DNA of 64,000 nt from [Clostridium] clostridioforme AGR2157 (lineage in GTDB: Bacteria; Bacillota; Clostridia; Lachnospirales; Lachnospiraceae), in the NCBI RefSeq assembly GCF_000424325.1, contig NZ_AUJR01000003.1, forward strand, positions 1 to 64,000, given 5' to 3'. Below are positions 1-64,000 of this stretch, piece after piece. Below the pieces are notes generated by a model, which had not been told where the DNA came from, made no database searches, and worked only from the letters and a program-made list of their open reading frames with translations. The translations under genes and the position numbers were made by a program. Numbering within the stretch: the stretch's first letter is position 1; each line of letters begins with the position of its first letter.

Positions 1-195
1 GTCTTCTTCCAGCCTTCGCATCTCCAGATGGACATGCTCTGTAGGTGCCACGCAGGCAATCCGGCCCTTTATACCAGCATAGGGAAGCAAATCCTCCCCG
101 AAAAACTGTGCCGCTGTCTTCATTACCTTGTCCTCCAGCTGGCTGAACCCGCTGGCCCCTGCTGATTCCTGTTCACGCAGGTATTCTTTTCCCAT
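1..195 (-). CDS. Hypothetical protein, 5' part only (runs off the window)
   Basis: Reading leftwards from an ATG at 193-195 there is an open frame to the window edge (65 codons visible). A strong Shine-Dalgarno (AGGAGG) lies about 4 bases upstream of the ATG. The visible N-terminus is rich in charged residues, with MGKEYLREQESAGASG followed by a segment ending HVHLEMRRLEED. No signal peptide or membrane segment is visible. I do not recognise the family with confidence; a nuclease- or transposase-associated Rpn-like family is a possibility only. It is transcribed divergently from the dCMP deaminase gene. Confidence 0.6.
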   Translation of the reverse strand, partial: MGKEYLREQESAGASGFSQLEDKVMKTAAQFFGEDLLPYAGIKGRIACVAPTEHVHLEMRRLEED

Positions 196-521
196 ACAGC
201 CTCCTGTTCCGGCAAGCCATATAAGAACCTATCCCCATTATAGCGTTTTCCGATAAACCAGACAATAGCTCTTTTGCCTTTTGGTAAATTAATGGTGTGA
301 TAAAAATTGGAAATAATAGCCCGATACATATGGGGCAGAATGTTGAGATGAATCTTTCGATTCAGATAATTTCAGATATCGTAAAAGATATAGGATAATG
401 AGCGATAGTTACTTATATTCCACTATCGTCTGGTTGTTATAATATAGCATTTATCCCGGAAAAAGACAAGGTCCAAAATAACGGCCATTCCCAAGGCACG
501 CCCAAGATTTATTCAACTTTA

Positions 522-550
522 TTGATTAAATAAGCCCGGAATGTTATAAT
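522..550 (+). promoter_or_regulatory. Sigma-A type promoter for the dCMP deaminase operon
   Basis: TTGATT at 522-527 and a perfect TATAAT at 545-550 are separated by 17 bases. The start codon is 150 bases downstream. The rest of the 196-700 gap shows no convincing gene. It holds an A+T-rich stretch with a second TATAAT near 436 and a 7-base inverted repeat (CGATAGT/ACTATCG, about 402-428) of unknown role. Confidence 0.65.
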
Positions 551-700
551 CCATTCACAGACAGAGGAAAATATCAGCAACAATCACGCAGCAGTTCCTG
601 AATGTCCAAACAGGAGCCGTATACATCGGATACAGCGGGGGCCGGCTGCGTATGTGCAGAGACAGCCAGGGGCTGCGAAAAGGATAAAGGAGGAAAAAAG

Positions 701-1195
701 ATGACCGGAAAACGTGCGGATTATATAACGTGGGACGAATATTTTATGGGGGTGGCGTTGTTGGCGGGAAGACGTTCCAAGGACCCCAGCACACAGGTGG
801 GCGCCTGTATCGTCAGCCAGGACAATAAGATTCTGTCCATGGGATATAATGGTTTCCCCAAAGGGTGTTCTGACGACGAATTCCCCTGGGGCAAGGAAAA
901 TGAGAAGGAAGACCCCTACAATTCCAAATATTTCTACTCCACACACAGCGAGTTAAATGCTATCCTTAATTACAGAGGGGGAAGTTTGGAGGGAAGCAAG
1001 CTCTACGTGACCCTGTTTCCCTGTAATGAGTGCGCCAAGGCCATAATACAGGCAGGAATCAAGACCATTGTATACAGAGAAGACAAATATGCGGACACGC
1101 CGGCGGTGAAGGCGTCCAAGCGTATGCTGAATGCAGCGGGAGTGCGCTATTACCAGTACCAGTCCACAGGCCATAAAATCGAGCTAGAGGTATAG
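701..1195 (+). CDS. Deoxycytidylate (dCMP) deaminase family protein
   Basis: Encodes 164 residues, the usual size for the family. It carries the zinc-deaminase signature: a His-Ser-Glu motif (STHSELNAI), where the Glu acts as proton shuttle, and a PCNEC motif with two zinc-ligand cysteines. GACIVSQDNKILSMGYNG is the typical N-terminal strand-loop. Known family role: deamination of dCMP to dUMP for thymidylate synthesis; ComEB-type proteins belong here. The start at 701 is preferred over an in-frame start at 602 because AAAGGAGG sits just upstream and homology begins with MTGKRADYITWDEYF. The next gene begins 4 bases after the stop, so the two are probably co-transcribed. Confidence 0.9.
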   Translation: MTGKRADYITWDEYFMGVALLAGRRSKDPSTQVGACIVSQDNKILSMGYNGFPKGCSDDEFPWGKENEKEDPYNSKYFYSTHSELNAILNYRGGSLEGSKLYVTLFPCNECAKAIIQAGIKTIVYREDKYADTPAVKASKRMLNAAGVRYYQYQSTGHKIELEV

Positions 1196-1199
1196 TCTC

Positions 1200-3038
1200 A
1201 TGAAGATACTGCTGACGGCTGTCAACGCGAAATATATACATTCCAATCTGGGAATTTACAGCCTGAAGGCCTACGCGGACCAGGTATTGGGGCTGGGTGA
1301 AGCGGGCGGCAGGAATGCCCGGGAGGAAAACAGGGAAACCGGGACATGCCGGGAGGACCTTGCAGAGCCGTGTATTGAGCTGGCCGAGTATACCATCAAC
1401 CACCAGCTGGACCTGATTCTCCAGGATATATTCAGAAGAGAACCGGATGTGATTGCCTTTTCCTGTTATATCTGGAATATAGAATATATCAGATACCTAA
1501 TCGCGGATTTAGGGAAAATACTGCCGGATGTTCCCATATGGCTGGGAGGACCGGAAGTGTCCTTTGATGCGGCTAACGTACTTCGGGAGCTGCCGGAGGT
1601 AACAGGTATCATAAAGGGGGAGGGAGAGGAAACCTTTGCACGGCTGGCCGGATATTATGTGGATAAGTGGTGCGAAAAAGGAACGGACAGTGGAAAAAGC
1701 CTGCCGGACATACAATCCGGTCTGGAAGATATACCCGGGCTTGCTTTTCGCCTTCCCGATGGTACATTGGCAGATACCGGTGTCCGCCAGGTCATGGATA
1801 TGAGCCGGATACCATTTCCATATAAGCATATGGACATAAAGGATTTGGAGCACCGCATCATTTATTACGAGAGCAGCCGGGGCTGCCCCTTCTCGTGCAG
1901 CTACTGCCTGTCCTCCATTGATAAGAGCGTACGGTTCAGAAGCCTGGAACTGGTCCTTGATGAGCTGGCTTATTTCCTGGCAGCCAGAGTGCCGCAGGTA
2001 AAGTTTGTGGACAGGACCTTTAACTGCAATAAAAAACATGCCATGGCTATATGGCAGTTTATTCAAAGTCAGGATAACGGAGTCACCAATTTTCACTTTG
2101 AGATAGCCGCAGACTTGCTGGACCAGGAGCAGATGGAGCTTTTGAGCCTGATGCGTCCCGGACTGGTACAACTGGAGATTGGCGTCCAGTCCACTAATCC
2201 GGACACGCTTAAGGCCATACGCCGCAAGACAGATATAGACGAGATACGCCGTATTACCGGCACAATCAATAAAGGGCATAACGTTCACCAGCATCTGGAC
2301 CTGATCGCAGGCCTGCCCAATGAGAATCTGGAATGTTTCCGCCGTTCATTCAACCAGGTGTATTCCATGGAGCCGGAGCAGCTCCAGCTGGGCTTCCTGA
2401 AAGTGCTTAAGGGTTCTTATATGGAAGAAATGGCGCCGTCCTATGGTCTGTGTTATTCTTCCAGGCCGCCCTATGAGGTCCTGTCCACCCGGTGGCTTTC
2501 CTACAGAGACATCCTGGAACTAAAGGGTGTGGAAGATATGGTGGAGGTGTATTATAACAGCAGGCAGTTTGTCCATACCCTGGCCGAGCTTGCGGGAGAA
2601 TACGGTTCGCCTTATGAAATGTTTCTGGATATGGCTGCATATTACCGGGAAAACCATCTCTCCGGCATCAGCCACAGCCGGATAGCCAGATATGAGATAC
2701 TGTACAGCATCATAGCCAGACATGGGGCTGCGGGGATGGATGCTTCTGTCATGGAAAGGTTCAGGGACCTTCTCATGTATGATTTATATCTCAGGGAAAA
2801 TGTAAAAAGCCGTCCCTCCTTTGCCCGCGACCAAAGCCCCTATAAACAGGCTGTCCGGCAGTTTTTTCAAAGGGAGGAGGAATGCCCCCTGTACCTTGCG
2901 AATTATGAAGGGTATGATTCCAGGCAGATGAGTAAGATGGCCCACATTGAGGCCATGGGAGACGGAACCCTGGTGCTGTTTGATTACAGGCACAGGGACC
3001 CGCTGACGTATAATGCAAGGGCATTCAGAATCAGGTGA
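1200..3038 (+). CDS. B12-binding-domain radical SAM protein (DUF4080 type)
   Basis: 612 residues. The N-terminal part (about 1-190) looks like a cobalamin-binding Rossmann domain, beginning MKILLTAVNAKYIHSNLGIY with WLGGPEVSFDA and GEGEETF further on. The radical SAM core follows, with the CxxxCxxC cluster motif in ESSRGCPFSCSYCLSS (about residues 225-240). The C-terminal 200 residues match the DUF4080 region in my recollection. The substrate is unknown; members are placed with B12-dependent methyl or rearrangement chemistry only by homology. An arginine-, glutamate- and glycine-rich insert lies near residues 36-55 (GEAGGRNAREENRETG), absent from the compact form of the fold. It probably shares a transcript with the dCMP deaminase gene. 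Confidence 0.88.
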   Translation: MKILLTAVNAKYIHSNLGIYSLKAYADQVLGLGEAGGRNAREENRETGTCREDLAEPCIELAEYTINHQLDLILQDIFRREPDVIAFSCYIWNIEYIRYLIADLGKILPDVPIWLGGPEVSFDAANVLRELPEVTGIIKGEGEETFARLAGYYVDKWCEKGTDSGKSLPDIQSGLEDIPGLAFRLPDGTLADTGVRQVMDMSRIPFPYKHMDIKDLEHRIIYYESSRGCPFSCSYCLSSIDKSVRFRSLELVLDELAYFLAARVPQVKFVDRTFNCNKKHAMAIWQFIQSQDNGVTNFHFEIAADLLDQEQMELLSLMRPGLVQLEIGVQSTNPDTLKAIRRKTDIDEIRRITGTINKGHNVHQHLDLIAGLPNENLECFRRSFNQVYSMEPEQLQLGFLKVLKGSYMEEMAPSYGLCYSSRPPYEVLSTRWLSYRDILELKGVEDMVEVYYNSRQFVHTLAELAGEYGSPYEMFLDMAAYYRENHLSGISHSRIARYEILYSIIARHGAAGMDASVMERFRDLLMYDLYLRENVKSRPSFARDQSPYKQAVRQFFQREEECPLYLANYEGYDSRQMSKMAHIEAMGDGTLVLFDYRHRDPLTYNARAFRIR

Positions 3039-3094
3039 TGGACCTTGCAATGTTGTAAATGCAACGAAAATGTTGCCATGAAAGGATTGGATAT

Positions 3095-3898
3095 ATGTTA
3101 CAGAAGACCATTTTAAATCAACCTGAGACTGGCAGAAAATCTGACAGAGAGATAAAATCTGACAGAGGGATAAAATCTAACAGAGGGACAAAAGCTGACA
3201 GGGGGACAACAGCTGGCGGCGGCACAAAAACTCAGAGAAAGCCGAAAGCCGTCAGGGAGACAAAAGAAGAACTCACCGCCCGTATTGACCGTATCCTGAC
3301 TGCATTGGACAGGGAATACGGTACGCAGTACCGCTGTTATCTGAATTACGAGACTCCCTGGCAGCTGCTGATTGCGGTCATCATGAGCGCCCAGTGCACG
3401 GATGCCAGGGTGAATATTGTGACAGCTGATTTGTTTCGGAAGTACGATTCACTGGAAAAGTTTGCCATGGCGGATTTAAAGGAATTGGAGCAGGATATCC
3501 ATTCCATTGGGTTTTATCACATGAAAGCTAAGAATATCATTGCCTGCTGCCGGGACCTGGTGGAACGGTTCGGGGGAGAGGTGCCAAGAACCATAGAGGA
3601 GCTGACCTCCCTTGCCGGCGTGGGACGTAAGACAGCCAATGTCATACGTGGAAACATATACAATGAGCCCAGTATCGTGGTGGATACCCATGTAAAGCGT
3701 ATTTCCAGGAAGCTGGGCCTTACAAAAGAGGAGGAGCCGGAGAAGATAGAGTATGATCTGATGAAGGTGCTGTCAAAGGACCACTGGATTCTGTGGAACA
3801 TACATATCATTACCCTGGGGCGTACCATTTGCATTGCGAGGCGCCCTAAATGCTGTGAATGCTTTCTGCGGGAGGAATGTCCGGGCAGAGAGGAGTAA
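3095..3898 (+). CDS. nth: Endonuclease III, DNA glycosylase/AP lyase
   Basis: Base-excision repair enzyme that removes oxidised pyrimidines and nicks abasic sites. It has the helix-hairpin-helix LAGVGRKTANVI, whose Lys is the catalytic nucleophile, the VDTHVKRIS segment with the catalytic Asp, and a C-terminal C-x6-C-x2-C-x5-C [4Fe-4S] motif (CIARRPKCCECFLREEC). The catalytic body of about 210 residues is preceded by an unusual basic extension of about 55 residues built from hexapeptide repeats (DREIKS, DRGIKS, NRGTKA, DRGTTA and so on). I chose ATG 3095, which has AAAGGA 8-9 bases upstream, over the in-frame ATG at 3059, which has no Shine-Dalgarno. True translation could also begin after the repeats, but no strong start is visible there. 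Confidence 0.92.
   Translation: MLQKTILNQPETGRKSDREIKSDRGIKSNRGTKADRGTTAGGGTKTQRKPKAVRETKEELTARIDRILTALDREYGTQYRCYLNYETPWQLLIAVIMSAQCTDARVNIVTADLFRKYDSLEKFAMADLKELEQDIHSIGFYHMKAKNIIACCRDLVERFGGEVPRTIEELTSLAGVGRKTANVIRGNIYNEPSIVVDTHVKRISRKLGLTKEEEPEKIEYDLMKVLSKDHWILWNIHIITLGRTICIARRPKCCECFLREECPGREE
3143..3268 (+). repeat. 18-bp tandem repeat inside nth (about 7 units)
   Basis: Consecutive 18-base units begin at 3143, 3161, 3179, 3197, 3215, 3233 and 3251. The first two differ at one base; the later ones diverge progressively. Each unit keeps frame and encodes a hexapeptide of the type D-R-G-x-K-S/A. Confidence 0.85.
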
Positions 3899-4166
3899 GA
3901 TTTTTTGAATCCTTTCTCTTTGCCAGGCGGTTCTTTCCTCCGCCAGACGGTCTTTCCAACCGCCGCCCAGTCTTGCCCACTGCCCGCCTTACCTCCGGCT
4001 CTGGAACTCAGAGGGGGAGAACCCTTAGCTGATTTCTTTATATTCTATTATTTCCAGTTCCATTTCCTCCATAAGTGTAGTAGAATGGGTCATAAATATG
4101 AGAATTGTTTTAAAATACGGCTTCATGTGGTTTGCGGTGTTTATTTATTATTGGAAAGAGGAAGAT

Positions 4167-4904
4167 ATGACGAATTCATACATAGCCCTGGACCTGGAGA
4201 CTACGGGATTGGAGGCCAGGCTGGAAAAGATTACGGAGATTGCTGCCTTGAGGGTGGTGGACGGCCGGGTGGAGGAGAGGTTTGTCACTCTGGTGAATCC
4301 TATGCGGCAGCTGGGAGAGCGGATTAGGGCGCTTACGGGGATTACGGATGATATGGTGAAGGATGCCCCTGTGATTGAGGATATTATTGGGGATGTGGTC
4401 CGGTTCTGCGGAAATCTGCCTTTGCTGGGGCATAATATATTGTTCGATTACGCTTTCCTGAAACGGGCGGCAGTGAACAGCGGGCTGGATTTTGAACGGG
4501 AGGGGATTGATACTCTTGGCATCTGCCGGCTGTTCATGCCTGCGGATGTGAAACGGAATCTGACCTGCGCCTGCTCTTTTTATGAGGTTACTCAGTCCAC
4601 GGCCCACCGGGCACAGGCGGATGCGGAGGCGGCCCATGGGCTGTATCAGGTGATGATGGCCCGCCATGGGAAGGAGCATCCGGAGGCTTTTGCGGCGAAA
4701 CCCTTGATTTATAAGGCAAAAAGAGAACAGCCTGCCACAAAAAGGCAAAAAGAATACTTGCACGATTTGTTAAAATGTCATAGAATAGACGTAGCTGTGC
4801 AGATAGATGCCATGAGCCGCAGTGAGGTGTCGCGGATGATTGACAATATTATCTCCCAGTACGGACGGATGACCAGCAGAATATCCGGGGAACAGAAAGA
4901 CTAA
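4167..4904 (+). CDS. DEDDh 3'-5' exonuclease (DnaQ/PolC epsilon-like)
   Basis: 245 residues. Exo I is ALDLETTGLE (first Asp and Glu), Exo II is LLGHNILFDYAFLK, and Exo III is the late HRAQADAEAA, which supplies the His and the final Asp; all four acidic residues and the His are present. The catalytic domain covers about residues 1-175. A C-terminal tail of about 70 residues (KRQKEYLHDLLKCHRI onward) is basic and helical and may bind DNA. Stand-alone exonucleases of this type act in proofreading or repair. The start at 4167 (GAGGAAG upstream) puts the first strand at residue 5; the in-frame ATG at 4098 would add a hydrophobic stretch foreign to the family. Confidence 0.85.
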   Translation: MTNSYIALDLETTGLEARLEKITEIAALRVVDGRVEERFVTLVNPMRQLGERIRALTGITDDMVKDAPVIEDIIGDVVRFCGNLPLLGHNILFDYAFLKRAAVNSGLDFEREGIDTLGICRLFMPADVKRNLTCACSFYEVTQSTAHRAQADAEAAHGLYQVMMARHGKEHPEAFAAKPLIYKAKREQPATKRQKEYLHDLLKCHRIDVAVQIDAMSRSEVSRMIDNIISQYGRMTSRISGEQKD

Positions 4905-4947
4905 AGAAGAGATTCTGAGGCATATTATTAAAAGAGGTGAATGTTCA

Positions 4948-5058
4948 ATGCTTAATATGAGAGATCCAAAGACCAAGAAGATCATTTCCACCATCATTGT
5001 TGTTGTATTAGTGTTGGCTATGATTGTTCCTATGGCCTTAAGCGCACTTATGTATTAA
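4948..5058 (+). CDS. Small single-span membrane protein (36 aa)
   Basis: A short frame with a good Shine-Dalgarno (AAAGAGGTGA). It starts MLNMRDPKTKK, a basic cytoplasmic head, followed by a hydrophobic run of about 20 residues (IISTIIVVVLVLAMIVPM) and the end LSALMY. Topology would be N-in with a very short outside tail. It lies 43 bases after the exonuclease and 29 bases before the VanW gene, in the same direction, so co-transcription is likely. Size and layout recall small stress-linked membrane peptides of Firmicutes (Prli42 type), but the sequence does not match anything I can name. Confidence 0.65.
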   Translation: MLNMRDPKTKKIISTIIVVVLVLAMIVPMALSALMY

Positions 5059-5087
5059 TTGCATTACAGTTTGGAAGAGGAGAATTT

Positions 5088-6671
5088 ATGAGGAATCGTA
5101 TAGGAAATGCCGGACTGACAGCGGCCATCAGTATGGCGCTGCTTGCGGCATTTCCAGTGATTGCCTGGGCGGCGCCTGTGCTGCCGGCCGGGATAACCGC
5201 AGGCAGCCAGAGCCTGGCCGGAATGACGGCTGAGGAGGCGAAGGCAGCGGTCCAGAAATATGTGGACGGCCTGGCGGCCCAGTCAGTGACCCTTAGCGTG
5301 GATGGACAGGACGTGGCCACCACGGCGGGGGAGCTGGGCTTTCACTGGATTAACACAGACGCAATTGATGAGGCGGCCGGCCAGTATGCCGGCGGCAGCC
5401 TGATTAAACAGTACATGATTGAAAAAGATCTGGCGGCAGCGCCTGTGGATGTTGAACTGGAGACAGAAGTGGATTCCGCGAAGGTGAAGGCCTTTGTGGA
5501 TACACAGTGCCAGGGAATCACGGCGGAGCCCCAGAATGCATCTATAACCAGAGAAAATGGACAGTTTGTCATTACGGACTCTGTGCCCGGACGCGTGGTT
5601 GACGTGGCGGGAACGGAGGCAGCCCTTAACGAGGCACTGGAAGCCGGACTGGACCAGCCCATAGAGGTAACGGCCCAGGTAACAGAAGAACAGCCGGCCA
5701 TTACCAGTGAAGCCCTGGCCACCATACAGGATGTGCTGGGCACATATACAACTGATTTCAGCAGCAGCGGCGCAGCCCGCTCCACCAACCTGGCAGTAGG
5801 CGCGGCTAAGATTAACGGCCATGTGCTCATGCCGGGGGATGTCCTGTCAGGCTATGAATGCCTGCAGCCTTTTACCACAGCCAACGGGTATAAGACAGCG
5901 GCGGCTTATGAGAATGGCCAGGTTGTGGACAGCATCGGCGGAGGCGTGTGCCAGCTGGCTACCACTCTGTATAACGCTTCCCTGGAGGCGGAGGTGGAGA
6001 TTGTCCAGAGACAGAACCACTCCATGATTGTCACCTATGTGAAACCATCCAGGGACGCGGCCATTGCAGGCACTTATAAGGATATTAAGATAAAGAACAA
6101 TTACAGTACCCCTATTTATGTGGAAGGGTATACCTCCGGCAGGAAGCTTACTTTTACCATATACGGCAAGGAGACCAGACCGGCTAACCGCAAGGTGGAA
6201 TACGTGTCTGAGACCCTGGGAAGCACCAGTCCGGGCGAGCCCCAGCTCATTGTAGACAACACCCTGGCTCCGGGAGCAAGGGTCAAGGTGCAGTCCTCCC
6301 ATACAGGACTCAAATCCAGATTATGGAAGGTAGTGACGGTGGACGGTGTGGAGCAGGAGAGAACCCTGCTTAACAAGGACACCTACAATGCATCCAAGGC
6401 CATTTACCGGGTAGGACCTGATCTGCCGGTGGCATTGCCGGTGGTGCCGGATGTGACGGCGCCTGTGGATACAGCTCCGGCAGAGACAGCGCCGGTAACC
6501 GGCGTGGAGGGAGGCCCGGGCGTGACGCAGCCGGCTCCTGAGCCGTCTCCGGCTCCAGAGGCGAATCCGGCTCCGGCAGCAAACCCGGCTCCGGCAGCGA
6601 ATCCGGCACCCGCAGCAAACCCGGCTCCGGCCGGGGGAGGTCCCACGGTCACCCCGGCGGAGGGACCATAA
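5088..6671 (+). CDS. VanW family cell-envelope protein with YoaR-like domain
   Basis: 527 residues. It has a signal peptide (MRNRIGNAGLTAAISMALLA up to a WAAP cleavage zone), then one or two putative peptidoglycan-binding domains of the PG_binding_4/YoaR type (about 40-210). The VanW domain (about 225-400) contains GDVLSGYECLQPFTTANGY, GGGVCQLATTLYNASLEA and RQNHSMIVTYVKPSRDAAI. A G5-like region follows, and the protein ends in a Pro/Ala-rich tail with NPAPAA repeats that probably spans the wall. VanW proteins occur in some vancomycin-resistance clusters, but no resistance genes are present here and the molecular role is unknown. The stop codon overlaps the start of the next gene by one base. 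Confidence 0.88.
   Translation: MRNRIGNAGLTAAISMALLAAFPVIAWAAPVLPAGITAGSQSLAGMTAEEAKAAVQKYVDGLAAQSVTLSVDGQDVATTAGELGFHWINTDAIDEAAGQYAGGSLIKQYMIEKDLAAAPVDVELETEVDSAKVKAFVDTQCQGITAEPQNASITRENGQFVITDSVPGRVVDVAGTEAALNEALEAGLDQPIEVTAQVTEEQPAITSEALATIQDVLGTYTTDFSSSGAARSTNLAVGAAKINGHVLMPGDVLSGYECLQPFTTANGYKTAAAYENGQVVDSIGGGVCQLATTLYNASLEAEVEIVQRQNHSMIVTYVKPSRDAAIAGTYKDIKIKNNYSTPIYVEGYTSGRKLTFTIYGKETRPANRKVEYVSETLGSTSPGEPQLIVDNTLAPGARVKVQSSHTGLKSRLWKVVTVDGVEQERTLLNKDTYNASKAIYRVGPDLPVALPVVPDVTAPVDTAPAETAPVTGVEGGPGVTQPAPEPSPAPEANPAPAANPAPAANPAPAANPAPAGGGPTVTPAEGP
6564..6635 (+). repeat. 18-bp tandem repeat encoding NPAPAA in the VanW protein tail
   Basis: Four consecutive 18-base units start at 6564, 6582, 6600 and 6618 and encode Asn-Pro-Ala-Pro-Ala-Ala/Gly. 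Such Pro/Ala tails are typical of wall-spanning segments; copy number may vary between strains. Confidence 0.8.
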
Positions 6672-7264
6672 TGCGGACGGCCGGACAGGGACCAGGCGGA
6701 TTTGAGAAGCGCGACGGCTTCATGAGGCCGGGTCAGGATTTGGTGATGGCAGGTTATGCCGGATTTGCGGGGACTGTAAAGATAGGAGCTGAAAAGCGGG
6801 ATGTCCTTAAGGAGCGCTTTTCACCTATGTTCTTAAGGTGTCTGGATGAAACGGAGCCATATTCCGTGAAACAATGGATAAAACGTGAACAGAAGGAGGA
6901 GCCCTGCTCCTTCACTGCTTACGAGTATGCAGGAGAGGGCGGCGCTTTAGCTGCCCTTTGGAATTTAACAGGTATATTTAACGCGGGAATTGATGTGGAC
7001 CTCAGGTGTATGCCCATGCGGCAGGTAACGGTAGAGGTGTGCGAGTTATTTGAACTGAATCCCTACCGGCTGTACAGCGGAAACTGCGCCATCCTGGCGT
7101 CAGACAGGGGCGGGCAGCTGGTGAGGAGGCTCAGGGCAGAGGGAATTCCCGCGGGCGTCATCGGAAGTGTGGCGGAGGGAAATGCCAGACAGATACGCCA
7201 TGGACAGGAGGGCGCGGGATTTTTGGAGCGGCCCCAGCCCGACGAACTGACAAAGATGATATGA
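6671..7264 (+). CDS. AIR synthase-related (HypE/PurM C-domain-like) protein
   Basis: 197 residues. The central part (EYAGEGGALAALWNLTGIFNAGI) and the C-terminal part (YSGNCAILASDRGGQLVRRLRAEGIPAGVIG) match the second domain of the PurM/HypE/ThiL fold. The first, ATP-binding domain is largely missing, so this is a half-length, C-terminal-domain protein. In some Lachnospiraceae such proteins are annotated as hydrogenase maturation factor-like, but no hyp genes are nearby and that role is not supported here. The start codon overlaps the VanW stop (TAATG), which implies translational coupling. Confidence 0.6.
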   Translation: MRTAGQGPGGFEKRDGFMRPGQDLVMAGYAGFAGTVKIGAEKRDVLKERFSPMFLRCLDETEPYSVKQWIKREQKEEPCSFTAYEYAGEGGALAALWNLTGIFNAGIDVDLRCMPMRQVTVEVCELFELNPYRLYSGNCAILASDRGGQLVRRLRAEGIPAGVIGSVAEGNARQIRHGQEGAGFLERPQPDELTKMI

Positions 7265-7328
7265 GACAGTTAATAAGCTATGTAAACTAAAAGCTATGTA
7301 AACATGGAAGGATGGAGGATGATATATT

Positions 7329-7811
7329 ATGAGAGAAAAGATACTTGCAGTCATTGAGAAAAACAGCAGAATCGACCTTAAGGACCTGGCCGTACTGCTG
7401 GGAGAGAGCGAAATAGCGGTGGCCAACGAGATAGCGGAGATGGAGAAGGAACACATCATCTGCGGATACCACACACTGATTAACTGGGATAATACCAGCG
7501 AGGAAAAGGTAGTGGCTTTAATCGAGGTAAAGGTGACTCCTCAGAGGGGCATGGGCTTTGACAAGATAGCGGAGCGTATTTACCAGTACAGCGAGGTTGA
7601 GGCCGTGTATCTCATGAGCGGCGCCTATGACTTTACCGTATTCATCGAAGGCAGGACCATGCGCCAAATTGCCCAGTTCGTATCGGACAAGCTGGGTCCG
7701 ATGGAATCCGTACTAAGCACTGCAACCCATTTCGTATTGAAAAAATACAAAGACCACGGCACCATTATCAGTGAGCAGGTGCAGGATGAAAGGATGCTGA
7801 TTACTCCATGA
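7329..7811 (+). CDS. Lrp/AsnC family transcriptional regulator
   Basis: 160 residues. An N-terminal winged-helix (about 1-60; IDLKDLAVLLGESEIAVANEI is the helix-turn-helix region) is followed by an AsnC/RAM ligand-binding domain (about 70-150) with the acidic VEAVYLMSGAYDFTVFIEGR strand. Lrp-type proteins sense amino acids and often control the adjacent gene. Here the stop overlaps the start of the aminotransferase by four bases (ATGA), so the pair is translationally coupled and the aminotransferase substrate or product is a likely effector. Confidence 0.9.
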   Translation: MREKILAVIEKNSRIDLKDLAVLLGESEIAVANEIAEMEKEHIICGYHTLINWDNTSEEKVVALIEVKVTPQRGMGFDKIAERIYQYSEVEAVYLMSGAYDFTVFIEGRTMRQIAQFVSDKLGPMESVLSTATHFVLKKYKDHGTIISEQVQDERMLITP

Positions 7812-8983
7812 GAAACCCATTATCAGATAAAATCGTAAAGATACCGCCGTCAGGTATCCGTAAATTCTTTGATATTGTAAGCGAGATGAAGGACGCCATC
7901 TCCCTGGGCGTGGGCGAGCCTGACTTTGAGACGCCCTGGCACATCCGCGAGGAGGGTATCTATTCCCTGGAAAAGGGGCGTACCTTCTACACCTCCAATG
8001 CCGGCTTAAAGCCGCTTAAAGTGGAGATATGCGAATATTTAAAGCGCAGATGCGGCGTTACATATGACCCGGACCAGGAGATACTGGTAACGGTAGGCGG
8101 AAGCGAGGCCATCGACATTGCACTGAGGGCCATGTTAAACGAGGGGGATGAGGTACTGATTCCCCAGCCCAGTTATGTATCCTATATGCCCTGCGTTACA
8201 CTGGCAGACGGTGTGCCCGTCACCATTGAGCTGGAGGAAAAGGACCAGTTCAAGCTGACCCCGCAAAAGCTTCTGGAGAAGATTACTGACAGGACCAAGA
8301 TTCTCGTCCTTCCCTTCCCCAATAACCCTACGGGCGCCATTATGGAAAAAGAAGAACTGGAAGAAGTTGCAAAAATCGTCCTGGAAAAGGACCTGTTTGT
8401 GATTTCCGATGAGATTTATTCCGAACTGACATACAACGGAAAGCGCCATGTGACCATTGCCTCCTTCCCCGGCATGAAGGAGAGGACCGTGCTTATCAAC
8501 GGCTTCTCCAAGGCATATGCCATGACGGGCTGGCGTCTGGGCTATGCCGCGGCTCCCCATATCATTCTGGAGCAGATGATAAAGATCCATCAGTACGCTA
8601 TCATGTGCGCCCCTACCACCAGCCAGTACGCGGCTGTCTCAGCCATGAAGAACGGGGATCCGGATGTTTCCATGATGCGGGAATCCTACAATCAGCGCAG
8701 GCGTTTCCTTCTCCACGCCTATGAGGAGATGGGCCTTACCTGCTTTGAGCCAATGGGCGCGTTTTACACTTTCCCCAACATCAGCCGTTTTGGGATGACA
8801 TCAGAGGAATTTGCCACCCGGTTCCTGGAAGAGGAAAAGGTAGCTGTGGTGCCGGGCACTGCATTTGGTGACTGCGGAGAGGGATTCGTAAGGGTTTCCT
8901 ACGCCTACTCCCTGGATAACCTGAAGGAGGCCCTGGGGCGCATGGCAAGGTTCGTAAAAAGACTGGACGGCAGGCAAAAGTAG
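7808..8983 (+). CDS. Class I/II PLP-dependent aminotransferase
   Basis: 391 residues, usual length for fold-type I aspartate/aromatic aminotransferases. Visible motifs are LGVGEPDFETP near the N-terminus, LPFPNNPTGAIM (Asn contacting PLP), ISDEIYSELTY (Asp binding the pyridine nitrogen) and NGFSKAYAMTGWRLGY (Schiff-base Lys and the phosphate-binding region). The reaction is 2-oxo acid transamination; the amino acid cannot be told from sequence. It is paired with the preceding Lrp-type regulator, an arrangement common in Clostridia. Confidence 0.92.
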   Translation: MRNPLSDKIVKIPPSGIRKFFDIVSEMKDAISLGVGEPDFETPWHIREEGIYSLEKGRTFYTSNAGLKPLKVEICEYLKRRCGVTYDPDQEILVTVGGSEAIDIALRAMLNEGDEVLIPQPSYVSYMPCVTLADGVPVTIELEEKDQFKLTPQKLLEKITDRTKILVLPFPNNPTGAIMEKEELEEVAKIVLEKDLFVISDEIYSELTYNGKRHVTIASFPGMKERTVLINGFSKAYAMTGWRLGYAAAPHIILEQMIKIHQYAIMCAPTTSQYAAVSAMKNGDPDVSMMRESYNQRRRFLLHAYEEMGLTCFEPMGAFYTFPNISRFGMTSEEFATRFLEEEKVAVVPGTAFGDCGEGFVRVSYAYSLDNLKEALGRMARFVKRLDGRQK

Positions 8984-8999
8984 AAAGAGGCAGCATACC

Positions 9000-9506
9000 A
9001 TGATGAATATTGTACTGTTAGAACCGGAAATGCCATCCAACACAGGTAATATCGGCCGTACCTGCGTTGCCACCCAGACCAGGCTCCATCTCATTGAGCC
9101 CCTGGGGTTTAAGCTCAATGAGAAGGCCTTAAAGAGGGCAGGGCTGGACTATTGGGAAAAACTGGACGTGACTGTGTACAGCGATTATGAAGACTTCCTG
9201 GAGCGCAATCCCCAGGCTCCGGGCAACATGTATTTTGCCACCACCAAAGCCCATAAAGTGTATTCCGACGTGTCCTACGGACCGGACTGTTATCTCATGT
9301 TCGGCAGGGAAAGCGCCGGCATCCCGGAGGAGATTCTGGTGGACAATGAGGACCATTGCATCCGGATTCCCATGTGGGGCGACATCCGTTCCCTGAACCT
9401 GTCCAATTCCGCGGCGATAGTGCTGTACGAGGCGTTGCGGCAGAATGGGTTTGAGAAACTGGAGCTCAACGGCCAGCTCCACCACCTCCACTGGAAGGAT
9501 GAATAG
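9000..9506 (+). CDS. trmL: tRNA (cytidine(34)-2'-O)-methyltransferase, SPOUT family
   Basis: 168 residues, the normal TrmL length. SPOUT signatures are NIVLLEPEMPSNTGNIGRTC at the N-terminus, LMFGRESAGIP in the middle and IPMWGDIRSLNLSNSAAIVLYEA at the C-terminus (the knot region binding SAM). The enzyme methylates the wobble nucleotide of some leucine tRNAs. It starts 16 bases after the aminotransferase stop (RBS AGAGG), so probably shares its transcript. Confidence 0.93.
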   Translation: MMNIVLLEPEMPSNTGNIGRTCVATQTRLHLIEPLGFKLNEKALKRAGLDYWEKLDVTVYSDYEDFLERNPQAPGNMYFATTKAHKVYSDVSYGPDCYLMFGRESAGIPEEILVDNEDHCIRIPMWGDIRSLNLSNSAAIVLYEALRQNGFEKLELNGQLHHLHWKDE

Positions 9507-9524
9507 ACAGGTAAAACGGGAAGC

Positions 9525-10146
9525 CTATTGTCCGGCCTCAGACCTTCTCTCCGCCAAATCACTGGAAATCCGGGGATATATCTTGTCGATATTGGTAAAC
9601 ATGATGATTATCAGCCCCACCGCAAACAGGCCCGCCGTATGGGGGATTCCCCCGATTCCCAGCAGTACCAGGCCCGCAGCAGCGGTGCCCAGGGCGGCTG
9701 GTGTAAGGGCCATAATTGCTACCCCGGCCATTTCCAGCACGTAGCCCAGGACCAGGCTTTTCCATTTTCCCATTATCTTTGTAATTGGGGGATAGAGAAG
9801 GTTGCCAATCATTTTGGGAAGGATAAAACATAAGGTAAGAGTTCCCGCTCCTTTGTAAAGAAGAAGGTAATGAGCAGCAGAACTACTGCAATGGCTCCAA
9901 AGGCAATGGCCATCCCATTCCAGCCAAATCGATCCACCAGGTTCATGGTGTTGTTTTCCGCTGCTGCCCAGGGAAGCAGGCACATTGAACAGAAGGATCA
10001 GCCCCAGGCCCATGTACGGCGGACCAGAGAACCCACGGGCGGGCTTTTCCCCAGTGATGGCACCTGAATGGAGTAAATGGTTTGTACATTATATACAAAG
10101 TGGGAAATGGGGCCGGTCCGACATTTCTCCTGTCATAAACAACCAA
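9525..10146 (-). pseudogene. Decayed GPH/MFS sugar:cation symporter
   Basis: Read on the - strand, one frame contains GKARPWVLWSA, the cytoplasmic loop typical of glycoside-pentoside-hexuronide symporters. The matching continuation, MGLGLILLFNVPA, is in another frame. A third stretch (NLVDRFGWNGMAIAFGAI ... ITFFFTKERE) is again shifted. The tail PKMIGNLLYPPITKIMGK ... AGLFAVGLIIIMFTNIDKIY and SSDLAERR resembles the end of such transporters. The N-terminal helices and roughly 150 central residues are missing. Several frameshifts plus deletions make this a relic, not a sequencing slip. No functional start remains. It is convergent to trmL, 18 bases away. Confidence 0.72.
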
Positions 10147-10231
10147 ATCTTTACATACCCTAGAAGTAGCTGAAACGGCAGCTTCCCGTTTCGACTAAAT
10201 GTGATGGGATAAGAGTGTGGAGGGGTTGTGG

Positions 10232-11395
10232 ATGAACGAGAAGTACGTGGAAGCCTTAGAACAGTATGACATGGAAGTAAGAGCCGTGAGAAAGGGCCGC
10301 GGTTCCTGGATTTGCGAGACAGACCAGGGCTGCAGGCTTTTAAAGGAATACCGTGGGACAGCCAGGCGTCTGGAGTTTGAGGACGAGGTCCTGGGACGGC
10401 TGGATACCAGGGGAAGCCTGAGGGCTGACCGGTACCTGAGGAACAGGGAAGGCGGCCTGATGACCGTGACCGGGGACGGCACCAGATACATATTAAAGGA
10501 CTGGTTTTTGGACCGGGAATGCAATATAAAAGACGGATATGAAATACGCCAGGCCCTGTCCAGGCTGGCCATGCTGCACAGCCAGCTGCGAAAGATTGAG
10601 TTTAAGGAAGAGTGGAACATGGGCTCCATCCTCTCAGGGCCTCTGGAGGAAGAGCTGGAGCGCCACAACCGGGAAATGCAGCGGGCCCGCAATTATATAA
10701 GGTCCAAACGCAAAAAATCGGAGTTTGAGCTGTGCGTTATCGGCAGCTATCAGATGTTTTACGACCAGGCCCTGGAAGCAGTACAGGGTATACGGGAGCT
10801 ATGGCCCGGGGCCGGTGAACTCCCGGCAGAGGGCGGCGGACAGTACGGAAGCGGACAGTACGGAAGCAGACAGTACGAAAGCGGACAGTACGGTACCGGA
10901 AAATGCCTGAAGCTGGGGCCATACCAGGATGACCAGGATGCCCTGGAAGCAGCGGAGGTCCAGCCCCCCGGCCAAAAGGACAGGAAGCCCCTGTACCTGT
11001 GCCATGGGGATCTGGACCAGCACCATGTGCTAATGGGAGGCAGTTACACGGCCATCATCGAGTACAACCGGATGCATCTTGGGATACAGATATCGGACCT
11101 GTACCGTTTCATGCGCAAGGTCATGGAAAAGCACGGGTGGAACCTGGACCTGGGACTGTCCATGCTGGATTCCTATGAGCGGGTGCTGCCCATGGAGCCT
11201 AAGGAGAGGGGATGTCTGTACTACCTGTTTCTTTATCCTGAAAAATACTGGAAACAGCTGAACTTTTACTACAATGCCAACAAGGCCTGGATACCGGCCC
11301 GTAATACCGACAAGCTGCGGGGCCTGGAGGAACAGCAGCAGGCCAGGAACAGCTTCCTGAAACGCCTGAAGGCGGACTGCAAAGGCTGTGTCTGA
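10232..11395 (+). CDS. CotS-like spore-coat/kinase-fold protein
   Basis: 387 residues with an aminoglycoside-phosphotransferase-like kinase fold. The N-lobe includes CRLLKEYRGTARRLEFEDEVL. The C-lobe catalytic loop is YLCHGDLDQHHVLM, but the usual metal-binding Asp that follows is replaced in the IIEYNRMHLG segment, so activity is doubtful. SDLYRFMRKVMEKHGW continues the fold. This resembles the CotS/YsxE/YutH group in spore formers. A 15-base tandem repeat adds YGSGQ-type residues between the lobes (about 203-222). I prefer ATG 10232, with GGAGGGG upstream, over the in-frame GTG at 10217. Confidence 0.75.
   Translation: MNEKYVEALEQYDMEVRAVRKGRGSWICETDQGCRLLKEYRGTARRLEFEDEVLGRLDTRGSLRADRYLRNREGGLMTVTGDGTRYILKDWFLDRECNIKDGYEIRQALSRLAMLHSQLRKIEFKEEWNMGSILSGPLEEELERHNREMQRARNYIRSKRKKSEFELCVIGSYQMFYDQALEAVQGIRELWPGAGELPAEGGGQYGSGQYGSRQYESGQYGTGKCLKLGPYQDDQDALEAAEVQPPGQKDRKPLYLCHGDLDQHHVLMGGSYTAIIEYNRMHLGIQISDLYRFMRKVMEKHGWNLDLGLSMLDSYERVLPMEPKERGCLYYLFLYPEKYWKQLNFYYNANKAWIPARNTDKLRGLEEQQQARNSFLKRLKADCKGCV
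10838..10897 (+). repeat. 15-bp tandem repeat in the CotS-like gene (4 units)
   Basis: Units start at 10838, 10853, 10868 and 10883. The first two are identical (GGACAGTACGGAAGC); units three and four have two or three substitutions each. They encode Gly/Arg-Gln-Tyr-Gly/Glu-Ser/Thr pentapeptides in a loop between kinase-like lobes. Confidence 0.9.
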
Positions 11396-11545
11396 CGAAA
11401 AATAATAGTGGGTTGTACTTCCTTTTTCTGGTTTGATATAGTATAATCTTAATCAGAATACGCTGCGGACCGGCCTTTCCGGCTGCACTGCTGCGGGAAT
11501 GCCGGCAGGTCATTATGGAATATCACATTCAGGAGGGAGTATAAA

Positions 11546-13282
11546 ATGAAAGATTACATGAAGATATACCAGGAATGGTTATCAAACCCCTATTTTGATG
11601 AGGACACAAAAGCAGAGCTTCGCGCCATTGAAGGCGACGAGAATGAAATTAAAGAGCGTTTTTATATGGACCTGGAGTTCGGAACAGCAGGACTGCGCGG
11701 TGTTATTGGCGCCGGCATTAACCGGATGAATATTTATGTGGTGAGACGCGCCACCCAGGGCCTTGCCAACTACATCATCAGGCAGGGCGGAGCAGATAAG
11801 GGCGTGGCGATTGCATACGACTCCCGCCATATGTCTCCGGAATTTGCCATGGAGGCAGCCATGACTCTGGCAGCCAACGGAATCAAGGCATACAAGTTCG
11901 AGTCCCTGCGCCCCACCCCTGAGCTGTCCTTTGCGGTGCGGGAACTGGGATGCATTGCCGGCATCAATATCACGGCCAGCCATAATCCGCCTGAATACAA
12001 CGGATACAAGGTATACTGGGAGGACGGCGCCCAGTTCACGCCGCCTCATGACAAGGGCGTGACAGAGGAAGTACTGGCCATAGAGGACCTGTCCACGGTA
12101 AAGACCACGGACGAGGCTTCTGCCGCGGCAGCAGGCAAGTACGAGGTTATCGGCAGGGAAATCGACGACAAGTACATTGCCCAGGTCAAGGCCCAGGTTG
12201 TGAACCAGAAGGCCATTGATGAGATGCAGGACCAGATCAGCATCGTGTACACCCCGCTTCACGGCACCGGCAATATTCCGGCCAGAAGAGTGATGAAGGA
12301 ACTGGGATTCACCCATGTATATGTAGTGCCTGAGCAGGAACTGCCGGACGGCGGCTTCCCTACGGTAAGCTATCCAAACCCGGAGGCTGCGGAAGCATTT
12401 GCCCTGGGTCTTAAGCTGGCCAGGGAGAAGGATGCGGACCTGGTTCTGGCTACGGATCCGGACGCAGACCGCCTGGGCGTATATGTGAAGGATGCCGGGT
12501 CAGGAGAGTACATCCCTTTAACAGGCAACATGTCCGGCTCCCTTCTGTGCGAGTACGTGCTGAGCCAGAAAAAGGCAGCAGGCAAGATTCCGGAGGACGG
12601 GCAGGTCATCAAGTCCATTGTTTCCACCAACCTGATTGACGCGGTTGCAAAGGAATACGGCTGTGAACTGATTGAAGTGCTGACCGGTTTCAAGTGGATA
12701 GGGCAGCAGATATTAAAGAATGAAAAGACAGGACGCGGCACTTACCTTTTTGGCATGGAGGAGAGCTACGGATGCCTGATTGGCACCTATGCCCGTGACA
12801 AGGACGCCATTTCCGCTACCGCGGCCCTTTGCGAGGCAGCTGCTTACTATAAGCAGAAGGGCATGACCCTGTGGGATGCCATGGTTGCCATGTATGAGAA
12901 GTACGGCTATTACAAGGATGCTGTTAAGTCTATCGGCTTATCCGGCATTGAGGGCCTGGCTAAGATTCAGTCCATCATGGAGACGCTGAGGAACAATACG
13001 CCAAAAGAGGTGGGCGGCTACAAAGTAGTGTCTGCCAGGGATTACAAGCTGGACACCATAAAGGATATGGCTGGCGGGGAATTAAAGCCAACAGGCCTTC
13101 CTTCCTCCAACGTGCTGTACTATGATTTAAACGACGGAGCCTGGATTTGCGTGAGACCGTCCGGAACAGAGCCTAAGATTAAGTTCTACTATGGCATCAA
13201 GGGCAGTTCCATGGAGGATGCCGACGCCAAATCTGAGGCGCTGGGCGCGGCTGTGATGGCTATGGTGGATAAGATGATGTAA
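11546..13282 (+). CDS. Phospho-sugar mutase (alpha-phosphoglucomutase type)
   Basis: 578 residues, the long form found in Firmicutes. The active-site phosphoserine loop is ITASHNPPEYNGYK (about residue 145), the Mg-binding loop is TDPDADRLG (about 305), the sugar-binding loop is FGMEESYGCLIGTYARDKD, and the C-terminal phosphate-binding loop is RPSGTEPKIKFYY. It interconverts glucose 1- and 6-phosphate, feeding nucleotide-sugar synthesis. A strong RBS (AGGAGGG) precedes the start. A clear terminator follows, so it is probably monocistronic. Confidence 0.93.
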   Translation: MKDYMKIYQEWLSNPYFDEDTKAELRAIEGDENEIKERFYMDLEFGTAGLRGVIGAGINRMNIYVVRRATQGLANYIIRQGGADKGVAIAYDSRHMSPEFAMEAAMTLAANGIKAYKFESLRPTPELSFAVRELGCIAGINITASHNPPEYNGYKVYWEDGAQFTPPHDKGVTEEVLAIEDLSTVKTTDEASAAAAGKYEVIGREIDDKYIAQVKAQVVNQKAIDEMQDQISIVYTPLHGTGNIPARRVMKELGFTHVYVVPEQELPDGGFPTVSYPNPEAAEAFALGLKLAREKDADLVLATDPDADRLGVYVKDAGSGEYIPLTGNMSGSLLCEYVLSQKKAAGKIPEDGQVIKSIVSTNLIDAVAKEYGCELIEVLTGFKWIGQQILKNEKTGRGTYLFGMEESYGCLIGTYARDKDAISATAALCEAAAYYKQKGMTLWDAMVAMYEKYGYYKDAVKSIGLSGIEGLAKIQSIMETLRNNTPKEVGGYKVVSARDYKLDTIKDMAGGELKPTGLPSSNVLYYDLNDGAWICVRPSGTEPKIKFYYGIKGSSMEDADAKSEALGAAVMAMVDKMM

Positions 13283-13326
13283 GGCGTCATTGGAATCACA
13301 GATGCAGCAGTTTGTATGAAATAATA

Positions 13327-13386
13327 AATACCCTGACAGCAGGACAAAGAAAAAGCAGATGTGCCAGGCTATCAGGGTATTTTTTG
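13327..13386. terminator. Bidirectional Rho-independent terminator
   Basis: AATACCCTGACAGC pairs with GCTATCAGGGTATT, followed by a T-run on the + strand. On the other strand the hairpin is followed by TATTTATTATTT. It sits between the mutase and the convergent membrane-protein gene and can serve both. Confidence 0.8.
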
Positions 13387-13405
13387 TGTTAAAGAAAACA
13401 GGACG

Positions 13406-14551
13406 CTATTTTGTATCATGTTCATCCAAATTCTTCCTGTCCGCAATTTCGCGCAGTTCCTTCAGCGCTTCAGCGAACCGGGAAGAGGAGGCAGTGGGAT
13501 TGCCCTTTAGTATGCCTCTGCGGTAAAAGTCCATATGGGTTGACAGCATATGGCGTTTTTTGGTAATGGATACAAGGCGCTGTGACAGTGAGGCCAGTTT
13601 GTCCTTTCGCTCCTGGACAGCACTTTTGTTAAGCTCATCATGCTGTATTGTCTGCCGGGAGCCTTCCGCGCGCTGGGCCAGCGTACCGGACACCCTGGCA
13701 GCCGCGTCCTCCGTAAGCTCTGACAGCCGTTCCGCTGTCCGGGCCACCTTTTCGGCTGTATTTTCCACCAGCCCGCCCATCTTTTCAGCGGTACCTTCCA
13801 CGAATCCGCTCATTTTCTCCATGGTGTTCTCCACCAGTTCATTCAGGCGTTCGGCCGTGTCATCCTTCAATGCAGCCGCATGGATGGCAGCCCCTGACTT
13901 CATTCGGCTGAGCTTGGCAGCAGCTTCCTCTCTGGCCTCGGCAACGCGCTCGCTGGTCTCCGCCTTTAACAGGGCCATCTGTACTTGTATATCGTCCAGC
14001 TCTGCACGCATGTCTGTCATGGCATCCAGCACCTTGGCCAAATCCAGGGCGGTTTTTACGGACTCGGCCGTATCCGCTGCAAACAGCAGGGATGTTATCA
14101 GCACAAAGACAATGTTGACCATTACAGGCAGGCCCAGGACATAGTGTTCGATGGGGCGGTGCACCACCTCTGTAAGAAAAATGGTCAGAAAACCCCAGGC
14201 AATGGAGGAGCTGAGGCAGATATATCCTTTCACGTTAAATCTCTGGTTGCTGTAATCCCAGTATTTCATCTTAAACAGCTTCTCCATGCCCCAACCGGTG
14301 ACGTATTCCAGAATGGTGGCGGCGATGACGCCTGCCAGGTACACCAGGAACAGGTTATCCTTCACAGGAAGGGATACCCACAACATCATCACGGCGCCTG
14401 TTCCATATAGGGGAAGCAGGGGAAGGCGCAGGAAACCGCGGTTCACAAAGCGGCCTGTTTTCGCGGAAACATAGGTGGATTCGAAAATCCACCCAAAAAA
14501 GCAGTATATAAAAAAGAACATAAGCCATTGATACCAGGTATATTCGTACAT
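13406..14551 (-). CDS. CmpB-type (ABC-transporter type IV) membrane protein with long coiled-coil tail
   Basis: 381 residues. The first 170 residues hold about four or five membrane helices with the family pattern FFIYCFFGWIFESTYVS, GFLRLPLLPLYGTGA, EYVTGWGMEKLF and WDYSNQRFNVKGYICL (PF06541-like as I recall it). The rest is a long charged helix rich in Ala/Glu with degenerate repeats of about 11-15 residues (ENTMEKMSGFVEGTAEKMGG and similar), resembling apolipoprotein- or LEA-like amphipathic coils. Despite the family name, no transport role is shown. The start chosen (MYEYTWYQ) has AAAGGATGG at suitable spacing; the ATG 9 bases upstream lies inside that Shine-Dalgarno. Confidence 0.78.
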   Translation of the reverse strand: MYEYTWYQWLMFFFIYCFFGWIFESTYVSAKTGRFVNRGFLRLPLLPLYGTGAVMMLWVSLPVKDNLFLVYLAGVIAATILEYVTGWGMEKLFKMKYWDYSNQRFNVKGYICLSSSIAWGFLTIFLTEVVHRPIEHYVLGLPVMVNIVFVLITSLLFAADTAESVKTALDLAKVLDAMTDMRAELDDIQVQMALLKAETSERVAEAREEAAAKLSRMKSGAAIHAAALKDDTAERLNELVENTMEKMSGFVEGTAEKMGGLVENTAEKVARTAERLSELTEDAAARVSGTLAQRAEGSRQTIQHDELNKSAVQERKDKLASLSQRLVSITKKRHMLSTHMDFYRRGILKGNPTASSSRFAEALKELREIADRKNLDEHDTK

Positions 14552-14649
14552 ATAAACCATCCTTTACGAGTTTATTCTATGATACTGTTTTTTTGGGAAA
14601 AATGCAATCTACAAAACCGGATATACCTTGTGAATAACGCCATAAAATA

Positions 14650-15492
14650 TTACCAGGTAACTATTTTGTCAATCAGCTCCCGCTGTTCCTGCGTTGATTT
14701 TGTAAGGTAGATGCGGGTTGTTTCAATGCTTTCATGGCCCATTAAATCGGCAAGCAGGGAGATATCATTAAACTTTTCAAGAAAGTTTTTAGCAAACCTG
14801 TGGCGGAAGGAGTGAGGGTATACTGTTTCAGGCGGAATGTGACAGCGTATGGCCAGTGTCTTGAGCTGGCTGCTGATTCCGCGGGCAGTAATTTGGTTTC
14901 CCCTGCGGTTGACAAACAAAAAACCGGAAACCTGGCCTTTTGCGGACAGCCATTCCAGGGCTTCCTGACACAAGGCATCAGGAAAATGGAGCCGGCGGAC
15001 TTTACCGCCCTTTGTGTAGAGGTCAATATAGCCGAGATGCAGGTGTTCCACTTTAATCTGAATCAGTTCACTGACCCTGGCTCCGGTACAAGCCAGGAAC
15101 CGTACAACAAAATACCACAGCAGATTCCCGCTGTCCCTAAGTCTTTTCTTAAATGTTTCATAGTCTTCCTGGGAAATGATATTGTCCAGAAAGGCTGCCT
15201 GCTGGGTACGGATAACAGTCAGCCGGAAGTGAATCATTTGGCCGTAAAGCTCTTCAAGGAAGTCCAGATAACGGTTGATTCCGTATATCCTGTTATTCAC
15301 TGTGGCTGCTTTGTAGTGCTTAATAAGATAGTCCTTAAAGCAGAGCAGATGATTGACCGCCAGGTCATCATACAGGGAATGATAAAGTCTGCAGGCAGCC
15401 AGGCAGCTGCGAATCGTATTAGGAGAGGCCTGGACTTTTTTCAGGTAGGCATGAAAGGCCGGTTCATTTATTTCTTGCATATTTGTATTCAT
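14650..15492 (-). CDS. Tyrosine recombinase (integrase), second of a tandem pair
   Basis: 280 residues. It has an N-terminal SAM-like core-binding domain (about 1-95) and a catalytic domain with all expected residues: TGARVSELIQIK (Arg I), the KGGKVRRLHF beta-strand Lys, YPHSFRHRFAKNF (His-x-x-Arg), DLMGHESIETTRIYL (His and the nucleophilic Tyr). The start MNTNMQE (15492) has AAAGGTG 8 bases upstream; an in-frame ATG at 15510 has no such site. It follows the upstream recombinase by 21 bases and is about 40-45% similar to it by eye. The pair resembles recombinases that flip promoters of surface genes in Clostridia. It lacks the long N-terminus of ICE integrases. Confidence 0.9.
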   Translation of the reverse strand: MNTNMQEINEPAFHAYLKKVQASPNTIRSCLAACRLYHSLYDDLAVNHLLCFKDYLIKHYKAATVNNRIYGINRYLDFLEELYGQMIHFRLTVIRTQQAAFLDNIISQEDYETFKKRLRDSGNLLWYFVVRFLACTGARVSELIQIKVEHLHLGYIDLYTKGGKVRRLHFPDALCQEALEWLSAKGQVSGFLFVNRRGNQITARGISSQLKTLAIRCHIPPETVYPHSFRHRFAKNFLEKFNDISLLADLMGHESIETTRIYLTKSTQEQRELIDKIVTW

Positions 15493-15513
15493 GCTGAGCA
15501 CACCTTTCATTAC

Positions 15514-16383
15514 TTACCAGTCTACAATCTGATTTACAATAAGTGACTGTTCCGTACTGCTCCGCCTCAGATAGATGCGGGTGGTCTCTATACTGGTATG
15601 CCCCAGGAGATTGGACAGGAAAGCAATATCTCCGCCGTTTTCGATGAAATTTTTTGCGAAACGATGCCGGAAGGAGTGGGGATATACTACATTTGGGTCA
15701 AGGTGGTAGCGGAATGCAAATGTTTTTAACTGGGAGCGGATGCCAGAGACAGAAATGCCTCGTTTGAGGTGACTCAGAAACAGAGGTCCGTTTTTTCTGG
15801 CTTCAGATTCCAGCCACTGGACTGTATCCTCCTGCAGAGCGGTGGGGATATAGACGCGTCTCATTTTATTTCCCTTTGAATAGATGTCTTTATAACCGTT
15901 TATGACATCCTGTATTTGAAAAGATACCAATTCACTGACGCGGACCCCGGTAGCAGTGATGAACCGTATGATAAAATAGAAGGTATATTGTTCATCCTCG
16001 CGGAGCCGGCGCTTCAGGTATTCATAGTCGGCCTGGCTTATGATGAAGTCCGTATATTTTTTCTGCTGAAGCCGGAGGGCGCGTATCCTGTAATCACTGA
16101 TGCCCTGGAATTTTAAGAAACAATTCAGAGCGCGGATGCGCATGTTGACTGTCTGGGGCTGATAATGGTCTAAGAGGTATACTTTGTATAGGCTGACATT
16201 GTTGGAATTAAGCTGTTCAAAGTATGTAAAGAAATGCCTTACGCTATAGATGTAGGCAGTGATTGTATTAGGGGACATGTTATGCTGGATTAGATATTTG
16301 TGAAAAGCATTGAGATAATGAGGGGTATTTTCATCCAGAGGTTCAGCATGTTCCAAGAAATTCGGGGACTCCATGGGTTCCAT
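15514..16383 (-). CDS. Tyrosine recombinase (integrase), first of a tandem pair
   Basis: 289 residues. The core-binding domain (about 15-105; NAFHKYLIQHNMSPNTITAY) precedes a catalytic domain with TGVRVSELVSFQ, KGNKMRRVYIP, YPHSFRHRFAKNF and LLGHTSIETTRIYLRR, so it is catalytically complete. The start at 16383 (MEPMESPN) has AAAGGAG 10 bases upstream; an in-frame ATG at 16437 is possible but has no Shine-Dalgarno. An 11-base inverted repeat lies at 16459-16535, just upstream, and may be its binding site. The neighbour on the other side is the inverted surface-protein module. Confidence 0.9.
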   Translation of the reverse strand: MEPMESPNFLEHAEPLDENTPHYLNAFHKYLIQHNMSPNTITAYIYSVRHFFTYFEQLNSNNVSLYKVYLLDHYQPQTVNMRIRALNCFLKFQGISDYRIRALRLQQKKYTDFIISQADYEYLKRRLREDEQYTFYFIIRFITATGVRVSELVSFQIQDVINGYKDIYSKGNKMRRVYIPTALQEDTVQWLESEARKNGPLFLSHLKRGISVSGIRSQLKTFAFRYHLDPNVVYPHSFRHRFAKNFIENGGDIAFLSNLLGHTSIETTRIYLRRSSTEQSLIVNQIVDW

Positions 16384-16458
16384 TATAATTTTGCTCCTTT
16401 CATTTTTTAACAAATATATTAGCTCAGGATTCCTCAAAAATAAATATACAGTTTCATT

Positions 16459-16535
16459 TATTTGTCTATTGATGAACAGATTTCTGTAAATTATTCATAA
16501 AAATTGGGCGCTAAACACAAAAGTATAGACAAATA
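16459..16535. repeat. 11-bp inverted repeat upstream of the recombinases (candidate core sites)
   Basis: TATTTGTCTAT at 16459-16469 and its exact complement ATAGACAAATA at 16525-16535 are separated by 55 bases. The right arm overlaps AAAAGTATAGAC (16519-16530), which recurs as a direct copy at 19729-19740. Length and position fit tyrosine-recombinase arm or core sites, but no activity can be shown from sequence. Confidence 0.5.
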
Positions 16536-16565
16536 GAAGGAAGATGTCTAACTCCCGGATAAAAT

Positions 16566-16613
16566 GATAAGCGGCAGAGGAGGGTCAAAATAATACCCCG
16601 ATTGCCGCTTATC
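16566..16613 (-). terminator. Terminator of the - strand surface-protein gene
   Basis: GATAAGCGGCA at 16566-16576 pairs perfectly with TGCCGCTTATC at 16603-16613. On the - strand the hairpin is followed by ATTTTATCC, a modest T-run. It lies 25 bases past the stop at 16638. Confidence 0.65.
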
Positions 16614-16637
16614 AGTGCCTCAGTAGAAAAAGCAGAA

Positions 16638-17606
16638 TTATTCTTCAGTATGAGAAGCTGTGTCCACTCCTGGTCCGGGATTTTCACCGCCTATGACAGC
16701 AGAGGCGGGCTGGCCATCCCATACGCCGCTGGCATCCACGTAATAGCCGTCCGGAGTGGTGGTATCCGCCAGCATGACAGCCGCCATGTTAAAATAGTAC
16801 CACTTTCCATCCGTGTCCTGAATCCATTGATTGGCTGCATAATATCCGTTTTTTCTCACATATTTCCAGCTTGCGCCGTCCTGGAGCCAGCCAGGTTTGT
16901 AACCGGTTTTCTCACCCTTTGCGTTTACATAATATCCGTCGGGAGTAATGGTGTCGGCCAGCATGATTCCCTGTTCATTCATGTAGTATTGTTTGTCATC
17001 CAGTTTGAGCCATGTGTTTGAGACATAGGTATTATCTGATTTCCGGTAGCGCCATAAACCATTTTCCTCCTCCCAACCGGCTGTGGTGGTGCCGTCGTAG
17101 GCACCGGCGTCAGAACCATCCACATTGATTAGATATTTCCGGACTTCGGCCGGCAGGTCCCTGGAATTAATATTCTGCGGCAGGCTGACTACGTCAATGT
17201 AACGTTCCTTGGTGGGAAGTATTTTATTATTTGTAATGAGCGTGATGCGGAGTGTGGGCTGGCTGCCTTCGGGAAGGATGCCCCAGTTTTCAGGAATACC
17301 CCAGACACCGTCTATATTAACTAACTGGGGGACCTCGCCCCATGGACGCGGAACTGTATAGTCAAAGGTGTAAGGGTAATCATAGCCCCTGTTTAAGATG
17401 ACATCGCTTTCGCTTATAGTATTTCCGCCTACTAAAATGGCAAAATAATGCCCGTCGCCGCAGTCCACGGGTCTCCATTCAAAAAGATAAGCCCCGCAGT
17501 TCTCCATAGTGGTGGTGGATGTTTCTGCCTGGTCCGCAAAGGCAGCAGTGGAAGAGGAGAGGCCTAACATCAGGGCCATTCCCAATATTGCAATTTTTTT
17601 GAACAA
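16638..17606 (-). CDS. Secreted protein with cell-wall-binding repeats (left module, second gene)
   Basis: 322 residues. A signal peptide (MFKKIAILGMALMLGLSSST up to AFAD) is followed by a domain of about 150 residues with ENCGAYLFEWRPVDCGDGHYF and GGNTISESDVILNRGYDY, then 3-4 Trp/Tyr-rich repeats such as GKWYYFNMAAVMLADTTTPD of the choline-binding/glucan-binding type. Such repeats hold proteins on wall polymers. Translation most likely begins at TTG 17606, since AGGAGGA sits 9 bases upstream and no ATG fits. The paralogue at 32326-33480 is about 55% identical by eye and lies in inverted orientation. The gene follows the larger wall-binding protein in the same direction. Confidence 0.82.
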   Translation of the reverse strand: MFKKIAILGMALMLGLSSSTAAFADQAETSTTTMENCGAYLFEWRPVDCGDGHYFAILVGGNTISESDVILNRGYDYPYTFDYTVPRPWGEVPQLVNIDGVWGIPENWGILPEGSQPTLRITLITNNKILPTKERYIDVVSLPQNINSRDLPAEVRKYLINVDGSDAGAYDGTTTAGWEEENGLWRYRKSDNTYVSNTWLKLDDKQYYMNEQGIMLADTITPDGYYVNAKGEKTGYKPGWLQDGASWKYVRKNGYYAANQWIQDTDGKWYYFNMAAVMLADTTTPDGYYVDASGVWDGQPASAVIGGENPGPGVDTASHTEE

Positions 17607-17644
17607 AATAGAATCCTCCTGTTGTCATTATGAATTAGATAATA

Positions 17645-17687
17645 AAAGAAAGCGTTATGACAATAATCAATATCAGTCATAACGCTT
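17645..17687 (-). terminator. Terminator/attenuator between the left-module genes
   Basis: A perfect 12-base stem (AAGCGTTATGAC/GTCATAACGCTT, loop 14) is followed on the - strand by a TCTTTTATT tract. It lies after the 17743 stop and upstream of the next start. An equivalent hairpin occupies the same place in the right module (32217-32265), so it is a conserved part of the two-gene unit. Confidence 0.75.
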
Positions 17688-17742
17688 CCCCCTTATATTG
17701 CTAAGTTATATAACCTGCAGTATCCATTTACAGCAGTTTTGA

Positions 17743-19644
17743 TTAATCCTCTACATAGATAGCGGCAATCTTACCGCCGCTGGTCAGTGCATAGTAGTAA
17801 TCGCTGCCATCTTTATGTCTGCCCTTGCTGTCAAGTACCTTACCGGATGTATTTACCAGGAAGTAGTCTTTGGTATCTAACTCAGATGCCTTAAAGTTAC
17901 CGTTGTCATCCTTCTTGCCAAAGATATAAACCTCTCTCAGGCCGTCCAGACCCTTGTTGATGTTTGCTGCCTTCAGAATAGAGTCAGCCTTGCCTTTATA
18001 TTCGGTTGAGTTGAGATCGTCAATCGTTAAGATGTCGACACCTGCATCCTTGGCCACTGTCAGTAATGCATCAACATCATCCAGCATCTTATAAACTTCG
18101 GTTGTATTGCTGTCTTTGGTAGTAGCCACCTCAAGCTCGTCGTTGATGATTCCGTTTGTCTTCTTGACTAACTGTCTCTGGACAACAGAGTACTTGTCAT
18201 CGGTATCAGCCTTCAGCAGCTTGCCGGACTGATAGAATTTATTATCCTTCTCGCCTGTTAAGCCGGCACCCTTCTTGCCGCCGGATTTCTCGAAGTAGAA
18301 GTTGAAGTTTTCTCCATCAATCTCAACCGTGCTCTTATTGGTCCTCATGGCACCGTCATCGCCATTACCGAAGTAGTAGCAGTAATATCCGGCAGCTTCA
18401 TAGAGAGGAGCATTATCATCAAAGTCATCCTCAGAATCAAATCTGTAGGGATCATCGTCGTCAGCCCATACAGTCAGACTCTGGGCATCCTTATCTTCGT
18501 AGATGAACTTCAAGCCGTCAAGCATACGGCCGTCATTGCGGAACGCATACTTTTTACCCTTGATGGTCTTGAACTCACCGGCGTACAGATTGCCGCTGCC
18601 ATCTGCATAGTACCAGAAGTCTTCATCATCATTGTATTTTTCATCGTTCAGATATTCGGCAGGAACTACCTTGAACCAACCCTTGCTTACGCGGGCGCCG
18701 TCGTCAACGCTATTGAAGTATTTCCATGCCTCACTGTACTTGGCATTAAAGGCCTTGCCGGTTACAATGTCATTAGCGCTGGCTGTTCCTGCATTAATCT
18801 TTCCAGATTTTACAGCATCAGAATAGGAAGCAAGGCTCTTGCCTTCCAGATCTCCCTCGTCCAGAGACCACTCAGCTACCATAGCGCCGTACTCGTCAAA
18901 GGCATATTTCTTGCCGTTGATAGTCTTGTCTTTGGTGCGGTCTCCGTCCTCAGCATAAATCTTCTTTCCATTGGACTTGAAGTAGAACCAACGGGTCTGG
19001 TCCTCATCATCGTTAAACACAGGAGCAGTATACTTATATTCTTCGTTGGTGGCTTCATCATAGGTAACATCAAGCTGTAACCAGCCAACGGTCATTGCGC
19101 CGTCATCTTCGCCGCCGAAATAGTAGGTACCTTCTTTAAAGGCGTCGCCGTCCGTATTGTCAACACGCTCAGCGCTGTTTTCATCTACCCAGCCAAACAG
19201 CATCCTGCCTTCATCGTCAAAGGCATACTTCTTGCCGTTTACTGTCTTCAAGGAAACCTTGTCATTATCGCCCTGGGTCAATGCCTTGCCGTTGGCCTGG
19301 AAATAGTACCAGTAATGATCCGGCTCGTCGTCCTGCCCTGCATCCTCGTTGTCAATAGCTACCCACTGGTTAGCTGCCATAACACCGTTGATGTCTACAT
19401 AATAATAGTTGTCGCCGTCCTCAATCAGCTGATCGATAGCCATTTCTCCATTGCCGTCTAACCAATACCAGTTGTTACCGGATTTCTTCCACTGATCGGT
19501 TGCTCTCTCGCCATCTCTGTTGTAATATACCCAAGTACCGTCTTCCTCAGCCCATCCTGTAGCTGCGAAAGAAGTCATGGATGCACCAATAGCGAGCAGT
19601 GCTGCTGTTGATAATACAGCAACTAACTTTGTCTGCTTTCTCAT
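17743..19644 (-). CDS. Major secreted protein with multiple cell-wall-binding repeats (left copy)
   Basis: 633 residues. The signal peptide MRKQTKLVAVLSTAALLAIG ... SFAA is followed by many repeats of the Trp/Tyr type (GTWVYYNRDGERATDQW, NNWYWLDGNGEMAIDQ, NGKKYAFDDEGRMLFGWV, EGTYYFGGEDDGAMTVGW) resembling choline- or glucan-binding repeats. The protein is very acidic. The C-terminal 150 residues are less repetitive and end GGKIAAIYVED. The start at 19644 is fixed by GGAGAG upstream and by the paralogue at 30453; the frame extends further upstream, but that part covers promoter and terminator sequence. The first 115 residues are almost identical to the 30453 copy; the remainder diverges. Confidence 0.88.
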   Translation of the reverse strand: MRKQTKLVAVLSTAALLAIGASMTSFAATGWAEEDGTWVYYNRDGERATDQWKKSGNNWYWLDGNGEMAIDQLIEDGDNYYYVDINGVMAANQWVAIDNEDAGQDDEPDHYWYYFQANGKALTQGDNDKVSLKTVNGKKYAFDDEGRMLFGWVDENSAERVDNTDGDAFKEGTYYFGGEDDGAMTVGWLQLDVTYDEATNEEYKYTAPVFNDDEDQTRWFYFKSNGKKIYAEDGDRTKDKTINGKKYAFDEYGAMVAEWSLDEGDLEGKSLASYSDAVKSGKINAGTASANDIVTGKAFNAKYSEAWKYFNSVDDGARVSKGWFKVVPAEYLNDEKYNDDEDFWYYADGSGNLYAGEFKTIKGKKYAFRNDGRMLDGLKFIYEDKDAQSLTVWADDDDPYRFDSEDDFDDNAPLYEAAGYYCYYFGNGDDGAMRTNKSTVEIDGENFNFYFEKSGGKKGAGLTGEKDNKFYQSGKLLKADTDDKYSVVQRQLVKKTNGIINDELEVATTKDSNTTEVYKMLDDVDALLTVAKDAGVDILTIDDLNSTEYKGKADSILKAANINKGLDGLREVYIFGKKDDNGNFKASELDTKDYFLVNTSGKVLDSKGRHKDGSDYYYALTSGGKIAAIYVED

Positions 19645-19732
19645 AATTAATGCACTCTCCTTTTTCTTTTTGAAATACTTTTTGAAATTCCTTTTTTGCA
19701 TTACGAGTTGATTATACTTCGGATAAGGAAAA
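19345..19732 (-). repeat. Left arm of a ~390-bp near-identical inverted repeat
   Basis: Reverse-complementing this segment gives the sequence at 30366-30755 with about half a dozen substitutions and small A-run length changes. It covers the -10 box, the 5' leader and the first ~100 codons of the surface-protein gene. Homology stops abruptly on the promoter side at the -35 region. Confidence 0.9.
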
Positions 19733-19739
19733 GTATAGA
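19711..19739 (-). promoter_or_regulatory. Promoter of the left surface-protein gene, with poor -35
   Basis: On the - strand a perfect TATAAT (19711-19716) lies 17 bases from TCTATA (19734-19739), which matches the -35 consensus at only three positions. The right-hand copy has TTGATA in that place. The degenerate -35 overlaps the repeat AAAAGTATAGAC at 19729-19740. Confidence 0.6.
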
Positions 19740-19766
19740 CGGTCTTTGGCCATGGACATATATGGC

Positions 19767-19980
19767 AAAAAAGAACCGGCATCCGCAAATACGGCGCCGG
19801 TTCTTTTTCTGCTTTTTTTCGCATAGCTCATTGCCTGCGTGGGAATGGTAGGTATATAAAAAAGAAAATGTTATAGGGGGGCCGGACGGATTGCTCCGTC
19901 CGGTATGAGTATGAAAAAGCTTTGTGATTTCAAGTTACCACTTGAAACAAAGGCCTCGTCCACCTCTCGGTGAACTTGTT
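19767..19980 (-). ncRNA. Candidate structured small RNA (~210 nt) ending in a terminator
   Basis: Four hairpins follow one another on the - strand with no convincing reading frame. H1 (19958-19975) is GUUCACC-GAGA-GGUGGAC. H2 (about 19920-19952) is CUUUG..UUUCAAGU-loop-ACUUGAAA..CAAAG. H3 (about 19878-19900) is CCGGACGGA-loop-UCCGUCCGG. H4 (19773-19803) is GAACCGGC...GCCGGUUC followed by six U, a textbook terminator. In H1 one pair is G-U on the - strand but A-C on the + strand, favouring - strand transcription. A TATAAT occurs at 19981-19986 (- strand), though too close to serve H1 as drawn and with a weak -35. Neither neighbouring gene explains the terminator. It matches no known RNA class that I recognise. 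Confidence 0.5.
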
Positions 19981-20061
19981 ATTATAATAAGCAATAATTG
20001 TGACGAAAATATGTCCTTGGCATGAAAAAAACATAAAGAAAATAAAAAAGAAAAAAACCCT

Positions 20062-20089
20062 TTGAAAACTTTACAATATTGTATATAAT
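20062..20089 (+). promoter_or_regulatory. Putative promoter of mreB
   Basis: TTGAAA (20062-20067) and TATAAT (20084-20089) are 16 bases apart. This would give a 5' leader of about 150 bases. The leader contains CCCCATAGGGGG at about 20167-20178, a short palindrome of unknown role. Confidence 0.55.
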
Positions 20090-20243
20090 AGAAGCAATGC
20101 ATAGAAGTAATGCAATGCAACCATTTATATTTTAAGCAATTGATGCGGTCTGTCCCGGCGTTTGGTCCCCATAGGGGGACAGGCATGGAAGCCACCAGCG
20201 TGTGCGTCCGATCCGGCTCAGTCAGCGAGGAGGAACTATCTAT

Positions 20244-21287
20244 ATGTTTTCGATGATGTCCAATGATATTGGAATTGACTTAGGAACTGCCAGCATCCTT
20301 GTATATATCAAGGGAAAAGGCGTTGTGTTAAAAGAACCGTCCGTTGTGGCCATTGACCGCGATACCAACAAAATCATGGCCATCGGTGAGGAAGCCCGTC
20401 TTATGATTGGACGTACCCCGGGCAATATTGTTGCTGTCCGTCCTCTGCGTCAGGGCGTTATTTCAGATTATACCATAACAGAGAAGATGCTCAAATATTT
20501 CATCAGCAAGGCAGTGGGCAAGAAGACGCTGCGCAAGCCCAGAATCAGCGTATGTATCCCCAGCGGTGCCACAGAGGTTGAGAAAAAGGCAGTGGAGGAC
20601 GCCACCTACCAGGCAGGAGCCAGGGAAGTGGCCATTATCGAGGAGCCGGTTGCGGCAGCCATCGGCGCCGGCATTGATATCGGCAAGGCCTGCGGCAATA
20701 TGATTGTGGATATCGGAGGCGGTACAGCTGACATTGCGGTCATTTCCCTGGGAGGTCCTGTTGTAAGCACATCCATCAAGATTGCTGGTGATGACTTTGA
20801 CGAGGCCCTGGTGCGCTATATGAGGAAGAAGCACAACCTTCTGATTGGCGAGCGCACGGCCGAGGAAATAAAGATTAACATCGGAGCGGCATACCGCAGG
20901 CCGGAAGTCCTGACCATGGAAGTCAGAGGACGTAACCTGGTAACCGGTCTTCCAAAGACCATCGTGGTTACCTCAGACGAGACACTGGAGGCACTCAGAG
21001 AGCCGGCTCTTCAGATTGTGGATGCCGTGCACAATGTACTGGAGCGCACCCCGCCGGAACTGGCGGCCGATATTTTTGACAGAGGCATTGTGATGACAGG
21101 AGGCGGTTCCCTGCTCAGCGGCCTGGATGCCCTGATTGAGGAAAAGACGGGCATCACGACTATGATTGCAGAGGACCCGCTGACCGCAGTGGCCATTGGT
21201 ACCGGCAAGTTTATTGAGTTTGCCCACGGCATGAGCATGGCCATGGAGGCATCCATGGGAGTAGGCGGAGGAAAAGAAGATTACTAA
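20244..21287 (+). CDS. mreB: Rod shape-determining protein MreB/Mbl
   Basis: 347 residues, actin fold. The phosphate-1 loop is IGIDLGTASILVYIKGKGVV, phosphate-2 is NMIVDIGGGTADIAVIS, and the adenosine motif is GIVMTGGGSLLSGLDALI. It forms membrane-associated filaments that guide lateral wall synthesis. The start at 20244 (GAGGAGG upstream) replaces an in-frame start at 20202 that would add 14 untypical residues. No mreC or mreD follows; a terminator comes straight after, so this is a stand-alone copy, possibly Mbl-like. Without comparison, MreB and Mbl cannot be told apart. Confidence 0.92.
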   Translation: MFSMMSNDIGIDLGTASILVYIKGKGVVLKEPSVVAIDRDTNKIMAIGEEARLMIGRTPGNIVAVRPLRQGVISDYTITEKMLKYFISKAVGKKTLRKPRISVCIPSGATEVEKKAVEDATYQAGAREVAIIEEPVAAAIGAGIDIGKACGNMIVDIGGGTADIAVISLGGPVVSTSIKIAGDDFDEALVRYMRKKHNLLIGERTAEEIKINIGAAYRRPEVLTMEVRGRNLVTGLPKTIVVTSDETLEALREPALQIVDAVHNVLERTPPELAADIFDRGIVMTGGGSLLSGLDALIEEKTGITTMIAEDPLTAVAIGTGKFIEFAHGMSMAMEASMGVGGGKEDY

Positions 21288-21292
21288 AAATC

Positions 21293-21354
21293 AGAACCCG
21301 GTACAGCGTGATGGACTGGAGCACTCCGGACATGCCCTGGCACCGGGTTCTTTT
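21293..21354 (+). terminator. Terminator after mreB
   Basis: AGAACCCGGT (21293-21302) pairs with ACCGGGTTCT (21342-21351), followed by TTT. The long loop contains a smaller GGAGCACTCC hairpin. Confidence 0.75.
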
Positions 21355-21371
21355 AAACTTTTGATGAAACG

Positions 21372-23684
21372 ATGGCGACAATAACAGGATTTATAGAGCG
21401 GATTAAGTTCCGCAACGAAGAAAACGGCTACACAGTAATGAGCGTCACGGATCAGAGCGACGGGGAAGAAGTCATCATGGTAGGCAATCTGGCCTACGCG
21501 GCAGAGGGCGATATGATAGAAGCCAGCGGCCATATGATCCAGCACCCGGTGTACGGGGAGCAGCTTCAGATAAAAAGCTATGAGATGAAAACACCCCAGG
21601 ATGAACTGTCCATGGAACGCTATCTTGGTTCCGGTGCCATCAAAGGCATCGGGGCCGCTTTGGCTACCCGAATCGTGCGTCATTTCAAGGCAGACACCTT
21701 CCGGGTCATGGAGGAGGAGCCGGAGCGCCTGTCCGAAGTAAAGGGTGTCAGCGAGAAGATGGCCATGGCCATAGCTGAGCAGGTGGAGGACAAGAAGGAT
21801 ATGCGCCAGGCCATGATGTTCCTCCAGAATTACGGCATTACCATAAATCTGGCGGCCAAGATATATCAGGAGTACGGTCCCGCTCTGTACGGGATTATCC
21901 GGGAGAATCCCTACCGCCTGGCAGATGATATTCCGGGAGTGGGCTTTAAGATGGCTGACGAGATAGCGGAGCGGGTGGGAATCTTCACGGATTCCGATTA
22001 CCGCATCAAGGCAGGTATTCTGTACACCCTTCTCCAGGCCACTGCCAACGGCCACACCTATCTTCCCCAGGCAGAACTGTTTGCCCAGGCATCAGAGCTT
22101 TTAAAGGCAGAGCCGTCCGCTATGGAAAAGCATCTGATGGATATGCAGATAGACCGCAAGGTGGTGGTAAAACCATCTGCCCAGGGAGCACTGGTCTACT
22201 CCTCCCACTACTATTATCTGGAGCTCAATGCAGCCCGTATGCTGCATGACCTTAACATCAGGGGGGATATTCCCCAGGCCGAAATCAAGGCCAATCTCCT
22301 TAAAATACAGCAGCAGGAGTCCATCCACCTGGATGAACTGCAGGAAAAGGCGGTATACGAAGCCGTGAACAGCGGCCTGCTGGTCATCACCGGAGGTCCC
22401 GGTACCGGCAAGACAACTACCATCAATACAATCATCCGGTATTTTGAGATGGAGGGAATGGAAATCCTTCTGGCAGCGCCCACGGGCCGGGCAGCCAAGC
22501 GGATGACGGAGGCCACAGGATATGAGGCCAGGACCATCCACCGTATGCTGGAACTGGTCCCGGTGGGAATGCCCGGCAATGACGCCCCTGTGATTCCCGG
22601 CGCTCCAAGGTCAGGCAGGGGAGCTCAGAGCATGGGGATGCATTTTGACAGAAATGAGGAGAATCCTCTGGATGCCGATGTCATCATCATAGATGAAATG
22701 TCCATGGTGGACATCAGCCTCATGCATTCCCTGCTGCGGGCAGTGAACGTGGGCACCCGGCTCATTCTGGTGGGGGATGTGGACCAGCTCCCCAGCGTGG
22801 GTCCGGGAAATGTACTGCGGGATATTATAGAATCCGGCAGCTTCAATGTGGTTAAGCTGACCCACATCTTCCGTCAGGCCGCCCAGAGCGACATTGTAGT
22901 CAACGCCCACAAAATCAATGCCGGAGAGCCTGTTGACCTGGCAAAACGCAGCCAGGACTTCCTCTTTATCCGAAGGGACAATCCGGATGCGGTCATAAGC
23001 GCGGCCATCACCCTGATTCAGAAGAAGCTGCCTGACTATGTACACGCCAATGCCTTTGACATCCAGGTCATGACGCCCATGCGAAAAGGCGCCCTGGGCG
23101 TGGAGCGCCTGAACCAGATTATGCAGAATTACCTGAATCCGCCGGACAAGTCTAAGAAGGAAAAAGAGTCGGGCGGGACCATTTACCGGGTAGGCGACAA
23201 GGTCATGCAGATAAAGAACAACTACCAGATGGAATGGGAGGTACGCAACAAGTACGGCATATCCGTGGACAAGGGAGCCGGAATCTTTAACGGCGACGTT
23301 GGAATCATCCGGGAAATCAATGATTTTGCGGAGCTGCTCACCGTTGAATTCGATGAAGGCAAGATGATAGAGTACAGCTTCAAGCAGCTGGAGGAACTGG
23401 AATTGGCCTATGCCATTACCATCCACAAGTCCCAGGGAAGCGAATACCCGGCAGTCATCATCCCCATGTACAACGGTCCCCGCATGCTTATGACCCGCAA
23501 TCTCATATACACGGCCGTGACCCGTGCCCGCGCATGCGTGTGCCTGGTGGGACAGCCGGACGCATTTTACACCATGGCGTCAAACTGCGTGGAACAGAAG
23601 CGGTATTCCGGGCTTAAAAGCAGGATCGGGGAGATATATGCGCAGTCGGATTCTATTGGACGAGAATCAGGAGGGGCATTGTGA
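21372..23684 (+). CDS. recD2: ATP-dependent DNA helicase RecD2 (SF1B)
   Basis: 770 residues, the usual RecD2 length. The N-terminal region (about 1-310) has the OB-like start ATITGFIERIKFRNEENGY and tandem helix-hairpin-helix segments. The helicase core shows Walker A GGPGTGKTTTIN (about 341), Walker B IIDEMSMVD, GDVDQLPSVGPGNVL, and the UvrD_C_2 region with ELAYAITIHKSQGSEYPAV and YTAVTRARACV. It unwinds DNA 5'-3' in repair, independently of RecBC. No strong Shine-Dalgarno precedes the ATG at 21372. The comF gene follows directly, so they are likely co-transcribed. Confidence 0.93.
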   Translation: MATITGFIERIKFRNEENGYTVMSVTDQSDGEEVIMVGNLAYAAEGDMIEASGHMIQHPVYGEQLQIKSYEMKTPQDELSMERYLGSGAIKGIGAALATRIVRHFKADTFRVMEEEPERLSEVKGVSEKMAMAIAEQVEDKKDMRQAMMFLQNYGITINLAAKIYQEYGPALYGIIRENPYRLADDIPGVGFKMADEIAERVGIFTDSDYRIKAGILYTLLQATANGHTYLPQAELFAQASELLKAEPSAMEKHLMDMQIDRKVVVKPSAQGALVYSSHYYYLELNAARMLHDLNIRGDIPQAEIKANLLKIQQQESIHLDELQEKAVYEAVNSGLLVITGGPGTGKTTTINTIIRYFEMEGMEILLAAPTGRAAKRMTEATGYEARTIHRMLELVPVGMPGNDAPVIPGAPRSGRGAQSMGMHFDRNEENPLDADVIIIDEMSMVDISLMHSLLRAVNVGTRLILVGDVDQLPSVGPGNVLRDIIESGSFNVVKLTHIFRQAAQSDIVVNAHKINAGEPVDLAKRSQDFLFIRRDNPDAVISAAITLIQKKLPDYVHANAFDIQVMTPMRKGALGVERLNQIMQNYLNPPDKSKKEKESGGTIYRVGDKVMQIKNNYQMEWEVRNKYGISVDKGAGIFNGDVGIIREINDFAELLTVEFDEGKMIEYSFKQLEELELAYAITIHKSQGSEYPAVIIPMYNGPRMLMTRNLIYTAVTRARACVCLVGQPDAFYTMASNCVEQKRYSGLKSRIGEIYAQSDSIGRESGGAL

Positions 23685-23706
23685 ATTGGAAAGAATTCCG
23701 GAGGTG

Positions 23707-24468
23707 ATGGAGATACGGACAAAGATACGAATTAAGATACCGATTAAGAAAATCCGAGACGGCAGTGATTTCTTGACAGATATCCTGTTTCCGCGCCGCT
23801 GCCCTGTATGCGGCGATATTGTCCTGCCCAAAGGAAATCTCATATGTCCGGGCTGCATGGCAAAGCTGTCCTGGGTACGCCGTCCTGTCTGCAAAAAGTG
23901 CGGAAAGGAAGTTCTGGATGAGACCATTGAATACTGCTGTGACTGTACCAGACATAAACGCAGCTTTGATTATGGACTGAGCCTTATTAATTATGATGAC
24001 ACGGCCAGCCGTTCCATGGCCCGGATTAAGTATAATAATAAAAGGGAGTATCTGGATTTCTACGGCGAAGCCATGATCAGGAAAATGGGAAAACGCATCC
24101 GGTCCATGAATGGGGATGCCCTTATCCCTGTGCCGGTCCATCCGTCCCGCCGCCGGGAAAGGGGATTCAACCAGGCGGAGGAATTAGCCCGCCGCCTTTC
24201 CGGTCCGCTGGGAATTCCGGTAAATACATCCATTCTGAAAAGGGAGCGAAAGACAGCCCCGCAGAAAAACCTGGATTCCAGCGGCCGGTTAAGGAACCTG
24301 GAGCAGGCATTCACGGCGTCCGCCCTGCCGTCCGGCGTACAAAATGTCATATTGGTGGATGATATCTACACCACAGGCAGTACGATTGAGGCGTGTACAC
24401 GGGTCCTCAGAAAAGCCGGTGCGAAGCAAGTATATTTTGTGACCATTTTCATCGGTCATGGACAATGA
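23707..24468 (+). CDS. ComF family phosphoribosyltransferase-like protein
   Basis: 253 residues. An N-terminal zinc finger has two cysteine pairs (RRCPVCGDIV, ICPGCM) and two more (CKKCGKE, CCDC). The PRTase domain follows, with PVPVHPSRRRERGFNQAEELAR and the PRPP-binding loop VILVDDIYTTGSTIEAC. ComFC-type proteins are needed for DNA uptake and DNA processing in naturally competent bacteria. Start is uncertain: ATG 23707 has GGAGG only two bases away, while TTG 23686 in the same frame has AGGAGGGG at ideal spacing and would add seven residues. It lies 22 bases after recD2. Confidence 0.87.
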   Translation: MEIRTKIRIKIPIKKIRDGSDFLTDILFPRRCPVCGDIVLPKGNLICPGCMAKLSWVRRPVCKKCGKEVLDETIEYCCDCTRHKRSFDYGLSLINYDDTASRSMARIKYNNKREYLDFYGEAMIRKMGKRIRSMNGDALIPVPVHPSRRRERGFNQAEELARRLSGPLGIPVNTSILKRERKTAPQKNLDSSGRLRNLEQAFTASALPSGVQNVILVDDIYTTGSTIEACTRVLRKAGAKQVYFVTIFIGHGQ

Positions 24469-24517
24469 TGAATTTTAGAAGGAAGCCTCCAGTACCCCAT
24501 AAATCCGTAAAAATCCC

Positions 24518-24546
24518 TTGACGTATGGATATTTCTATGGTATAGT
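24518..24546 (+). promoter_or_regulatory. Sigma-A promoter of the rpmG-secE-nusG operon
   Basis: TTGACG (24518-24523), 17-base spacer, TATAGT (24541-24546). The leader of about 100 bases before rpmG shows only a T-run (24574-24582). Confidence 0.85.
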
Positions 24547-24646
24547 AAACGGGCGAATGGAAGAGCTTAGGTCTTTTTTTTATGCTCAAAATTAAGTACC
24601 TGAGCGGCAAATGTGAACTACGATAATATAAGTGGAGGTGGAAGTC

Positions 24647-24796
24647 GTGCGCACAAAGATTACACTGGCATGTACAGAATGCAAACAACGCAACTACAAC
24701 ATGACTAAGGACAAAAAAACTCATCCGGACCGTATGGAAACAAAGAAGTACTGCAGATTCTGCAGGAAGCATACCATGCATAAGGAAACAAAGTAA
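24647..24796 (+). CDS. rpmG: 50S ribosomal protein L33
   Basis: 49 residues from a GTG start, with GGAGGTGG upstream. The sequence begins [17 protein letters not shown] and contains two CxxC pairs (CTEC, CRFC), so this is the zinc-binding form. It is normally found just ahead of secE in Firmicutes, as here. The frame is short. Confidence 0.95.
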
Positions 24797-24822
24797 TCCT
24801 GCTCAGTAAAGGACGTGAAATT

Positions 24823-25083
24823 ATGGAAGATAATACAGTTAACGCTGTAGAAACCACAGAGAAAACGGCCGAGGCTGACAAGGTTGAAAAGAAGGCAGCT
24901 AAGAAGGACAAAAAGCCTAGCTTTTTTCACGGGCTGAAGAAAGAGTACAAGAAAATCGTCTTTGCTGACAAGGAAACCGTGGCAAAACAGACCGTGGCAG
25001 TGCTTTTCATGTCAATTGCGATTGGCGTGATAATTGCTGTCCTGGACTTCGTTATGAAGTTTGGTTTGAGCTTTATTCTTTAA
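24823..25083 (+). CDS. secE: Preprotein translocase subunit SecE
   Basis: 86 residues: a charged N-terminal tail of about 30 residues, the amphipathic segment HGLKKEYKKIVFADKETVAKQ, and one C-terminal membrane helix (VLFMSIAIGVIIAVLDFVMK). It clamps SecY in the protein-export channel. It sits between rpmG and nusG, the conserved order. Confidence 0.95.
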   Translation: MEDNTVNAVETTEKTAEADKVEKKAAKKDKKPSFFHGLKKEYKKIVFADKETVAKQTVAVLFMSIAIGVIIAVLDFVMKFGLSFIL

Positions 25084-25128
25084 TTTAAGCAAACGAATGC
25101 GGATTGAAATAAAGGCGAGGGTGATTGT

Positions 25129-25647
25129 ATGTCGGAAGCACAATGGTATGTAGTCCATACCTACTCAGGATATGAGAACAAAGTCAAGGTCGACATTGAG
25201 AAAACAATTGAAAACAGGAACCTTCAGGACCAGATCTTAGAGGTGTCCGTTCCCATGCTCCCTGTGGTTGAACTTAAGAACGGCGTGGAGAAAAAGGCGG
25301 ACAAGAAGATGTTCCCGGGGTATGTGCTCATCAACATGGTCATGAACGATGACACATGGTATGTAGTGCGGAATACCCGCGGTGTCACGGGCTTTGTGGG
25401 TCCGGGCTCCAAACCGGTTCCTCTGACTGAAGAAGAGATGGCCAGCCTGGGATTCCATAGGGAAGAAGATGTCTTAGTCGACTTTGAAGTAGGAGATATG
25501 GTAGTTGTTATCTCCGGTGCATGGAAGGATACTGTAGGGGCCATCAAGGCCATCAATGACAGTAAGAAGACCATTACCATGCACGTTGAGATGTTCGGCC
25601 GCGAAACACCGGTTGAGCTTGGATTTGCCGAAGTCAAGAAGATGTAG
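25129..25647 (+). CDS. nusG: Transcription termination/antitermination factor NusG
   Basis: 172 residues. The NGN domain begins QWYVVHTYSGYENKVKVDIE and contains FPGYVLINMVMNDDTWYVVRNTRGVTGFVG. The C-terminal KOW domain has FEVGDMVVVISGAWKDTVGAIKAI. It binds RNA polymerase and modulates pausing and elongation. The acidic linker usual in some clostridial forms is short. Confidence 0.96.
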   Translation: MSEAQWYVVHTYSGYENKVKVDIEKTIENRNLQDQILEVSVPMLPVVELKNGVEKKADKKMFPGYVLINMVMNDDTWYVVRNTRGVTGFVGPGSKPVPLTEEEMASLGFHREEDVLVDFEVGDMVVVISGAWKDTVGAIKAINDSKKTITMHVEMFGRETPVELGFAEVKKM

Positions 25648-25693
25648 GCGTCCGTTTGTAACACAAGGAATCAGCTTCTGCAGGGCAGGGGCT

Positions 25694-25722
25694 GGTGGGA
25701 GGGACATTCCCGACAATACCAC
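25694..25722 (+). promoter_or_regulatory. L1-protein binding mimic in the rplK leader
   Basis: GGTGGGAGGG ... AATACCAC just ahead of the rplK Shine-Dalgarno copies the L1-stalk signature of 23S rRNA (GGTGGGAGG ... AATACCAC). An internal stem GGGA/TCCC closes the loop. In many bacteria L1 represses its own operon through such a site. Confidence 0.75.
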
Positions 25723-25744
25723 ATAATTTTAGGAGGTGCCTAAG

Positions 25745-26170
25745 ATGGCAAAGAAAGTAACAGGATATATTAAATTACAGATTCCAGCTGGCAAAGCAAC
25801 ACCAGCACCACCAGTTGGACCAGCACTTGGTCAGCACGGTGTCAACATCGTTCAGTTTACCAAGGAATTCAACGCAAGGACAGCAGATCAGGGCGACATG
25901 ATCATCCCTGTTGTCATTACCGTATATGCGGACAGAAGCTTCAGCTTCATCACCAAGACCCCGCCGGCAGCCGTTCTGATTAAGAAGGCCTGCAACATCA
26001 AGACCGGTTCCGGTGTTCCTAACAAGACAAAGGTAGCTGTTCTTAAGAAGGCTGATCTTCAGAAGATTGCAGAGACTAAGATGCCAGACTTAAATGCTGC
26101 CAGCTTAGAGGCTGCCATGAGCATGATCGCCGGCACTGCAAGAAGCATGGGCGTTACCATCGAGGAATAA
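25745..26170 (+). CDS. rplK: 50S ribosomal protein L11
   Basis: 141 residues starting [20 protein letters not shown]. It has the [14 protein letters not shown] loop and the C-terminal rRNA-binding half with [17 protein letters not shown]. Its start at 25745 has AGGAGG at 25731-25736; the in-frame GTG nine bases upstream lies in that Shine-Dalgarno region. It forms part of the GTPase-associated centre. Confidence 0.97.
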
Positions 26171-26284
26171 TTTCAAAGAATCATATCTGGGAATTATACC
26201 GAGGAATAATACAATTGGTGCATGAATCCGGAGACACCCGAGCAAGGTTTCCGGGTTGCTAAGGCATTTACCCGTTATATGAAC

Positions 26285-26313
26285 GTGGGAGGGAGATTCC
26301 CCGTCAATACCAC
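26285..26313 (+). promoter_or_regulatory. Second L1-binding mimic, in the rplK-rplA spacer
   Basis: GTGGGAGGGAGATTCCCC ... AATACCAC directly before the rplA Shine-Dalgarno repeats the pattern seen before rplK, with a GGGGA-type internal stem. It suggests that rplA has its own L1 control point. Confidence 0.72.
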
Positions 26314-26328
26314 TAGGAGGTTATTAGA

Positions 26329-27024
26329 ATGAAATCAGGTAAAAGATATGCAGAGGCTATGAAAAACGTAGACCGTGCTGCACTTTATGACATTGCTGAT
26401 GCTATCACATTAGTGAAGAAGAATGCATCCGCAAAATTTGATGAGACTGTAGAGCTTCATATCAGAACAGGATGTGACGGACGTCATGCTGACCAGCAGA
26501 TTCGTGGCGCTGTTGTTCTTCCTCACGGAACAGGCAAGACTGTACGTATCTTAGTATTTGCAAAGGGACCAAAGGCCGACGAGGCTCAGGCGGCAGGTGC
26601 TGATTACGTAGGAGCAGAGGAACTGATTCCGAGGATTCAGAACGACGGCTGGCTGGATTTTGACGTTGTGGTAGCTACCCCTGATATGATGGGCGTTGTA
26701 GGCCGTCTGGGCCGTGTACTGGGACCCAAGGGCTTAATGCCAAACCCAAAGGCCGGTACCGTAACCATGGACGTAACCAAGGCTATCAACGACATCAAAG
26801 CTGGTAAGATTGAATACAGACTCGACAAGACAAACATTATTCACGTGCCAGTAGGAAAAGCTTCTTTCACAGAGGAGCAGTTAGCGGACAACTTCCAGAC
26901 GCTTATTGATGCGATCATGAAGGCTAAGCCAAGCACCGTTAAGGGCGCATACCTTAAGAGCGTTGCCCTGACCTCTACCATGGGTCCCGGCGTTAAGCTG
27001 AACGTTGCAAAGCTGGTGAACTAA
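26329..27024 (+). CDS. rplA: 50S ribosomal protein L1
   Basis: 231 residues. Typical segments are [25 protein letters not shown] (split here as [12 protein letters not shown] and [16 protein letters not shown]), [21 protein letters not shown] and [19 protein letters not shown]. It binds the L1 stalk of 23S rRNA and, by its mRNA mimics, probably represses its own synthesis. It follows rplK by 158 bases. Confidence 0.97.
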
Positions 27025-27104
27025 TCGATTGCTATAATAAAGTGCTATAAGCACACCCCCCATTCACAGAAGGATGGGGCTTGACATCATTCATACAATA
27101 TGAT

Positions 27105-27250
27105 ATGATACCACAGTATTGAATGCCCTGAGACAGCAGGTACCGTAAGGTGTAAGGCGAAAACGCCTGCCGAGGAACATACAAAACTCTGATTATTTAT
27201 GATGAGATTTTGCGAACCTCTCTGTCTTTATGGCGGAGAGGTTTTTTGTC
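27105..27250 (+). promoter_or_regulatory. L10-type ribosomal leader with intrinsic attenuator
   Basis: The rplA-rplJ gap holds CTGAGACAGCAGGTACCG ... GTGTAAGGCGAAAACGCCTGCCGAGG, the layout of the L10 leader RNA with a kink-turn-like L10(L12)4 site. It ends with a terminator hairpin (AACCTCTC 27215-27222 / GAGAGGTT 27236-27243, then a T-run to 27247). Excess L10-L12 should favour the terminator. The 140 bases between terminator and rplJ show nothing else clear. Confidence 0.82.
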
Positions 27251-27388
27251 CGGTTCTTACAGCTGTCCGTACCCGGTATACCCGGTGCGTCCGGCATGCC
27301 TGGCGCAGGAATCTGGGGACCCGGATTATGAATCGTTCCATGCTATGACGGTTTTCAATGCGAAAATATATAAGGAGGTAAACCATTC

Positions 27389-27889
27389 ATGGCAAAAGTT
27401 GAATTAAAACAGCCGGTCGTAGATGAGATCAAGGCTATGCTGGACGGCGCTGCCGGTGCAGTCATCGTTGACTACCGCGGCCTGACAGTAGAGCAGGACA
27501 CTCAGCTGCGTAAGCAGTTAAGGGAAGCTGGGGTTGCTTACAAGGTATACAAGAATACTTTGATTAAGCGTGCAGCAGAAGGAACAGATTTTGCAGCACT
27601 TGCACCACAGCTGGAAGGACCTACCGCATTAGCAGTTTCCAAAGAAGACGCCACTGCTCCGGCACGCATCTTAGCTAACTTCGCTAAGACAGCTCCAAAA
27701 CTGGAACTGAAGGCATCTGTAGTTGAAGGAACCTACTATGACCAGGCAGGAACCCAGGTTATCGCAACCATTCCATCCAGAGAGGAACTTCTTGGCAAGC
27801 TGCTTGGAAGCATCCAGTCACCGATTACCAACCTGGCCCGTGTACTCAATCAGATTGCAGAGCAGCAGGGTGGAGCCGCAGAGGCATAA
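27389..27889 (+). CDS. rplJ: 50S ribosomal protein L10
   Basis: 166 residues beginning MAKVELKQPVVDEIKAML. It has the DYRGLTVEQDTQLRKQLREA and YKVYKNTLIKRA segments of the rRNA-binding domain and a C-terminal helix carrying the L12 dimer sites (GSIQSPITNLARVLNQIAEQ). It anchors the L7/L12 stalk. A strong RBS (AAGGAGG) precedes it. Confidence 0.97.
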   Translation: MAKVELKQPVVDEIKAMLDGAAGAVIVDYRGLTVEQDTQLRKQLREAGVAYKVYKNTLIKRAAEGTDFAALAPQLEGPTALAVSKEDATAPARILANFAKTAPKLELKASVVEGTYYDQAGTQVIATIPSREELLGKLLGSIQSPITNLARVLNQIAEQQGGAAEA

Positions 27890-27964
27890 TTTTACTGGCA
27901 CAAGCACGGCAATGGCCGCGGCTTGAAACACTAATTATTAAATATTAAACAGGAGGAACATAAA

Positions 27965-28339
27965 ATGGCAAAGTTAACAACCGCTGAGTTTATCGAAGCT
28001 ATCAAGGAATTATCCGTATTAGAACTGAACGAATTGGTAAAAGCATGTGAGGAAGAGTTTGGCGTATCCGCAGCAGCAGGTGTTGTAGTTGCAGCAGCAG
28101 GCACTGGCGCAGCAGCTGCTGAAGAGAAGACTGAATTTGACGTAGAGCTGACCGAGGTTGGTCCTAACAAGGTTAAGGTCATCAAGGTTGTTCGTGAAGT
28201 TACCGGCTTAGGCCTGAAGGAAGCTAAGGACGTAGTTGACGGAGCTCCTAAGGTAGTTAAGCAGGGCGCTTCCAAGGAAGAGGCTGAGGATGTTAAGGCT
28301 AAATTAGAGGCTGAGGGCGCTAAGGTTACATTAAAGTAA
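27965..28339 (+). CDS. rplL: 50S ribosomal protein L7/L12
   Basis: 124 residues. N-terminal dimer domain [20 protein letters not shown], Ala-rich hinge, and the globular factor-binding domain [20 protein letters not shown] ... [15 protein letters not shown]. The following gene is not rpoB, which is the usual neighbour in Firmicutes; a terminator is found instead. Confidence 0.97.
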
Positions 28340-28405
28340 TTTTGGACCAGGGCTGATATAATCGGGATTCAGCTGATAAAGGCTGAGGTTGATTTAAATG
28401 CAGAG

Positions 28406-28452
28406 ACCGCTGTGCTGAGACGTGGAGACATGTTGAGGCGCGGCGGTTTTTT
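28406..28452 (+). terminator. Terminator after rplL
   Basis: ACCGCTGTGC (28406-28415) pairs, with two G-U pairs, with GCGCGGCGGT (28438-28447), followed by six T. Confidence 0.78.
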
Positions 28453-28514
28453 GTTGGACCTGCTGTCACTACAATGAATTGAAAATCATAAAGAGGAAAG
28501 AAACCAAACAAAAA

Positions 28515-28528
28515 TGTAAATGCTTACA
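28515..28528. promoter_or_regulatory. Upstream palindromic operator (LacI/cre-like)
   Basis: TGTAAATGCTTACA is nearly symmetrical and differs from the cre consensus TGWAANCGNTNWCA at one position. It lies just upstream of the -35 box of the uxaB-like gene. Confidence 0.65.
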
Positions 28529-28546
28529 AAAATATATACTAAGCTA

Positions 28547-28575
28547 TTGCAAAATGTAAAAAGATGTTGTATAGT
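28547..28575 (+). promoter_or_regulatory. Promoter of the uxaB-like gene
   Basis: TTGCAA (28547-28552), 17-base spacer, TATAGT (28570-28575). It is flanked by two palindromic operators 100 bases apart. Confidence 0.75.
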
Positions 28576-28614
28576 TATCGCAGAAACTTAAAGGAAAAGT
28601 TTTGCCGCTAAAAA

Positions 28615-28628
28615 TGTAAGCACTTACA
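28615..28628. promoter_or_regulatory. Downstream palindromic operator (LacI/cre-like)
   Basis: TGTAAGCACTTACA is a near-perfect palindrome, one mismatch from the cre consensus. It lies in the 5' leader just before the Shine-Dalgarno. Spacing to the upstream operator is exactly 100 bases, compatible with repression by looping or with a roadblock. Confidence 0.7.
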
Positions 28629-28649
28629 AAAATGATGGAGGTAATAATA

Positions 28650-29987
28650 ATGAGTAAAAGTGTAAAAGAGACCGTGATTCAGTTCGGAGAAGGCGGATTC
28701 CTGCGCGGATTTGTGGACTATTTCTTTCACAAGCTCCAGGAGAAAGGGTTATATGATGGAAAAATAGTAGTAGTTCAGCCTATCGAAAAAGGTATGTGCC
28801 AGATGCTCTCGGACCAGAATTGTGAGTATAATCTGTTTCTGCGTGGGATTGATAATGGACAGGTAGTGAATGAGCATACACATGTAACATCTATATCCAG
28901 GGCTTTGAACCCATATACCCAGTATGGAGAATACATTGCATTGGCAGAGAATCCGGACTTAAGGGTGCTTGTATCCAACACTACCGAGGCAGGAATTGAA
29001 TACCTGGGAACAGAGAAGCTGACTGATATGCCTCCAAAATCATATCCGGCTAAACTTACTCAGTTCTTATATAAGAGATATAAAGCCGGCTTAAAGGGAC
29101 TTATTTTGCTTCCATGTGAACTGATTGATGATAACGGGGACAATTTGAAAAAATGCGTTCTTCAGTATGCAGAGCTATGGGAGCTGGAGGATGGATTTAA
29201 AACCTGGCTGGAAGATGAAAATGATTTCTGCAGCACATTGGTAGACCGTATTGTAACAGGATACCCAAGAGATGAGATTGAGGTGCTGACAAAGCAGATT
29301 GGATATGAGGATAAGCTCATAGATACTGCCGAGATATTCCATCTGTGGGTTATTGACGGACACCATGAAGATGAACTTCCATTCCAAAAGGCTGGTTATA
29401 ATATTGTTTGGACAGATGATGTTCATCCATATAAAAAGAGAAAGGTACGTATTCTGAATGGAGGACATACCTCCATGGTGCTGGGGGCGTATCTGTATGG
29501 GCTTGAGACGGTTGGAGAATGCATGAAGGATGATAAGGTGTCTGCATTTCTAAAGAAATGTATCTTTGAAGAAATCATTCCTACAATTGGTGACACGGAG
29601 GATAACCGCAAATTTGGTGCAGCTGTTTTGGAACGTTTCTCTAATCCCTTTATTAAGCACCAGCTGTTAAGCATTGCATTGAATTCTGTCAGCAAATTCC
29701 AGGTGAGGGTTCTTCCGACGATTTTGGAGTACAAAGAAAAGTTCGGCAGCTATCCAAGGGCTCTTACTTTTTCTATGGCGGCATTAATTTCCTTTTACCG
29801 TACAGACAAGGCTAATGATGGGGATGAGATAATGCAGTTTATGAGGACAGCTTCTGTAGAAGAAATTATGAAGCGGGAAGATTATTGGCATGCTAATCTT
29901 AGCGAGATGATCCCCATGGTAGAGGAATATTATGAATTGATTCAGAACAAGGGGATGGCGGAGGCTTATGAAGCTGTATTGAAATAA
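28650..29987 (+). CDS. uxaB: Tagaturonate reductase-like mannitol dehydrogenase family enzyme
   Basis: 445 residues. The N-terminal Rossmann region starts ETVIQFGEGGFLRGFVDYFF with the usual FGxGxFxR pattern. LVSNTTEAGIEY and LLPCELIDDNGDNLKKCVLQ continue the fold. The C-terminal domain has RKVRILNGGHTSMVLGAYLYG, the segment carrying the conserved Lys/Asn/His of polyol dehydrogenases. UxaB reduces D-tagaturonate to D-altronate in galacturonate use; a fructuronate reductase role is the main alternative. No other uronate genes are adjacent. The start at 28650 has GGAGG 9 bases upstream. Paired operators suggest sugar-acid control. Confidence 0.85.
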   Translation: MSKSVKETVIQFGEGGFLRGFVDYFFHKLQEKGLYDGKIVVVQPIEKGMCQMLSDQNCEYNLFLRGIDNGQVVNEHTHVTSISRALNPYTQYGEYIALAENPDLRVLVSNTTEAGIEYLGTEKLTDMPPKSYPAKLTQFLYKRYKAGLKGLILLPCELIDDNGDNLKKCVLQYAELWELEDGFKTWLEDENDFCSTLVDRIVTGYPRDEIEVLTKQIGYEDKLIDTAEIFHLWVIDGHHEDELPFQKAGYNIVWTDDVHPYKKRKVRILNGGHTSMVLGAYLYGLETVGECMKDDKVSAFLKKCIFEEIIPTIGDTEDNRKFGAAVLERFSNPFIKHQLLSIALNSVSKFQVRVLPTILEYKEKFGSYPRALTFSMAALISFYRTDKANDGDEIMQFMRTASVEEIMKREDYWHANLSEMIPMVEEYYELIQNKGMAEAYEAVLK

Positions 29988-30043
29988 TAATTTAAAATTA
30001 TTATAGTCATGGCTTGATGGAGCAGGATATCTGGAGCTATATG

Positions 30044-30093
30044 AACGAGCGTCGCCCATGGAGTGATTTCCGTAGGTGGCGCTCGTTTGTTCT
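30044..30093 (+). terminator. Terminator after the uxaB-like gene
   Basis: AACGAGCG (30044-30051) pairs with CGCTCGTT (30080-30087), extended by CGCCC/GGTGG pairing inside, then TGTTCTTTT. Between here and the next promoter (30095-30358) the DNA is A+T-rich and shows no gene. Confidence 0.75.
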
Positions 30094-30358
30094 TTTGATT
30101 ACAAAGATAACAAAATTATGATGTTCTAATTCTGCTGCTGCTCTTAAATCTGGTGACGTGTATAGATATAAGTGCAATCTACGGGAGACACAACATCTTT
30201 GTAATAATTATGTAAGAAAATGCACAGGTAAAAGTTATGGTATTTTTACGGAATTTATAATATACTAAGTGCGTGTGATGGAGCTGGTTAGCTTTTGACG
30301 GATGGAATTGTCGATATTACATAATTTTGTAGAAAATGCAAAAAATGCAAAAAAACTA

Positions 30359-30387
30359 TTGATAATTTTCCTTATCCGAAGTATAAT
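30359..30387 (+). promoter_or_regulatory. Strong promoter of the right surface-protein gene
   Basis: TTGATA (30359-30364), 17-base spacer, perfect TATAAT (30382-30387). The spacer and -10 are shared with the left copy; the -35 is not. Confidence 0.8.
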
Positions 30388-30755
30388 CAACTCGTAATGC
30401 AAAAAAAGGAATTTCAAAAAGTATTTCAAAAAAAAAGGAGAGTGCATTAATTATGAGAAAGCAGACAAAGTTAGTTGCTGTATTATCAACAGCAGCACTG
30501 CTCGCTATTGGTGCATCCATGACTTCTTTCGCAGCTACAGGATGGGCTGAGGAAGACGGTACTTGGGTATATTACAACAGAGACGGCGAGAGAGCAACCG
30601 ATCAGTGGAAGAAATCCGGTAACAACTGGTATTGGTTAGACAGCAATGGAGAAATGGCTATCGATCAGCTGATTGAGGACGGCGACAACTATTACTATGT
30701 AGACATCAACGGTGTTATGGCAGCTAACCAGTGGGTAGCTATTGACAACGAGGAT
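30366..30755 (+). repeat. Right arm of the ~390-bp near-identical inverted repeat
   Basis: Matches the reverse complement of 19345-19732 through promoter spacer, leader, signal peptide and the first ~100 codons. The two arms flank about 10.6 kb carrying the candidate RNA, mreB, recD2, comF, the ribosomal operon and uxaB. Confidence 0.9.
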
Positions 30756-32177
30756 GCAGGACAGGATAATGAGCCAGACCATTACTGGTATTACTTCCAG
30801 GCAAATGGCAAGGCATTAAAGAATGGCGACAATGCAAAGGTTGCTTTGAAGACAATTAACGGCAAGAAATATGCTTTTGATGACGAAGGCAAGATGCTGT
30901 ACGGTTGGGTTTCTGAGGACAATGCAGAGCGCGTAGACAATACAGACGGCGACGGCTTCAAGGAAGGTACCTACTACTTCGGCGGCGAAGATGATGGCGC
31001 TATGACTGTGGGCTGGCTGCAGATGGATATCACATACGATGAAGCAACCAATGATTATGAGATTGCTCCTGTATTCAACGATGATGAGGATCAGAGCCGT
31101 TGGTTCTACTTCCAGTCAAATGGTAAGAAGGTTCAGGCTAAAGATGGTGATCTCCAGAAGAGCAAGACCATCAATGGCAAGAAATATGAGTTCGACCAGT
31201 ATGGCGCTATGACAGCAGAGTGGTCTCTGGATGTTGAGGCAGCTTCTAAGAATGGTACAAGAGACAGCTACAGCACATCAGCTACCAACAGTGTATCTGC
31301 TAAGTATGCTGAGCAGTGGAGATACTTCAACAGCGTTGAGGATGGTTCCCGCGTAAGCAAGGGCTGGTTTAAGGTAGTAGCAGCTGAGTATCTGAACTAC
31401 GATAAATACAACGATGATGAAGATGCATGGTACTATGCAGACGGAAGCGGCAACCTGTATGCAGGCGAGTTCAAGACCATCAAGGGCAAGAAGTATGCGT
31501 TCCGTAATGACGGCCGTATGATTGACGGACTTAAGTTTATCAAGGATGACGGCAGCGGTTTAGACGTAAAAGCTGACGACGATGACAGCTATCCATTCGA
31601 TGATGAAGACAGATTCAATGAGAACGCACCTAAGCTTAATAAGCTTGGTTACAAGTGCTATTACTTCGGTGATGGAAATGATGGCGCTATGAGAACAAAC
31701 AAGACCACTGTTTCTATTGATGGCGATAACTTCAGCTTCTACTTCGAGAAGTCCGGCGGAAGCAAGGGTGCTGGCCGTACAGGAGAGAAGGATGATAAGT
31801 TCTATCAGTCTGGTAAGCTCTTAAAAGCTGGATCTGAGGAGAAATATCAGGTAGTTAAGGCTGTTGATGATACTGATTCTCTGGGTTACGTAAAACTGGA
31901 TGATGCAGCCGATTTTGTTAAGGATCTTGGCGATAACGTAACATCTAAAGAAGTTACCAAAGAGAATATTGCTAAACTTGGTCTTAACAAGAAGGTTGAC
32001 GACATTAAGGAACTGTATATTATCAACGACGGTAAGGGTATGGACACTGATAAGTACTTCCTGGTAAATACATCTGGTAAAGTGATTGACAACAAGTCCA
32101 AGAACAAAGATGGCAATGACTTCCAGTATGTAGTAGCTAAGGGCGGTAAGATTATTGGTATCTACGTAGAAGATTAA
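30453..32177 (+). CDS. Major secreted protein with multiple cell-wall-binding repeats (right copy)
   Basis: 574 residues, 59 fewer than the left paralogue. It has the same signal peptide and first repeats, then the same repeat types (GKKYAFDDEGKMLYGWV, EGTYYFGGEDDGAMTVGW, AWYYADGSGNLYAGEFKTI). It is acidic and Asp/Lys/Tyr-rich. The C-terminal 110 residues (from about YQVVKAVDDTDSLGYVKL) differ strongly from the left copy, yet end alike (GGKIIGIYVED). Codon choice is narrow (AAG, GAC, GGC, TAC), as in highly expressed genes, and the promoter is near-consensus; both suggest an abundant surface protein. The ligand of the repeats is unknown. Confidence 0.88.
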   Translation: MRKQTKLVAVLSTAALLAIGASMTSFAATGWAEEDGTWVYYNRDGERATDQWKKSGNNWYWLDSNGEMAIDQLIEDGDNYYYVDINGVMAANQWVAIDNEDAGQDNEPDHYWYYFQANGKALKNGDNAKVALKTINGKKYAFDDEGKMLYGWVSEDNAERVDNTDGDGFKEGTYYFGGEDDGAMTVGWLQMDITYDEATNDYEIAPVFNDDEDQSRWFYFQSNGKKVQAKDGDLQKSKTINGKKYEFDQYGAMTAEWSLDVEAASKNGTRDSYSTSATNSVSAKYAEQWRYFNSVEDGSRVSKGWFKVVAAEYLNYDKYNDDEDAWYYADGSGNLYAGEFKTIKGKKYAFRNDGRMIDGLKFIKDDGSGLDVKADDDDSYPFDDEDRFNENAPKLNKLGYKCYYFGDGNDGAMRTNKTTVSIDGDNFSFYFEKSGGSKGAGRTGEKDDKFYQSGKLLKAGSEEKYQVVKAVDDTDSLGYVKLDDAADFVKDLGDNVTSKEVTKENIAKLGLNKKVDDIKELYIINDGKGMDTDKYFLVNTSGKVIDNKSKNKDGNDFQYVVAKGGKIIGIYVED

Positions 32178-32216
32178 TTATAAATAATAAGTCGGTGTAG
32201 TCTGGCTATAAGGGGG

Positions 32217-32265
32217 AAGGCGTTGTGACTGATCTATCGTATTAGTCATAGCGCTTTCTCTTTTT
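32217..32265 (+). terminator. Terminator/attenuator between the right-module genes
   Basis: AAGGCGTTGTGACT (32217-32230) pairs with AGTCATAGCGCTTT (32243-32256) with wobbles, followed by CTCTTTTT. It corresponds in place to the hairpin at 17645-17687. Confidence 0.75.
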
Positions 32266-32325
32266 GATATGGAGGACATGTTACCGTAAAATATAATACA
32301 TAGAATGATTTTCCTGGAGGTATTT

Positions 32326-33480
32326 ATGATAAGAAAAGGAATCCTTATATTGGGGACCGCAATGTTAATAGGTCTGTCAAGCACAATTCCAACATTGGCA
32401 GAGACGGCCCCGTCTATAACAATGGAAAACAGCGGGGCCTACCTTTTTACATGGCGTCCGGTAGATTATGGAAATGGACAGTCATTTGCAATCCTTGTAG
32501 GAGGGAATACCATTAACGAAAGTGATGTCATCTTGAACCGTGGTTACGATTATGGTTATACATTCCAGCCAAACAAGTATTCACGCCCATGGGGACAGGT
32601 TCCTGATTTGGTCAATGCAGGCGGTGTCTGGGCAATACCGGATAACTGGTCATCTCTTCCTGAAGGAATACAACCGACCACCCGCATTGTTTTGCTTACG
32701 AACAATAAAAATTATTCAAGTAATGAGCGTTTTGTTGATGTTGTGCATTTGCCAAACGGAGTTTCTGCTTCTGAGCTGCCTCCTGAGGTCAGAAAATATC
32801 TTATTAATGTGGACGGATCAGATGCAGGAGCATATGACGGAACCATGACTTCAGGATGGGTAACCGAGGGCAATCAGCGGAAATACCGTAAACCGGACGG
32901 CAACTTTGTGGCAGGCGGATGGCTCAGGGTTGATGGTGAATCCTATTATATGAATGATGAGGGTATCATGCTGGTAGATACCGTCACTCCTGACGGGATT
33001 TACGTAAATGCAAAGGGCGAAAAGACTAATTATATGCCGGGATGGAAACAGGACGAAAAAGGTTGGCGCTATCTCATGGGTACGGGCAATTATGCTGCGA
33101 ATACCTGGTTCAAAGATGCAGACGGAAAATGGTATTACTTCAATATAGGAGGATATATGGTAACCGATAAGGAAACTCCTGATGGTTATTATGTAAATGC
33201 TGACGGCGTTTGGGATGGAAATGCCTCCACAATCGTGAATCAAAAGAGCGGCGGGCCTGGCGAAAACAGTGCATCCAATACCTCTCAGGAAGGTTGGGAG
33301 CAATTCGGAGACACTTGGAAATATAAACTGTCGGACGGAAGCTATGTCACGAATGCCTGGAAACAGGATACGGACGGGAAATGGTATTATTTCGGTGGGG
33401 ATTCTCTCATGGTCACCAGTCAGACTACACCGGACGGATATCATGTAGATAAAGATGGCGTGTGGGTTGAGAACGAATAA
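32326..33480 (+). CDS. Secreted protein with cell-wall-binding repeats (right module, second gene)
   Basis: 384 residues. A signal peptide (MIRKGILILGTAMLIGLSST ... LAE) precedes the domain ENSGAYLFTWRPVDYGNGQSF with GGNTINESDVILNRGYDY, shared with the left paralogue. About five wall-binding repeats follow (GGWLRVDGESYYMNDEGIM, GKWYYFNIGGYMVTDKETPD, GKWYYFGGDSLMVTSQTTPD). It is 62 residues longer than the left paralogue because of one extra C-terminal repeat block after a Gly/Ser/Asn linker. The start at 32326 has CTGGAGG six bases upstream. Confidence 0.82.
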   Translation: MIRKGILILGTAMLIGLSSTIPTLAETAPSITMENSGAYLFTWRPVDYGNGQSFAILVGGNTINESDVILNRGYDYGYTFQPNKYSRPWGQVPDLVNAGGVWAIPDNWSSLPEGIQPTTRIVLLTNNKNYSSNERFVDVVHLPNGVSASELPPEVRKYLINVDGSDAGAYDGTMTSGWVTEGNQRKYRKPDGNFVAGGWLRVDGESYYMNDEGIMLVDTVTPDGIYVNAKGEKTNYMPGWKQDEKGWRYLMGTGNYAANTWFKDADGKWYYFNIGGYMVTDKETPDGYYVNADGVWDGNASTIVNQKSGGPGENSASNTSQEGWEQFGDTWKYKLSDGSYVTNAWKQDTDGKWYYFGGDSLMVTSQTTPDGYHVDKDGVWVENE

Positions 33481-33506
33481 ATTTCTCCGATAAAAATTCC
33501 CATGGG

Positions 33507-33660
33507 GAAGCGTCCCAAAGTTTGTGTAAACCTTCAAACTGATGTAAGATAAAATTACTCAGTTTGGAGGTTTTTTTATGGCAAGGAAAAATGATTCACC
33601 ACAAAAAGCAGCTCCGAATGAGAGAACCATTCGACATCAGAAATAAAATAAAAAAATCAT
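33507..33660 (+). mobile_element. Left-end remnant of an IS256-type insertion sequence
   Basis: The segment starts GGAAGCGTCCCAAAGTTTGT, like left ends of IS256-family elements as I recall them. It continues through a 14-base hairpin (33528-33541/33560-33573) with a T7 tract, and an ATG at 33578 preceded by GGAGG. The frame reads MARKNDSPQKAAPNERTIRH and stops at 33646; a similar N-terminus (MARKxx..QKAA) opens IS256-type transposases. The rest of the transposase and the right end are absent. The hairpin probably also ends the upstream surface-protein transcript. Confidence 0.55.
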
Positions 33661-33682
33661 TCGGTTTTCTTGAGTCATAAAG

Positions 33683-33711
33683 TTGCGGAATAATGGGTAA
33701 AATGATATACT
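33683..33711 (+). promoter_or_regulatory. Promoter of the glycan locus (first gene)
   Basis: TTGCGG (33683-33688), 17-base spacer, TATACT (33706-33711), 44 bases before the start at 33756. Confidence 0.65.
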
Positions 33712-33755
33712 GATTAAGTATTTGGAAAAAGAATAAGAAAGAGTAGTGCAAGCCT

Positions 33756-35387
33756 ATGGATAATATAAAGACAAAAGAAACATCGAATGAGGGAACAAAA
33801 AAATTATTGGAAGCCTGGAGAAAATTCAATTCATTTGTGGCAGGTATTTTTACCGTGCTTATAATTTCTGTATTCCCATTGGTTTTTCATGATTATTATT
33901 ATGATATATTAGTGGCTAAATATGTTTTCTATTACGGTTCTGTTATTCTGATGATTGTGGCAATGCTGGCCGGTGCAGTGTTTTTCTGGTATAAGGATAG
34001 GCATGAGCTTGGTGGGAATGCTGTAAAGGAAATGCGTTCAAAGGCCAAATTAAATGCTTTAAAAAAGTCAGACTGGGCTATGATAATTTTTTTGATTGCG
34101 GTTACCGTATCTACCTTGCAGTCAGAGTACCGTTTTGAATCTTTCTGGGGAAATGAGGGAAGATACATGGGAATGTTTTTGATACTGCTGTATGGAATCA
34201 GCTTTTTTGTTATCAGCCGATGCCTGAGATACAGGCAGTGGTATCTGGATGTGTTCCTGGCAGCGGGTATCGTTGCGTGCATGATTGGTATTCTGCATTT
34301 CTTTAAAATTGACCCCATTGGCTTTAAAAGAGGTCTGAGGGGAGATGATTATGTTATTTTCACGTCTACGATTGGTAATATCAACACATATACTTCCTAT
34401 GTGGCTATGGTATCCGGAATGGGAACCGCGATGTTTTCAGTTGAGAAAAACACATACAGAAGGTTATGGTATCTGATTGCAGCGGTCATATCCCTGTTCG
34501 CGCTGATTGTAGGTATAAGTGATAATGCATATCTGGCATTGCTTGTTCTTTTTGGTCTCCTTCCGCTTTACCTTTTCAGGAATATAGATGGAGTAAAGAG
34601 GTATGTATTGTTATTAGCTGTTTTGTTTACAGAGTTTCAGGTTATAGGTACCCTTAGCTATAAGTTTCCCAATCATGTAATTGAGTTTCAGGGACTGATG
34701 AATGTGATTGCGTCATTCGGCGGATTAACATATCTTATCATTGGACTATGGGGATGTACTGTGTGTTTATATTTAATTGCACATAAACTTCCGAAAAATC
34801 ATCCGCTGCACAGCGGCAGCAATATTGGAAGATGGGTTTGGCTGAGCGTCATTTTGTTGGTCTGTATGGGAGTTATCTACATGCTTTATGATGTGAATAT
34901 TGCAGGAAACATAGAAAAATATGGGGCATTAAACCAGTATCTGCTTCTAAATGATGACTGGGGAACGCACCGGGGGTATATATGGAGAATTGGGATGGAA
35001 TTTTATCAGAAGCAGCCCATTCACCATAAATTGTTTGGATATGGACCGGATACGTTTGGTATCATTACAGTGAAAAATTACTTTGAAGACATGGTCAGGA
35101 GGTATGGTGAAAAGTTTGACAGCGCACATAACGAATACTTACAGTATTTAGTTACAATCGGAATTGTTGGCCTTACTGCCTATTTAGCTCTGCTTTTAAC
35201 GTCGATTACAGAGATGCTCCGTACATTGAAAAAAAGACCTGAATTGATTGCAATTGCATTTGCGGTTATCTGCTATGGTGCTCAGGCGGCGGTTAACATA
35301 AGCGTACCTATTGTTGCGCCGATAATGCTGACCCTCATGATGCTTGGTGTAGCGGCGGTCCGGGATGTATCAGGAAATACTGAATAA
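33756..35387 (+). CDS. O-antigen ligase/polymerase-like membrane protein (Wzy/WaaL family)
   Basis: 543 residues with about 12 hydrophobic segments. The large outside loop near residues 390-450 contains GTHRGYIWRIGMEFYQKQPIHHKLFGYGPDTFG and SAHNEYLQYLVTIGIVGL, the signature of the Wzy_C fold (PF04932-type). It is shown here in pieces: YIWRIGMEFYQ, FGYGPDTFG and SAHNEYLQYL. Family members polymerise glycan units or join glycan to a carrier. In a locus with an ABC exporter, a ligase-type role attaching the polymer at the cell surface is as likely as polymerisation. The N-terminal ~35 residues are charged and cytoplasmic. Confidence 0.82.
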   Translation: MDNIKTKETSNEGTKKLLEAWRKFNSFVAGIFTVLIISVFPLVFHDYYYDILVAKYVFYYGSVILMIVAMLAGAVFFWYKDRHELGGNAVKEMRSKAKLNALKKSDWAMIIFLIAVTVSTLQSEYRFESFWGNEGRYMGMFLILLYGISFFVISRCLRYRQWYLDVFLAAGIVACMIGILHFFKIDPIGFKRGLRGDDYVIFTSTIGNINTYTSYVAMVSGMGTAMFSVEKNTYRRLWYLIAAVISLFALIVGISDNAYLALLVLFGLLPLYLFRNIDGVKRYVLLLAVLFTEFQVIGTLSYKFPNHVIEFQGLMNVIASFGGLTYLIIGLWGCTVCLYLIAHKLPKNHPLHSGSNIGRWVWLSVILLVCMGVIYMLYDVNIAGNIEKYGALNQYLLLNDDWGTHRGYIWRIGMEFYQKQPIHHKLFGYGPDTFGIITVKNYFEDMVRRYGEKFDSAHNEYLQYLVTIGIVGLTAYLALLLTSITEMLRTLKKRPELIAIAFAVICYGAQAAVNISVPIVAPIMLTLMMLGVAAVRDVSGNTE

Positions 35388-35433
35388 TGTAAGGAATGTA
35401 AGCAATATCCAGCGGTACTTGGCGGTTGGCTTA

Positions 35434-35462
35434 TTGCATTATTGGGAAGATAATGCTATACT
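35434..35462 (+). promoter_or_regulatory. Promoter of the sugar-transferase operon
   Basis: TTGCAT (35434-35439), 17-base spacer, TATACT (35457-35462). The start codon is 68 bases further. Confidence 0.65.
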
Positions 35463-35529
35463 CTAACGGTATGTTTATTTAAGATACGGCAAATGTTAAG
35501 CGCTTTCATGCGATGGGAGTTTGTTGTTT

Positions 35530-36939
35530 ATGAAAAAAGATTATGAGCCATACAAGAGAATGGTAAGATTTTTGTTCAGTGCGGTTCTCATAGGCCTGGA
35601 AGTGATGGTGTATGGACATGTATGGTTGAAATATTACAATGGATTCATGGAATTTCCCTACAACCGTACAGGTAACTGGCTGATTATGGCAGTATATGGT
35701 ATTCTTCTGCTGGTATTCAGCGCCATTTATGGCGGCTTGAGGATTGGGTATCTCAGGATATTTAATATTATATACTCACAGGTGCTGACAAGCTTTTGCG
35801 CGAATATTCTCATATATCTGCAAATTACTTTGTTAACAAAGCATTTTCAAAACCCCGTACCGCTGTTGGCTATGACAGGAGTAGAGGGGGTGTGGATTAC
35901 TGTGTGGAGTGTGATCTGCACACAGATATACCTTCGAATATATCCTCCGCGTAAGGTGGTACTGGTCTATGGGGAACGTCCGGTTTATTCGCTTATGGTT
36001 AAGCTTTACGGCAGGGCGGACAGGTATGATATCAAGGAACTGGTACATATATCGAAAGGTATGGATGTAATAAAGGAAAAAGCAAAGCAGTATGAAGGAG
36101 TGATACTTTGCGATATTCCTTCGCAGATGCGTAATCAGCTCTTAAAATACTGTTATAATGAATCTATCCGGACTTATATGGTGCCAAAGATATCTGATAT
36201 TATCATACGGAGCGCAGAGAATCTACATTTATTTGATACCCCTTTGATGCTTGCGCGAAATACTGGGCTTAGCTTTGAACAACAGTTCATAAAGCGTACA
36301 TTTGATATTATCATAGCTGTGTGTGCGCTGGTGATTCTTTCGCCGGTTTACCTGGTAACAGCAGTCTGCATTAAGCTCTATGACAGGGGGCCGGTTATAT
36401 TTAAGCAGAAGCGATATACAAAGGATGGCAAGATATTCGATATTTATAAGTTCCGCAGCATGATTGTCAACGCCGAAGCAGCGGGAACATCTGTCCCGGC
36501 CGCAGACAAGGATCCCAGAATTACGCCTGTAGGCAGAGTGATTCGGGCGCTGAGAATTGATGAGCTGCCCCAGTTTATTAATATATTAAAAGGTGAGATG
36601 AGCGTCGTCGGACCCAGACCGGAACGGGTTGAACACGTAGAGTTATATACAAAGGATATACCGGAATTCGTATACCGTTTAAAGGTAAAAGGCGGGCTTA
36701 CGGGGTATGCTCAAGTTTATGGCAAGTATAACACCACTGCATATGATAAATTGAAGCTGGATTTGATGTATATCCAGAATTACTCGATTTGGCTTGATAT
36801 TGAAATTATTTTTAAAACGATAAAGATTCTTTTGATTAAGGAAAGCACGGAAGGGTTCTCGGAAGAACAGGCAGCTGCTATTACCAAAGAGTGCGGGGAT
36901 CTCACCGAAACCATGGAGGAAAAGGATAGAAAGCTGTAG
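35530..36939 (+). CDS. Initiating polyprenyl-phosphate sugar-1-phosphate transferase
   Basis: 469 residues. The N-terminal half has four hydrophobic segments and a CoA-binding-like central domain (PRKVVLVYGERPVYSLM). The C-terminal catalytic domain has one membrane helix (FDIIIAVCALVILSPVYLV), VIFKQKRYTKDGKIFDIYKFRSM and RALRIDELPQFINILKGEMSVVGPRPE (given as RIDELPQFINILKGEMSVVG), typical of WbaP/CpsE/PglC phosphoglycosyltransferases. It puts the first sugar phosphate on undecaprenyl phosphate. The start at 35530 (ATG) is favoured over TTG 35521, which lies one base after the GGGAG Shine-Dalgarno. Confidence 0.9.
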   Translation: MKKDYEPYKRMVRFLFSAVLIGLEVMVYGHVWLKYYNGFMEFPYNRTGNWLIMAVYGILLLVFSAIYGGLRIGYLRIFNIIYSQVLTSFCANILIYLQITLLTKHFQNPVPLLAMTGVEGVWITVWSVICTQIYLRIYPPRKVVLVYGERPVYSLMVKLYGRADRYDIKELVHISKGMDVIKEKAKQYEGVILCDIPSQMRNQLLKYCYNESIRTYMVPKISDIIIRSAENLHLFDTPLMLARNTGLSFEQQFIKRTFDIIIAVCALVILSPVYLVTAVCIKLYDRGPVIFKQKRYTKDGKIFDIYKFRSMIVNAEAAGTSVPAADKDPRITPVGRVIRALRIDELPQFINILKGEMSVVGPRPERVEHVELYTKDIPEFVYRLKVKGGLTGYAQVYGKYNTTAYDKLKLDLMYIQNYSIWLDIEIIFKTIKILLIKESTEGFSEEQAAAITKECGDLTETMEEKDRKL

Positions 36940-36941
36940 AT

Positions 36942-38069
36942 ATGAAAAAATTAAATGTGCTTCAGGTCAGCCGTATGTATTATCCGGCCAGAGGCGGAAT
37001 TGAAAGAGTGATACAGGATATTTCGGAGGGTCTGCGTGATTTTACTGATATAGAGGTTCTCACCTGCCAGGTAAAAGGAAATGAGGTTAAGGAAATCATA
37101 CATGGGGTTCCTGTTACTCGTTGTGCAAGCAGAGGGATGCTTTTATCTTTACCAATAGCACCCTCCTTTTTTCGGAATTTCAAGACTATGTCAAAGGGAA
37201 AGGATATTGTTCATATTCATCTGCCTTTTCCAATGGCGGATTTAGCGGCTGTGACATCAGGTTATAGCGGCAAACTGGTTATTTGGTGGCACAGTGATGT
37301 TGTGCGTCAGAAAAAGCTGATGTTGCTTTACAGACCGATTATGGAGAAGTGTTTAAAGCGGGCTGATGCAATCGTGGTCGCATCTGAGGGTCATATTGAG
37401 GGCTCTTCTTATTTGGGACCATATAAGGATAAATGTCATGTAATTCCGTTTGGAGTTGAAAAGAACATGGAGAAGCGGGCTGATGAATATGTGAAAGTAA
37501 AAACTGTCAATTCATCCAGTGATATCCGCTTTCTTTTTGTAGGGAGACTTGTATATTATAAAGGGTGTGATGTGCTCATCAGGGCCATGAGCCAAGTGAA
37601 ATATGGCCATCTGGACATAGTGGGTGAGGGACCGCTTAAGACGGAATTGACTGAACTGTCCGAGAAATTGGGGCTTACGGACCGTGTGTCCTTCTTGGGG
37701 GAAGTAGCTGACAGTGTTCTGGATGAGTGCTTTCGTAAATGTGATGTATTTGTATTGCCTTCAGTAGAAAAAAGCGAAGCATTTGGTATTGTACAAATGG
37801 AGGCAATGGCATATGGAAAGCCGGTCATTAATACAAATTTGAAAAGCGGGGTTCCATACGTCAGCCTGCATCGGGTTACCGGTTTGACAGTAGAGGCAAA
37901 GAATTCATCCGATCTGGCAGATGCCATGAACTGGCTGGCGGAGCATCCTGAAGCCAGGGAAGCGTACGGAGCGGCTGCCTGCAGACGGATTAAGGAGCAT
38001 TTCAGCCAGAGCAACATGCTGAAGGAACTGCGGACGCTCTATGAAAAGCTGATTGGGGAGGAAGCATAG
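36942..38069 (+). CDS. GT4 glycosyltransferase
   Basis: 375 residues, GT-B fold. The N-domain has LQVSRMYYPARGGIERVIQD. The C-domain has FLFVGRLVYYKGCDVLIRAM, LDIVGEGPLKTEL and the E-x7-E retaining motif in SEAFGIVQMEAMAYGKPVI. It uses a nucleotide sugar to extend the lipid-linked glycan at the inner membrane face. It starts two bases after the initiating transferase and ends directly before the next GT4. Confidence 0.9.
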   Translation: MKKLNVLQVSRMYYPARGGIERVIQDISEGLRDFTDIEVLTCQVKGNEVKEIIHGVPVTRCASRGMLLSLPIAPSFFRNFKTMSKGKDIVHIHLPFPMADLAAVTSGYSGKLVIWWHSDVVRQKKLMLLYRPIMEKCLKRADAIVVASEGHIEGSSYLGPYKDKCHVIPFGVEKNMEKRADEYVKVKTVNSSSDIRFLFVGRLVYYKGCDVLIRAMSQVKYGHLDIVGEGPLKTELTELSEKLGLTDRVSFLGEVADSVLDECFRKCDVFVLPSVEKSEAFGIVQMEAMAYGKPVINTNLKSGVPYVSLHRVTGLTVEAKNSSDLADAMNWLAEHPEAREAYGAAACRRIKEHFSQSNMLKELRTLYEKLIGEEA

Positions 38070-39245
38070 ATGAAAATTGGATTTGAAGCCCAGCTTCTGC
38101 TGGACCGCCATAAGACCGGAATCGGGTGGTGTGCGGATAACCTGATACGGAGTTTGGTACAAATGGAAGGCCATGATGAATATCAGTTGCAGTATTTTTC
38201 ATTAAAAGAGCCGGGTGAGCGTTTGAAGGGACTGAGACAATACGAAGATCTGGGAATCAAGCTCAGGCCCTGCCGATGGTTCCGCTTTGTGTATTATAAG
38301 CTCATATGGCCCTTTATTCCTGTGCCCTATTCATTGTTTTTCGGCAGGGAATGTGAGGTTACGCAATTCTTTAACTTCTTTGTACCGCCGGGAGTTAAAG
38401 GAAAAAGGGTTACCATTGTCCATGATATGGCGTATAAAGCATGCCCCGAAACGGTAAAACTGAGGACAAGACAGTGGCTGGAATTAGTACTGAAGGGGTC
38501 ATGCCGCCGCGCGGATATGATTGTGACTGTATCGCAGTTCAGTAAGGATGAGCTGATTCGATATTTGGGCGTCCCGGAAGAAAAGATACGTGTCATGCAT
38601 TTGGGAGTAGACCGGTCAAAGTTCGGCAGCTGTCAGACACCGGAGAAGGTGAGAGCTGTAAAGGAAAAATATCATATTAAGGACAGGTATTATCTGTACC
38701 TGGGAACCATCGAACCGAGAAAGAATATAAAAAGAATGATCGAGGCTTATGGCAGGCTTCACGATAAAATGCCTGATGCGCCACAGTTGGTTTTGGCGGG
38801 GGGACGCGGATGGCTCTGCGATGATATATATGAGACCGCAGAGGCATTAAATTTGGGCGATGACATCCTTTTTACCGGTTATGTGGAAGACGGGGAAGCG
38901 CCTGTCCTTTTAGCGGAGGCCGTTGCCTTTTTATTTCCGTCCTTATATGAGGGCTTTGGCATTCCGCCTTTGGAAGCCATGGCCTGTGGAACGCCGGTGC
39001 TGTCTTCCGACAGAGCCTCTCTACCGGAGGTTCTCGGAGACGCAGCCCTGCTAGTGAATCCGGAGTCGGTTGAAGCAATTTGCCGGGGAATGGAGCGGCT
39101 GGCGAAGGATGAGACGCTGCGCGGGGAGTTGTCCCGAAAAGGGAGCAAGAGAGTACAGCGGTTTACCTGGGAGCGCTCTGCGCGGACTTTAAAGGAAATA
39201 TATCAGGAATTATCCACGTTGGAGGAAAGCGATGCAGTTGTTTAA
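38070..39245 (+). CDS. GT4 glycosyltransferase
   Basis: 391 residues. The start MKIGFEAQLLLDRHKTGIGW and the middle VTIVHDMAYKACPE are typical of mannosyl/rhamnosyl GT4 enzymes. The donor domain has YLGTIEPRKNIKRMIEAY, ILFTGYVED and the acidic motif in LYEGFGIPPLEAMACGTPV. Its ATG follows the previous stop directly. Its end overlaps the transporter gene by 14 bases, implying tight co-translation. Confidence 0.91.
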   Translation: MKIGFEAQLLLDRHKTGIGWCADNLIRSLVQMEGHDEYQLQYFSLKEPGERLKGLRQYEDLGIKLRPCRWFRFVYYKLIWPFIPVPYSLFFGRECEVTQFFNFFVPPGVKGKRVTIVHDMAYKACPETVKLRTRQWLELVLKGSCRRADMIVTVSQFSKDELIRYLGVPEEKIRVMHLGVDRSKFGSCQTPEKVRAVKEKYHIKDRYYLYLGTIEPRKNIKRMIEAYGRLHDKMPDAPQLVLAGGRGWLCDDIYETAEALNLGDDILFTGYVEDGEAPVLLAEAVAFLFPSLYEGFGIPPLEAMACGTPVLSSDRASLPEVLGDAALLVNPESVEAICRGMERLAKDETLRGELSRKGSKRVQRFTWERSARTLKEIYQELSTLEESDAVV

Positions 39246-40008
39246 AGAAATTTATGCATATAGAGAGATGATATTCAGCCTTGTACGGAGAGATTTAAAG
39301 GGACGTTATAAGGGATCCGCTTTGGGCTTTTTCTGGACGTTTCTGAATCCGCTTTTGCAGCTCGTGGTGTATACCTTTGTTTTTTCTGTTATTATGAGAA
39401 GCAATGTGGAAGACTACTATCTCCACCTTTTTGTGGCATTGGTTCCCTGGCTGTTTTTCAGCATGTCCGTGTCAGAAGGGTGTTCCTGCATCCGGTCCCA
39501 GCAGGACCTGGTAAAGAAAATTTATTTCCCAAGGGAGGTTCTGCCTATAGCGTATGTTACAAGCCAGTTTATCAACATGCTGCTGAGCTTTGTGGTGGTT
39601 CTTGTGGTGGTGCTGATATCCGGACGGGGGCTGAACCTGATCGCGCTTTTGTGTCTTCCGATTATAGCGATAGTGGAATATCTGCTGTGTCTGGGATCTG
39701 CCCTTTTTGTGTCGGCCATCACTGTATATATACGCGATATGGAGTATTTATTGAAGATTATTACCATGGCGCTGCAGTTTTTGACGCCGGTTATGTATTC
39801 CATTGATATCGTACCGGAACGTTTTATGGCCATCTATCTTTTGAATCCGATGACACCTATTATTTTGGCATACAGAGATATTCTGTATTATGGAAAGGTT
39901 CCGAGACTGACGACACTATTGCATGCGGTTCTTATGGGGATGATTTTGCTGGTGATTGGCTTCCTGGTTTTTGGAAAGCTGAAACGCCGTTTTGCCGAGG
40001 AACTGTAG
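39232..40008 (+). CDS. Polysaccharide ABC exporter, membrane subunit (Wzm/TagG type)
   Basis: 258 residues with six membrane helices. The cytoplasmic start YAYREMIFSLVRRDLKGRYK and GFFWTFLNPLLQLVVYTFVF are typical of ABC-2 exporters for teichoic acids and O-antigens. It pairs with the ATPase at 41566. Known role: moves a finished lipid-linked polymer across the membrane. Confidence 0.92.
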   Translation: MQLFKEIYAYREMIFSLVRRDLKGRYKGSALGFFWTFLNPLLQLVVYTFVFSVIMRSNVEDYYLHLFVALVPWLFFSMSVSEGCSCIRSQQDLVKKIYFPREVLPIAYVTSQFINMLLSFVVVLVVVLISGRGLNLIALLCLPIIAIVEYLLCLGSALFVSAITVYIRDMEYLLKIITMALQFLTPVMYSIDIVPERFMAIYLLNPMTPIILAYRDILYYGKVPRLTTLLHAVLMGMILLVIGFLVFGKLKRRFAEEL

Positions 40009-40035
40009 CCTGGATGAGAGTAAAGGAGATTGAAA

Positions 40036-40497
40036 ATGGGTAACTTAATTCAAGTAGAGGAGATAATGCAGGAGTTACGGAATAATGTAAAAAAAAGAAG
40101 CTATCCGAAGGAAGCCCTGGATTTTAATTCTGTCCGCGCCCAAAAGCAGGGGGAGGAGGATTTGGATTTCTTTGAGGAGCTCATGGAACGTGACATCAGC
40201 TATATGAACCACAGCTCCTATGTAGAATATGACCGGCCCATAACAGGCAGGGGGCCCAGAATCAAAAGAATCATTAAAAATCTGTATCAGTTTCATCTGA
40301 GACCGCTGTGGGACGCTCAGAATTGTTTTAATTTAAAGGCCGCATCCGCTATGACTCAGTTGCGGAATTTTGTGCTTCAGCAAATGAAGGACAATGAACA
40401 GACGGAAAAGCAGATAGAGGAATTAAGGCAAATCTGCAGGGAGCAGGAGATTAGGCTGGAGCGGTTGGAGAAAAAGCTTTCGGAGGAAAAAGGATGA
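40036..40497 (+). CDS. Hypothetical coiled-coil protein of the glycan locus
   Basis: 153 residues from ATG 40036 (AAAGGAG upstream; an in-frame TTG lies 6 bases earlier). The start, MGNLIQVEEIMQELRNNVKK, has the helical motif I-x-x-I-M-x-E-L/I-R also seen at the N-terminus of the 57529 protein. A basic middle (RGPRIKRIIKNLYQFHLRPLW) is followed by a C-terminal coiled coil (from QQMKDNEQTEKQIEEL to the end). There is no catalytic motif. Similar N-terminal helices precede methyltransferases or transferases in other glycan clusters, so a scaffold or partner-docking role is possible. It overlaps the next gene by four bases. Confidence 0.75.
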   Translation: MGNLIQVEEIMQELRNNVKKRSYPKEALDFNSVRAQKQGEEDLDFFEELMERDISYMNHSSYVEYDRPITGRGPRIKRIIKNLYQFHLRPLWDAQNCFNLKAASAMTQLRNFVLQQMKDNEQTEKQIEELRQICREQEIRLERLEKKLSEEKG

Positions 40498-41576
40498 GAG
40501 TATATCAAATGCTGAGCAGCCTTTCTTATGGAGACGCCATAGGCAATGTTGTGCTGGCTCTGAAGGAGGCCATACAAAAGCTGGGTTATGAGACAGAGGT
40601 ATATGCAGAAGAGATTGATACCAGACTGCCGGCAGGAGCGGCTAAGAGAATACAGTATATGCCGGAGCTGCACAAAGACGATGTGGTTATCAATCACTTG
40701 TCCAATGGAACCAGCTGGAACCGGAGGTTCGGCGATTTTTGCTGCCGCAAGGTCATTTACTATCACAATATTACCCCGCCCCGCTTTTTCAGCGACTTCA
40801 GCGTGGAGCTTCAGCTAAACTGTCATAAAGGGCTGAAGGATGCGGAGTATCTGGCGGATAAGGTGGATTACTGCCTTGCTGTTTCAGAATTCAACAAGCA
40901 GGACCTGAGAAGGATGGGATACAGGCAAAGGATAGATATTCTTCCGATTCTCGTGCCATATGAGGATTATGATAAGGCCCCTTCTCAGGAAATTCTGGAT
41001 AAATACGGAGACGGGAGAACCAATATTCTGTTCACTGGCCGGATTTCGCCTAACAAAAAGCAGGAAGACATAATTAAGGCGTTCTTTTACTATAAGAATT
41101 ATATGGATCAGGATGCGCGTCTGTTCCTGGTGGGAAAATATACAGGGATGGAAGAGTATTATGAACAACTGAAGCGATATGCAGAGGCGCTGGAACTTAA
41201 GGATGTATATTTTACCGGCCACATAAAGTTTGATGAAATCCTGGCTTATTATCGGGTTGCAGATGTATTTGCCTGTATGAGCGAGCATGAGGGGTTCTGT
41301 GTTCCCTTGGTAGAGGCAATGTACTTCGGCGTACCTATTGTGGCTTACGACAGTTCGGCAATAGCAGATACCTTGGGCAATGGGGGGATATTGACAGAGG
41401 ATAAGGATCCGAAGCTGGTGGCAGAAATCATAAACCGGCTGGTTCAGGATGAGACACTGCGAAAAGAAATTATCTCCAGACAAAAGGAGCAGCTGAAGCG
41501 TTTTGAATACGATAAAGTTACATCACTGTTCTCTGGTTATTTAGAGAAATTTTTGGAGGAACACAATGAAGGCTGA
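40494..41576 (+). CDS. GT4 glycosyltransferase
   Basis: 360 residues. N-domain: YQMLSSLSYGDAIGNVVLAL with the following KDDVVINHLSNG. C-domain: ILFTGRISPNKKQEDIIKAF, LFLVGKYTG and MSEHEGFCVPLVEAMYFGVPIV, which carries the retaining E-x7-E pair. It resembles GT4 enzymes next to Wzm/Wzt exporters. The start overlaps the coiled-coil gene (ATGA) and the end overlaps the ATPase gene by 11 bases. Confidence 0.9.
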   Translation: MRVYQMLSSLSYGDAIGNVVLALKEAIQKLGYETEVYAEEIDTRLPAGAAKRIQYMPELHKDDVVINHLSNGTSWNRRFGDFCCRKVIYYHNITPPRFFSDFSVELQLNCHKGLKDAEYLADKVDYCLAVSEFNKQDLRRMGYRQRIDILPILVPYEDYDKAPSQEILDKYGDGRTNILFTGRISPNKKQEDIIKAFFYYKNYMDQDARLFLVGKYTGMEEYYEQLKRYAEALELKDVYFTGHIKFDEILAYYRVADVFACMSEHEGFCVPLVEAMYFGVPIVAYDSSAIADTLGNGGILTEDKDPKLVAEIINRLVQDETLRKEIISRQKEQLKRFEYDKVTSLFSGYLEKFLEEHNEG

Positions 41577-42774
41577 GAATGCAATTGAGGTTCATGATAT
41601 AAAGAAAAGCTTTCGGGTATATTTGGATAAAGGGAGGACCTTGAAGGAGCTGGTCTTATTCAGTAAGAGAAGAAAATATGAGGAACGTCAGGTTCTTCAG
41701 GGGATTAGCTTTGAGGTAAAAAAGGGTGAAGCATTAGGCCTGATAGGCCATAATGGCTGCGGAAAGAGTACAACGCTGAAACTTCTGACCAGAATTATGT
41801 ATCCGGATTCAGGAACGATAGAGATGCGTGGGAGGGTATCCAGCCTGATTGAGCTTGGGGCGGGATTCCATCCGGATATGAGCGGTCGTCAGAATATATA
41901 TACCAATGCATCCATTTTTGGCCTGACAAGAAAGGAAATTGATGCAAGAGTTGATAATATCATTGAGTTTTCGGAGCTGGAAGCATTTATAGATAATCCG
42001 GTAAGGACGTATTCCTCAGGTATGTATATGCGCCTGGCGTTTGCCGTTGCTATTAACGTGGATGCGGACATCCTTCTGGTAGATGAGATTCTGGCTGTAG
42101 GTGATGCGAATTTCCAGGCAAAATGTTTTAATAAACTAAGGGAGATTAAAGCAAACGGAACAACCATTGTTATCGTGTCACATTCGTTGGGCCAGATTGA
42201 AGAAATTTGTGAGAGAAGTATCTGGATTCATGAAGGAAAGATTCAGAAGGAAGGAAAACCAAGGGAGGTCCATCCGGCTTATCTGGAGTATATGGGGCAG
42301 AAGCGTCCTGAGGCAGCTGCTGCCGGAAAGGGAAAAGGAGAAGGTGAACGTCCTGGTGACGGAAGGGTTCGGATTAAAACAGTTGAGGTGATTTCCGGTA
42401 AAGGGAGTGGGTCTAATGTGTTTAGAACAGGTGAATCTGTTACATTAAGTATATCCTACAAGGTGATGGAAAAAGTAGAGGAAGCCTCCATTGGGCTTGA
42501 GGTTTATAATGGAGACGGGGTTAAATGCTATTCAACTGACACAAGGACGGAGAAGATGGATTATATAAAGCTGGAAAGGGATGGAGAAATTCATCTGGTT
42601 TTTGAAAATCTGGAGCTGCTTAACGGGAAGTATACTATGGACTTTTCAATAAAGAGCAAAGACAGCTTCCCGATTGACAGCTACGCAAAAGCATTTTCAT
42701 TTGAAATGTATTCAGACGTGAAGGATACAGGCATTTCACGGCTGGCTCATAAGTGGGAAGTGAAAAATGCATAA
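41566..42774 (+). CDS. Polysaccharide ABC exporter, ATPase with C-terminal cargo-type domain (Wzt)
   Basis: 402 residues. The ATPase (about 1-245) has Walker A GLIGHNGCGKSTTLKLL (about 60), signature YSSGMYMRLAFAVAINV and Walker B ADILLVDEILAVGD. The C-terminal ~130 residues (RIKTVEVISGKGSG onward) look like the immunoglobulin-like Wzt_C domain, which in known systems binds the end of the finished glycan and so sets its chain length. Partner of the permease at 39232. An acidic/Gly-rich linker (AAAGKGKGEGERPGDG) joins the two. Confidence 0.92.
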   Translation: MKAENAIEVHDIKKSFRVYLDKGRTLKELVLFSKRRKYEERQVLQGISFEVKKGEALGLIGHNGCGKSTTLKLLTRIMYPDSGTIEMRGRVSSLIELGAGFHPDMSGRQNIYTNASIFGLTRKEIDARVDNIIEFSELEAFIDNPVRTYSSGMYMRLAFAVAINVDADILLVDEILAVGDANFQAKCFNKLREIKANGTTIVIVSHSLGQIEEICERSIWIHEGKIQKEGKPREVHPAYLEYMGQKRPEAAAAGKGKGEGERPGDGRVRIKTVEVISGKGSGSNVFRTGESVTLSISYKVMEKVEEASIGLEVYNGDGVKCYSTDTRTEKMDYIKLERDGEIHLVFENLELLNGKYTMDFSIKSKDSFPIDSYAKAFSFEMYSDVKDTGISRLAHKWEVKNA

Positions 42775-42784
42775 TGAAGTACGA

Positions 42785-43774
42785 CTAGTTTTCTGAGAAT
42801 TCAGTCAGATACTTATATACACGTTCAAAATCAAAGGGCATCAGTATATCAGGACCACTTTCCAATAAAATGTGGCGGGTATTGATGTCCTTTATGAATC
42901 CCAGCAGTTCCTCCGGATGTAAGGGATAAATGCCTTTGATGCCGGATAAGCTCTTAATATACTCTTCATCCGGAAAGACGCCGTCCAGAAGAGAGATAAC
43001 CGGAATGCCGCTGAAAGCAGCCTCAAATATGATGGAGCTGTGGCCGCTGCCTATAATCAGGTTATGTCCGGCCATCACGTCATATACGGATTGGGATGAA
43101 TCAAGAATCTGATATCCTTCTCCTGACAGAATAGGTGTGATTCCTGCGTCGCCAGCAGGCATTTTAAGGGGAATATTCGGGCCAGTATAGCGGCGGAACC
43201 AATCGGCATATCCTTCGGCGCCCAGTTGTTCGTAGAATGTGATGATATTGCTGGGAAAGAATACCGGGGAATATACCGGATTTTCCTGGTCGATGACCGG
43301 ATTTACCGTACGCTGTTTTTTCATCCAGCCAACAACCTCAACCCTGCGGCAGCATCCTAAAAGGCGGTAGTATAGATTGTGGGCATAGGGAAGCATTACC
43401 ATATCAAAGAGGTCCAGCCACGGAATTTCGCTGAAATGAACGAAGCTTTCCATATCATGGGGATAGAATACTGTATAGGCTGGCTTTAAAAAATCTATAA
43501 GCTCAATGACCGATATCATATTGCGGTCTTTGCCGTAGAAATAGTGATAGTTAAATTCATCGAACCACACATGGGCGGAGGAAATCAGGACAATGCCGCT
43601 CTGCTTTTTCATGTCCTCTAAACGGTGGTACAGTTCGCCGCGTTCATAAGGAAACTTCTGGTCATCTATTACCAGGACCTGATGTCCCCTGCTTTCCATG
43701 AAGCTTACCAGGGGCATGAGGGAATTTTCGCCTCCATATCCATGAAAAATGTAGCTATAAGTTTGAGTTGACAA
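42785..43774 (-). CDS. Predicted GT-B-like glycan-locus protein of unknown function
   Basis: 329 residues, no signal peptide or membrane helix. It starts with TYSYIFHGYGGENSLMPLVSF, has VLISSAHVWFDEFNY and FYPHDMESFVHF, and ends with HNLIIGSGHSSIIFEAAFSGIPVISLLDG. The last resembles the donor-binding end of GT-B enzymes and CDP-glycerol glycerophosphotransferases (GxxSSxxxEAxxxxxPVI). I infer a transferase acting on phosphopolyols or sugars, at moderate confidence. It is convergent with the Wzt gene (10 bases between stops) and follows the 43777 gene by two bases on the same strand. Confidence 0.65.
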   Translation of the reverse strand: MSTQTYSYIFHGYGGENSLMPLVSFMESRGHQVLVIDDQKFPYERGELYHRLEDMKKQSGIVLISSAHVWFDEFNYHYFYGKDRNMISVIELIDFLKPAYTVFYPHDMESFVHFSEIPWLDLFDMVMLPYAHNLYYRLLGCCRRVEVVGWMKKQRTVNPVIDQENPVYSPVFFPSNIITFYEQLGAEGYADWFRRYTGPNIPLKMPAGDAGITPILSGEGYQILDSSQSVYDVMAGHNLIIGSGHSSIIFEAAFSGIPVISLLDGVFPDEEYIKSLSGIKGIYPLHPEELLGFIKDINTRHILLESGPDILMPFDFERVYKYLTEFSEN

Positions 43775-43776
43775 GA

Positions 43777-45222
43777 TTAATGTTCCTCCAGTTCATAATT
43801 ATAAAATTCCGGTGAAAGACGTCCCGTCCTGCGGGCAATGTACACAATGACAGATGAAAAGGAGGACTCAACCTCTTTTTTGCTGCCTGCATTTAAAATG
43901 TAGAAGCAGTCATGGTTCCTTTCATCTCTCAGATAGTCATATCTGGTAGTGGGGAGCGGGATGACAGCATATGTTTTTGAAATCCGGTAAGCACTGATTT
44001 CAAAAAATCCGTTTCGATGAAGTTGTGAACGAATGAAAGAATCTGGAAGCAGGTAAGGATAGTAGCCGGTTCCGTGACTCTGTTCATCCATACTGTATGC
44101 CGATTCTCCGGAAAGCGGCTGATAGCTTGAGTCGGTGAAAGACAAAACAAGATTGTCAACCGATAGAAGCGCCGGACGTCCGGAGGCATCAGACAGTTTA
44201 AGCTTTCTGCCGACATAATGGAAGGTTATTGTGTTGCAGCCTGGATTTAGGGACAATCTTAGAGTAACCTTGCGCTTTGTGTTGGAACATTTGATTGGGA
44301 CGGTTTTTCCATGAAAGAAAATGGAAACCTCACTGTTGATATCCAGGACTGTCAGTGTAAAGCTAAGAGTAATTTGGCGATAATCCATGCTATGGTTTAT
44401 AAGATAAATGGAACCATTTAATTCTGGTCCTGACATCCAGCGGCAGGGAGTGCCGTCAGGGCGAAACTCCAGCCGATTCCAACTTCTGTCCCATACAATA
44501 TTTATATATGTCTGGGAGGGAGGCAGCTGGGGCATGGTGAGGACAAAGGTATCCTCGATGGAATTGGCAAAGGAGGATAATCTGTCTGTAGTAAGCAGGT
44601 TAAAAAGGATGTCTGGGTTTGTAATAAAGCAACCGTTTTTAGGGGCAGATAAAAGGAATTCTATTTGTTTTATCATTTCTTTTCCTTTAATATGTGCCAC
44701 TCCGATATTTAAAACCGGATTTGCCGAATTCAGTACAGAAGCCAGGTGACCGATACAGGTTGGAGGAGTCAGCTTAGGAAGGCAGGCAGGAATCTGGGAA
44801 ATCTGGCCTTCTGCTAATGCACTGTACTCTGTATCAAAGGAATAGTCGTGCTCGGTGAACTGCTCTGCTAAGAACCCAAAGCGGCCACAGTGGAGAGGTA
44901 TGGAAAAACTGTCGTTGCTATATGTGGATATAATATCTAAATGCAGAAGCTTAAACAGTTTTTCCATGCCTTTATAAAGATAGCAGTCTAATTTATAGGA
45001 AGCAATTCCTTCTATAAAAAAGCGGCTCCCAAATTCTGGGGAGCGGGCAATCCAATAGATGAAGCCCTTTCTTGACAGGCCTTTAGACAGCATTTCTATG
45101 GCATGCTGCATCTCGAATGGATCCAGAGAGCGGCCAAGCATGGTATGGTAACATTGAATGATGAATGCGGTATCATCAGATATTTTTAGTAGGGATGTGG
45201 TGTGGAAAGTGGTGTTTTGCAT
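43777..45222 (-). CDS. DUF4214-domain protein with beta-rich C-terminal part
   Basis: 481 residues. The N-terminal helical segment AFIIQCYHTMLGRSLDPFEM followed by KGFIYWIARSPEFGSRF is the DUF4214 pattern, found next to glycosyltransferases and in some adhesins. The middle and end are beta-rich (VTLRLSLNPGCNTITFHYVG, YINIVWDRSWNRLEFRPDG), suggesting a jelly-roll or carbohydrate-binding fold. No signal peptide is visible. Function is not known. It forms a - strand pair with the 42785 gene inside an otherwise + strand locus. Upstream (45223-45449) is the divergent region with the promoter for the licD-led operon. Confidence 0.7.
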   Translation of the reverse strand: MQNTTFHTTSLLKISDDTAFIIQCYHTMLGRSLDPFEMQHAIEMLSKGLSRKGFIYWIARSPEFGSRFFIEGIASYKLDCYLYKGMEKLFKLLHLDIISTYSNDSFSIPLHCGRFGFLAEQFTEHDYSFDTEYSALAEGQISQIPACLPKLTPPTCIGHLASVLNSANPVLNIGVAHIKGKEMIKQIEFLLSAPKNGCFITNPDILFNLLTTDRLSSFANSIEDTFVLTMPQLPPSQTYINIVWDRSWNRLEFRPDGTPCRWMSGPELNGSIYLINHSMDYRQITLSFTLTVLDINSEVSIFFHGKTVPIKCSNTKRKVTLRLSLNPGCNTITFHYVGRKLKLSDASGRPALLSVDNLVLSFTDSSYQPLSGESAYSMDEQSHGTGYYPYLLPDSFIRSQLHRNGFFEISAYRISKTYAVIPLPTTRYDYLRDERNHDCFYILNAGSKKEVESSFSSVIVYIARRTGRLSPEFYNYELEEH

Positions 45223-45355
45223 AGGAACCTCCTTGATTAACTAGAATGTACATGATATGGGGCGGTGTGTCAAGGAGAAATAGGATAATATAGATAATTT
45301 GGAGCTTTGAATAGAAGAGAAATAGATGGTATAAATGACCATCCGGTAATTGCTA

Positions 45356-45384
45356 TTTACAATTTTAATGGTGTGAAGTATACT
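45356..45384 (+). promoter_or_regulatory. Promoter of the licD-led glycan operon
   Basis: TTTACA (45356-45361), 17-base spacer, TATACT (45379-45384), 66 bases before the licD start. No terminator is obvious between here and about 62 kb. Confidence 0.7.
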
Positions 45385-45449
45385 TAAGAAAGCTGAATTT
45401 AATTAAGAAATCACCAGTTTATACGTGGTAAAAGATTGGGGAATAATAT

Positions 45450-46274
45450 ATGATACAATTAGATAGCAAGACATTGCGGCAGCTTCAGATGATAGAGCTG
45501 GAAATGCTGATTGAGGTTAATCGTATTTGTAAAAAATGTGGGATTCATTATACAATTATTGCGGGTACAATGTTGGGGGCAGTGCGGCATGGAGGATTTA
45601 TTCCATGGGATGATGACGCAGATATCGGTATGCTCCGTTCTGAGTATGAAAAGTTCAGGATCGCATGTGAAAATGAATTGGATTCCAGTAGATTTTATTT
45701 TCAGGATAACAGGAATACAAAGGGGTATCGCTGGGGATATGGTAAACTGCGGCGTAAAGGTACGGTGTTTACCAGGGAGTTTCAGGAGCATATGCCATAT
45801 GAGCAGGGAGTGTTTATTGATATCTTTCCGATGGACGGAATTCCTGACAATTATTTGCATCGGTGTATTCACAATTTCCACTGTTTTTGTATTAGAAAGA
45901 TTTTATGGTCTGAGGTGGGCAAAAAAGCTGATAAGAGATGGTGGATGCGTATATGGTTTGGCTTAATGTCCAATATTCCTGAGAATATCGTTTTTTCACA
46001 TTATGAGAAGTTTATAAAAAAAAGCAATCAGAAAAAGACAAAGTTAGTACGCATGCTGATGTTCCCGTCTCCTACTAAAGATTTTGGATACCATAGGAAA
46101 TGGTATCAGCGGTTAGAACCAGTGCTTTTTGAGGGGCATAAGCTATCAGGAATGAAGGATAAGGATGAATACTTATCTTGGACTTATGGAGACTATATGC
46201 AGCTTCCGCCACAAGATAAGCGAAAAGTACATCCGGTAAGTGAAATTAAACTAGTCGACTTGGATGCCGAATAG
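45450..46274 (+). CDS. LicD family phosphotransferase
   Basis: 274 residues. The core motif YTIIAGTMLGAVRHGGFIPW then DDDADIGM holds the metal-binding Asp residues of the nucleotidyltransferase fold. Further on, GYRWGYGKLRRKGT and VFIDIFPMDGIPDN match LicD. LicD enzymes move phosphocholine or other phospho-alcohols from a CDP carrier to sugars of teichoic acids or capsules. The next gene encodes a LicC-like cytidylyltransferase domain, so the two probably make and transfer the same head group. Confidence 0.9.
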   Translation: MIQLDSKTLRQLQMIELEMLIEVNRICKKCGIHYTIIAGTMLGAVRHGGFIPWDDDADIGMLRSEYEKFRIACENELDSSRFYFQDNRNTKGYRWGYGKLRRKGTVFTREFQEHMPYEQGVFIDIFPMDGIPDNYLHRCIHNFHCFCIRKILWSEVGKKADKRWWMRIWFGLMSNIPENIVFSHYEKFIKKSNQKKTKLVRMLMFPSPTKDFGYHRKWYQRLEPVLFEGHKLSGMKDKDEYLSWTYGDYMQLPPQDKRKVHPVSEIKLVDLDAE

Positions 46275-46286
46275 GAGGATATATAA

Positions 46287-48092
46287 ATGCAGGCAATGAT
46301 ACTGGCGGCAGGAATGGGTAAGCGTTTGGGAAAATACACAAGAAGCTGCACAAAGTGCATGGTAAGGGTTGGAAATGCGCGTTTAATTGACAGAATGGTA
46401 GCCGCATTAAAACAGGCCGGGATACATAAGCTCATTATGGTTGTGGGATATGAAGGTGAGCAGCTGGAAGCATATCTTCGGGAGACTGCTAAAGATATGG
46501 AACTGGTATTTATATATAATAGGGATTATCAGAAAACAAATAATATTTATTCACTGTTTCTTGCTAAATTTGAGTTGGAGAAGGATGATACGCTTCTTTT
46601 AGAATCAGATTTGATTTTTGATAAAAACATAATTTCTGAAATTGTAAAAAGTCCATATGATAATATGGTGACCGTTGCTAAGTATGAGCACTGGATGGAT
46701 GGTACTGTTGTATTGTTGGACTCTGAAAGAAATATTATAGATTTTGTCGCAAAAGCAGATTTTCGGTATGAAGAAGTCGAGGATTACTATAAGACGGTTA
46801 ATATTTACAAATTCAGTAAGGAATTTTCAAAAAAACAGTATATTCCCTTTTTAGAGGCATACATAAAAGCCTATGGTGTAAACCAATATTATGAATTAGT
46901 GCTGAAAATTTTGGCGCATGTCCAATACTCACAACTAAAGGCCTTTGTTTTGGAAGGTTACAACTGGTATGAGATTGATGACGTTCAGGATTTGCGGATT
47001 GCGGAGACGATTTTTGCTGAAGATGATAAACAGTTTCATGCATATGATAATAATTATGGCGGCTTTTGGCGGTTCCCTAAACTAAGGGATTTTTGTTATC
47101 TGGTGAATCCCTACTATCCTCCAAAGAAAATGGTGGACCATATGAGATATTTTTATGAGACACTGTTGAGAGAGTATCCTTCTGGCCTCCAGACACAGAA
47201 CTTGAATGCGGCAAGAATGTTTGGTGTCGAAGAGAATTATATATTGGTAGGAAATGGTGCAGCGGAGCTCATCAATGTACTTGGGGAGGTGCTGGAAGGA
47301 AATCTTCTGACAGTCGTACCTGTATTTAATGAATATGTTCGCTGTTTTAAGAATTGTACAGTTCACAGGCTCTATAGTTCGGAGGTTGATTTTAAAGTGG
47401 GCTCTGCCGACATTCTAAGAAGAATTGATGGAATGAATGCGGTAGCTCTCATTAATCCTGATAATCCAAGCGGCAGTTTTATTTTACAGAAGGACATGCT
47501 GAGGATTATTGATGAATGCAGGAAGAAGGATGTTCTGTGTATTATAGATGAATCTTTTGTTGATTTCGCAGATGGGGGTATCCGATATACATTATTAGAT
47601 GACGATTTGCTGCAAAAATACACCAATCTGCTGGTAATTAAAAGCATCAGCAAATCGTATGGTGTTCCAGGCCTGCGGTTAGGTATTGCAGCGTCGGCAA
47701 ACACAGAAATATTACAAAAAATGCGAAACCAGATGCCGATCTGGAATATTAATTCAATGGCAGAATACTTTCTTCAAATCCATGGGTTATATGCAAACGA
47801 TTATCTGGATGCCTGTGATAAAATTGCAGAAGAGCGGAGCCGCATGATTGCGGAGTTGGAGAAATTGAGAGGCCTGCGCGTATACCCGTCCCAGGCAAAC
47901 TACATTATGTGCTGCATTCACGGGAAGATTAATGCGAAGGATGTGGCAAATATCCTGGTAAAAGATTATAATATCCTGATTAAAGATTTGACGGCAAAAG
48001 ATGGGGTCCCGTCAGAGAAATACATTAGACTTGCAGTGAAAAACCGAAAAGAAAATGATGAGCTGATTCAGGCGTTAAAAAGTATTTTGTAA
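46287..48092 (+). CDS. Bifunctional nucleotidyltransferase-aminotransferase (LicC-like + HisC/CobD-like)
   Basis: 601 residues. The first ~240 form a nucleotidyltransferase domain (AMILAAGMGKRLGKYTRSCTK, LLESDLIFDKNII) like phosphocholine or phosphonate cytidylyltransferases. The second part (about 250-601) is a fold-type I PLP enzyme with GNGAAELINVLGEV, LINPDNPSGSF, CIIDESFVDFA and IKSISKSYGVPGLRLG (PLP Lys near 456). It resembles histidinol-phosphate aminotransferase and L-threonine-phosphate decarboxylase CobD. I infer that the PLP half prepares a phosphorylated amino compound which the first half activates as a CDP derivative for LicD. A comparable fusion with a different PLP class is known in phosphonate biosynthesis, but no PEP mutase gene is in view. 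It starts 12 bases after licD. Confidence 0.85.
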   Translation: MQAMILAAGMGKRLGKYTRSCTKCMVRVGNARLIDRMVAALKQAGIHKLIMVVGYEGEQLEAYLRETAKDMELVFIYNRDYQKTNNIYSLFLAKFELEKDDTLLLESDLIFDKNIISEIVKSPYDNMVTVAKYEHWMDGTVVLLDSERNIIDFVAKADFRYEEVEDYYKTVNIYKFSKEFSKKQYIPFLEAYIKAYGVNQYYELVLKILAHVQYSQLKAFVLEGYNWYEIDDVQDLRIAETIFAEDDKQFHAYDNNYGGFWRFPKLRDFCYLVNPYYPPKKMVDHMRYFYETLLREYPSGLQTQNLNAARMFGVEENYILVGNGAAELINVLGEVLEGNLLTVVPVFNEYVRCFKNCTVHRLYSSEVDFKVGSADILRRIDGMNAVALINPDNPSGSFILQKDMLRIIDECRKKDVLCIIDESFVDFADGGIRYTLLDDDLLQKYTNLLVIKSISKSYGVPGLRLGIAASANTEILQKMRNQMPIWNINSMAEYFLQIHGLYANDYLDACDKIAEERSRMIAELEKLRGLRVYPSQANYIMCCIHGKINAKDVANILVKDYNILIKDLTAKDGVPSEKYIRLAVKNRKENDELIQALKSIL

Positions 48093-48103
48093 AGGAAAAG
48101 AAA

Positions 48104-48901
48104 ATGAGCATGCGTTTGGCAGGAGAAGAGGACAGGGATTCTCTGTTAGGCTATCTAAAAAAAGATTTAGGAAATTGTCTGTATATTTATATGGATATTT
48201 GTAAGTATGGTTTTTGTTCCCCGCATATGCAGGTTTGGGTGGAAGAAGATGGAATGAATCTGGTGCTGATGAAATATTATGACAGTCTGCAGCTTTATGC
48301 TGCTTCGGAGGACTGGAGTCTGGATGCGGTTTTGGACAAGATTCAAGAATATAGTATAAGAATGATATCGGCGCGCAGAGATATAATTGAGCGATTGAGA
48401 AAAAATGTATATTGTCAAGAATATTATGAAGAAACCTTTGGCCATGTATTTCGTTTTCAACATTATACAACATTGATATCGGACAAGATACATATTCAGA
48501 AGGCGGAACCATCAGATTCTGATGAGATTGCACGTTTGATGAGAATGGATTCTTTATTTTCAGAAAATTATGAAGAATCAGAACTTTCGTTACAATTATC
48601 TGAGCGTATGAAAAATGGAATGGGGCGCAGTTATGTGATTAGAGCCCAAGACCATATAATTGCTCATATAGCAACTTTTGCAGAGATAGCCAATTTGGCA
48701 GTGACAAGTGGATTGATTGTACATCCGGAACATAGAAATTTACCGTACGGTACTGTACTGGAAAGCTACTTGGTTAATTGTCTGCAGAAGGAGGGAATAG
48801 ATGTGTTTACACTTGTAAACGAGAGAAAGCGTTACAAACTCTTAAAGGCTCTAAATTGCGAAGAGTGCGGACAATACGGAAAGCTAACCAGAATAGGATA
48901 A
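48104..48901 (+). CDS. GNAT-type N-acetyl/acyltransferase
   Basis: 265 residues. The C-terminal half has the GNAT pattern: IQKAEPSDSDEIARLM, SYVIRAQDHIIAHIATFAE, and the acyl-CoA/phosphate loop region SGLIVHPEHRNLPYGTVLES. The N-terminal half (MSMRLAGEEDRDSLLGYLKK) may be a second, degenerate GNAT-like domain. It sits between the CDP-head-group genes and FkbH/acyl carrier protein, so the acyl donor may be a carrier-bound acyl group rather than acetyl-CoA. Confidence 0.75.
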   Translation: MSMRLAGEEDRDSLLGYLKKDLGNCLYIYMDICKYGFCSPHMQVWVEEDGMNLVLMKYYDSLQLYAASEDWSLDAVLDKIQEYSIRMISARRDIIERLRKNVYCQEYYEETFGHVFRFQHYTTLISDKIHIQKAEPSDSDEIARLMRMDSLFSENYEESELSLQLSERMKNGMGRSYVIRAQDHIIAHIATFAEIANLAVTSGLIVHPEHRNLPYGTVLESYLVNCLQKEGIDVFTLVNERKRYKLLKALNCEECGQYGKLTRIG

Positions 48902-48907
48902 TGTGTT

Positions 48908-50683
48908 ATGATAAAAGAATTAGAGTATCCTTTTGACAGTGCAGGGGTGCTGCGAAAAAAGAGGGCATTAAAGAAAAGATGTTTAGAGCAGCGGGAAAAT
49001 TGGCTGGAAATCAGAATTGCGGTGCTGTGTGGTTCTACGGTAGCGGATATATGTGATATACTGGAGTTGTTCCTGCTCAACGAGGGTATAAAACCGCAAT
49101 TTTATCAGTCTGAATTCGGAAAGTACTGGGAAGATGCAGTGTTTGATAATCCGGAATTAGAGCATTTTAGACCTCAGGTTATATGGATTCATACCAGCAC
49201 AAGAAATATTAATAGTATGCCGGACATCACTGACAGCGAAAATCATATCAAGGATAAATTGAAGCAGGAAGAAGATAAGCTTTTAATGATGTGGGAACAG
49301 CTTGAGAAGCGCTATGGCTGTCCAATCATCCAGAATAATTTTGAAAGGCCTCTATATCGAATCTTAGGAAATCAGGACATAGCAGATGAAGCTGGAGGCA
49401 GTAATTTTGTCTTTCGGTTAAATGATTACATATACCGTTATAAGCAATCACATGCCAACTTCTATGTTCATGATGTAGATGGAATATCTGCTTGCTTTGG
49501 ATTGCGCAGTTGGCAGGAACCAAGGTATTGGTATTTATATAAATACGCTTTGAATATAAATGCTATACCAGAATTTTCTTATAATTTATTTACTATTGTA
49601 AAATCGCTTTTTGGTAAGAATAGAAAAGTGCTTGCGTTAGATGCAGACAATACACTTTGGGGAGGAGTTATTGGAGACTGTGGCGCAGAAAATATTGAGT
49701 TGGGTGCGGAGACAGCTAGCGGACAGATGTATCTTGAATGGCAGCAATATATAAGACGGTTAAAAAAGTGTGGGATTTTACTCGCTATTGTTTCTAAAAA
49801 TGAACAGAAATCAGTTGAGGAGGGGTTAGAACATCCATCAGGTGTACTGCGTGCAAAAGATTTTGCGGTTGTTCGCAGTAACTGGGAGAATAAGGATATT
49901 AATCTGCAATATATAGCTGAGGCTCTGAACATAGGTTTGGAACAGATTGTATTTATAGATGATAATCCGGCAGAAAGAAGGTTGGTTGAAACCAATTTGC
50001 CGATGGTATCCATTGTAAATGAGGATAAGCCGGAACGGTTCATACAGGTGTTAGATGCAGCAGGATATTTTGAGTCAACAGTCCTGACAAAAGAAGACTT
50101 GAAGCGAAATGATATGTATCGTGAAAATGAAAAACGTTCCAGGTTTCAGGAAACGTTTGTGGATTATGATGATTTTCTGAAGAATCTCCAAATGAAGGCA
50201 GTTATTAAAAAGTTTGAACCTTTGTATGTAAGCCGGATTACTCAGCTGATTAATAAAACAAATCAGTTTAATTTTACAATGCTTCGCTGTACAGAGGAAG
50301 AAGTGCGTAGGATAATGCTGGATTCCAGCTATATGACGCTATATGGACAGCTGTCAGATGTGTTTGGCGATAATGGAATTGTAAGCCTGATGATAGGAGA
50401 AAAGAAGAACAGCATACTTCATATTTGTCTGTTTGTGATGAGCTGCCGTGTATTTAAACGAAATATGGAGTATGCGATGATGGATGCTGCTGTGGTGTGG
50501 TGTATGGATAACCAAATTGAAAAGATCAAGGGCTACTATATTCCTGGGGCAAAAAATCAGATATTAAAAGAAAAGTTTGCGGAGTTTGGTTTTGTGAAGC
50601 AGGACGAAGATGAGAATGGAAACAGTACCTGGGAACTGGAAATTGACCATTATCAGAATAAAAATCATGTGATTAATCTATGA
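48908..50683 (+). CDS. FkbH-like HAD-IIIC family protein (glyceryl transfer to carrier protein)
   Basis: 591 residues. The N-terminal ~230 residues form the FkbH-associated domain. The HAD core starts VLALDADNTLWGGVIGDCGA (about 240), with LAIVSKNEQKSVEE and IVFIDDNPAERRLVE. The C-terminal GNAT-like region (from INKTNQFNFTMLR) is standard for FkbH. FkbH enzymes take 1,3-bisphosphoglycerate, remove a phosphate and load glyceryl onto an acyl carrier protein. A carrier-protein gene follows (the stop overlaps an ATG; true start 50698), so this is a complete loading pair. Confidence 0.9.
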   Translation: MIKELEYPFDSAGVLRKKRALKKRCLEQRENWLEIRIAVLCGSTVADICDILELFLLNEGIKPQFYQSEFGKYWEDAVFDNPELEHFRPQVIWIHTSTRNINSMPDITDSENHIKDKLKQEEDKLLMMWEQLEKRYGCPIIQNNFERPLYRILGNQDIADEAGGSNFVFRLNDYIYRYKQSHANFYVHDVDGISACFGLRSWQEPRYWYLYKYALNINAIPEFSYNLFTIVKSLFGKNRKVLALDADNTLWGGVIGDCGAENIELGAETASGQMYLEWQQYIRRLKKCGILLAIVSKNEQKSVEEGLEHPSGVLRAKDFAVVRSNWENKDINLQYIAEALNIGLEQIVFIDDNPAERRLVETNLPMVSIVNEDKPERFIQVLDAAGYFESTVLTKEDLKRNDMYRENEKRSRFQETFVDYDDFLKNLQMKAVIKKFEPLYVSRITQLINKTNQFNFTMLRCTEEEVRRIMLDSSYMTLYGQLSDVFGDNGIVSLMIGEKKNSILHICLFVMSCRVFKRNMEYAMMDAAVVWCMDNQIEKIKGYYIPGAKNQILKEKFAEFGFVKQDEDENGNSTWELEIDHYQNKNHVINL

Positions 50684-50697
50684 GAGGGAGAAGGAAG

Positions 50698-50937
50698 ATG
50701 AGAGATAATGTATTTGAAAAAGTTGCTGATATTTTAAGAGATGTATTGGATGCTCCGGAATTGCTGGTTACTGAAGATATGACAATGGAAGACGTAGAGG
50801 ATTGGGACAGTGTTGCACAAATGACGATTATGTCGGCGTTGGAATCGGAATTTAAAATTGAACTAAGTTTAGATAAAATTGTGGCAATGACATCAGTCCG
50901 TTCTATTGTGGATGCGGTTATGAATATGAAGGAGTAG
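50698..50937 (+). CDS. Acyl carrier protein
   Basis: 79 residues, acidic, typical size. The phosphopantetheine Ser is in EDVEDWDSVAQMTIM (about residue 38). The start at 50698 has GGGAGAAGG upstream; an in-frame ATG at 50680 overlaps the FkbH stop and would add six basic residues. It is the expected partner of the upstream FkbH-like enzyme. Confidence 0.92.
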   Translation: MRDNVFEKVADILRDVLDAPELLVTEDMTMEDVEDWDSVAQMTIMSALESEFKIELSLDKIVAMTSVRSIVDAVMNMKE

Positions 50938-50942
50938 ATTTT

Positions 50943-51347
50943 ATGAAAATTCATCATGTGGGATATTTAACGAAGAATCTGAATAAAAGTGAATTTTTAT
51001 TTGAAAAGCTTGGTTTTATTGTGGAAAAGGAGAAAGCGTATGATGCGCTGAGAAAGATTCATATCGTTTTTATGCTTAATGGTGATTATCGGATAGAGCT
51101 GATAGAACCTGATGGGGAGGAATCATCTGTTTGGGGGTTATTAAAGAGGTATAAAAATACCCCGTATCATTTCTGTTATGAGGTAGATGATATGAATGCT
51201 GCAGTGAAAAAAATGCGGGAAGGGGGGCATATAATGCTTTCAGAACCCATGCCTGCTTCTTGTCTGGATGGTAAATTGTGCTGTTTTATGCTGCATAAGG
51301 ATATGGGGATAATTGAGTTGTGTGAATGCGGAAAATCAGCCAGCTAA
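50943..51347 (+). CDS. VOC-fold protein (methylmalonyl-CoA epimerase/glyoxalase-like)
   Basis: 134 residues with two beta-alpha-beta-beta-beta modules. The first has KIHHVGYLTKNLNKSEFLFE, with metal-ligand type His residues at the start. RIELIEPDGEES and FCYEVDDMNAAVKKM follow, then MGIIELCECG carries the last Glu ligand. It resembles epimerases acting on thioesters, so it could act on the carrier-bound glyceryl group (epimerisation or rearrangement). This is inference from the gene neighbourhood. It starts 5 bases after the carrier protein. Confidence 0.8.
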   Translation: MKIHHVGYLTKNLNKSEFLFEKLGFIVEKEKAYDALRKIHIVFMLNGDYRIELIEPDGEESSVWGLLKRYKNTPYHFCYEVDDMNAAVKKMREGGHIMLSEPMPASCLDGKLCCFMLHKDMGIIELCECGKSAS

Positions 51348-51372
51348 CGAAGAAATTGTGAGGTGAAGAAAA

Positions 51373-52494
51373 TTGGGGATGAAAACAAAGAAAATAAAGG
51401 TACTCCATAGAGCAGCCACAACAGGTATTGGGGGTGTGGAGCAAAATGTTATGAACTATTATCGTCATATGGATAGAGAACGGTTTCAATTTGATTTCCT
51501 GACAAGGAATGCGAAACTGGCAGAATATAAGGAAGTAAAGGAGCTTGGAATTAACGTAAAAACATTTACTGCAACAGAGCGCAGTGACAAAAATCTCTTA
51601 ATTAAGGAAATTAATCAGATTCTGGATGAGGGATATGATATTATTCATATGAATACCAGCTATTGGGTAGGATTTCTAATTGAAGAGTTGGCTATGGAAC
51701 GGCATATTCCTAAAGTAATCGTTCACTCGCATAGTGCAGGAATAGATTTAGGACAGGGAAGAGAACGAGCGCTAGAAATTCATGAATATTATAAAGAAAA
51801 ATTTGATAGGAGATATGCTACTGACTGTTGGGCATGTTCCAGGCTTGCAGCAGATTGGCTATTTGGGCCTCAGATTCCCAGAAATGATATACGGATTATC
51901 AAAAATGCAATTGATATTCAGAAATACAGTTTTAACCAAAACTTCAGATTACAGGCGAGGAATAAACTAGGGCTGGATAATTGTTTTGTAATAGGTCATA
52001 TTGGCCGTTTCGCATATCAAAAGAATCATGAGTTTCTAATTAAAGTTTTTGCAGGCATTTTTAAAAAGAATGATAAGGCTCGTCTGGTTCTAATTGGAGA
52101 AGGCGGAGGAATGTCTGCGATAAAAGCTATGGTGCAGGAGATGGAACTGGAAGAAGCTGTGAACTTCCTGGGGTGGCAGGATAATGTAAATGAATTACTT
52201 TCGGCGATAGATTTATTTGTATTGCCTTCAAGGCTTGAAGGATTGCCGGTTGTTTTGGTTGAGGCCCAAGCTTCAGGGTTGCGATGTATAATAAGTGACT
52301 GTATAACAGATGAAGTATGCATAACAGATAATGTTGACAGGCTGCCGTTGGATGAGGACGAGTGGATTCAGAAGATAGGCACTTATATGGAAGGATATGA
52401 CAGGGCAGATATGAGAGAGAAAATCACAGCTGCAGGGTACGATATTGCAGAGCAGGCAAGGGCCTTAGAAAAGCTTTATACTCACAAATTATAA
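51373..52494 (+). CDS. GT4 glycosyltransferase
   Basis: 373 residues. N-domain: KVLHRAATTGIGGVEQNVMNYYRHM; VIVHSHSAGIDLGQG. C-domain: VIGHIGRFAYQKNHEFLIKV, LVLIGEGGGMSAIKA and SRLEGLPVVLVEAQASGLRC, the acidic motif. It looks like the capsular GT4 group (EpsF-like). Start: TTG 51373 has AGGTGA 6 bases upstream; ATG 51379 (two codons in) is the alternative. Confidence 0.88.
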   Translation: MGMKTKKIKVLHRAATTGIGGVEQNVMNYYRHMDRERFQFDFLTRNAKLAEYKEVKELGINVKTFTATERSDKNLLIKEINQILDEGYDIIHMNTSYWVGFLIEELAMERHIPKVIVHSHSAGIDLGQGRERALEIHEYYKEKFDRRYATDCWACSRLAADWLFGPQIPRNDIRIIKNAIDIQKYSFNQNFRLQARNKLGLDNCFVIGHIGRFAYQKNHEFLIKVFAGIFKKNDKARLVLIGEGGGMSAIKAMVQEMELEEAVNFLGWQDNVNELLSAIDLFVLPSRLEGLPVVLVEAQASGLRCIISDCITDEVCITDNVDRLPLDEDEWIQKIGTYMEGYDRADMREKITAAGYDIAEQARALEKLYTHKL

Positions 52495-52553
52495 ATATAA
52501 GTATAGAAAACAGGTATGAGTCTATAATACTATTAAAACTAAGGGAACGCTAA

Positions 52554-54665
52554 ATGGACTATCGGATTGAAAAGTTAATAAAAAGCCTTAAATATGAAAG
52601 AATTGTTGTGTATGGAACTGGTATTAATGCAGAAAGAGTAGTGGATGCATTAAGTGACAGAAATATTATAGGTATTCTTGATGGAAATATAAATTTTGGA
52701 TATTTTGATGGGATAAAGATACTAACTATTGAAGAGATGCTCCTGCAACAGCCGGAAGCAGTCATTATAGCAGCACAGCATTCCTCTACCCTATCTATAT
52801 ATAATAGAATATGTAAGACTTGCATGGAGCATCATATAAAACTGTTAGATATGTCTGGAAATGATCTATTCGATTTGGTAGATAATATTGAAAAACAAAA
52901 AGACTGTTTTGAAAAAAATATTGAGGAAATAAAACGAGAGATTGACCAGCACGAAGTAATAAGTTTTGATATATTTGATACATTAATAATGAGAAATACA
53001 TTGTTTCCGGAAGACGTGTTTTATATTGTTGAAAGCAAGGTTAGGAATAGAGGGATTGCATTATGCGATTTACGAAATAGGCGTGCTCTAGCTGAGCAAT
53101 CAATAGATTGTATCAGTCCCAACATATATCAGATATACGATGCTTACCAGAAAAGAGAGGGATTTACATCTACAATCAAACGTATATTGCTTGATTATGA
53201 ACTTTCTGTAGAAAAGGCAGTTCTAATCAGGCGGGAAGATATCGTTCAAGTGATGAATTATGCAGTTAGTAATAATAAACCTGTATATCTTATATCGGAT
53301 ATGTATCTCCCAAAGGAGCTGATTGAGGTTATTTTGAGCGAACTTGGTATTGTAGGATATCGCGATATTCTTGTCTCCTGTGATTACCATCAAACAAAGT
53401 ATACCGGTTTATATCATACATTTATGGATTTATATCCGGCAGAATCTTATTTACATATTGGTGATAACGCAGTGGCAGATGGCTTTTGCGCAAAATCCAA
53501 TGGAATGGATGTATATATTATTCAAAGCGCATTAGCATTGTTAGAGAAATCAAGTTATGGATTTATGCTTAAAAAACAGCTTTCTCTTAATGAACGTTCA
53601 ATGCTGGGCTTATTAATTGCTAAGATTTTTAACAGTCCGTTTTCACTTTATGGCAGTGACAGAAGACCATATGTAGATAGCATTAAAGATATAAGCTACC
53701 TTTATTTTGCGCCAGTGATTTTGAAAGTGATGCTGTGGCTGATGGATAAACTTTTAGAAGGGGATTATGAGAAGGTCCTTTTTTCTGCAAGAGATGGTTT
53801 TTTAATACAAGAATTATACGATTACATGCGATTAACCAGAAACGGACTTCCGGACAGTGTCTATTTTCAAGCTTCACGGGTTTTGTGTGCACGTGCCGGC
53901 TTAAGCAGTGATGCAGACATAGAATGGATGTTGAGTGCTCCATTTGACTGTTCATGGAAGGAGGTTGTGAAGGAAAGGTTCGATTTAAATGATAATGATA
54001 TGCTGGATGAACATAATTCAGAGTATAATTCTGTACTGGATTATGCAATGTCTCACAAAGATAAAATCTATAAGCGATCGAGAGAGATTCGTCAAAATTA
54101 TAATAAGTATATGAAGCTACTGGGCATTAAAGAAGGCAGAACATATGCCTTTTACGATTTTGTCTCTTGTGGTACATGTCAGTATTTTTTGAGCAATTTT
54201 GTATCATTTGATTTACAAGGGCTGTATTGCGGATACTATGACTCGGTAACAGGTGGAAAACGTAATGTCCCAATAGAAGCATTATTTGTTAATCAAAACT
54301 ATTTTCAAAAGGAAACTGCCTTTTTTAAAAGATATTTGTTGTTTGAACGCATAATGACATCAACGGCAAGTTCTGTAATTAGTATGGATACTTGTGGAAA
54401 GCCGTTATTTAGCGAAGAAAGTAGAAGTTTGCATGAACTTGATATGGTAAAAATTGCTCAAGAATCAATTAAAGATTATATAAAAAAATATATTGACTCC
54501 CTTTATGTAGATGGGAGCAGTATTGATGTAATGTTTGTTGATGCTTTGTTTGCATTATTTAGTTTGAAATATACAAACGAAAATTGTGAAGAATTTGAAC
54601 AAATTTTGTTAGTGGATGATTTTGGAAAAAATGTTTTAAAAATAACCAGGGAGGAACTACAGTAA
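52554..54665 (+). CDS. Large HAD-like protein with N-terminal Rossmann module (active-type copy)
   Basis: 703 residues. N-terminal module (about 1-100): RIVVYGTGINAERVVDALSD ... VIIAAQHSS, a Rossmann-like unit. The HAD domain (about 140-330) has VISFDIFDTLIMRNTL (both catalytic Asp present), YLISDMYLPKELIEVI and YLHIGDNAVADG. The C-terminal 370 residues have VLFSARDGFLIQELYDYM and AFYDFVSCGTCQYFL, conserved with the paralogue at 60147. Proteins of this type occur in glycan loci as predicted HAD superfamily hydrolases; substrate unknown. An intact catalytic Asp pair suggests phosphatase or phosphotransferase activity. Confidence 0.78.
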   Translation: MDYRIEKLIKSLKYERIVVYGTGINAERVVDALSDRNIIGILDGNINFGYFDGIKILTIEEMLLQQPEAVIIAAQHSSTLSIYNRICKTCMEHHIKLLDMSGNDLFDLVDNIEKQKDCFEKNIEEIKREIDQHEVISFDIFDTLIMRNTLFPEDVFYIVESKVRNRGIALCDLRNRRALAEQSIDCISPNIYQIYDAYQKREGFTSTIKRILLDYELSVEKAVLIRREDIVQVMNYAVSNNKPVYLISDMYLPKELIEVILSELGIVGYRDILVSCDYHQTKYTGLYHTFMDLYPAESYLHIGDNAVADGFCAKSNGMDVYIIQSALALLEKSSYGFMLKKQLSLNERSMLGLLIAKIFNSPFSLYGSDRRPYVDSIKDISYLYFAPVILKVMLWLMDKLLEGDYEKVLFSARDGFLIQELYDYMRLTRNGLPDSVYFQASRVLCARAGLSSDADIEWMLSAPFDCSWKEVVKERFDLNDNDMLDEHNSEYNSVLDYAMSHKDKIYKRSREIRQNYNKYMKLLGIKEGRTYAFYDFVSCGTCQYFLSNFVSFDLQGLYCGYYDSVTGGKRNVPIEALFVNQNYFQKETAFFKRYLLFERIMTSTASSVISMDTCGKPLFSEESRSLHELDMVKIAQESIKDYIKKYIDSLYVDGSSIDVMFVDALFALFSLKYTNENCEEFEQILLVDDFGKNVLKITREELQ

Positions 54666-54709
54666 GCCAAGTGCATATTGTGCTAGAATGGGAAAGGATA
54701 AAGAGATAA

Positions 54710-55132
54710 ATGAAAAGATATAATATAGGATACGTTGCAGGAGTTTTTGATTTATTTCATATTGGGCATTTAAATTTAATAAGGAGAGCAAAAGAAAACA
54801 GTGAATACTTAATAGTTGGGGTATTAACGGATGAACTAGTGATTCATTTTAAAGGAAAAGCACCATATATACCGTTCGAGGAACGTTTGGAGATTATTGG
54901 GGCATGCCGATATGTGGATAAGGTAGTAGGCGTTACATTTGATAATATTGATAAAATGTCAGCGTGGGAATTATATAAATTTGACTGTTTATTTTCGGGA
55001 GATGACTATGTGAATAACGAATCATGGATTATAGATAAGCAGAGGCTTAAACAGGTAGGCGCAGATATCCAATTTTTCCCATACACGAAGACTACTAGTT
55101 CAACGCAAATTAAAAAAATAATTGGAATATGA
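54710..55132 (+). CDS. TagD-like glycerol-3-phosphate/phosphoalcohol cytidylyltransferase
   Basis: 140 residues, close to the usual TagD length. GYVAGVFDLFHIGHLNLIRR holds the HxGH nucleotide motif; FKGKAPYIPFEERLEII is the RTxGIxTT-family context, and FPYTKTTSSTQIKKII holds the C-terminal signature in variant form. It makes a CDP-activated alcohol such as CDP-glycerol. A second cytidylyltransferase (46287) in the same operon implies two different CDP head groups. Confidence 0.88.
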   Translation: MKRYNIGYVAGVFDLFHIGHLNLIRRAKENSEYLIVGVLTDELVIHFKGKAPYIPFEERLEIIGACRYVDKVVGVTFDNIDKMSAWELYKFDCLFSGDDYVNNESWIIDKQRLKQVGADIQFFPYTKTTSSTQIKKIIGI

Positions 55133-55153
55133 TTATAGGAGGAAGTTATTTAC

Positions 55154-57520
55154 ATGATTGAGTTAAGTGTAATTGTTCCCATTTTTAAAGTAGAGAGGTA
55201 TTTAGCGCAATGTGTTGAAAGTATTTTAGGGCAATCATATAAAAATTTGGAGGTTATTTTAGTAGATGATGGCTCACCAGATAACTGTGGTGCCATGTGT
55301 GACGAATATGCTAAAAGAGATTCCAGAATAAAGGTTGTACACAAGACAAATGGAGGACTCGTATCAGCGCGAAAGGCTGGTATTGAAATAGCACGTGGGC
55401 GTTATATTACCTATGTAGATGGAGATGATTGGTTATCTGACAATACATATGAAGTATTAATGCGATATGTAGCAGAGAACAGGGCAGATATCGTCACGGC
55501 TGGTTTTATAGAGGATTTTGGAACTGAGGAGAGCAATTACATTGATACGATGAAGTCTGGGTATTATAGTGGGGAAATGTTAGATAAGTACTTATATGAA
55601 ACTATGCTTTATGATAAATCAACAGGGGATTCTGGAATCAGGCCGAATGTCTGGTCAAAAATATTTTCCAGAGAGGTGATATATGATTGTCAGATGTCTG
55701 TGAATAATCGTATAAATTATGGTGAGGATATGGCTTGCACATATCCAGCATTATTAAAGGCAGATAGTGTCTATGTGACAGATGAATGTTTATATCATTA
55801 TAGAAGAAGGGCAGATTCTATTACAACCGAAAGGAATTTGAACTATTTTGAACAGATAGGGATATTGTATAAAGAGTTGGCAAAGGTATTCTTTCAGCAT
55901 AGGAAAATTACGAATATTTTGATGAGTCAGTTAAATAGTTATATGAAATATTTGTTAAATAAGGGTGACCGCGATTTGCTAAATGGAATTTTAGAGTCCA
56001 GTCAGTCAGAAATGAAACCCTATTACTTATTTCCGTTTGATAAGATTGCAAAAGGCAGTAAAATAGTTGTTTATGGTGCGGGGGTTGTTGGGCAGGATTA
56101 TATTGCACAGATATTGAGTCGTCCATACGTGAAACTGGTGGCATGGGTAGACAAAAAGTACAAAGAATATGCGGCTAAAGGTTATGATGTTGTAGATACA
56201 TGGGAGTGCTATATACGTTCTTATGATTATATAGTTATAGCTATTCTAAAAGAGCATGTGGCTATGGAAATAAAAAAAGAGTTGATGGCGAATGGGGTAT
56301 CTGAAAGTCATATTATTTGGTCACTTCCAGTAAAGGTAAATAGAATCATGCCTAGAAAAAAGAAGATTGCATTTGCGGTACATCGCTACGGCTTAGAGGT
56401 AAATGGCGGGGCAGAATTACATTGTAGGATGCTTGCAGAACATCTAAAAGAAAAGTATGAGGTCGAAGTATTTACCTCATGTGCCAATAGTGTTGAACCT
56501 TGGGATAATTATTATCATGAAGGCTGCGAAATAATAAATGGTGTTTTGGTAAGACGGTTTAGAGTTGAACGTGAACAAAAACCAGCATTAGCAGGTCAGC
56601 TTTATCAGTTAATGATTAGAAATGAGCTTGAAGAACCGAACCAGTACTTTGTGGAAAATGGACCGTATTGTCCCGCTCTAATTGATTTTATAAAGAATCA
56701 TTATGAAGAATATCAAGCCATTATCTTTTTTTCATATGGAACATATATCTCCTCATTAGGGTTACAGACGGGATTAAATAATGGACTGTTTATACCAACG
56801 GTACATGAGTCAATATCAATACGTTCATTATCATATGAGAAAGTTTTTGAAGGAGTTCAAGGGTTTATATATAATTCTTATGAAGAGAGAGAGATGGTGA
56901 GAAGTGTATTTTCTAATTCTGATAAGAAAGAGATGGTAACCTGTGTAGGATTTGATGAACCAGACATTGATAAAATTGATAATTCCATTGCTAAGAAGTA
57001 TGGAGAATACATGATTTATGTGGGAAGAATATCGGACTCTAAAAATTGTCAGAAATTATTTGATTATTTTTTGAATTACAAGAAAAGAAACGCATCTAAA
57101 TTGAAATTAGTTTTGGTTGGGAAAGAAGATGGTGTTAAAGTTCCAATACATAAAGATATCATACATGTTGGCTTTATCAGTGATTTGGAAAAAACAGCGC
57201 TGATTAAGGGCGCAAAATTTTTGGTCAATAATTCAATTAATGAAAGCTTGTCATTAGTGATGCTGGAAAGTATGATTTTAGGGAGGCCTGTAATTGTAAA
57301 TGGAAATTGCGATGTAATGAGAGGGCAGTGCCAAAGAAGTAACGCAGGATTGTATTATAACAATTATCTGGAGTTTGAGGCGGTAATTAATTATATGCTT
57401 ACACATGATCGCGAATATGAAGCGATGTGCGAAAATGGTGTGGATTTTGTTAGAAAGAATTATACCTGGAGCGTTGTTATCAAGAATATATGCAATTTTC
57501 TTGAAACCTACAAGAAATGA
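55154..57520 (+). CDS. Bifunctional glycosyltransferase: GT2 + Rossmann module + GT4
   Basis: 788 residues. A GT2 domain (about 1-230) has ELSVIVPIFKVERYLAQCVE, VILVDDGSPDNCG and TYVDGDDWLSDN (DxD). A Rossmann-like linker (about 302-395) begins KIVVYGAGVVGQDYI and ends IKKELMANGVSESHIIW. A GT4 domain (about 400-788) has FAVHRYGLEVNGGAELHCRM, YMIYVGRISDSKNCQKLFDY and SINESLSLVMLESMILGRPV. The two catalytic domains probably add consecutive sugars. The linker repeats the module found in neighbouring proteins. It overlaps the next frame by four bases. Confidence 0.87.
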   Translation: MIELSVIVPIFKVERYLAQCVESILGQSYKNLEVILVDDGSPDNCGAMCDEYAKRDSRIKVVHKTNGGLVSARKAGIEIARGRYITYVDGDDWLSDNTYEVLMRYVAENRADIVTAGFIEDFGTEESNYIDTMKSGYYSGEMLDKYLYETMLYDKSTGDSGIRPNVWSKIFSREVIYDCQMSVNNRINYGEDMACTYPALLKADSVYVTDECLYHYRRRADSITTERNLNYFEQIGILYKELAKVFFQHRKITNILMSQLNSYMKYLLNKGDRDLLNGILESSQSEMKPYYLFPFDKIAKGSKIVVYGAGVVGQDYIAQILSRPYVKLVAWVDKKYKEYAAKGYDVVDTWECYIRSYDYIVIAILKEHVAMEIKKELMANGVSESHIIWSLPVKVNRIMPRKKKIAFAVHRYGLEVNGGAELHCRMLAEHLKEKYEVEVFTSCANSVEPWDNYYHEGCEIINGVLVRRFRVEREQKPALAGQLYQLMIRNELEEPNQYFVENGPYCPALIDFIKNHYEEYQAIIFFSYGTYISSLGLQTGLNNGLFIPTVHESISIRSLSYEKVFEGVQGFIYNSYEEREMVRSVFSNSDKKEMVTCVGFDEPDIDKIDNSIAKKYGEYMIYVGRISDSKNCQKLFDYFLNYKKRNASKLKLVLVGKEDGVKVPIHKDIIHVGFISDLEKTALIKGAKFLVNNSINESLSLVMLESMILGRPVIVNGNCDVMRGQCQRSNAGLYYNNYLEFEAVINYMLTHDREYEAMCENGVDFVRKNYTWSVVIKNICNFLETYKK

Positions 57521-57528
57521 GGTACGAG

Positions 57529-57966
57529 ATGAGTGACATAAACATTGAAAATATTATGAATGAAATCAGAGCGAATATTGTGCCTGATGCAGAACAGTTT
57601 GATGTAGTACAGATGCAAAATGACTCAATGTCAGCTTATCATAGGAATATATTAGGTAGGCTCGAGAATTCTAATGAAGTTGTCGTATTTGGAGTTGGGC
57701 GTTATGGGAAGATGATTATGAAGGCATTAAAAGCTGGAGGAATTGAAGGAATTAAGTGCTTTTGCGATAATAATCCTAATATTGCGGGATTAAATATTGA
57801 GGGACTTCCGATTGTTAGGCCGGAAGAGGCCTTTAAAAAATACCCGGATGCTGTATTCGTTATTACAGCAATAAATTACCCTGTCGAAATTACTGCCCAA
57901 CTGTTAAAAATGGGGGTAGATGTAGAAAAGATACTTTTTTATAATTTTGCTAGAAGTGGTTTATAA
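57529..57966 (+). CDS. Stand-alone Rossmann-module protein with docking-type N-terminus
   Basis: 145 residues. The N-terminal helix MSDINIENIMNEIRANIVPD shares the I-x-x-I-M-x-E-I/L-R motif with the protein at 40036. The rest is one Rossmann-like module: EVVVFGVGRYGKMIMKALKA, then IKCFCDNNPNIAGLNIEGLP and DAVFVITAINYPVEITAQLL. No second catalytic domain is present. The start at 57529 has GAGGT 5-6 bases upstream; ATG 57517, overlapping the previous stop, is the alternative. Its presence between two multidomain transferases that hold the same module as linker suggests binding of a shared ligand or partner. Confidence 0.75.
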   Translation: MSDINIENIMNEIRANIVPDAEQFDVVQMQNDSMSAYHRNILGRLENSNEVVVFGVGRYGKMIMKALKAGGIEGIKCFCDNNPNIAGLNIEGLPIVRPEEAFKKYPDAVFVITAINYPVEITAQLLKMGVDVEKILFYNFARSGL

Positions 57967-57988
57967 ATTGATGTTGAGGAAAAAAACG

Positions 57989-60142
57989 ATGAATATTTTA
58001 GTGGCGATAAATAGGCAATATATTTCAAAATTAGAGGTTCTATTGGAATCTTTATTCACAAACAATTCTGTTGAAACAAATGTATATTTACTACATTCAG
58101 AATTAGATGATACTGACGTAATGAGATTACAAGACTTTTGTAAGAAGAAAACTGATGATTTAAATATACATAAAAAGCTGAACGCGATATTAGTAGAAGG
58201 CAGTATATTTTGTGATGTGAAAATTGATATTCCAGGTTTGAGCATAGAAACGTATTATCGATTGCTCGCGGCCGAGATTTTACCTCCTGATATTGATAGG
58301 ATATTGTATTTAGATGCGGATATAATTGTGGATGGTTCATTGGAGGAATTTTATAATATAGATTTTTGCGGAAATGCTGCTGCTGTGTGTGCGGATACCA
58401 TTGCAAATTTTAAAGAGAATATACGAAGTAGAATTGGTTTGTCAAAGGAAGGAACTTACTTCAACGCTGGTGTTATTTTGATGAATATGAGTGCCTGGCG
58501 GAAGGTAGTAACACGTCAAAAAGTAATAGAAATACTGCAGAGTGGTAAGAGCTTTCCGTTTCACGACCAAGATATATTGAATATATTATTAGATAAAAAG
58601 CTTGTATATGTAAATGCGTTTGTGTATAATTTCGAGGTGGTGCTGGCAAGAGATTATTCTGAGTATTATAGAAATATTGTATTGCCTTTAAAGCAAAAAC
58701 CCATTATTTATCATTATGCTGGTGACCATAAGGCGAAACCCTGGAATATTGGATATAACTGTGCTGATTTTAATAAGTATTATTGGAAATATGCAGGAGC
58801 CCTAATTAGCCAAAGGGAAGGTTTAGTGGATTTAAACGGGCAAGTGGAAGAATATAAAAGGGAATTAGAGTATCTACAAGCCAGAGTTGACAAATTTAAA
58901 CGTTATTTTGATATTACAAATCACTGGTTGGAATTAAAAAACAATGGAAAAAGTATCGGGGATTACTTTCAGAGAAATAACATAGTTCATATTGTAATTT
59001 ATGGTTGGGGAGAATTAGGACATAGATTACATGAGGAGTTGAAGAAAAGTGAAATCTGCGTTGATTATGTTATTGATAGCAATAAAAAAAGAATAGCCGA
59101 TATTTCAATAAAATGCCTGTCTGATGATATATTGCCCGAAACAGATGCAGTTGTGGTAACACCGATTATGGATTTTGAAACGGTATCGAATGAATTAAAA
59201 CAAAGATATTCATGCCCGATTATATCAATAGAAGAGGTAATCAGCTCTTTTGAAAAATCAATCTCAAAAAATCATGAAAAGTTTGTATCCGTAATTGTAC
59301 CCATTTATAATGGAACAAGTTATGTCGAGGGCATTATAAAAATGCTTGAACGTAATTATAGTATTGACACTGAGATGAAGATAGAACTTATAATTGTAAA
59401 TGATAAACCAGATGATTTTGTTGATCTGTCTTCTATATTGACAAAAGTCTTAGATGTTCAAGTGATAAATCATCAAGAAAATAAGGGTATACATGAATCG
59501 CGGGTAGATGGCCTGAGAGCTGCTTCTGGAAGATATATTGTATTTTTGGATCAAGATGATATTTTAGAGGACAATTATTTACATAGCCAGTTAGCGCAAA
59601 TTCAGGAAGGGGATGCAGTTGTATGTAATGGTTATACAACGGATAGGGAATACAGAGGCCTGATTTATCCTCATTTCGGTAGAATAGAGTTTTGCGTGGA
59701 CGAATGGTCTGCACTTGTATGCGATAATAGGATTATATCTCCAGGGCAGGTAATGATAAAAAAAACAGCGATACCAGAGTGCTGGAAACGCTATATTTTG
59801 AAAAAGAATGGAGTAGACGACTATTTCCTGTGGATTAGCATGTTTGAAAAGAGAGCTAAGTTTATTATTAATGAAGATAAGATTTTTACTCATACATTTT
59901 GTGGGAATAATTTGTCAAATAACTATGCTAAAATGAAAGAGGCAATGGAAGAGTTTGTTGAAGTATTATCGAAATCAACAGATATTTTTGATTCGTTAAC
60001 CTTAAGAGACTTTTTTTGTAAAATATATTCGTATCATATCATGGAGCTCAAATGGGGATGGAATTTATGGGAAGAGGACTTGGAAGGTTTTGAAGAAGTA
60101 CACAAATTAGTTACTGATATGCGCGAGCAAATAAATAGGTAG
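57989..60142 (+). CDS. Bifunctional glycosyltransferase: GT8 + Rossmann module + GT2
   Basis: 717 residues. The GT8 domain (about 1-285) has MNILVAINRQYISKLEVLLE, RILYLDADIIVDGS (DxD about 109-111), YFNAGVILMNMSAWR and HYAGDHKAKPW. A coiled linker precedes the Rossmann module (about 333-425; HIVIYGWGELGHRLHEELKK). The GT2 domain (from about 431) has SVIVPIYNGTSYVEGIIKML and YIVFLDQDDILEDN. The start at 57989 has GAGGA upstream; the in-frame ATG at 57947 would overlap the previous gene with no Shine-Dalgarno. Two sugars, one retaining (GT8) and one inverting (GT2), are probably added. Confidence 0.86.
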   Translation: MNILVAINRQYISKLEVLLESLFTNNSVETNVYLLHSELDDTDVMRLQDFCKKKTDDLNIHKKLNAILVEGSIFCDVKIDIPGLSIETYYRLLAAEILPPDIDRILYLDADIIVDGSLEEFYNIDFCGNAAAVCADTIANFKENIRSRIGLSKEGTYFNAGVILMNMSAWRKVVTRQKVIEILQSGKSFPFHDQDILNILLDKKLVYVNAFVYNFEVVLARDYSEYYRNIVLPLKQKPIIYHYAGDHKAKPWNIGYNCADFNKYYWKYAGALISQREGLVDLNGQVEEYKRELEYLQARVDKFKRYFDITNHWLELKNNGKSIGDYFQRNNIVHIVIYGWGELGHRLHEELKKSEICVDYVIDSNKKRIADISIKCLSDDILPETDAVVVTPIMDFETVSNELKQRYSCPIISIEEVISSFEKSISKNHEKFVSVIVPIYNGTSYVEGIIKMLERNYSIDTEMKIELIIVNDKPDDFVDLSSILTKVLDVQVINHQENKGIHESRVDGLRAASGRYIVFLDQDDILEDNYLHSQLAQIQEGDAVVCNGYTTDREYRGLIYPHFGRIEFCVDEWSALVCDNRIISPGQVMIKKTAIPECWKRYILKKNGVDDYFLWISMFEKRAKFIINEDKIFTHTFCGNNLSNNYAKMKEAMEEFVEVLSKSTDIFDSLTLRDFFCKIYSYHIMELKWGWNLWEEDLEGFEEVHKLVTDMREQINR

Positions 60143-60146
60143 GAAG

Positions 60147-62042
60147 ATGACGAGACAGCAGAGTATATTAGATAATTTTCATAAAAATTTTCATAAGTAT
60201 TTGGGAGAGAAAATACTAATTTATGGAAAAGGGGCATATGCAAGGTTAATCATTGAGAATTTTAAAGAATATTCGTTTACGGGTATTATAGATAGACTGG
60301 ATCTTGAGGGGAGTTACTATGGTATTCCGGTTTTAAAGCATGATGAGGTTGTCCAATCAGGCTCGAGGGTTATGATAATTGCAGCGAGTTTGAATAATAC
60401 GGAGATTATAAGGAAACGGGTAGGAAATTTTTGCATAAAGAATCATATAAAGTTGTATTCGGTGGATGGAAGAATACTAAATGTTGATGATTGTGTGATC
60501 CCTGTAAGGGACCATGAAAGTCACTGGATATCACAAAAAAAACTTCGAGAAAGTATTGATGAGCATGATATAGTTTGTTTTGATTTACAAACAATATTAA
60601 TGGAGAATATTGGTAAAAATGGTTTTTTTTATACTGTTCGAAAAGTACTGATAGATGATTTGAAATGGGCGGCAAATCAAGATAAAAAGGTCGTTTTGTG
60701 TATAAAGTCGAGAAGTTCAATAGAGTACAAATTCTTTTGTAGAACATACAAAGATTTGTGCGACAAATTGGTTTTATGTGAAGGACAGGGAGATGAGCTT
60801 CTTGTTAGCCTGCAGAATTTAAGGAGGAGCAGTACTAATAAAGATACATTTTTATTTATTGGCAGTGTGGGAGAATGTTTTGCAAAAGATGCAGATTTTT
60901 CTGTCTTTCGTATATATTCGCCTATTGAAATGCTTCTTAATAGCTCTTATAGATATTTATATAAAGATACTCAATCTAAATTAGAGATGGTTTATTTACA
61001 GGTAATTATTAATCACATTTTTTCTTCTCCATATGCATTGGAAGGTACAAATGGACTTGTCCGAATTCAGAGTGCACATGATATAGGTTATGTTTTTTTA
61101 GGTCCTATAGTGCTTGATTTTATGTTTTGGTTTATTTCTCAATTGAAAAAAAATAAAATAAAAAACGTAATTTTTTCAGCAAGAGATGGGTATGTTATAC
61201 AAAAATTATATTTAGAAATTATTAAAAGTTTGGAACTGAAGGATTTACCGGGGTCTATATATTTTTATACATCTAGACGAGTATGTAATATGATTCGCAT
61301 AAATAATGTATCGGACATCAACAGTTTATCAAAGGAGTATTTTTGTGGAAATGTTAAAGAAATGTTGATAAATAGGTTCATGTTAAAGGAGGAAAATTTG
61401 TATGAAAGAGAAGTTGACGAATACAGGTCTGATTTTGAGTATATAGAAAGTTTTAGTTCGGAGATTTTAAATAAAGCTAATGTTGTTAAAAAAGGGTATT
61501 TAAAATATATAGAGGCATTGGGGGTAGATGCCAACGAAAATACAGCTTTTTTTGACTTATTTGCATCGGGAACATGCCAGTTAGCGCTGTCTAAACTATG
61601 TAATAAAAATTTTAAAGGTTTATACTTTTCAAGATTTATTACTGATGATAATGAAAAAAATGAGTTAGATATTGAGAGTTATTTGGAGCCAGATTCTTTT
61701 ATGGAAGACCACTCTTTATTTATAGAAAGTATTTTGACATCCTTAGAACCAACATTGTCAGATATTGGAAGTGATGGTGAAATTTTATTGGGAAACGAGA
61801 CAAGAAATAAAGAGGAATTAAAATACGTTCAGAATGCACAGGAGGGTATAATGTTATTTGCTAAAGATGCATTAAAACGATTGGACGGTGTACCGGATAT
61901 AGAAAGAGATTATGCTCGTGATATATTTGGCATGCTTATAAGTCAATATACTAATATTGAAAATAATACCTTTAAAAATATAATTATAAGAGATGAAATA
62001 TTAAATAGAAATCAATATTTAGGCGATTTTTATAAATATTGA
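60147..62042 (+). CDS. Large HAD-like paralogue with degenerate HAD site
   Basis: 631 residues, paralogue of 52554-54665. The N-terminal Rossmann module (KILIYGKGAYARLIIENFKE ... VMIIAASLNN) is kept. In the HAD region the motif reads IVCFDLQTILMEN, so the second Asp is lost. The lysine motif and the GDxxxxD motif are also unrecognisable (FLFIGSVGECFAKDA). The C-terminal part is conserved (VIFSARDGYVIQKLYLEII, AFFDLFASGTCQLALSK). I infer a non-catalytic HAD with a still useful C-terminal domain. It starts four bases after the GT8-GT2 gene. Confidence 0.78.
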   Translation: MTRQQSILDNFHKNFHKYLGEKILIYGKGAYARLIIENFKEYSFTGIIDRLDLEGSYYGIPVLKHDEVVQSGSRVMIIAASLNNTEIIRKRVGNFCIKNHIKLYSVDGRILNVDDCVIPVRDHESHWISQKKLRESIDEHDIVCFDLQTILMENIGKNGFFYTVRKVLIDDLKWAANQDKKVVLCIKSRSSIEYKFFCRTYKDLCDKLVLCEGQGDELLVSLQNLRRSSTNKDTFLFIGSVGECFAKDADFSVFRIYSPIEMLLNSSYRYLYKDTQSKLEMVYLQVIINHIFSSPYALEGTNGLVRIQSAHDIGYVFLGPIVLDFMFWFISQLKKNKIKNVIFSARDGYVIQKLYLEIIKSLELKDLPGSIYFYTSRRVCNMIRINNVSDINSLSKEYFCGNVKEMLINRFMLKEENLYEREVDEYRSDFEYIESFSSEILNKANVVKKGYLKYIEALGVDANENTAFFDLFASGTCQLALSKLCNKNFKGLYFSRFITDDNEKNELDIESYLEPDSFMEDHSLFIESILTSLEPTLSDIGSDGEILLGNETRNKEELKYVQNAQEGIMLFAKDALKRLDGVPDIERDYARDIFGMLISQYTNIENNTFKNIIIRDEILNRNQYLGDFYKY

Positions 62043-62243
62043 TAATAGGCACAGTAGTACCGACTGACAGTTTAAAATACAAGACGTAAGAATCAAGCTA
62101 GTAAAGCTGTATCCGGTTATAGTTTACAAACTCACATGATACAGTACGAATCAAGATATTGTTTTGATAATCTTGGCTTGCTGTTATGTATTGTGCTTGT
62201 TATATCGCAGATAGAATATAAAATGACTTTTGGAGGAGATGAA

Positions 62244-63935
62244 ATGGCAGTTCTTCATCAAGAATATTATAAAGGAACAGGAAAAGGGCAAGCAAAAATC
62301 CAGGTTAATCGGGATATTCGTTCCTATATTGAGGATAATCCTAGTGGAGACTTTTCACAAGTGCTGGCTATGGATGCTAGATGGCAAGTATTCTATCATT
62401 TATCGGATATGAGAGCATCAATCTTAAATTGGTATGAATGGAGTAAGAATGGGTCAATCTTAGAGATTGGTGGGGAATTCGGTGCGTTAACAGGACTACT
62501 TTGTAAGCATGGTAAGCATGTGACAACAATTGAATATGGATTGTTTAAAGCAGAAACTATCTGTAAACGCCATTCGAATAGAGAAAATTTGGATGTATAT
62601 GCTGGCAATTTGTTTGATATGGAATTTGCAGAAAAATTTGATTATATTGTGATGATTGGCAGTTTGGAACGTCAATGTGGAGGGAGTAATTCCCTTGAAG
62701 ATTATCATAGATATATGAAGAAGATTGTGACATTGCTTAAACCAAATGGAAAGCTTTTGGCAGCTGTGGAAAACCGATATGGACTTCGTTACTTCTGTGG
62801 TGAAGTGGAAACCTACACGGGAAAGCCATATGCTGGAATTAATCATTATCCGCAAGGGGCTAGAGGTTATACATTTAGCAAAAAGGAACTATATGATATA
62901 ATGTGCAGTGCAGGATTTAAAGCTGTGAAGTTTTACTATCCACTGCCAGATTATAAATTGCCTCAAATGATTTATTCAGATGAATTTTTACCTCAAAAGG
63001 ATTTAGGGGAGCGTTTGTTATTTTATCATCTCAATAAAAATACATTGGTGGCTTCGGAAAATAATTTGTATGAGGATTTGATTGATAATCATGTATTTCC
63101 ATTTTTTGCAAATTCGTATCTTACGGAGTGTAGCCTAGATGGGAAATATAGTACTACCATATTTGCAGCAGTTACAACTGATAGGGGAAAATATCATGCT
63201 ATGTCTACGAGTGTATTTTATAGTTCAGGAGGGGAGGAGCGTAGAGTAAGAAAGAGGGCGTTGTACCGAGAGGGGATATCAAATGTACGAGCAGTTTATG
63301 ATAATATGATGGAGCTAAAGAAGCATGGAATTACTATTGTTCCTCATTATTTGGAAAATGATGATATAATTATGCCGTTTATACCTAAAATAACATGTTC
63401 AGATTATCTTAGAAAGTTAGTAATGTTAGGGGATGGAGATGCATTCGAATTAATATTTGAATTAATATATCAAAATATACTAAAATCTTCAGAACTAGTT
63501 CCAGCGGAAGAAAATAAGTTTCCTGAAGTGGGGGGAAACGTAGTGGAATATGGGCCTATCCTTAAGAGGTGCTATGTGGATATGGTTCCATTTAATTGTT
63601 TTTATGTAAATGGAAAGCTACTATATTTTGATCAGGAATTTGTTATGGAAGATTATCCAGCTTTATACCCGATGTATAGGGCATTAATGTATACATATTA
63701 TTTTATACCAGATGCAGAGAAACTTGTTCCCATACATGAGATGAAACGGCGATATGGATTAATTGAATTGTGGGATGTTTTCCAAAAAGAGGAAGATAGG
63801 TTTGTGTCGGACAATCGTAGGCATGAGGTATATCAAAATTTTTATAAGTGGATTGGTGATGATTTAACTCGGATAAACTGTAATGCAGAGTTATTATTGA
63901 AATCAGAATTTTTTCATGAATGTGATGCAGATTGA
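62244..63935 (+). CDS. SAM-dependent methyltransferase with kinase-like C-terminal part
   Basis: 563 residues. The methyltransferase domain (about 60-240) has the SAM motif SILEIGGEFGALTGLLCKHG, then VTTIEYGLFKAETICKRH and DYIVMIGSLERQCGG, LLKPNGKLLAAVENRYGLRY. The C-terminal ~250 residues include MVPFNCFYVNGKLLYFDQEF, similar to the Asp-x-x-Pro-x-Asn ... Phe-Asp-Gln-Glu element of small-molecule kinase folds in capping enzymes. Methyltransferase-kinase pairs of this sort (WbdD-like) end the chain of ABC-exported O-antigens, so a chain-capping role is possible. The start at 62244 has TGGAGGAGAT; the in-frame ATG at 62136 is preceded by no such site. The 200-base gap before the gene shows no gene; a promoter is not clear. 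Confidence 0.82.
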   Translation: MAVLHQEYYKGTGKGQAKIQVNRDIRSYIEDNPSGDFSQVLAMDARWQVFYHLSDMRASILNWYEWSKNGSILEIGGEFGALTGLLCKHGKHVTTIEYGLFKAETICKRHSNRENLDVYAGNLFDMEFAEKFDYIVMIGSLERQCGGSNSLEDYHRYMKKIVTLLKPNGKLLAAVENRYGLRYFCGEVETYTGKPYAGINHYPQGARGYTFSKKELYDIMCSAGFKAVKFYYPLPDYKLPQMIYSDEFLPQKDLGERLLFYHLNKNTLVASENNLYEDLIDNHVFPFFANSYLTECSLDGKYSTTIFAAVTTDRGKYHAMSTSVFYSSGGEERRVRKRALYREGISNVRAVYDNMMELKKHGITIVPHYLENDDIIMPFIPKITCSDYLRKLVMLGDGDAFELIFELIYQNILKSSELVPAEENKFPEVGGNVVEYGPILKRCYVDMVPFNCFYVNGKLLYFDQEFVMEDYPALYPMYRALMYTYYFIPDAEKLVPIHEMKRRYGLIELWDVFQKEEDRFVSDNRRHEVYQNFYKWIGDDLTRINCNAELLLKSEFFHECDAD

Positions 63936-64000
63936 TGATATAAGTGGCAATATTAGTTGCTGAACAGGTTCGTCTGCAACAGTGGGCCGATCTAAAAACC

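Follow-up and report, generated by a model that had tools for sequence, protein, structure and literature searches.

PglD_N and the C-terminal domain of the sugar C-methyltransferases are regarded as domains that bind the nucleotide moiety of a nucleotide-linked intermediate. The PF13727 domain (CoA_binding_3) of WbaP and of the PglF/FlaA1-type dehydratases belongs to one membrane protein, in which it lies behind a transmembrane bundle, and excerpts of the report on WbaP (PMC10942596) describe that most contacts within the dimer come from this domain and that WbaP is inhibited by UMP. The gPRT-PRP ribofuranosyltransferases, among them Bcs3 of Haemophilus type b and the enzymes of Klebsiella O4/O7, combine a transferase with a phosphatase domain, according to excerpts of a further paper (PMC11231755).

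We have analysed a stretch of 64,000 nucleotides from [Clostridium] clostridioforme AGR2157 (the window), in which one operon carries a small Rossmann-type domain (the module) on five proteins. We propose, at somewhat less than an even chance, that the module is a non-catalytic domain that binds a nucleotide-type ligand and forms pairs with its counterparts, whereby the enzymes of one locus would be both regulated and gathered. The features concerned are the following.

52554..54665, + strand: gene 1 (703 aa), module M1 with a HAD phosphatase (PRP-like) and a PRPP-dependent ribofuranosyltransferase-like region (gPRT)
52581..52889, + strand: module M1, N-terminal in gene 1, residues ~10-112 (profile, predicted fold)
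54710..55132, + strand: cytidylyltransferase of TagD/RfaE-II type, without module (PF01467, E 3.1e-18)
55154..57520, + strand: gene 2 (788 aa), GT2, module M2 and GT4 (PF00535, E 1.1e-36; PF00534, E 3.3e-12)
56039..56353, + strand: predicted module M2, between GT2 and GT4, residues ~296-400 (leave-out profile, E 4.5e-13)
57517..57966, + strand: gene 3 (149 aa), N-terminal extension of ~45 residues and stand-alone module
57652..57963, + strand: module M3, stand-alone, residues ~46-149 of gene 3 (profile, predicted fold)
57947..60142, + strand: gene 4 (731 aa), GT8, module M4 and GT2 (PF01501, E 3e-38; PF00535, E 1.2e-20)
58970..59266, + strand: predicted module M4, between GT8 and GT2, residues ~342-440 (leave-out profile, E 2.4e-11)
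60147..62042, + strand: gene 5 (631 aa), a relative of gene 1, module M5 with a degenerate HAD region and a gPRT-like region
60192..60491, + strand: predicted module M5, N-terminal in gene 5, residues ~16-115 (leave-out profile, E 2.3e-11)
62136..63935, + strand: methyltransferase-containing protein of the same gene run, without module (PF13489, E 4.7e-8)
65641-68283 of the same contig (C2), starting 1.6 kb past the window: sixth module gene, LicD, module M6 and metallophosphatase

Gene 1 encodes a putative PRPP-dependent ribofuranosyltransferase, and its HAD motif is intact (FDIFDT and GDN, which we take to be the HAD phosphatase motifs). Gene 5 is 28% identical to gene 1; its HAD region starts with FDLQT, the ~70 residues that follow the HAD start in gene 1 are missing, and a phmmer search of the PDB gave no match at E<=0.1. 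A relative of gene 3 in the related locus L008 is 63% identical, and among the proteins compared the pattern of the N-terminal helix motif of gene 3 was found only in this relative. The 54710 cytidylyltransferase reached 78.9 bits with TIGR01518, under the cut-off of 165.4, and the 62136 protein has relatives in two fetched related loci.

The original prediction placed one Rossmann-type unit in each of five proteins, and this was confirmed for all of them (52554, 55154, 57517, 57947, 60147). The repeated unit and its V-x-I/V-x-A/T strand were found as described, but not the length of about 90 residues, because downstream of that strand the unit continues with one more helix and a fifth strand, which makes it about 100 aa long. 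Two starts were also moved upstream, 57529 being a later ATG within the 57517 frame and 57989 a later start of 57947. The six modules of this genome share 15-30% pairwise identity; the statement that they are not recent duplicates was therefore upheld, and recent tandem duplication is ruled out. In a 13-row alignment of the modules of the window, L008 and L009, two glycines and one aspartate are the sole invariant columns. Leave-out profiles, built without the rows of the window, L008 and L009 and without any row more than 35% identical to the target, recovered all six modules at E 2.4e-11 to 1.5e-23 among 387 ORFs (the window and seven other stretches of the genome, one gene being counted twice), which rules out chance similarity. 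In the whole 4.94-Mb genome, a profile including these six gave six matches at E<1e-22, all inside 14.3 kb, and the next-best match had E 0.012; a wider profile returned the same six (E<=5.1e-13) and three weaker matches (2.2e-7 to 6.2e-6), so that the six modules are the only strong matches of their own genome. A PHROGs search led nowhere. In the leave-out searches, a putative Rex-type protein (3.5e-11), a putative protein with a C-methyltransferase-like C-terminus (4e-10) and a putative FlaA1-like protein (4e-9) scored almost level with M1, M4 and M5, and these three modules were not separable from Rex-type domains by profile. Accordingly, the module belongs to a broad Rossmann superfamily, of which it forms one branch rather than a family with sharp bounds.

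The predicted folds of M1 and M3 agree with each other and match CAC2185, FlaA1-type, Rex, CoA-binding and WbaP accessory domains. A common fold was therefore obtained for these two predictions, and the other copies are tied to them by profile homology. The fold and profile matches include FlaA1-type 3nkl, Rex, CAC2185 2g6t, VioB and WbaP, and the structures of KijD1, MtmC and PglD-type proteins are also among the fold matches. When 92 bare modules were compared with Pfam at E<=0.01, the families matched were PglD_N (33), C2185-like_N (13), CoA_binding (13) and Methyltransf_14 (10), and each NAD-binding family of dehydrogenases matched one or two of the 92. Judged from profiles and predicted folds, the module is a small Rossmann domain of the CoA_binding_3/PglD_N/Rex superfamily.

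When the module was searched for across glycan loci, it was found on unrelated enzymes of one locus, as the original prediction had it, and far beyond the single operon with five copies. Related Bacillota were seen to have stand-alone copies as well as clusters in which 3-13 module matches fall on unrelated enzymes, and these tallies may be low because at most 17 candidates per genome were scored. The partners include GT2, GT4, GT8, TagF, WbsX, RgpF, radical SAM, methyltransferase and ribofuranosyltransferase-like domains, and the association is with a set of glycan enzymes, not with one enzyme type. Proteins of Rex type may account for some lone matches in frames of ~200-260 aa. For ten genomes picked because of their module loci, 150 of 205 GT2 matches were listed and counted, and 26 of these listed genes have two other module genes nearby; 15 of the 26 carry the module and 11 lack it, whereas it occurs in none of the 124 others; since genes of one locus are not independent, the significance of this and the other GT2 contrast given below is overstated. 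Accordingly, the locus rather than the enzyme family predicts the module, which rules out a general feature of glycosyltransferases, and modules were not equally common in unrelated single enzymes. In the genome of the window itself, two of 20 GT2 matches fall in module proteins, both in the window operon. Within the module spans, 115 of 182 called genes carry the module (22 stretches, some overlapping by 1-2 kb); the loci L081-L100 were picked because of their module matches, and gene fractions there are not population rates. The gene run that starts at 45450 and ends with the TagD-Gfo gene has 16 members, and for 12 of them the fetched loci contain a relative at E<=1e-10, which for the module genes is partly because those loci were chosen for modules; no relative at this threshold was found for 48104, 48908, 50943 and the GDPD gene.

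According to our preferred reading, the module would have been added to either end of, or between, the catalytic domains of soluble glycan enzymes. A common ligand of nucleotide type is plausible from the fold matches and the WbaP precedent; it would be of a type common to the pathway, for example UMP, CMP or UDP released by the transferases, or a nucleotide-linked substrate. We infer that the modules bind this ligand and pair, and that both together would lead to the regulation and the gathering of the enzymes of one locus; the stand-alone 57517 protein could be a free partner or a sensor subunit. The mostly kept glycine loop and acidic residue (counts below) speak for this reading; against it speak the 18 of 122 modules in which the acidic residue is missing and the low likeness of modules within a locus. 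Moreover, since a GT2, GT8, LicD or TagF domain should bind its donor in a site of its own, these enzymes do not need another nucleotide site.

Pure docking, in which the modules pair mutually or all attach to one scaffold, for instance the stand-alone copy, to form one cytosolic complex and the pocket is a relic, appears unlikely. It would suit the unrelated partner enzymes, the dimer contacts described in the excerpts on WbaP, and the placement of the 122 modules, with 62 N-terminal, 46 C-terminal, 5 in the middle and 9 stand-alone in proteins of <190 aa. However, the glycine loop and the acidic residue are mostly kept, which would be superfluous for docking alone: the first loop glycine and the D/E ending strand 2 are jointly kept in 100 of 122 modules, the second loop glycine as well in 83, and the acidic residue is absent from 18. 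Also, modules on unrelated enzymes are 19.3% identical within a locus and 18.8% otherwise, with 41 of 1000 shuffles reaching the within-locus value, so that this barely raised similarity gives little sign of mutual recognition.

That the module gives each enzyme a grip on the nucleotide moiety of a nucleotide-linked glycan intermediate, the role ascribed to PglD_N and to the C-terminal domain of the C-methyltransferases, is rather improbable, because GT2, TagF and gPRT enzymes are expected to use the nucleotide or PRPP in the donor alone, bound in their own domain, and a shared nucleotide-linked intermediate would have to be assumed.

A still less probable role would be recognition of the glycosylated protein, flagellin or its chaperone, to which the module would bring the enzymes. 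Among the 33 recorded loci with at least two modules, from this and related genomes, 20 have a flagellin gene within 45 kb, where at most 3.8 would be expected if contig ends are ignored, and in nine genomes 11 of 14 listed GT2 genes with module lie near flagellin compared with 25 of 116 without. In Paenibacillus cellulosilyticus, a relative of gene 1 including its module shares its locus with NeuB, SecA and two proteins of the Maf family. Among genomes drawn evenly from the phylum, flagellin is present in 26 of 26 module-bearing genomes and in 222 of 273 others (p 0.011), a weak signal since flagellin is common in the phylum. On the other hand, 13 of the 33 loci, the one in the window included, are not near flagellin, although at least five of these are on contigs of <35 kb. 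The three flagellin matches of the window's genome are on contigs C6 and C13, none is on the contig of the window operon, and none of the GT2 genes on the flagellin contig C6 has a module. The operon lies near PGT and ABC-exporter (Wzm/Wzt) genes, so that it may make a polysaccharide of the cell surface and not a glycan of flagellin, and a Rossmann pocket would be an odd site for binding a protein.

That the module has no common role, being a frequent accessory Rossmann domain acquired independently and by chance common in one kind of variable locus, would agree with the strong divergence of the modules, with the breadth of the superfamily, and with the greater likeness of modules on homologous partners (21-24% compared with 19%), which indicates that the module is partly inherited along with its enzyme, but is very unlikely in view of the restriction of GT2-linked modules, among the listed genes, to module loci.

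We tentatively suggest that a class of glycan loci in Bacillota, often cytosolic flagellin-glycosylation islands, uses one nucleotide-binding Rossmann domain, carried by most of its enzymes and present as free copies, as a pathway-wide code for sensing or assembly, by which newly acquired enzymes could join a single complex or respond to a single control signal. The fold is already known, but its pathway-wide deployment appears to be undescribed, and no described equivalent was found among the titles and abstract openings that text searches of an open-access library listed. If the module is what links up to 13 matches on unrelated enzymes in one locus, it could either gather and control soluble glycan pathways or let islands swap enzymes without loss of function, both of which matter for understanding flagellin and surface glycosylation. 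The module provides a direct experimental handle, with the 57517 protein as its stand-alone form. Its sequence may further be used to find protein-glycosylation islands and to assign to them radical SAM, methyltransferase and phosphotransferase genes that lack annotation.

Compared with the flagellin glycosylation islands of Bacillota (Maf/Pse type; C. difficile Type A), related module loci are often near flagellin and part of the gene content of the window appears to recur in the fetched related loci, but the window operon has no flagellin on its own contig and has PGT and Wzm/Wzt genes nearby; the main text of the C. difficile Type A paper (PMC10714395) does not contain the word Rossmann. 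The catalytic part of gene 1 matches the fold of the gPRT-PRP enzymes (7shg) and has the same two domains, whereas genes 1 and 5 differ by the added N-terminal module and gene 5 also by its degenerate phosphatase part.

Among the domains themselves, PglD_N (PF17836), the N-terminal domain of sugar acetyltransferases, is the commonest Pfam match of bare modules, but its cut-off of 23.4 bits is not reached by M2 (14.3), M3 (19.0) and M5 (14.7), M1 and M4 have no match, and Pfam finds no left-handed beta-helix acetyltransferase domain in the five module proteins. For Methyltransf_14 (PF08484), the C-terminal domain of sugar C-methyltransferases, the 57517 protein reached 23.8 bits against a cut-off of 23.5 and the trimmed M3 21.9; the proteins of M1, M2, M4 and M5 have no match, and the SAM-dependent methyltransferase domain is absent from all five according to Pfam. 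The predicted folds of M1 and M3 resemble the N-terminal domain of 2g6t, but C2185-like_N (PF22674) gave 14.8 bits for M2 against a cut-off of 27 and no match for the other window modules; 2g6t, which we take to be CAC2185 of Clostridium acetobutylicum, is uncharacterised and gives no function for the module. The Rex redox sensor shares the predicted fold of its NAD(H)-binding domain, but its DNA-binding domain is absent among the Pfam matches of the module proteins, and the best NCBIfam Rex model gave 24.0 bits for 57517 against a cut-off of 130. A copy of the local PGT accessory region was rejected as a source, the profile reaching only E 250 with the 35521 protein. The predicted folds of M1 and M3 share the Rossmann fold of the WbaP domain, and PF13727 gave no match at E<=1 in eight scanned proteins. 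Upstream of the modules, M1 and M5 begin at residues ~10-16 and M3 at ~46, and M2, M4 and M6 follow GT2, GT8 and LicD. Unlike PF13727, which is part of one membrane protein, the module would thus be a domain of many enzymes of one locus, occurring also alone and, as judged from the sequence, without a preceding transmembrane bundle.

The presence of the module, a Rossmann-type unit of about 100 residues, follows the locus and not the enzyme. In ten genomes chosen for having module loci, we counted the 150 GT2 matches listed out of 205; among these, a module is carried by 15 of the 26 genes that have two or more further module genes no more than 12 kb away, and by none of the 124 outside such neighbourhoods. 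Accordingly, the module was not equally common in unrelated single enzymes, the outcome that the original prediction had named as speaking against it. In the strain's own genome, two of 20 GT2 matches fall in module proteins, both in the window operon.

The five operon proteins and their modules were located where the original prediction had put them, with two genes starting slightly earlier. We aligned 13 modules, from the window, a relative with genes 1 to 3 in order (L008) and the LicD gene shortly beyond the window's end (L009), and two glycines and one aspartate were invariant. When the whole 4.94-Mb genome was searched with this alignment, six strong matches were obtained, all within C2:52,581-66,840 on the window's contig, and the next match had an E value of 0.012. 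Since the 13-module profile contains its own targets, leave-out profiles were built that used modules from other genomes alone and excluded every module more than 35% identical to the target. Against a set of 387 ORFs, taken from the window and from seven stretches of the strain's own genome, they recovered all six modules.

Modules of the strain and E values of the leave-out profiles
M1, gene 52554: 1.1e-11
M2, gene 55154: 4.5e-13
M3, gene 57517, stand-alone: 1.5e-23
M4, gene 57947: 2.4e-11
M5, gene 60147: 2.3e-11
M6, LicD gene past the window: 2e-21

These profiles also matched three proteins read as Rex-type, C-methyltransferase-like and FlaA1-like, one of each (E 3.1e-11 to 7e-9), and therefore no sharp line divides M1, M4 and M5 from ordinary relatives.

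Modules on unrelated partners share 19.3% identity within a locus versus 18.8% between loci, a result also reached in 41 of 1000 shuffles of the labels. Identity is somewhat higher, at 21-24%, where the partners are related. Therefore, the modules are old and partly inherited with their enzymes, without homogenisation within a locus, which bears out the earlier view that no recent duplication is involved.

With the 57517 protein as query, matches were found in 21 of 195 genomes, and with the module profile A1 in 28 of 96 (both E<=1e-5, own genome included). At least two A1 matches occurred in 15 other genomes, 14 of which had at least two within 30 kb on one contig. Even draws of the class and the phylum gave 30 of 293 and 26 of 299 genomes (E<=1e-11, own included); besides the own genome, the phylum draw includes 15 genomes with at least two matches and 14 with two matches within 20 kb. 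The densest cluster, in genome G058, holds 13 matches in 18.4 kb. Within the module spans of the window, L008 and the twenty stretches fetched for their matches (L081-L100), 115 of 182 called genes carry the module.

Partner domains in 107 module proteins (E<=1e-4) were GT2 (26), radical SAM (16), TylF and MptE-like (5 each), TagF-type (4), WbsX, GT8, GT4 and FkbM (3 each), RgpF (2) and others. Radical SAM, the second commonest kind, occurs for example in L082, L094 and other fetched loci. The window's phosphoglycosyl transferase (PGT) had no relative at E<=1e-5 in L081-L100, which hold these radical SAM module proteins. Placement of 122 modules was N-terminal in 62, C-terminal in 46, stand-alone in nine and internal in five.

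Flagellin genes are present in each of the 30 module-locus genomes that were tested and also in 248 of the 299 genomes of the phylum draw; position relative to flagellin is more telling than presence. A flagellin gene is found no more than 45 kb away from 20 of the 33 module loci, where at most 3.8 were expected, and no more than 15 kb away from 11, where 1.6 were expected. For the GT2 genes listed in nine genomes, the share within 45 kb of flagellin is 11 of 14 when the module is present and 25 of 116 when it is absent. In Paenibacillus cellulosilyticus, a 711-aa protein that is related to 52554, also in its module, shares its neighbourhood with two proteins of the Maf family, a Polysacc_synt_2 dehydratase, NeuB and, at a greater distance, SecA. 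The window operon is an exception, as no flagellin was found on its 203-kb contig, and the GT2 genes of the strain's flagellin contig (C6) are without the module.

Upstream of the window operon, at a distance of 10-17 kb, are PGT, Wzm and Wzt genes. The stretch beginning at 45450 and ending with the TagD-Gfo gene comprises 16 genes. Relatives in the fetched loci exist for 12 of them; 48104, 48908, 50943 and the GDPD gene have none there. In the export block (33756 to 41566, seven genes), weak relatives in these loci were obtained for three GT4 genes and none for the polymerase-like, PGT, Wzm and Wzt genes. In content, the module region thus appears closer to the fetched loci than this export block does, with the caveat that the loci themselves had been picked for modules.

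Further genes in and around the cluster are as follows.
46287-48092: NTP-transferase domain fused to a class I/II aminotransferase
48908-50683: FkbH-type protein, among the genes without a relative found in the fetched loci
50943-51347: glyoxalase-family protein, likewise, next within the glycan cluster
60147-62042: relative of gene 1 with a degenerate HAD phosphatase region (FDLQT, about 70 residues missing)
62136-63935: methyltransferase N-terminal part; the long region that makes up the C-terminus, beyond residue ~264, has no Pfam match at E<=1
C2:65641-70465 (L009:5641-10465), past the window: 880-aa protein of LicD, module and calcineurin-like phosphoesterase, then GDPD and a cytidylyltransferase-Gfo/Idh/MocA fusion, which has a 719-bit relative in L090
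L008:1-1569 (-): putative GT2-like protein with two tandem modules at its N-terminus

LicD gene 45450, which has close relatives (273-401 bits) in four of the module loci fetched, adjoins the 46287-48092 fusion, and this arrangement suggests an activated amino-alcohol phosphate substituent. The 60147-62042 protein is possibly a transferase unable to dephosphorylate its own product, or a pseudo-enzyme subunit.

The first glycine together with D/E is kept in 100 of 122 modules and both glycines with it in 83; conservation of the glycine and acidic positions in most copies favours a ligand. The acidic residue is missing in 18 of 122. In a subtype seen in L081, L082, L086, L087, L092 and others, V followed by S/T replaces the acidic residue ending strand 2 (V in 9% of the 122 at this column), and these modules may bind another ligand.

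Among the papers listed by text searches of the open-access literature, none was found to describe this domain on the several enzymes of one glycan locus; its fold and superfamily are already known. The nearest studied relative is the PF13727 domain of WbaP, which supplies most of the dimer contacts, has UMP, UDP and UTP as potential stabilisers and is assigned a nucleotide-sensing regulatory role by the authors (PMC10942596). For a myxobacterial relative, models suggest that a response regulator helps the active dimer form, with contacts in the PF13727-type domain (PMC12802240). Because of these precedents, we read the module as a domain that would sense nucleotides and/or pair proteins and is spread across a soluble glycan pathway; its ligand, pairing and effect are inferred.
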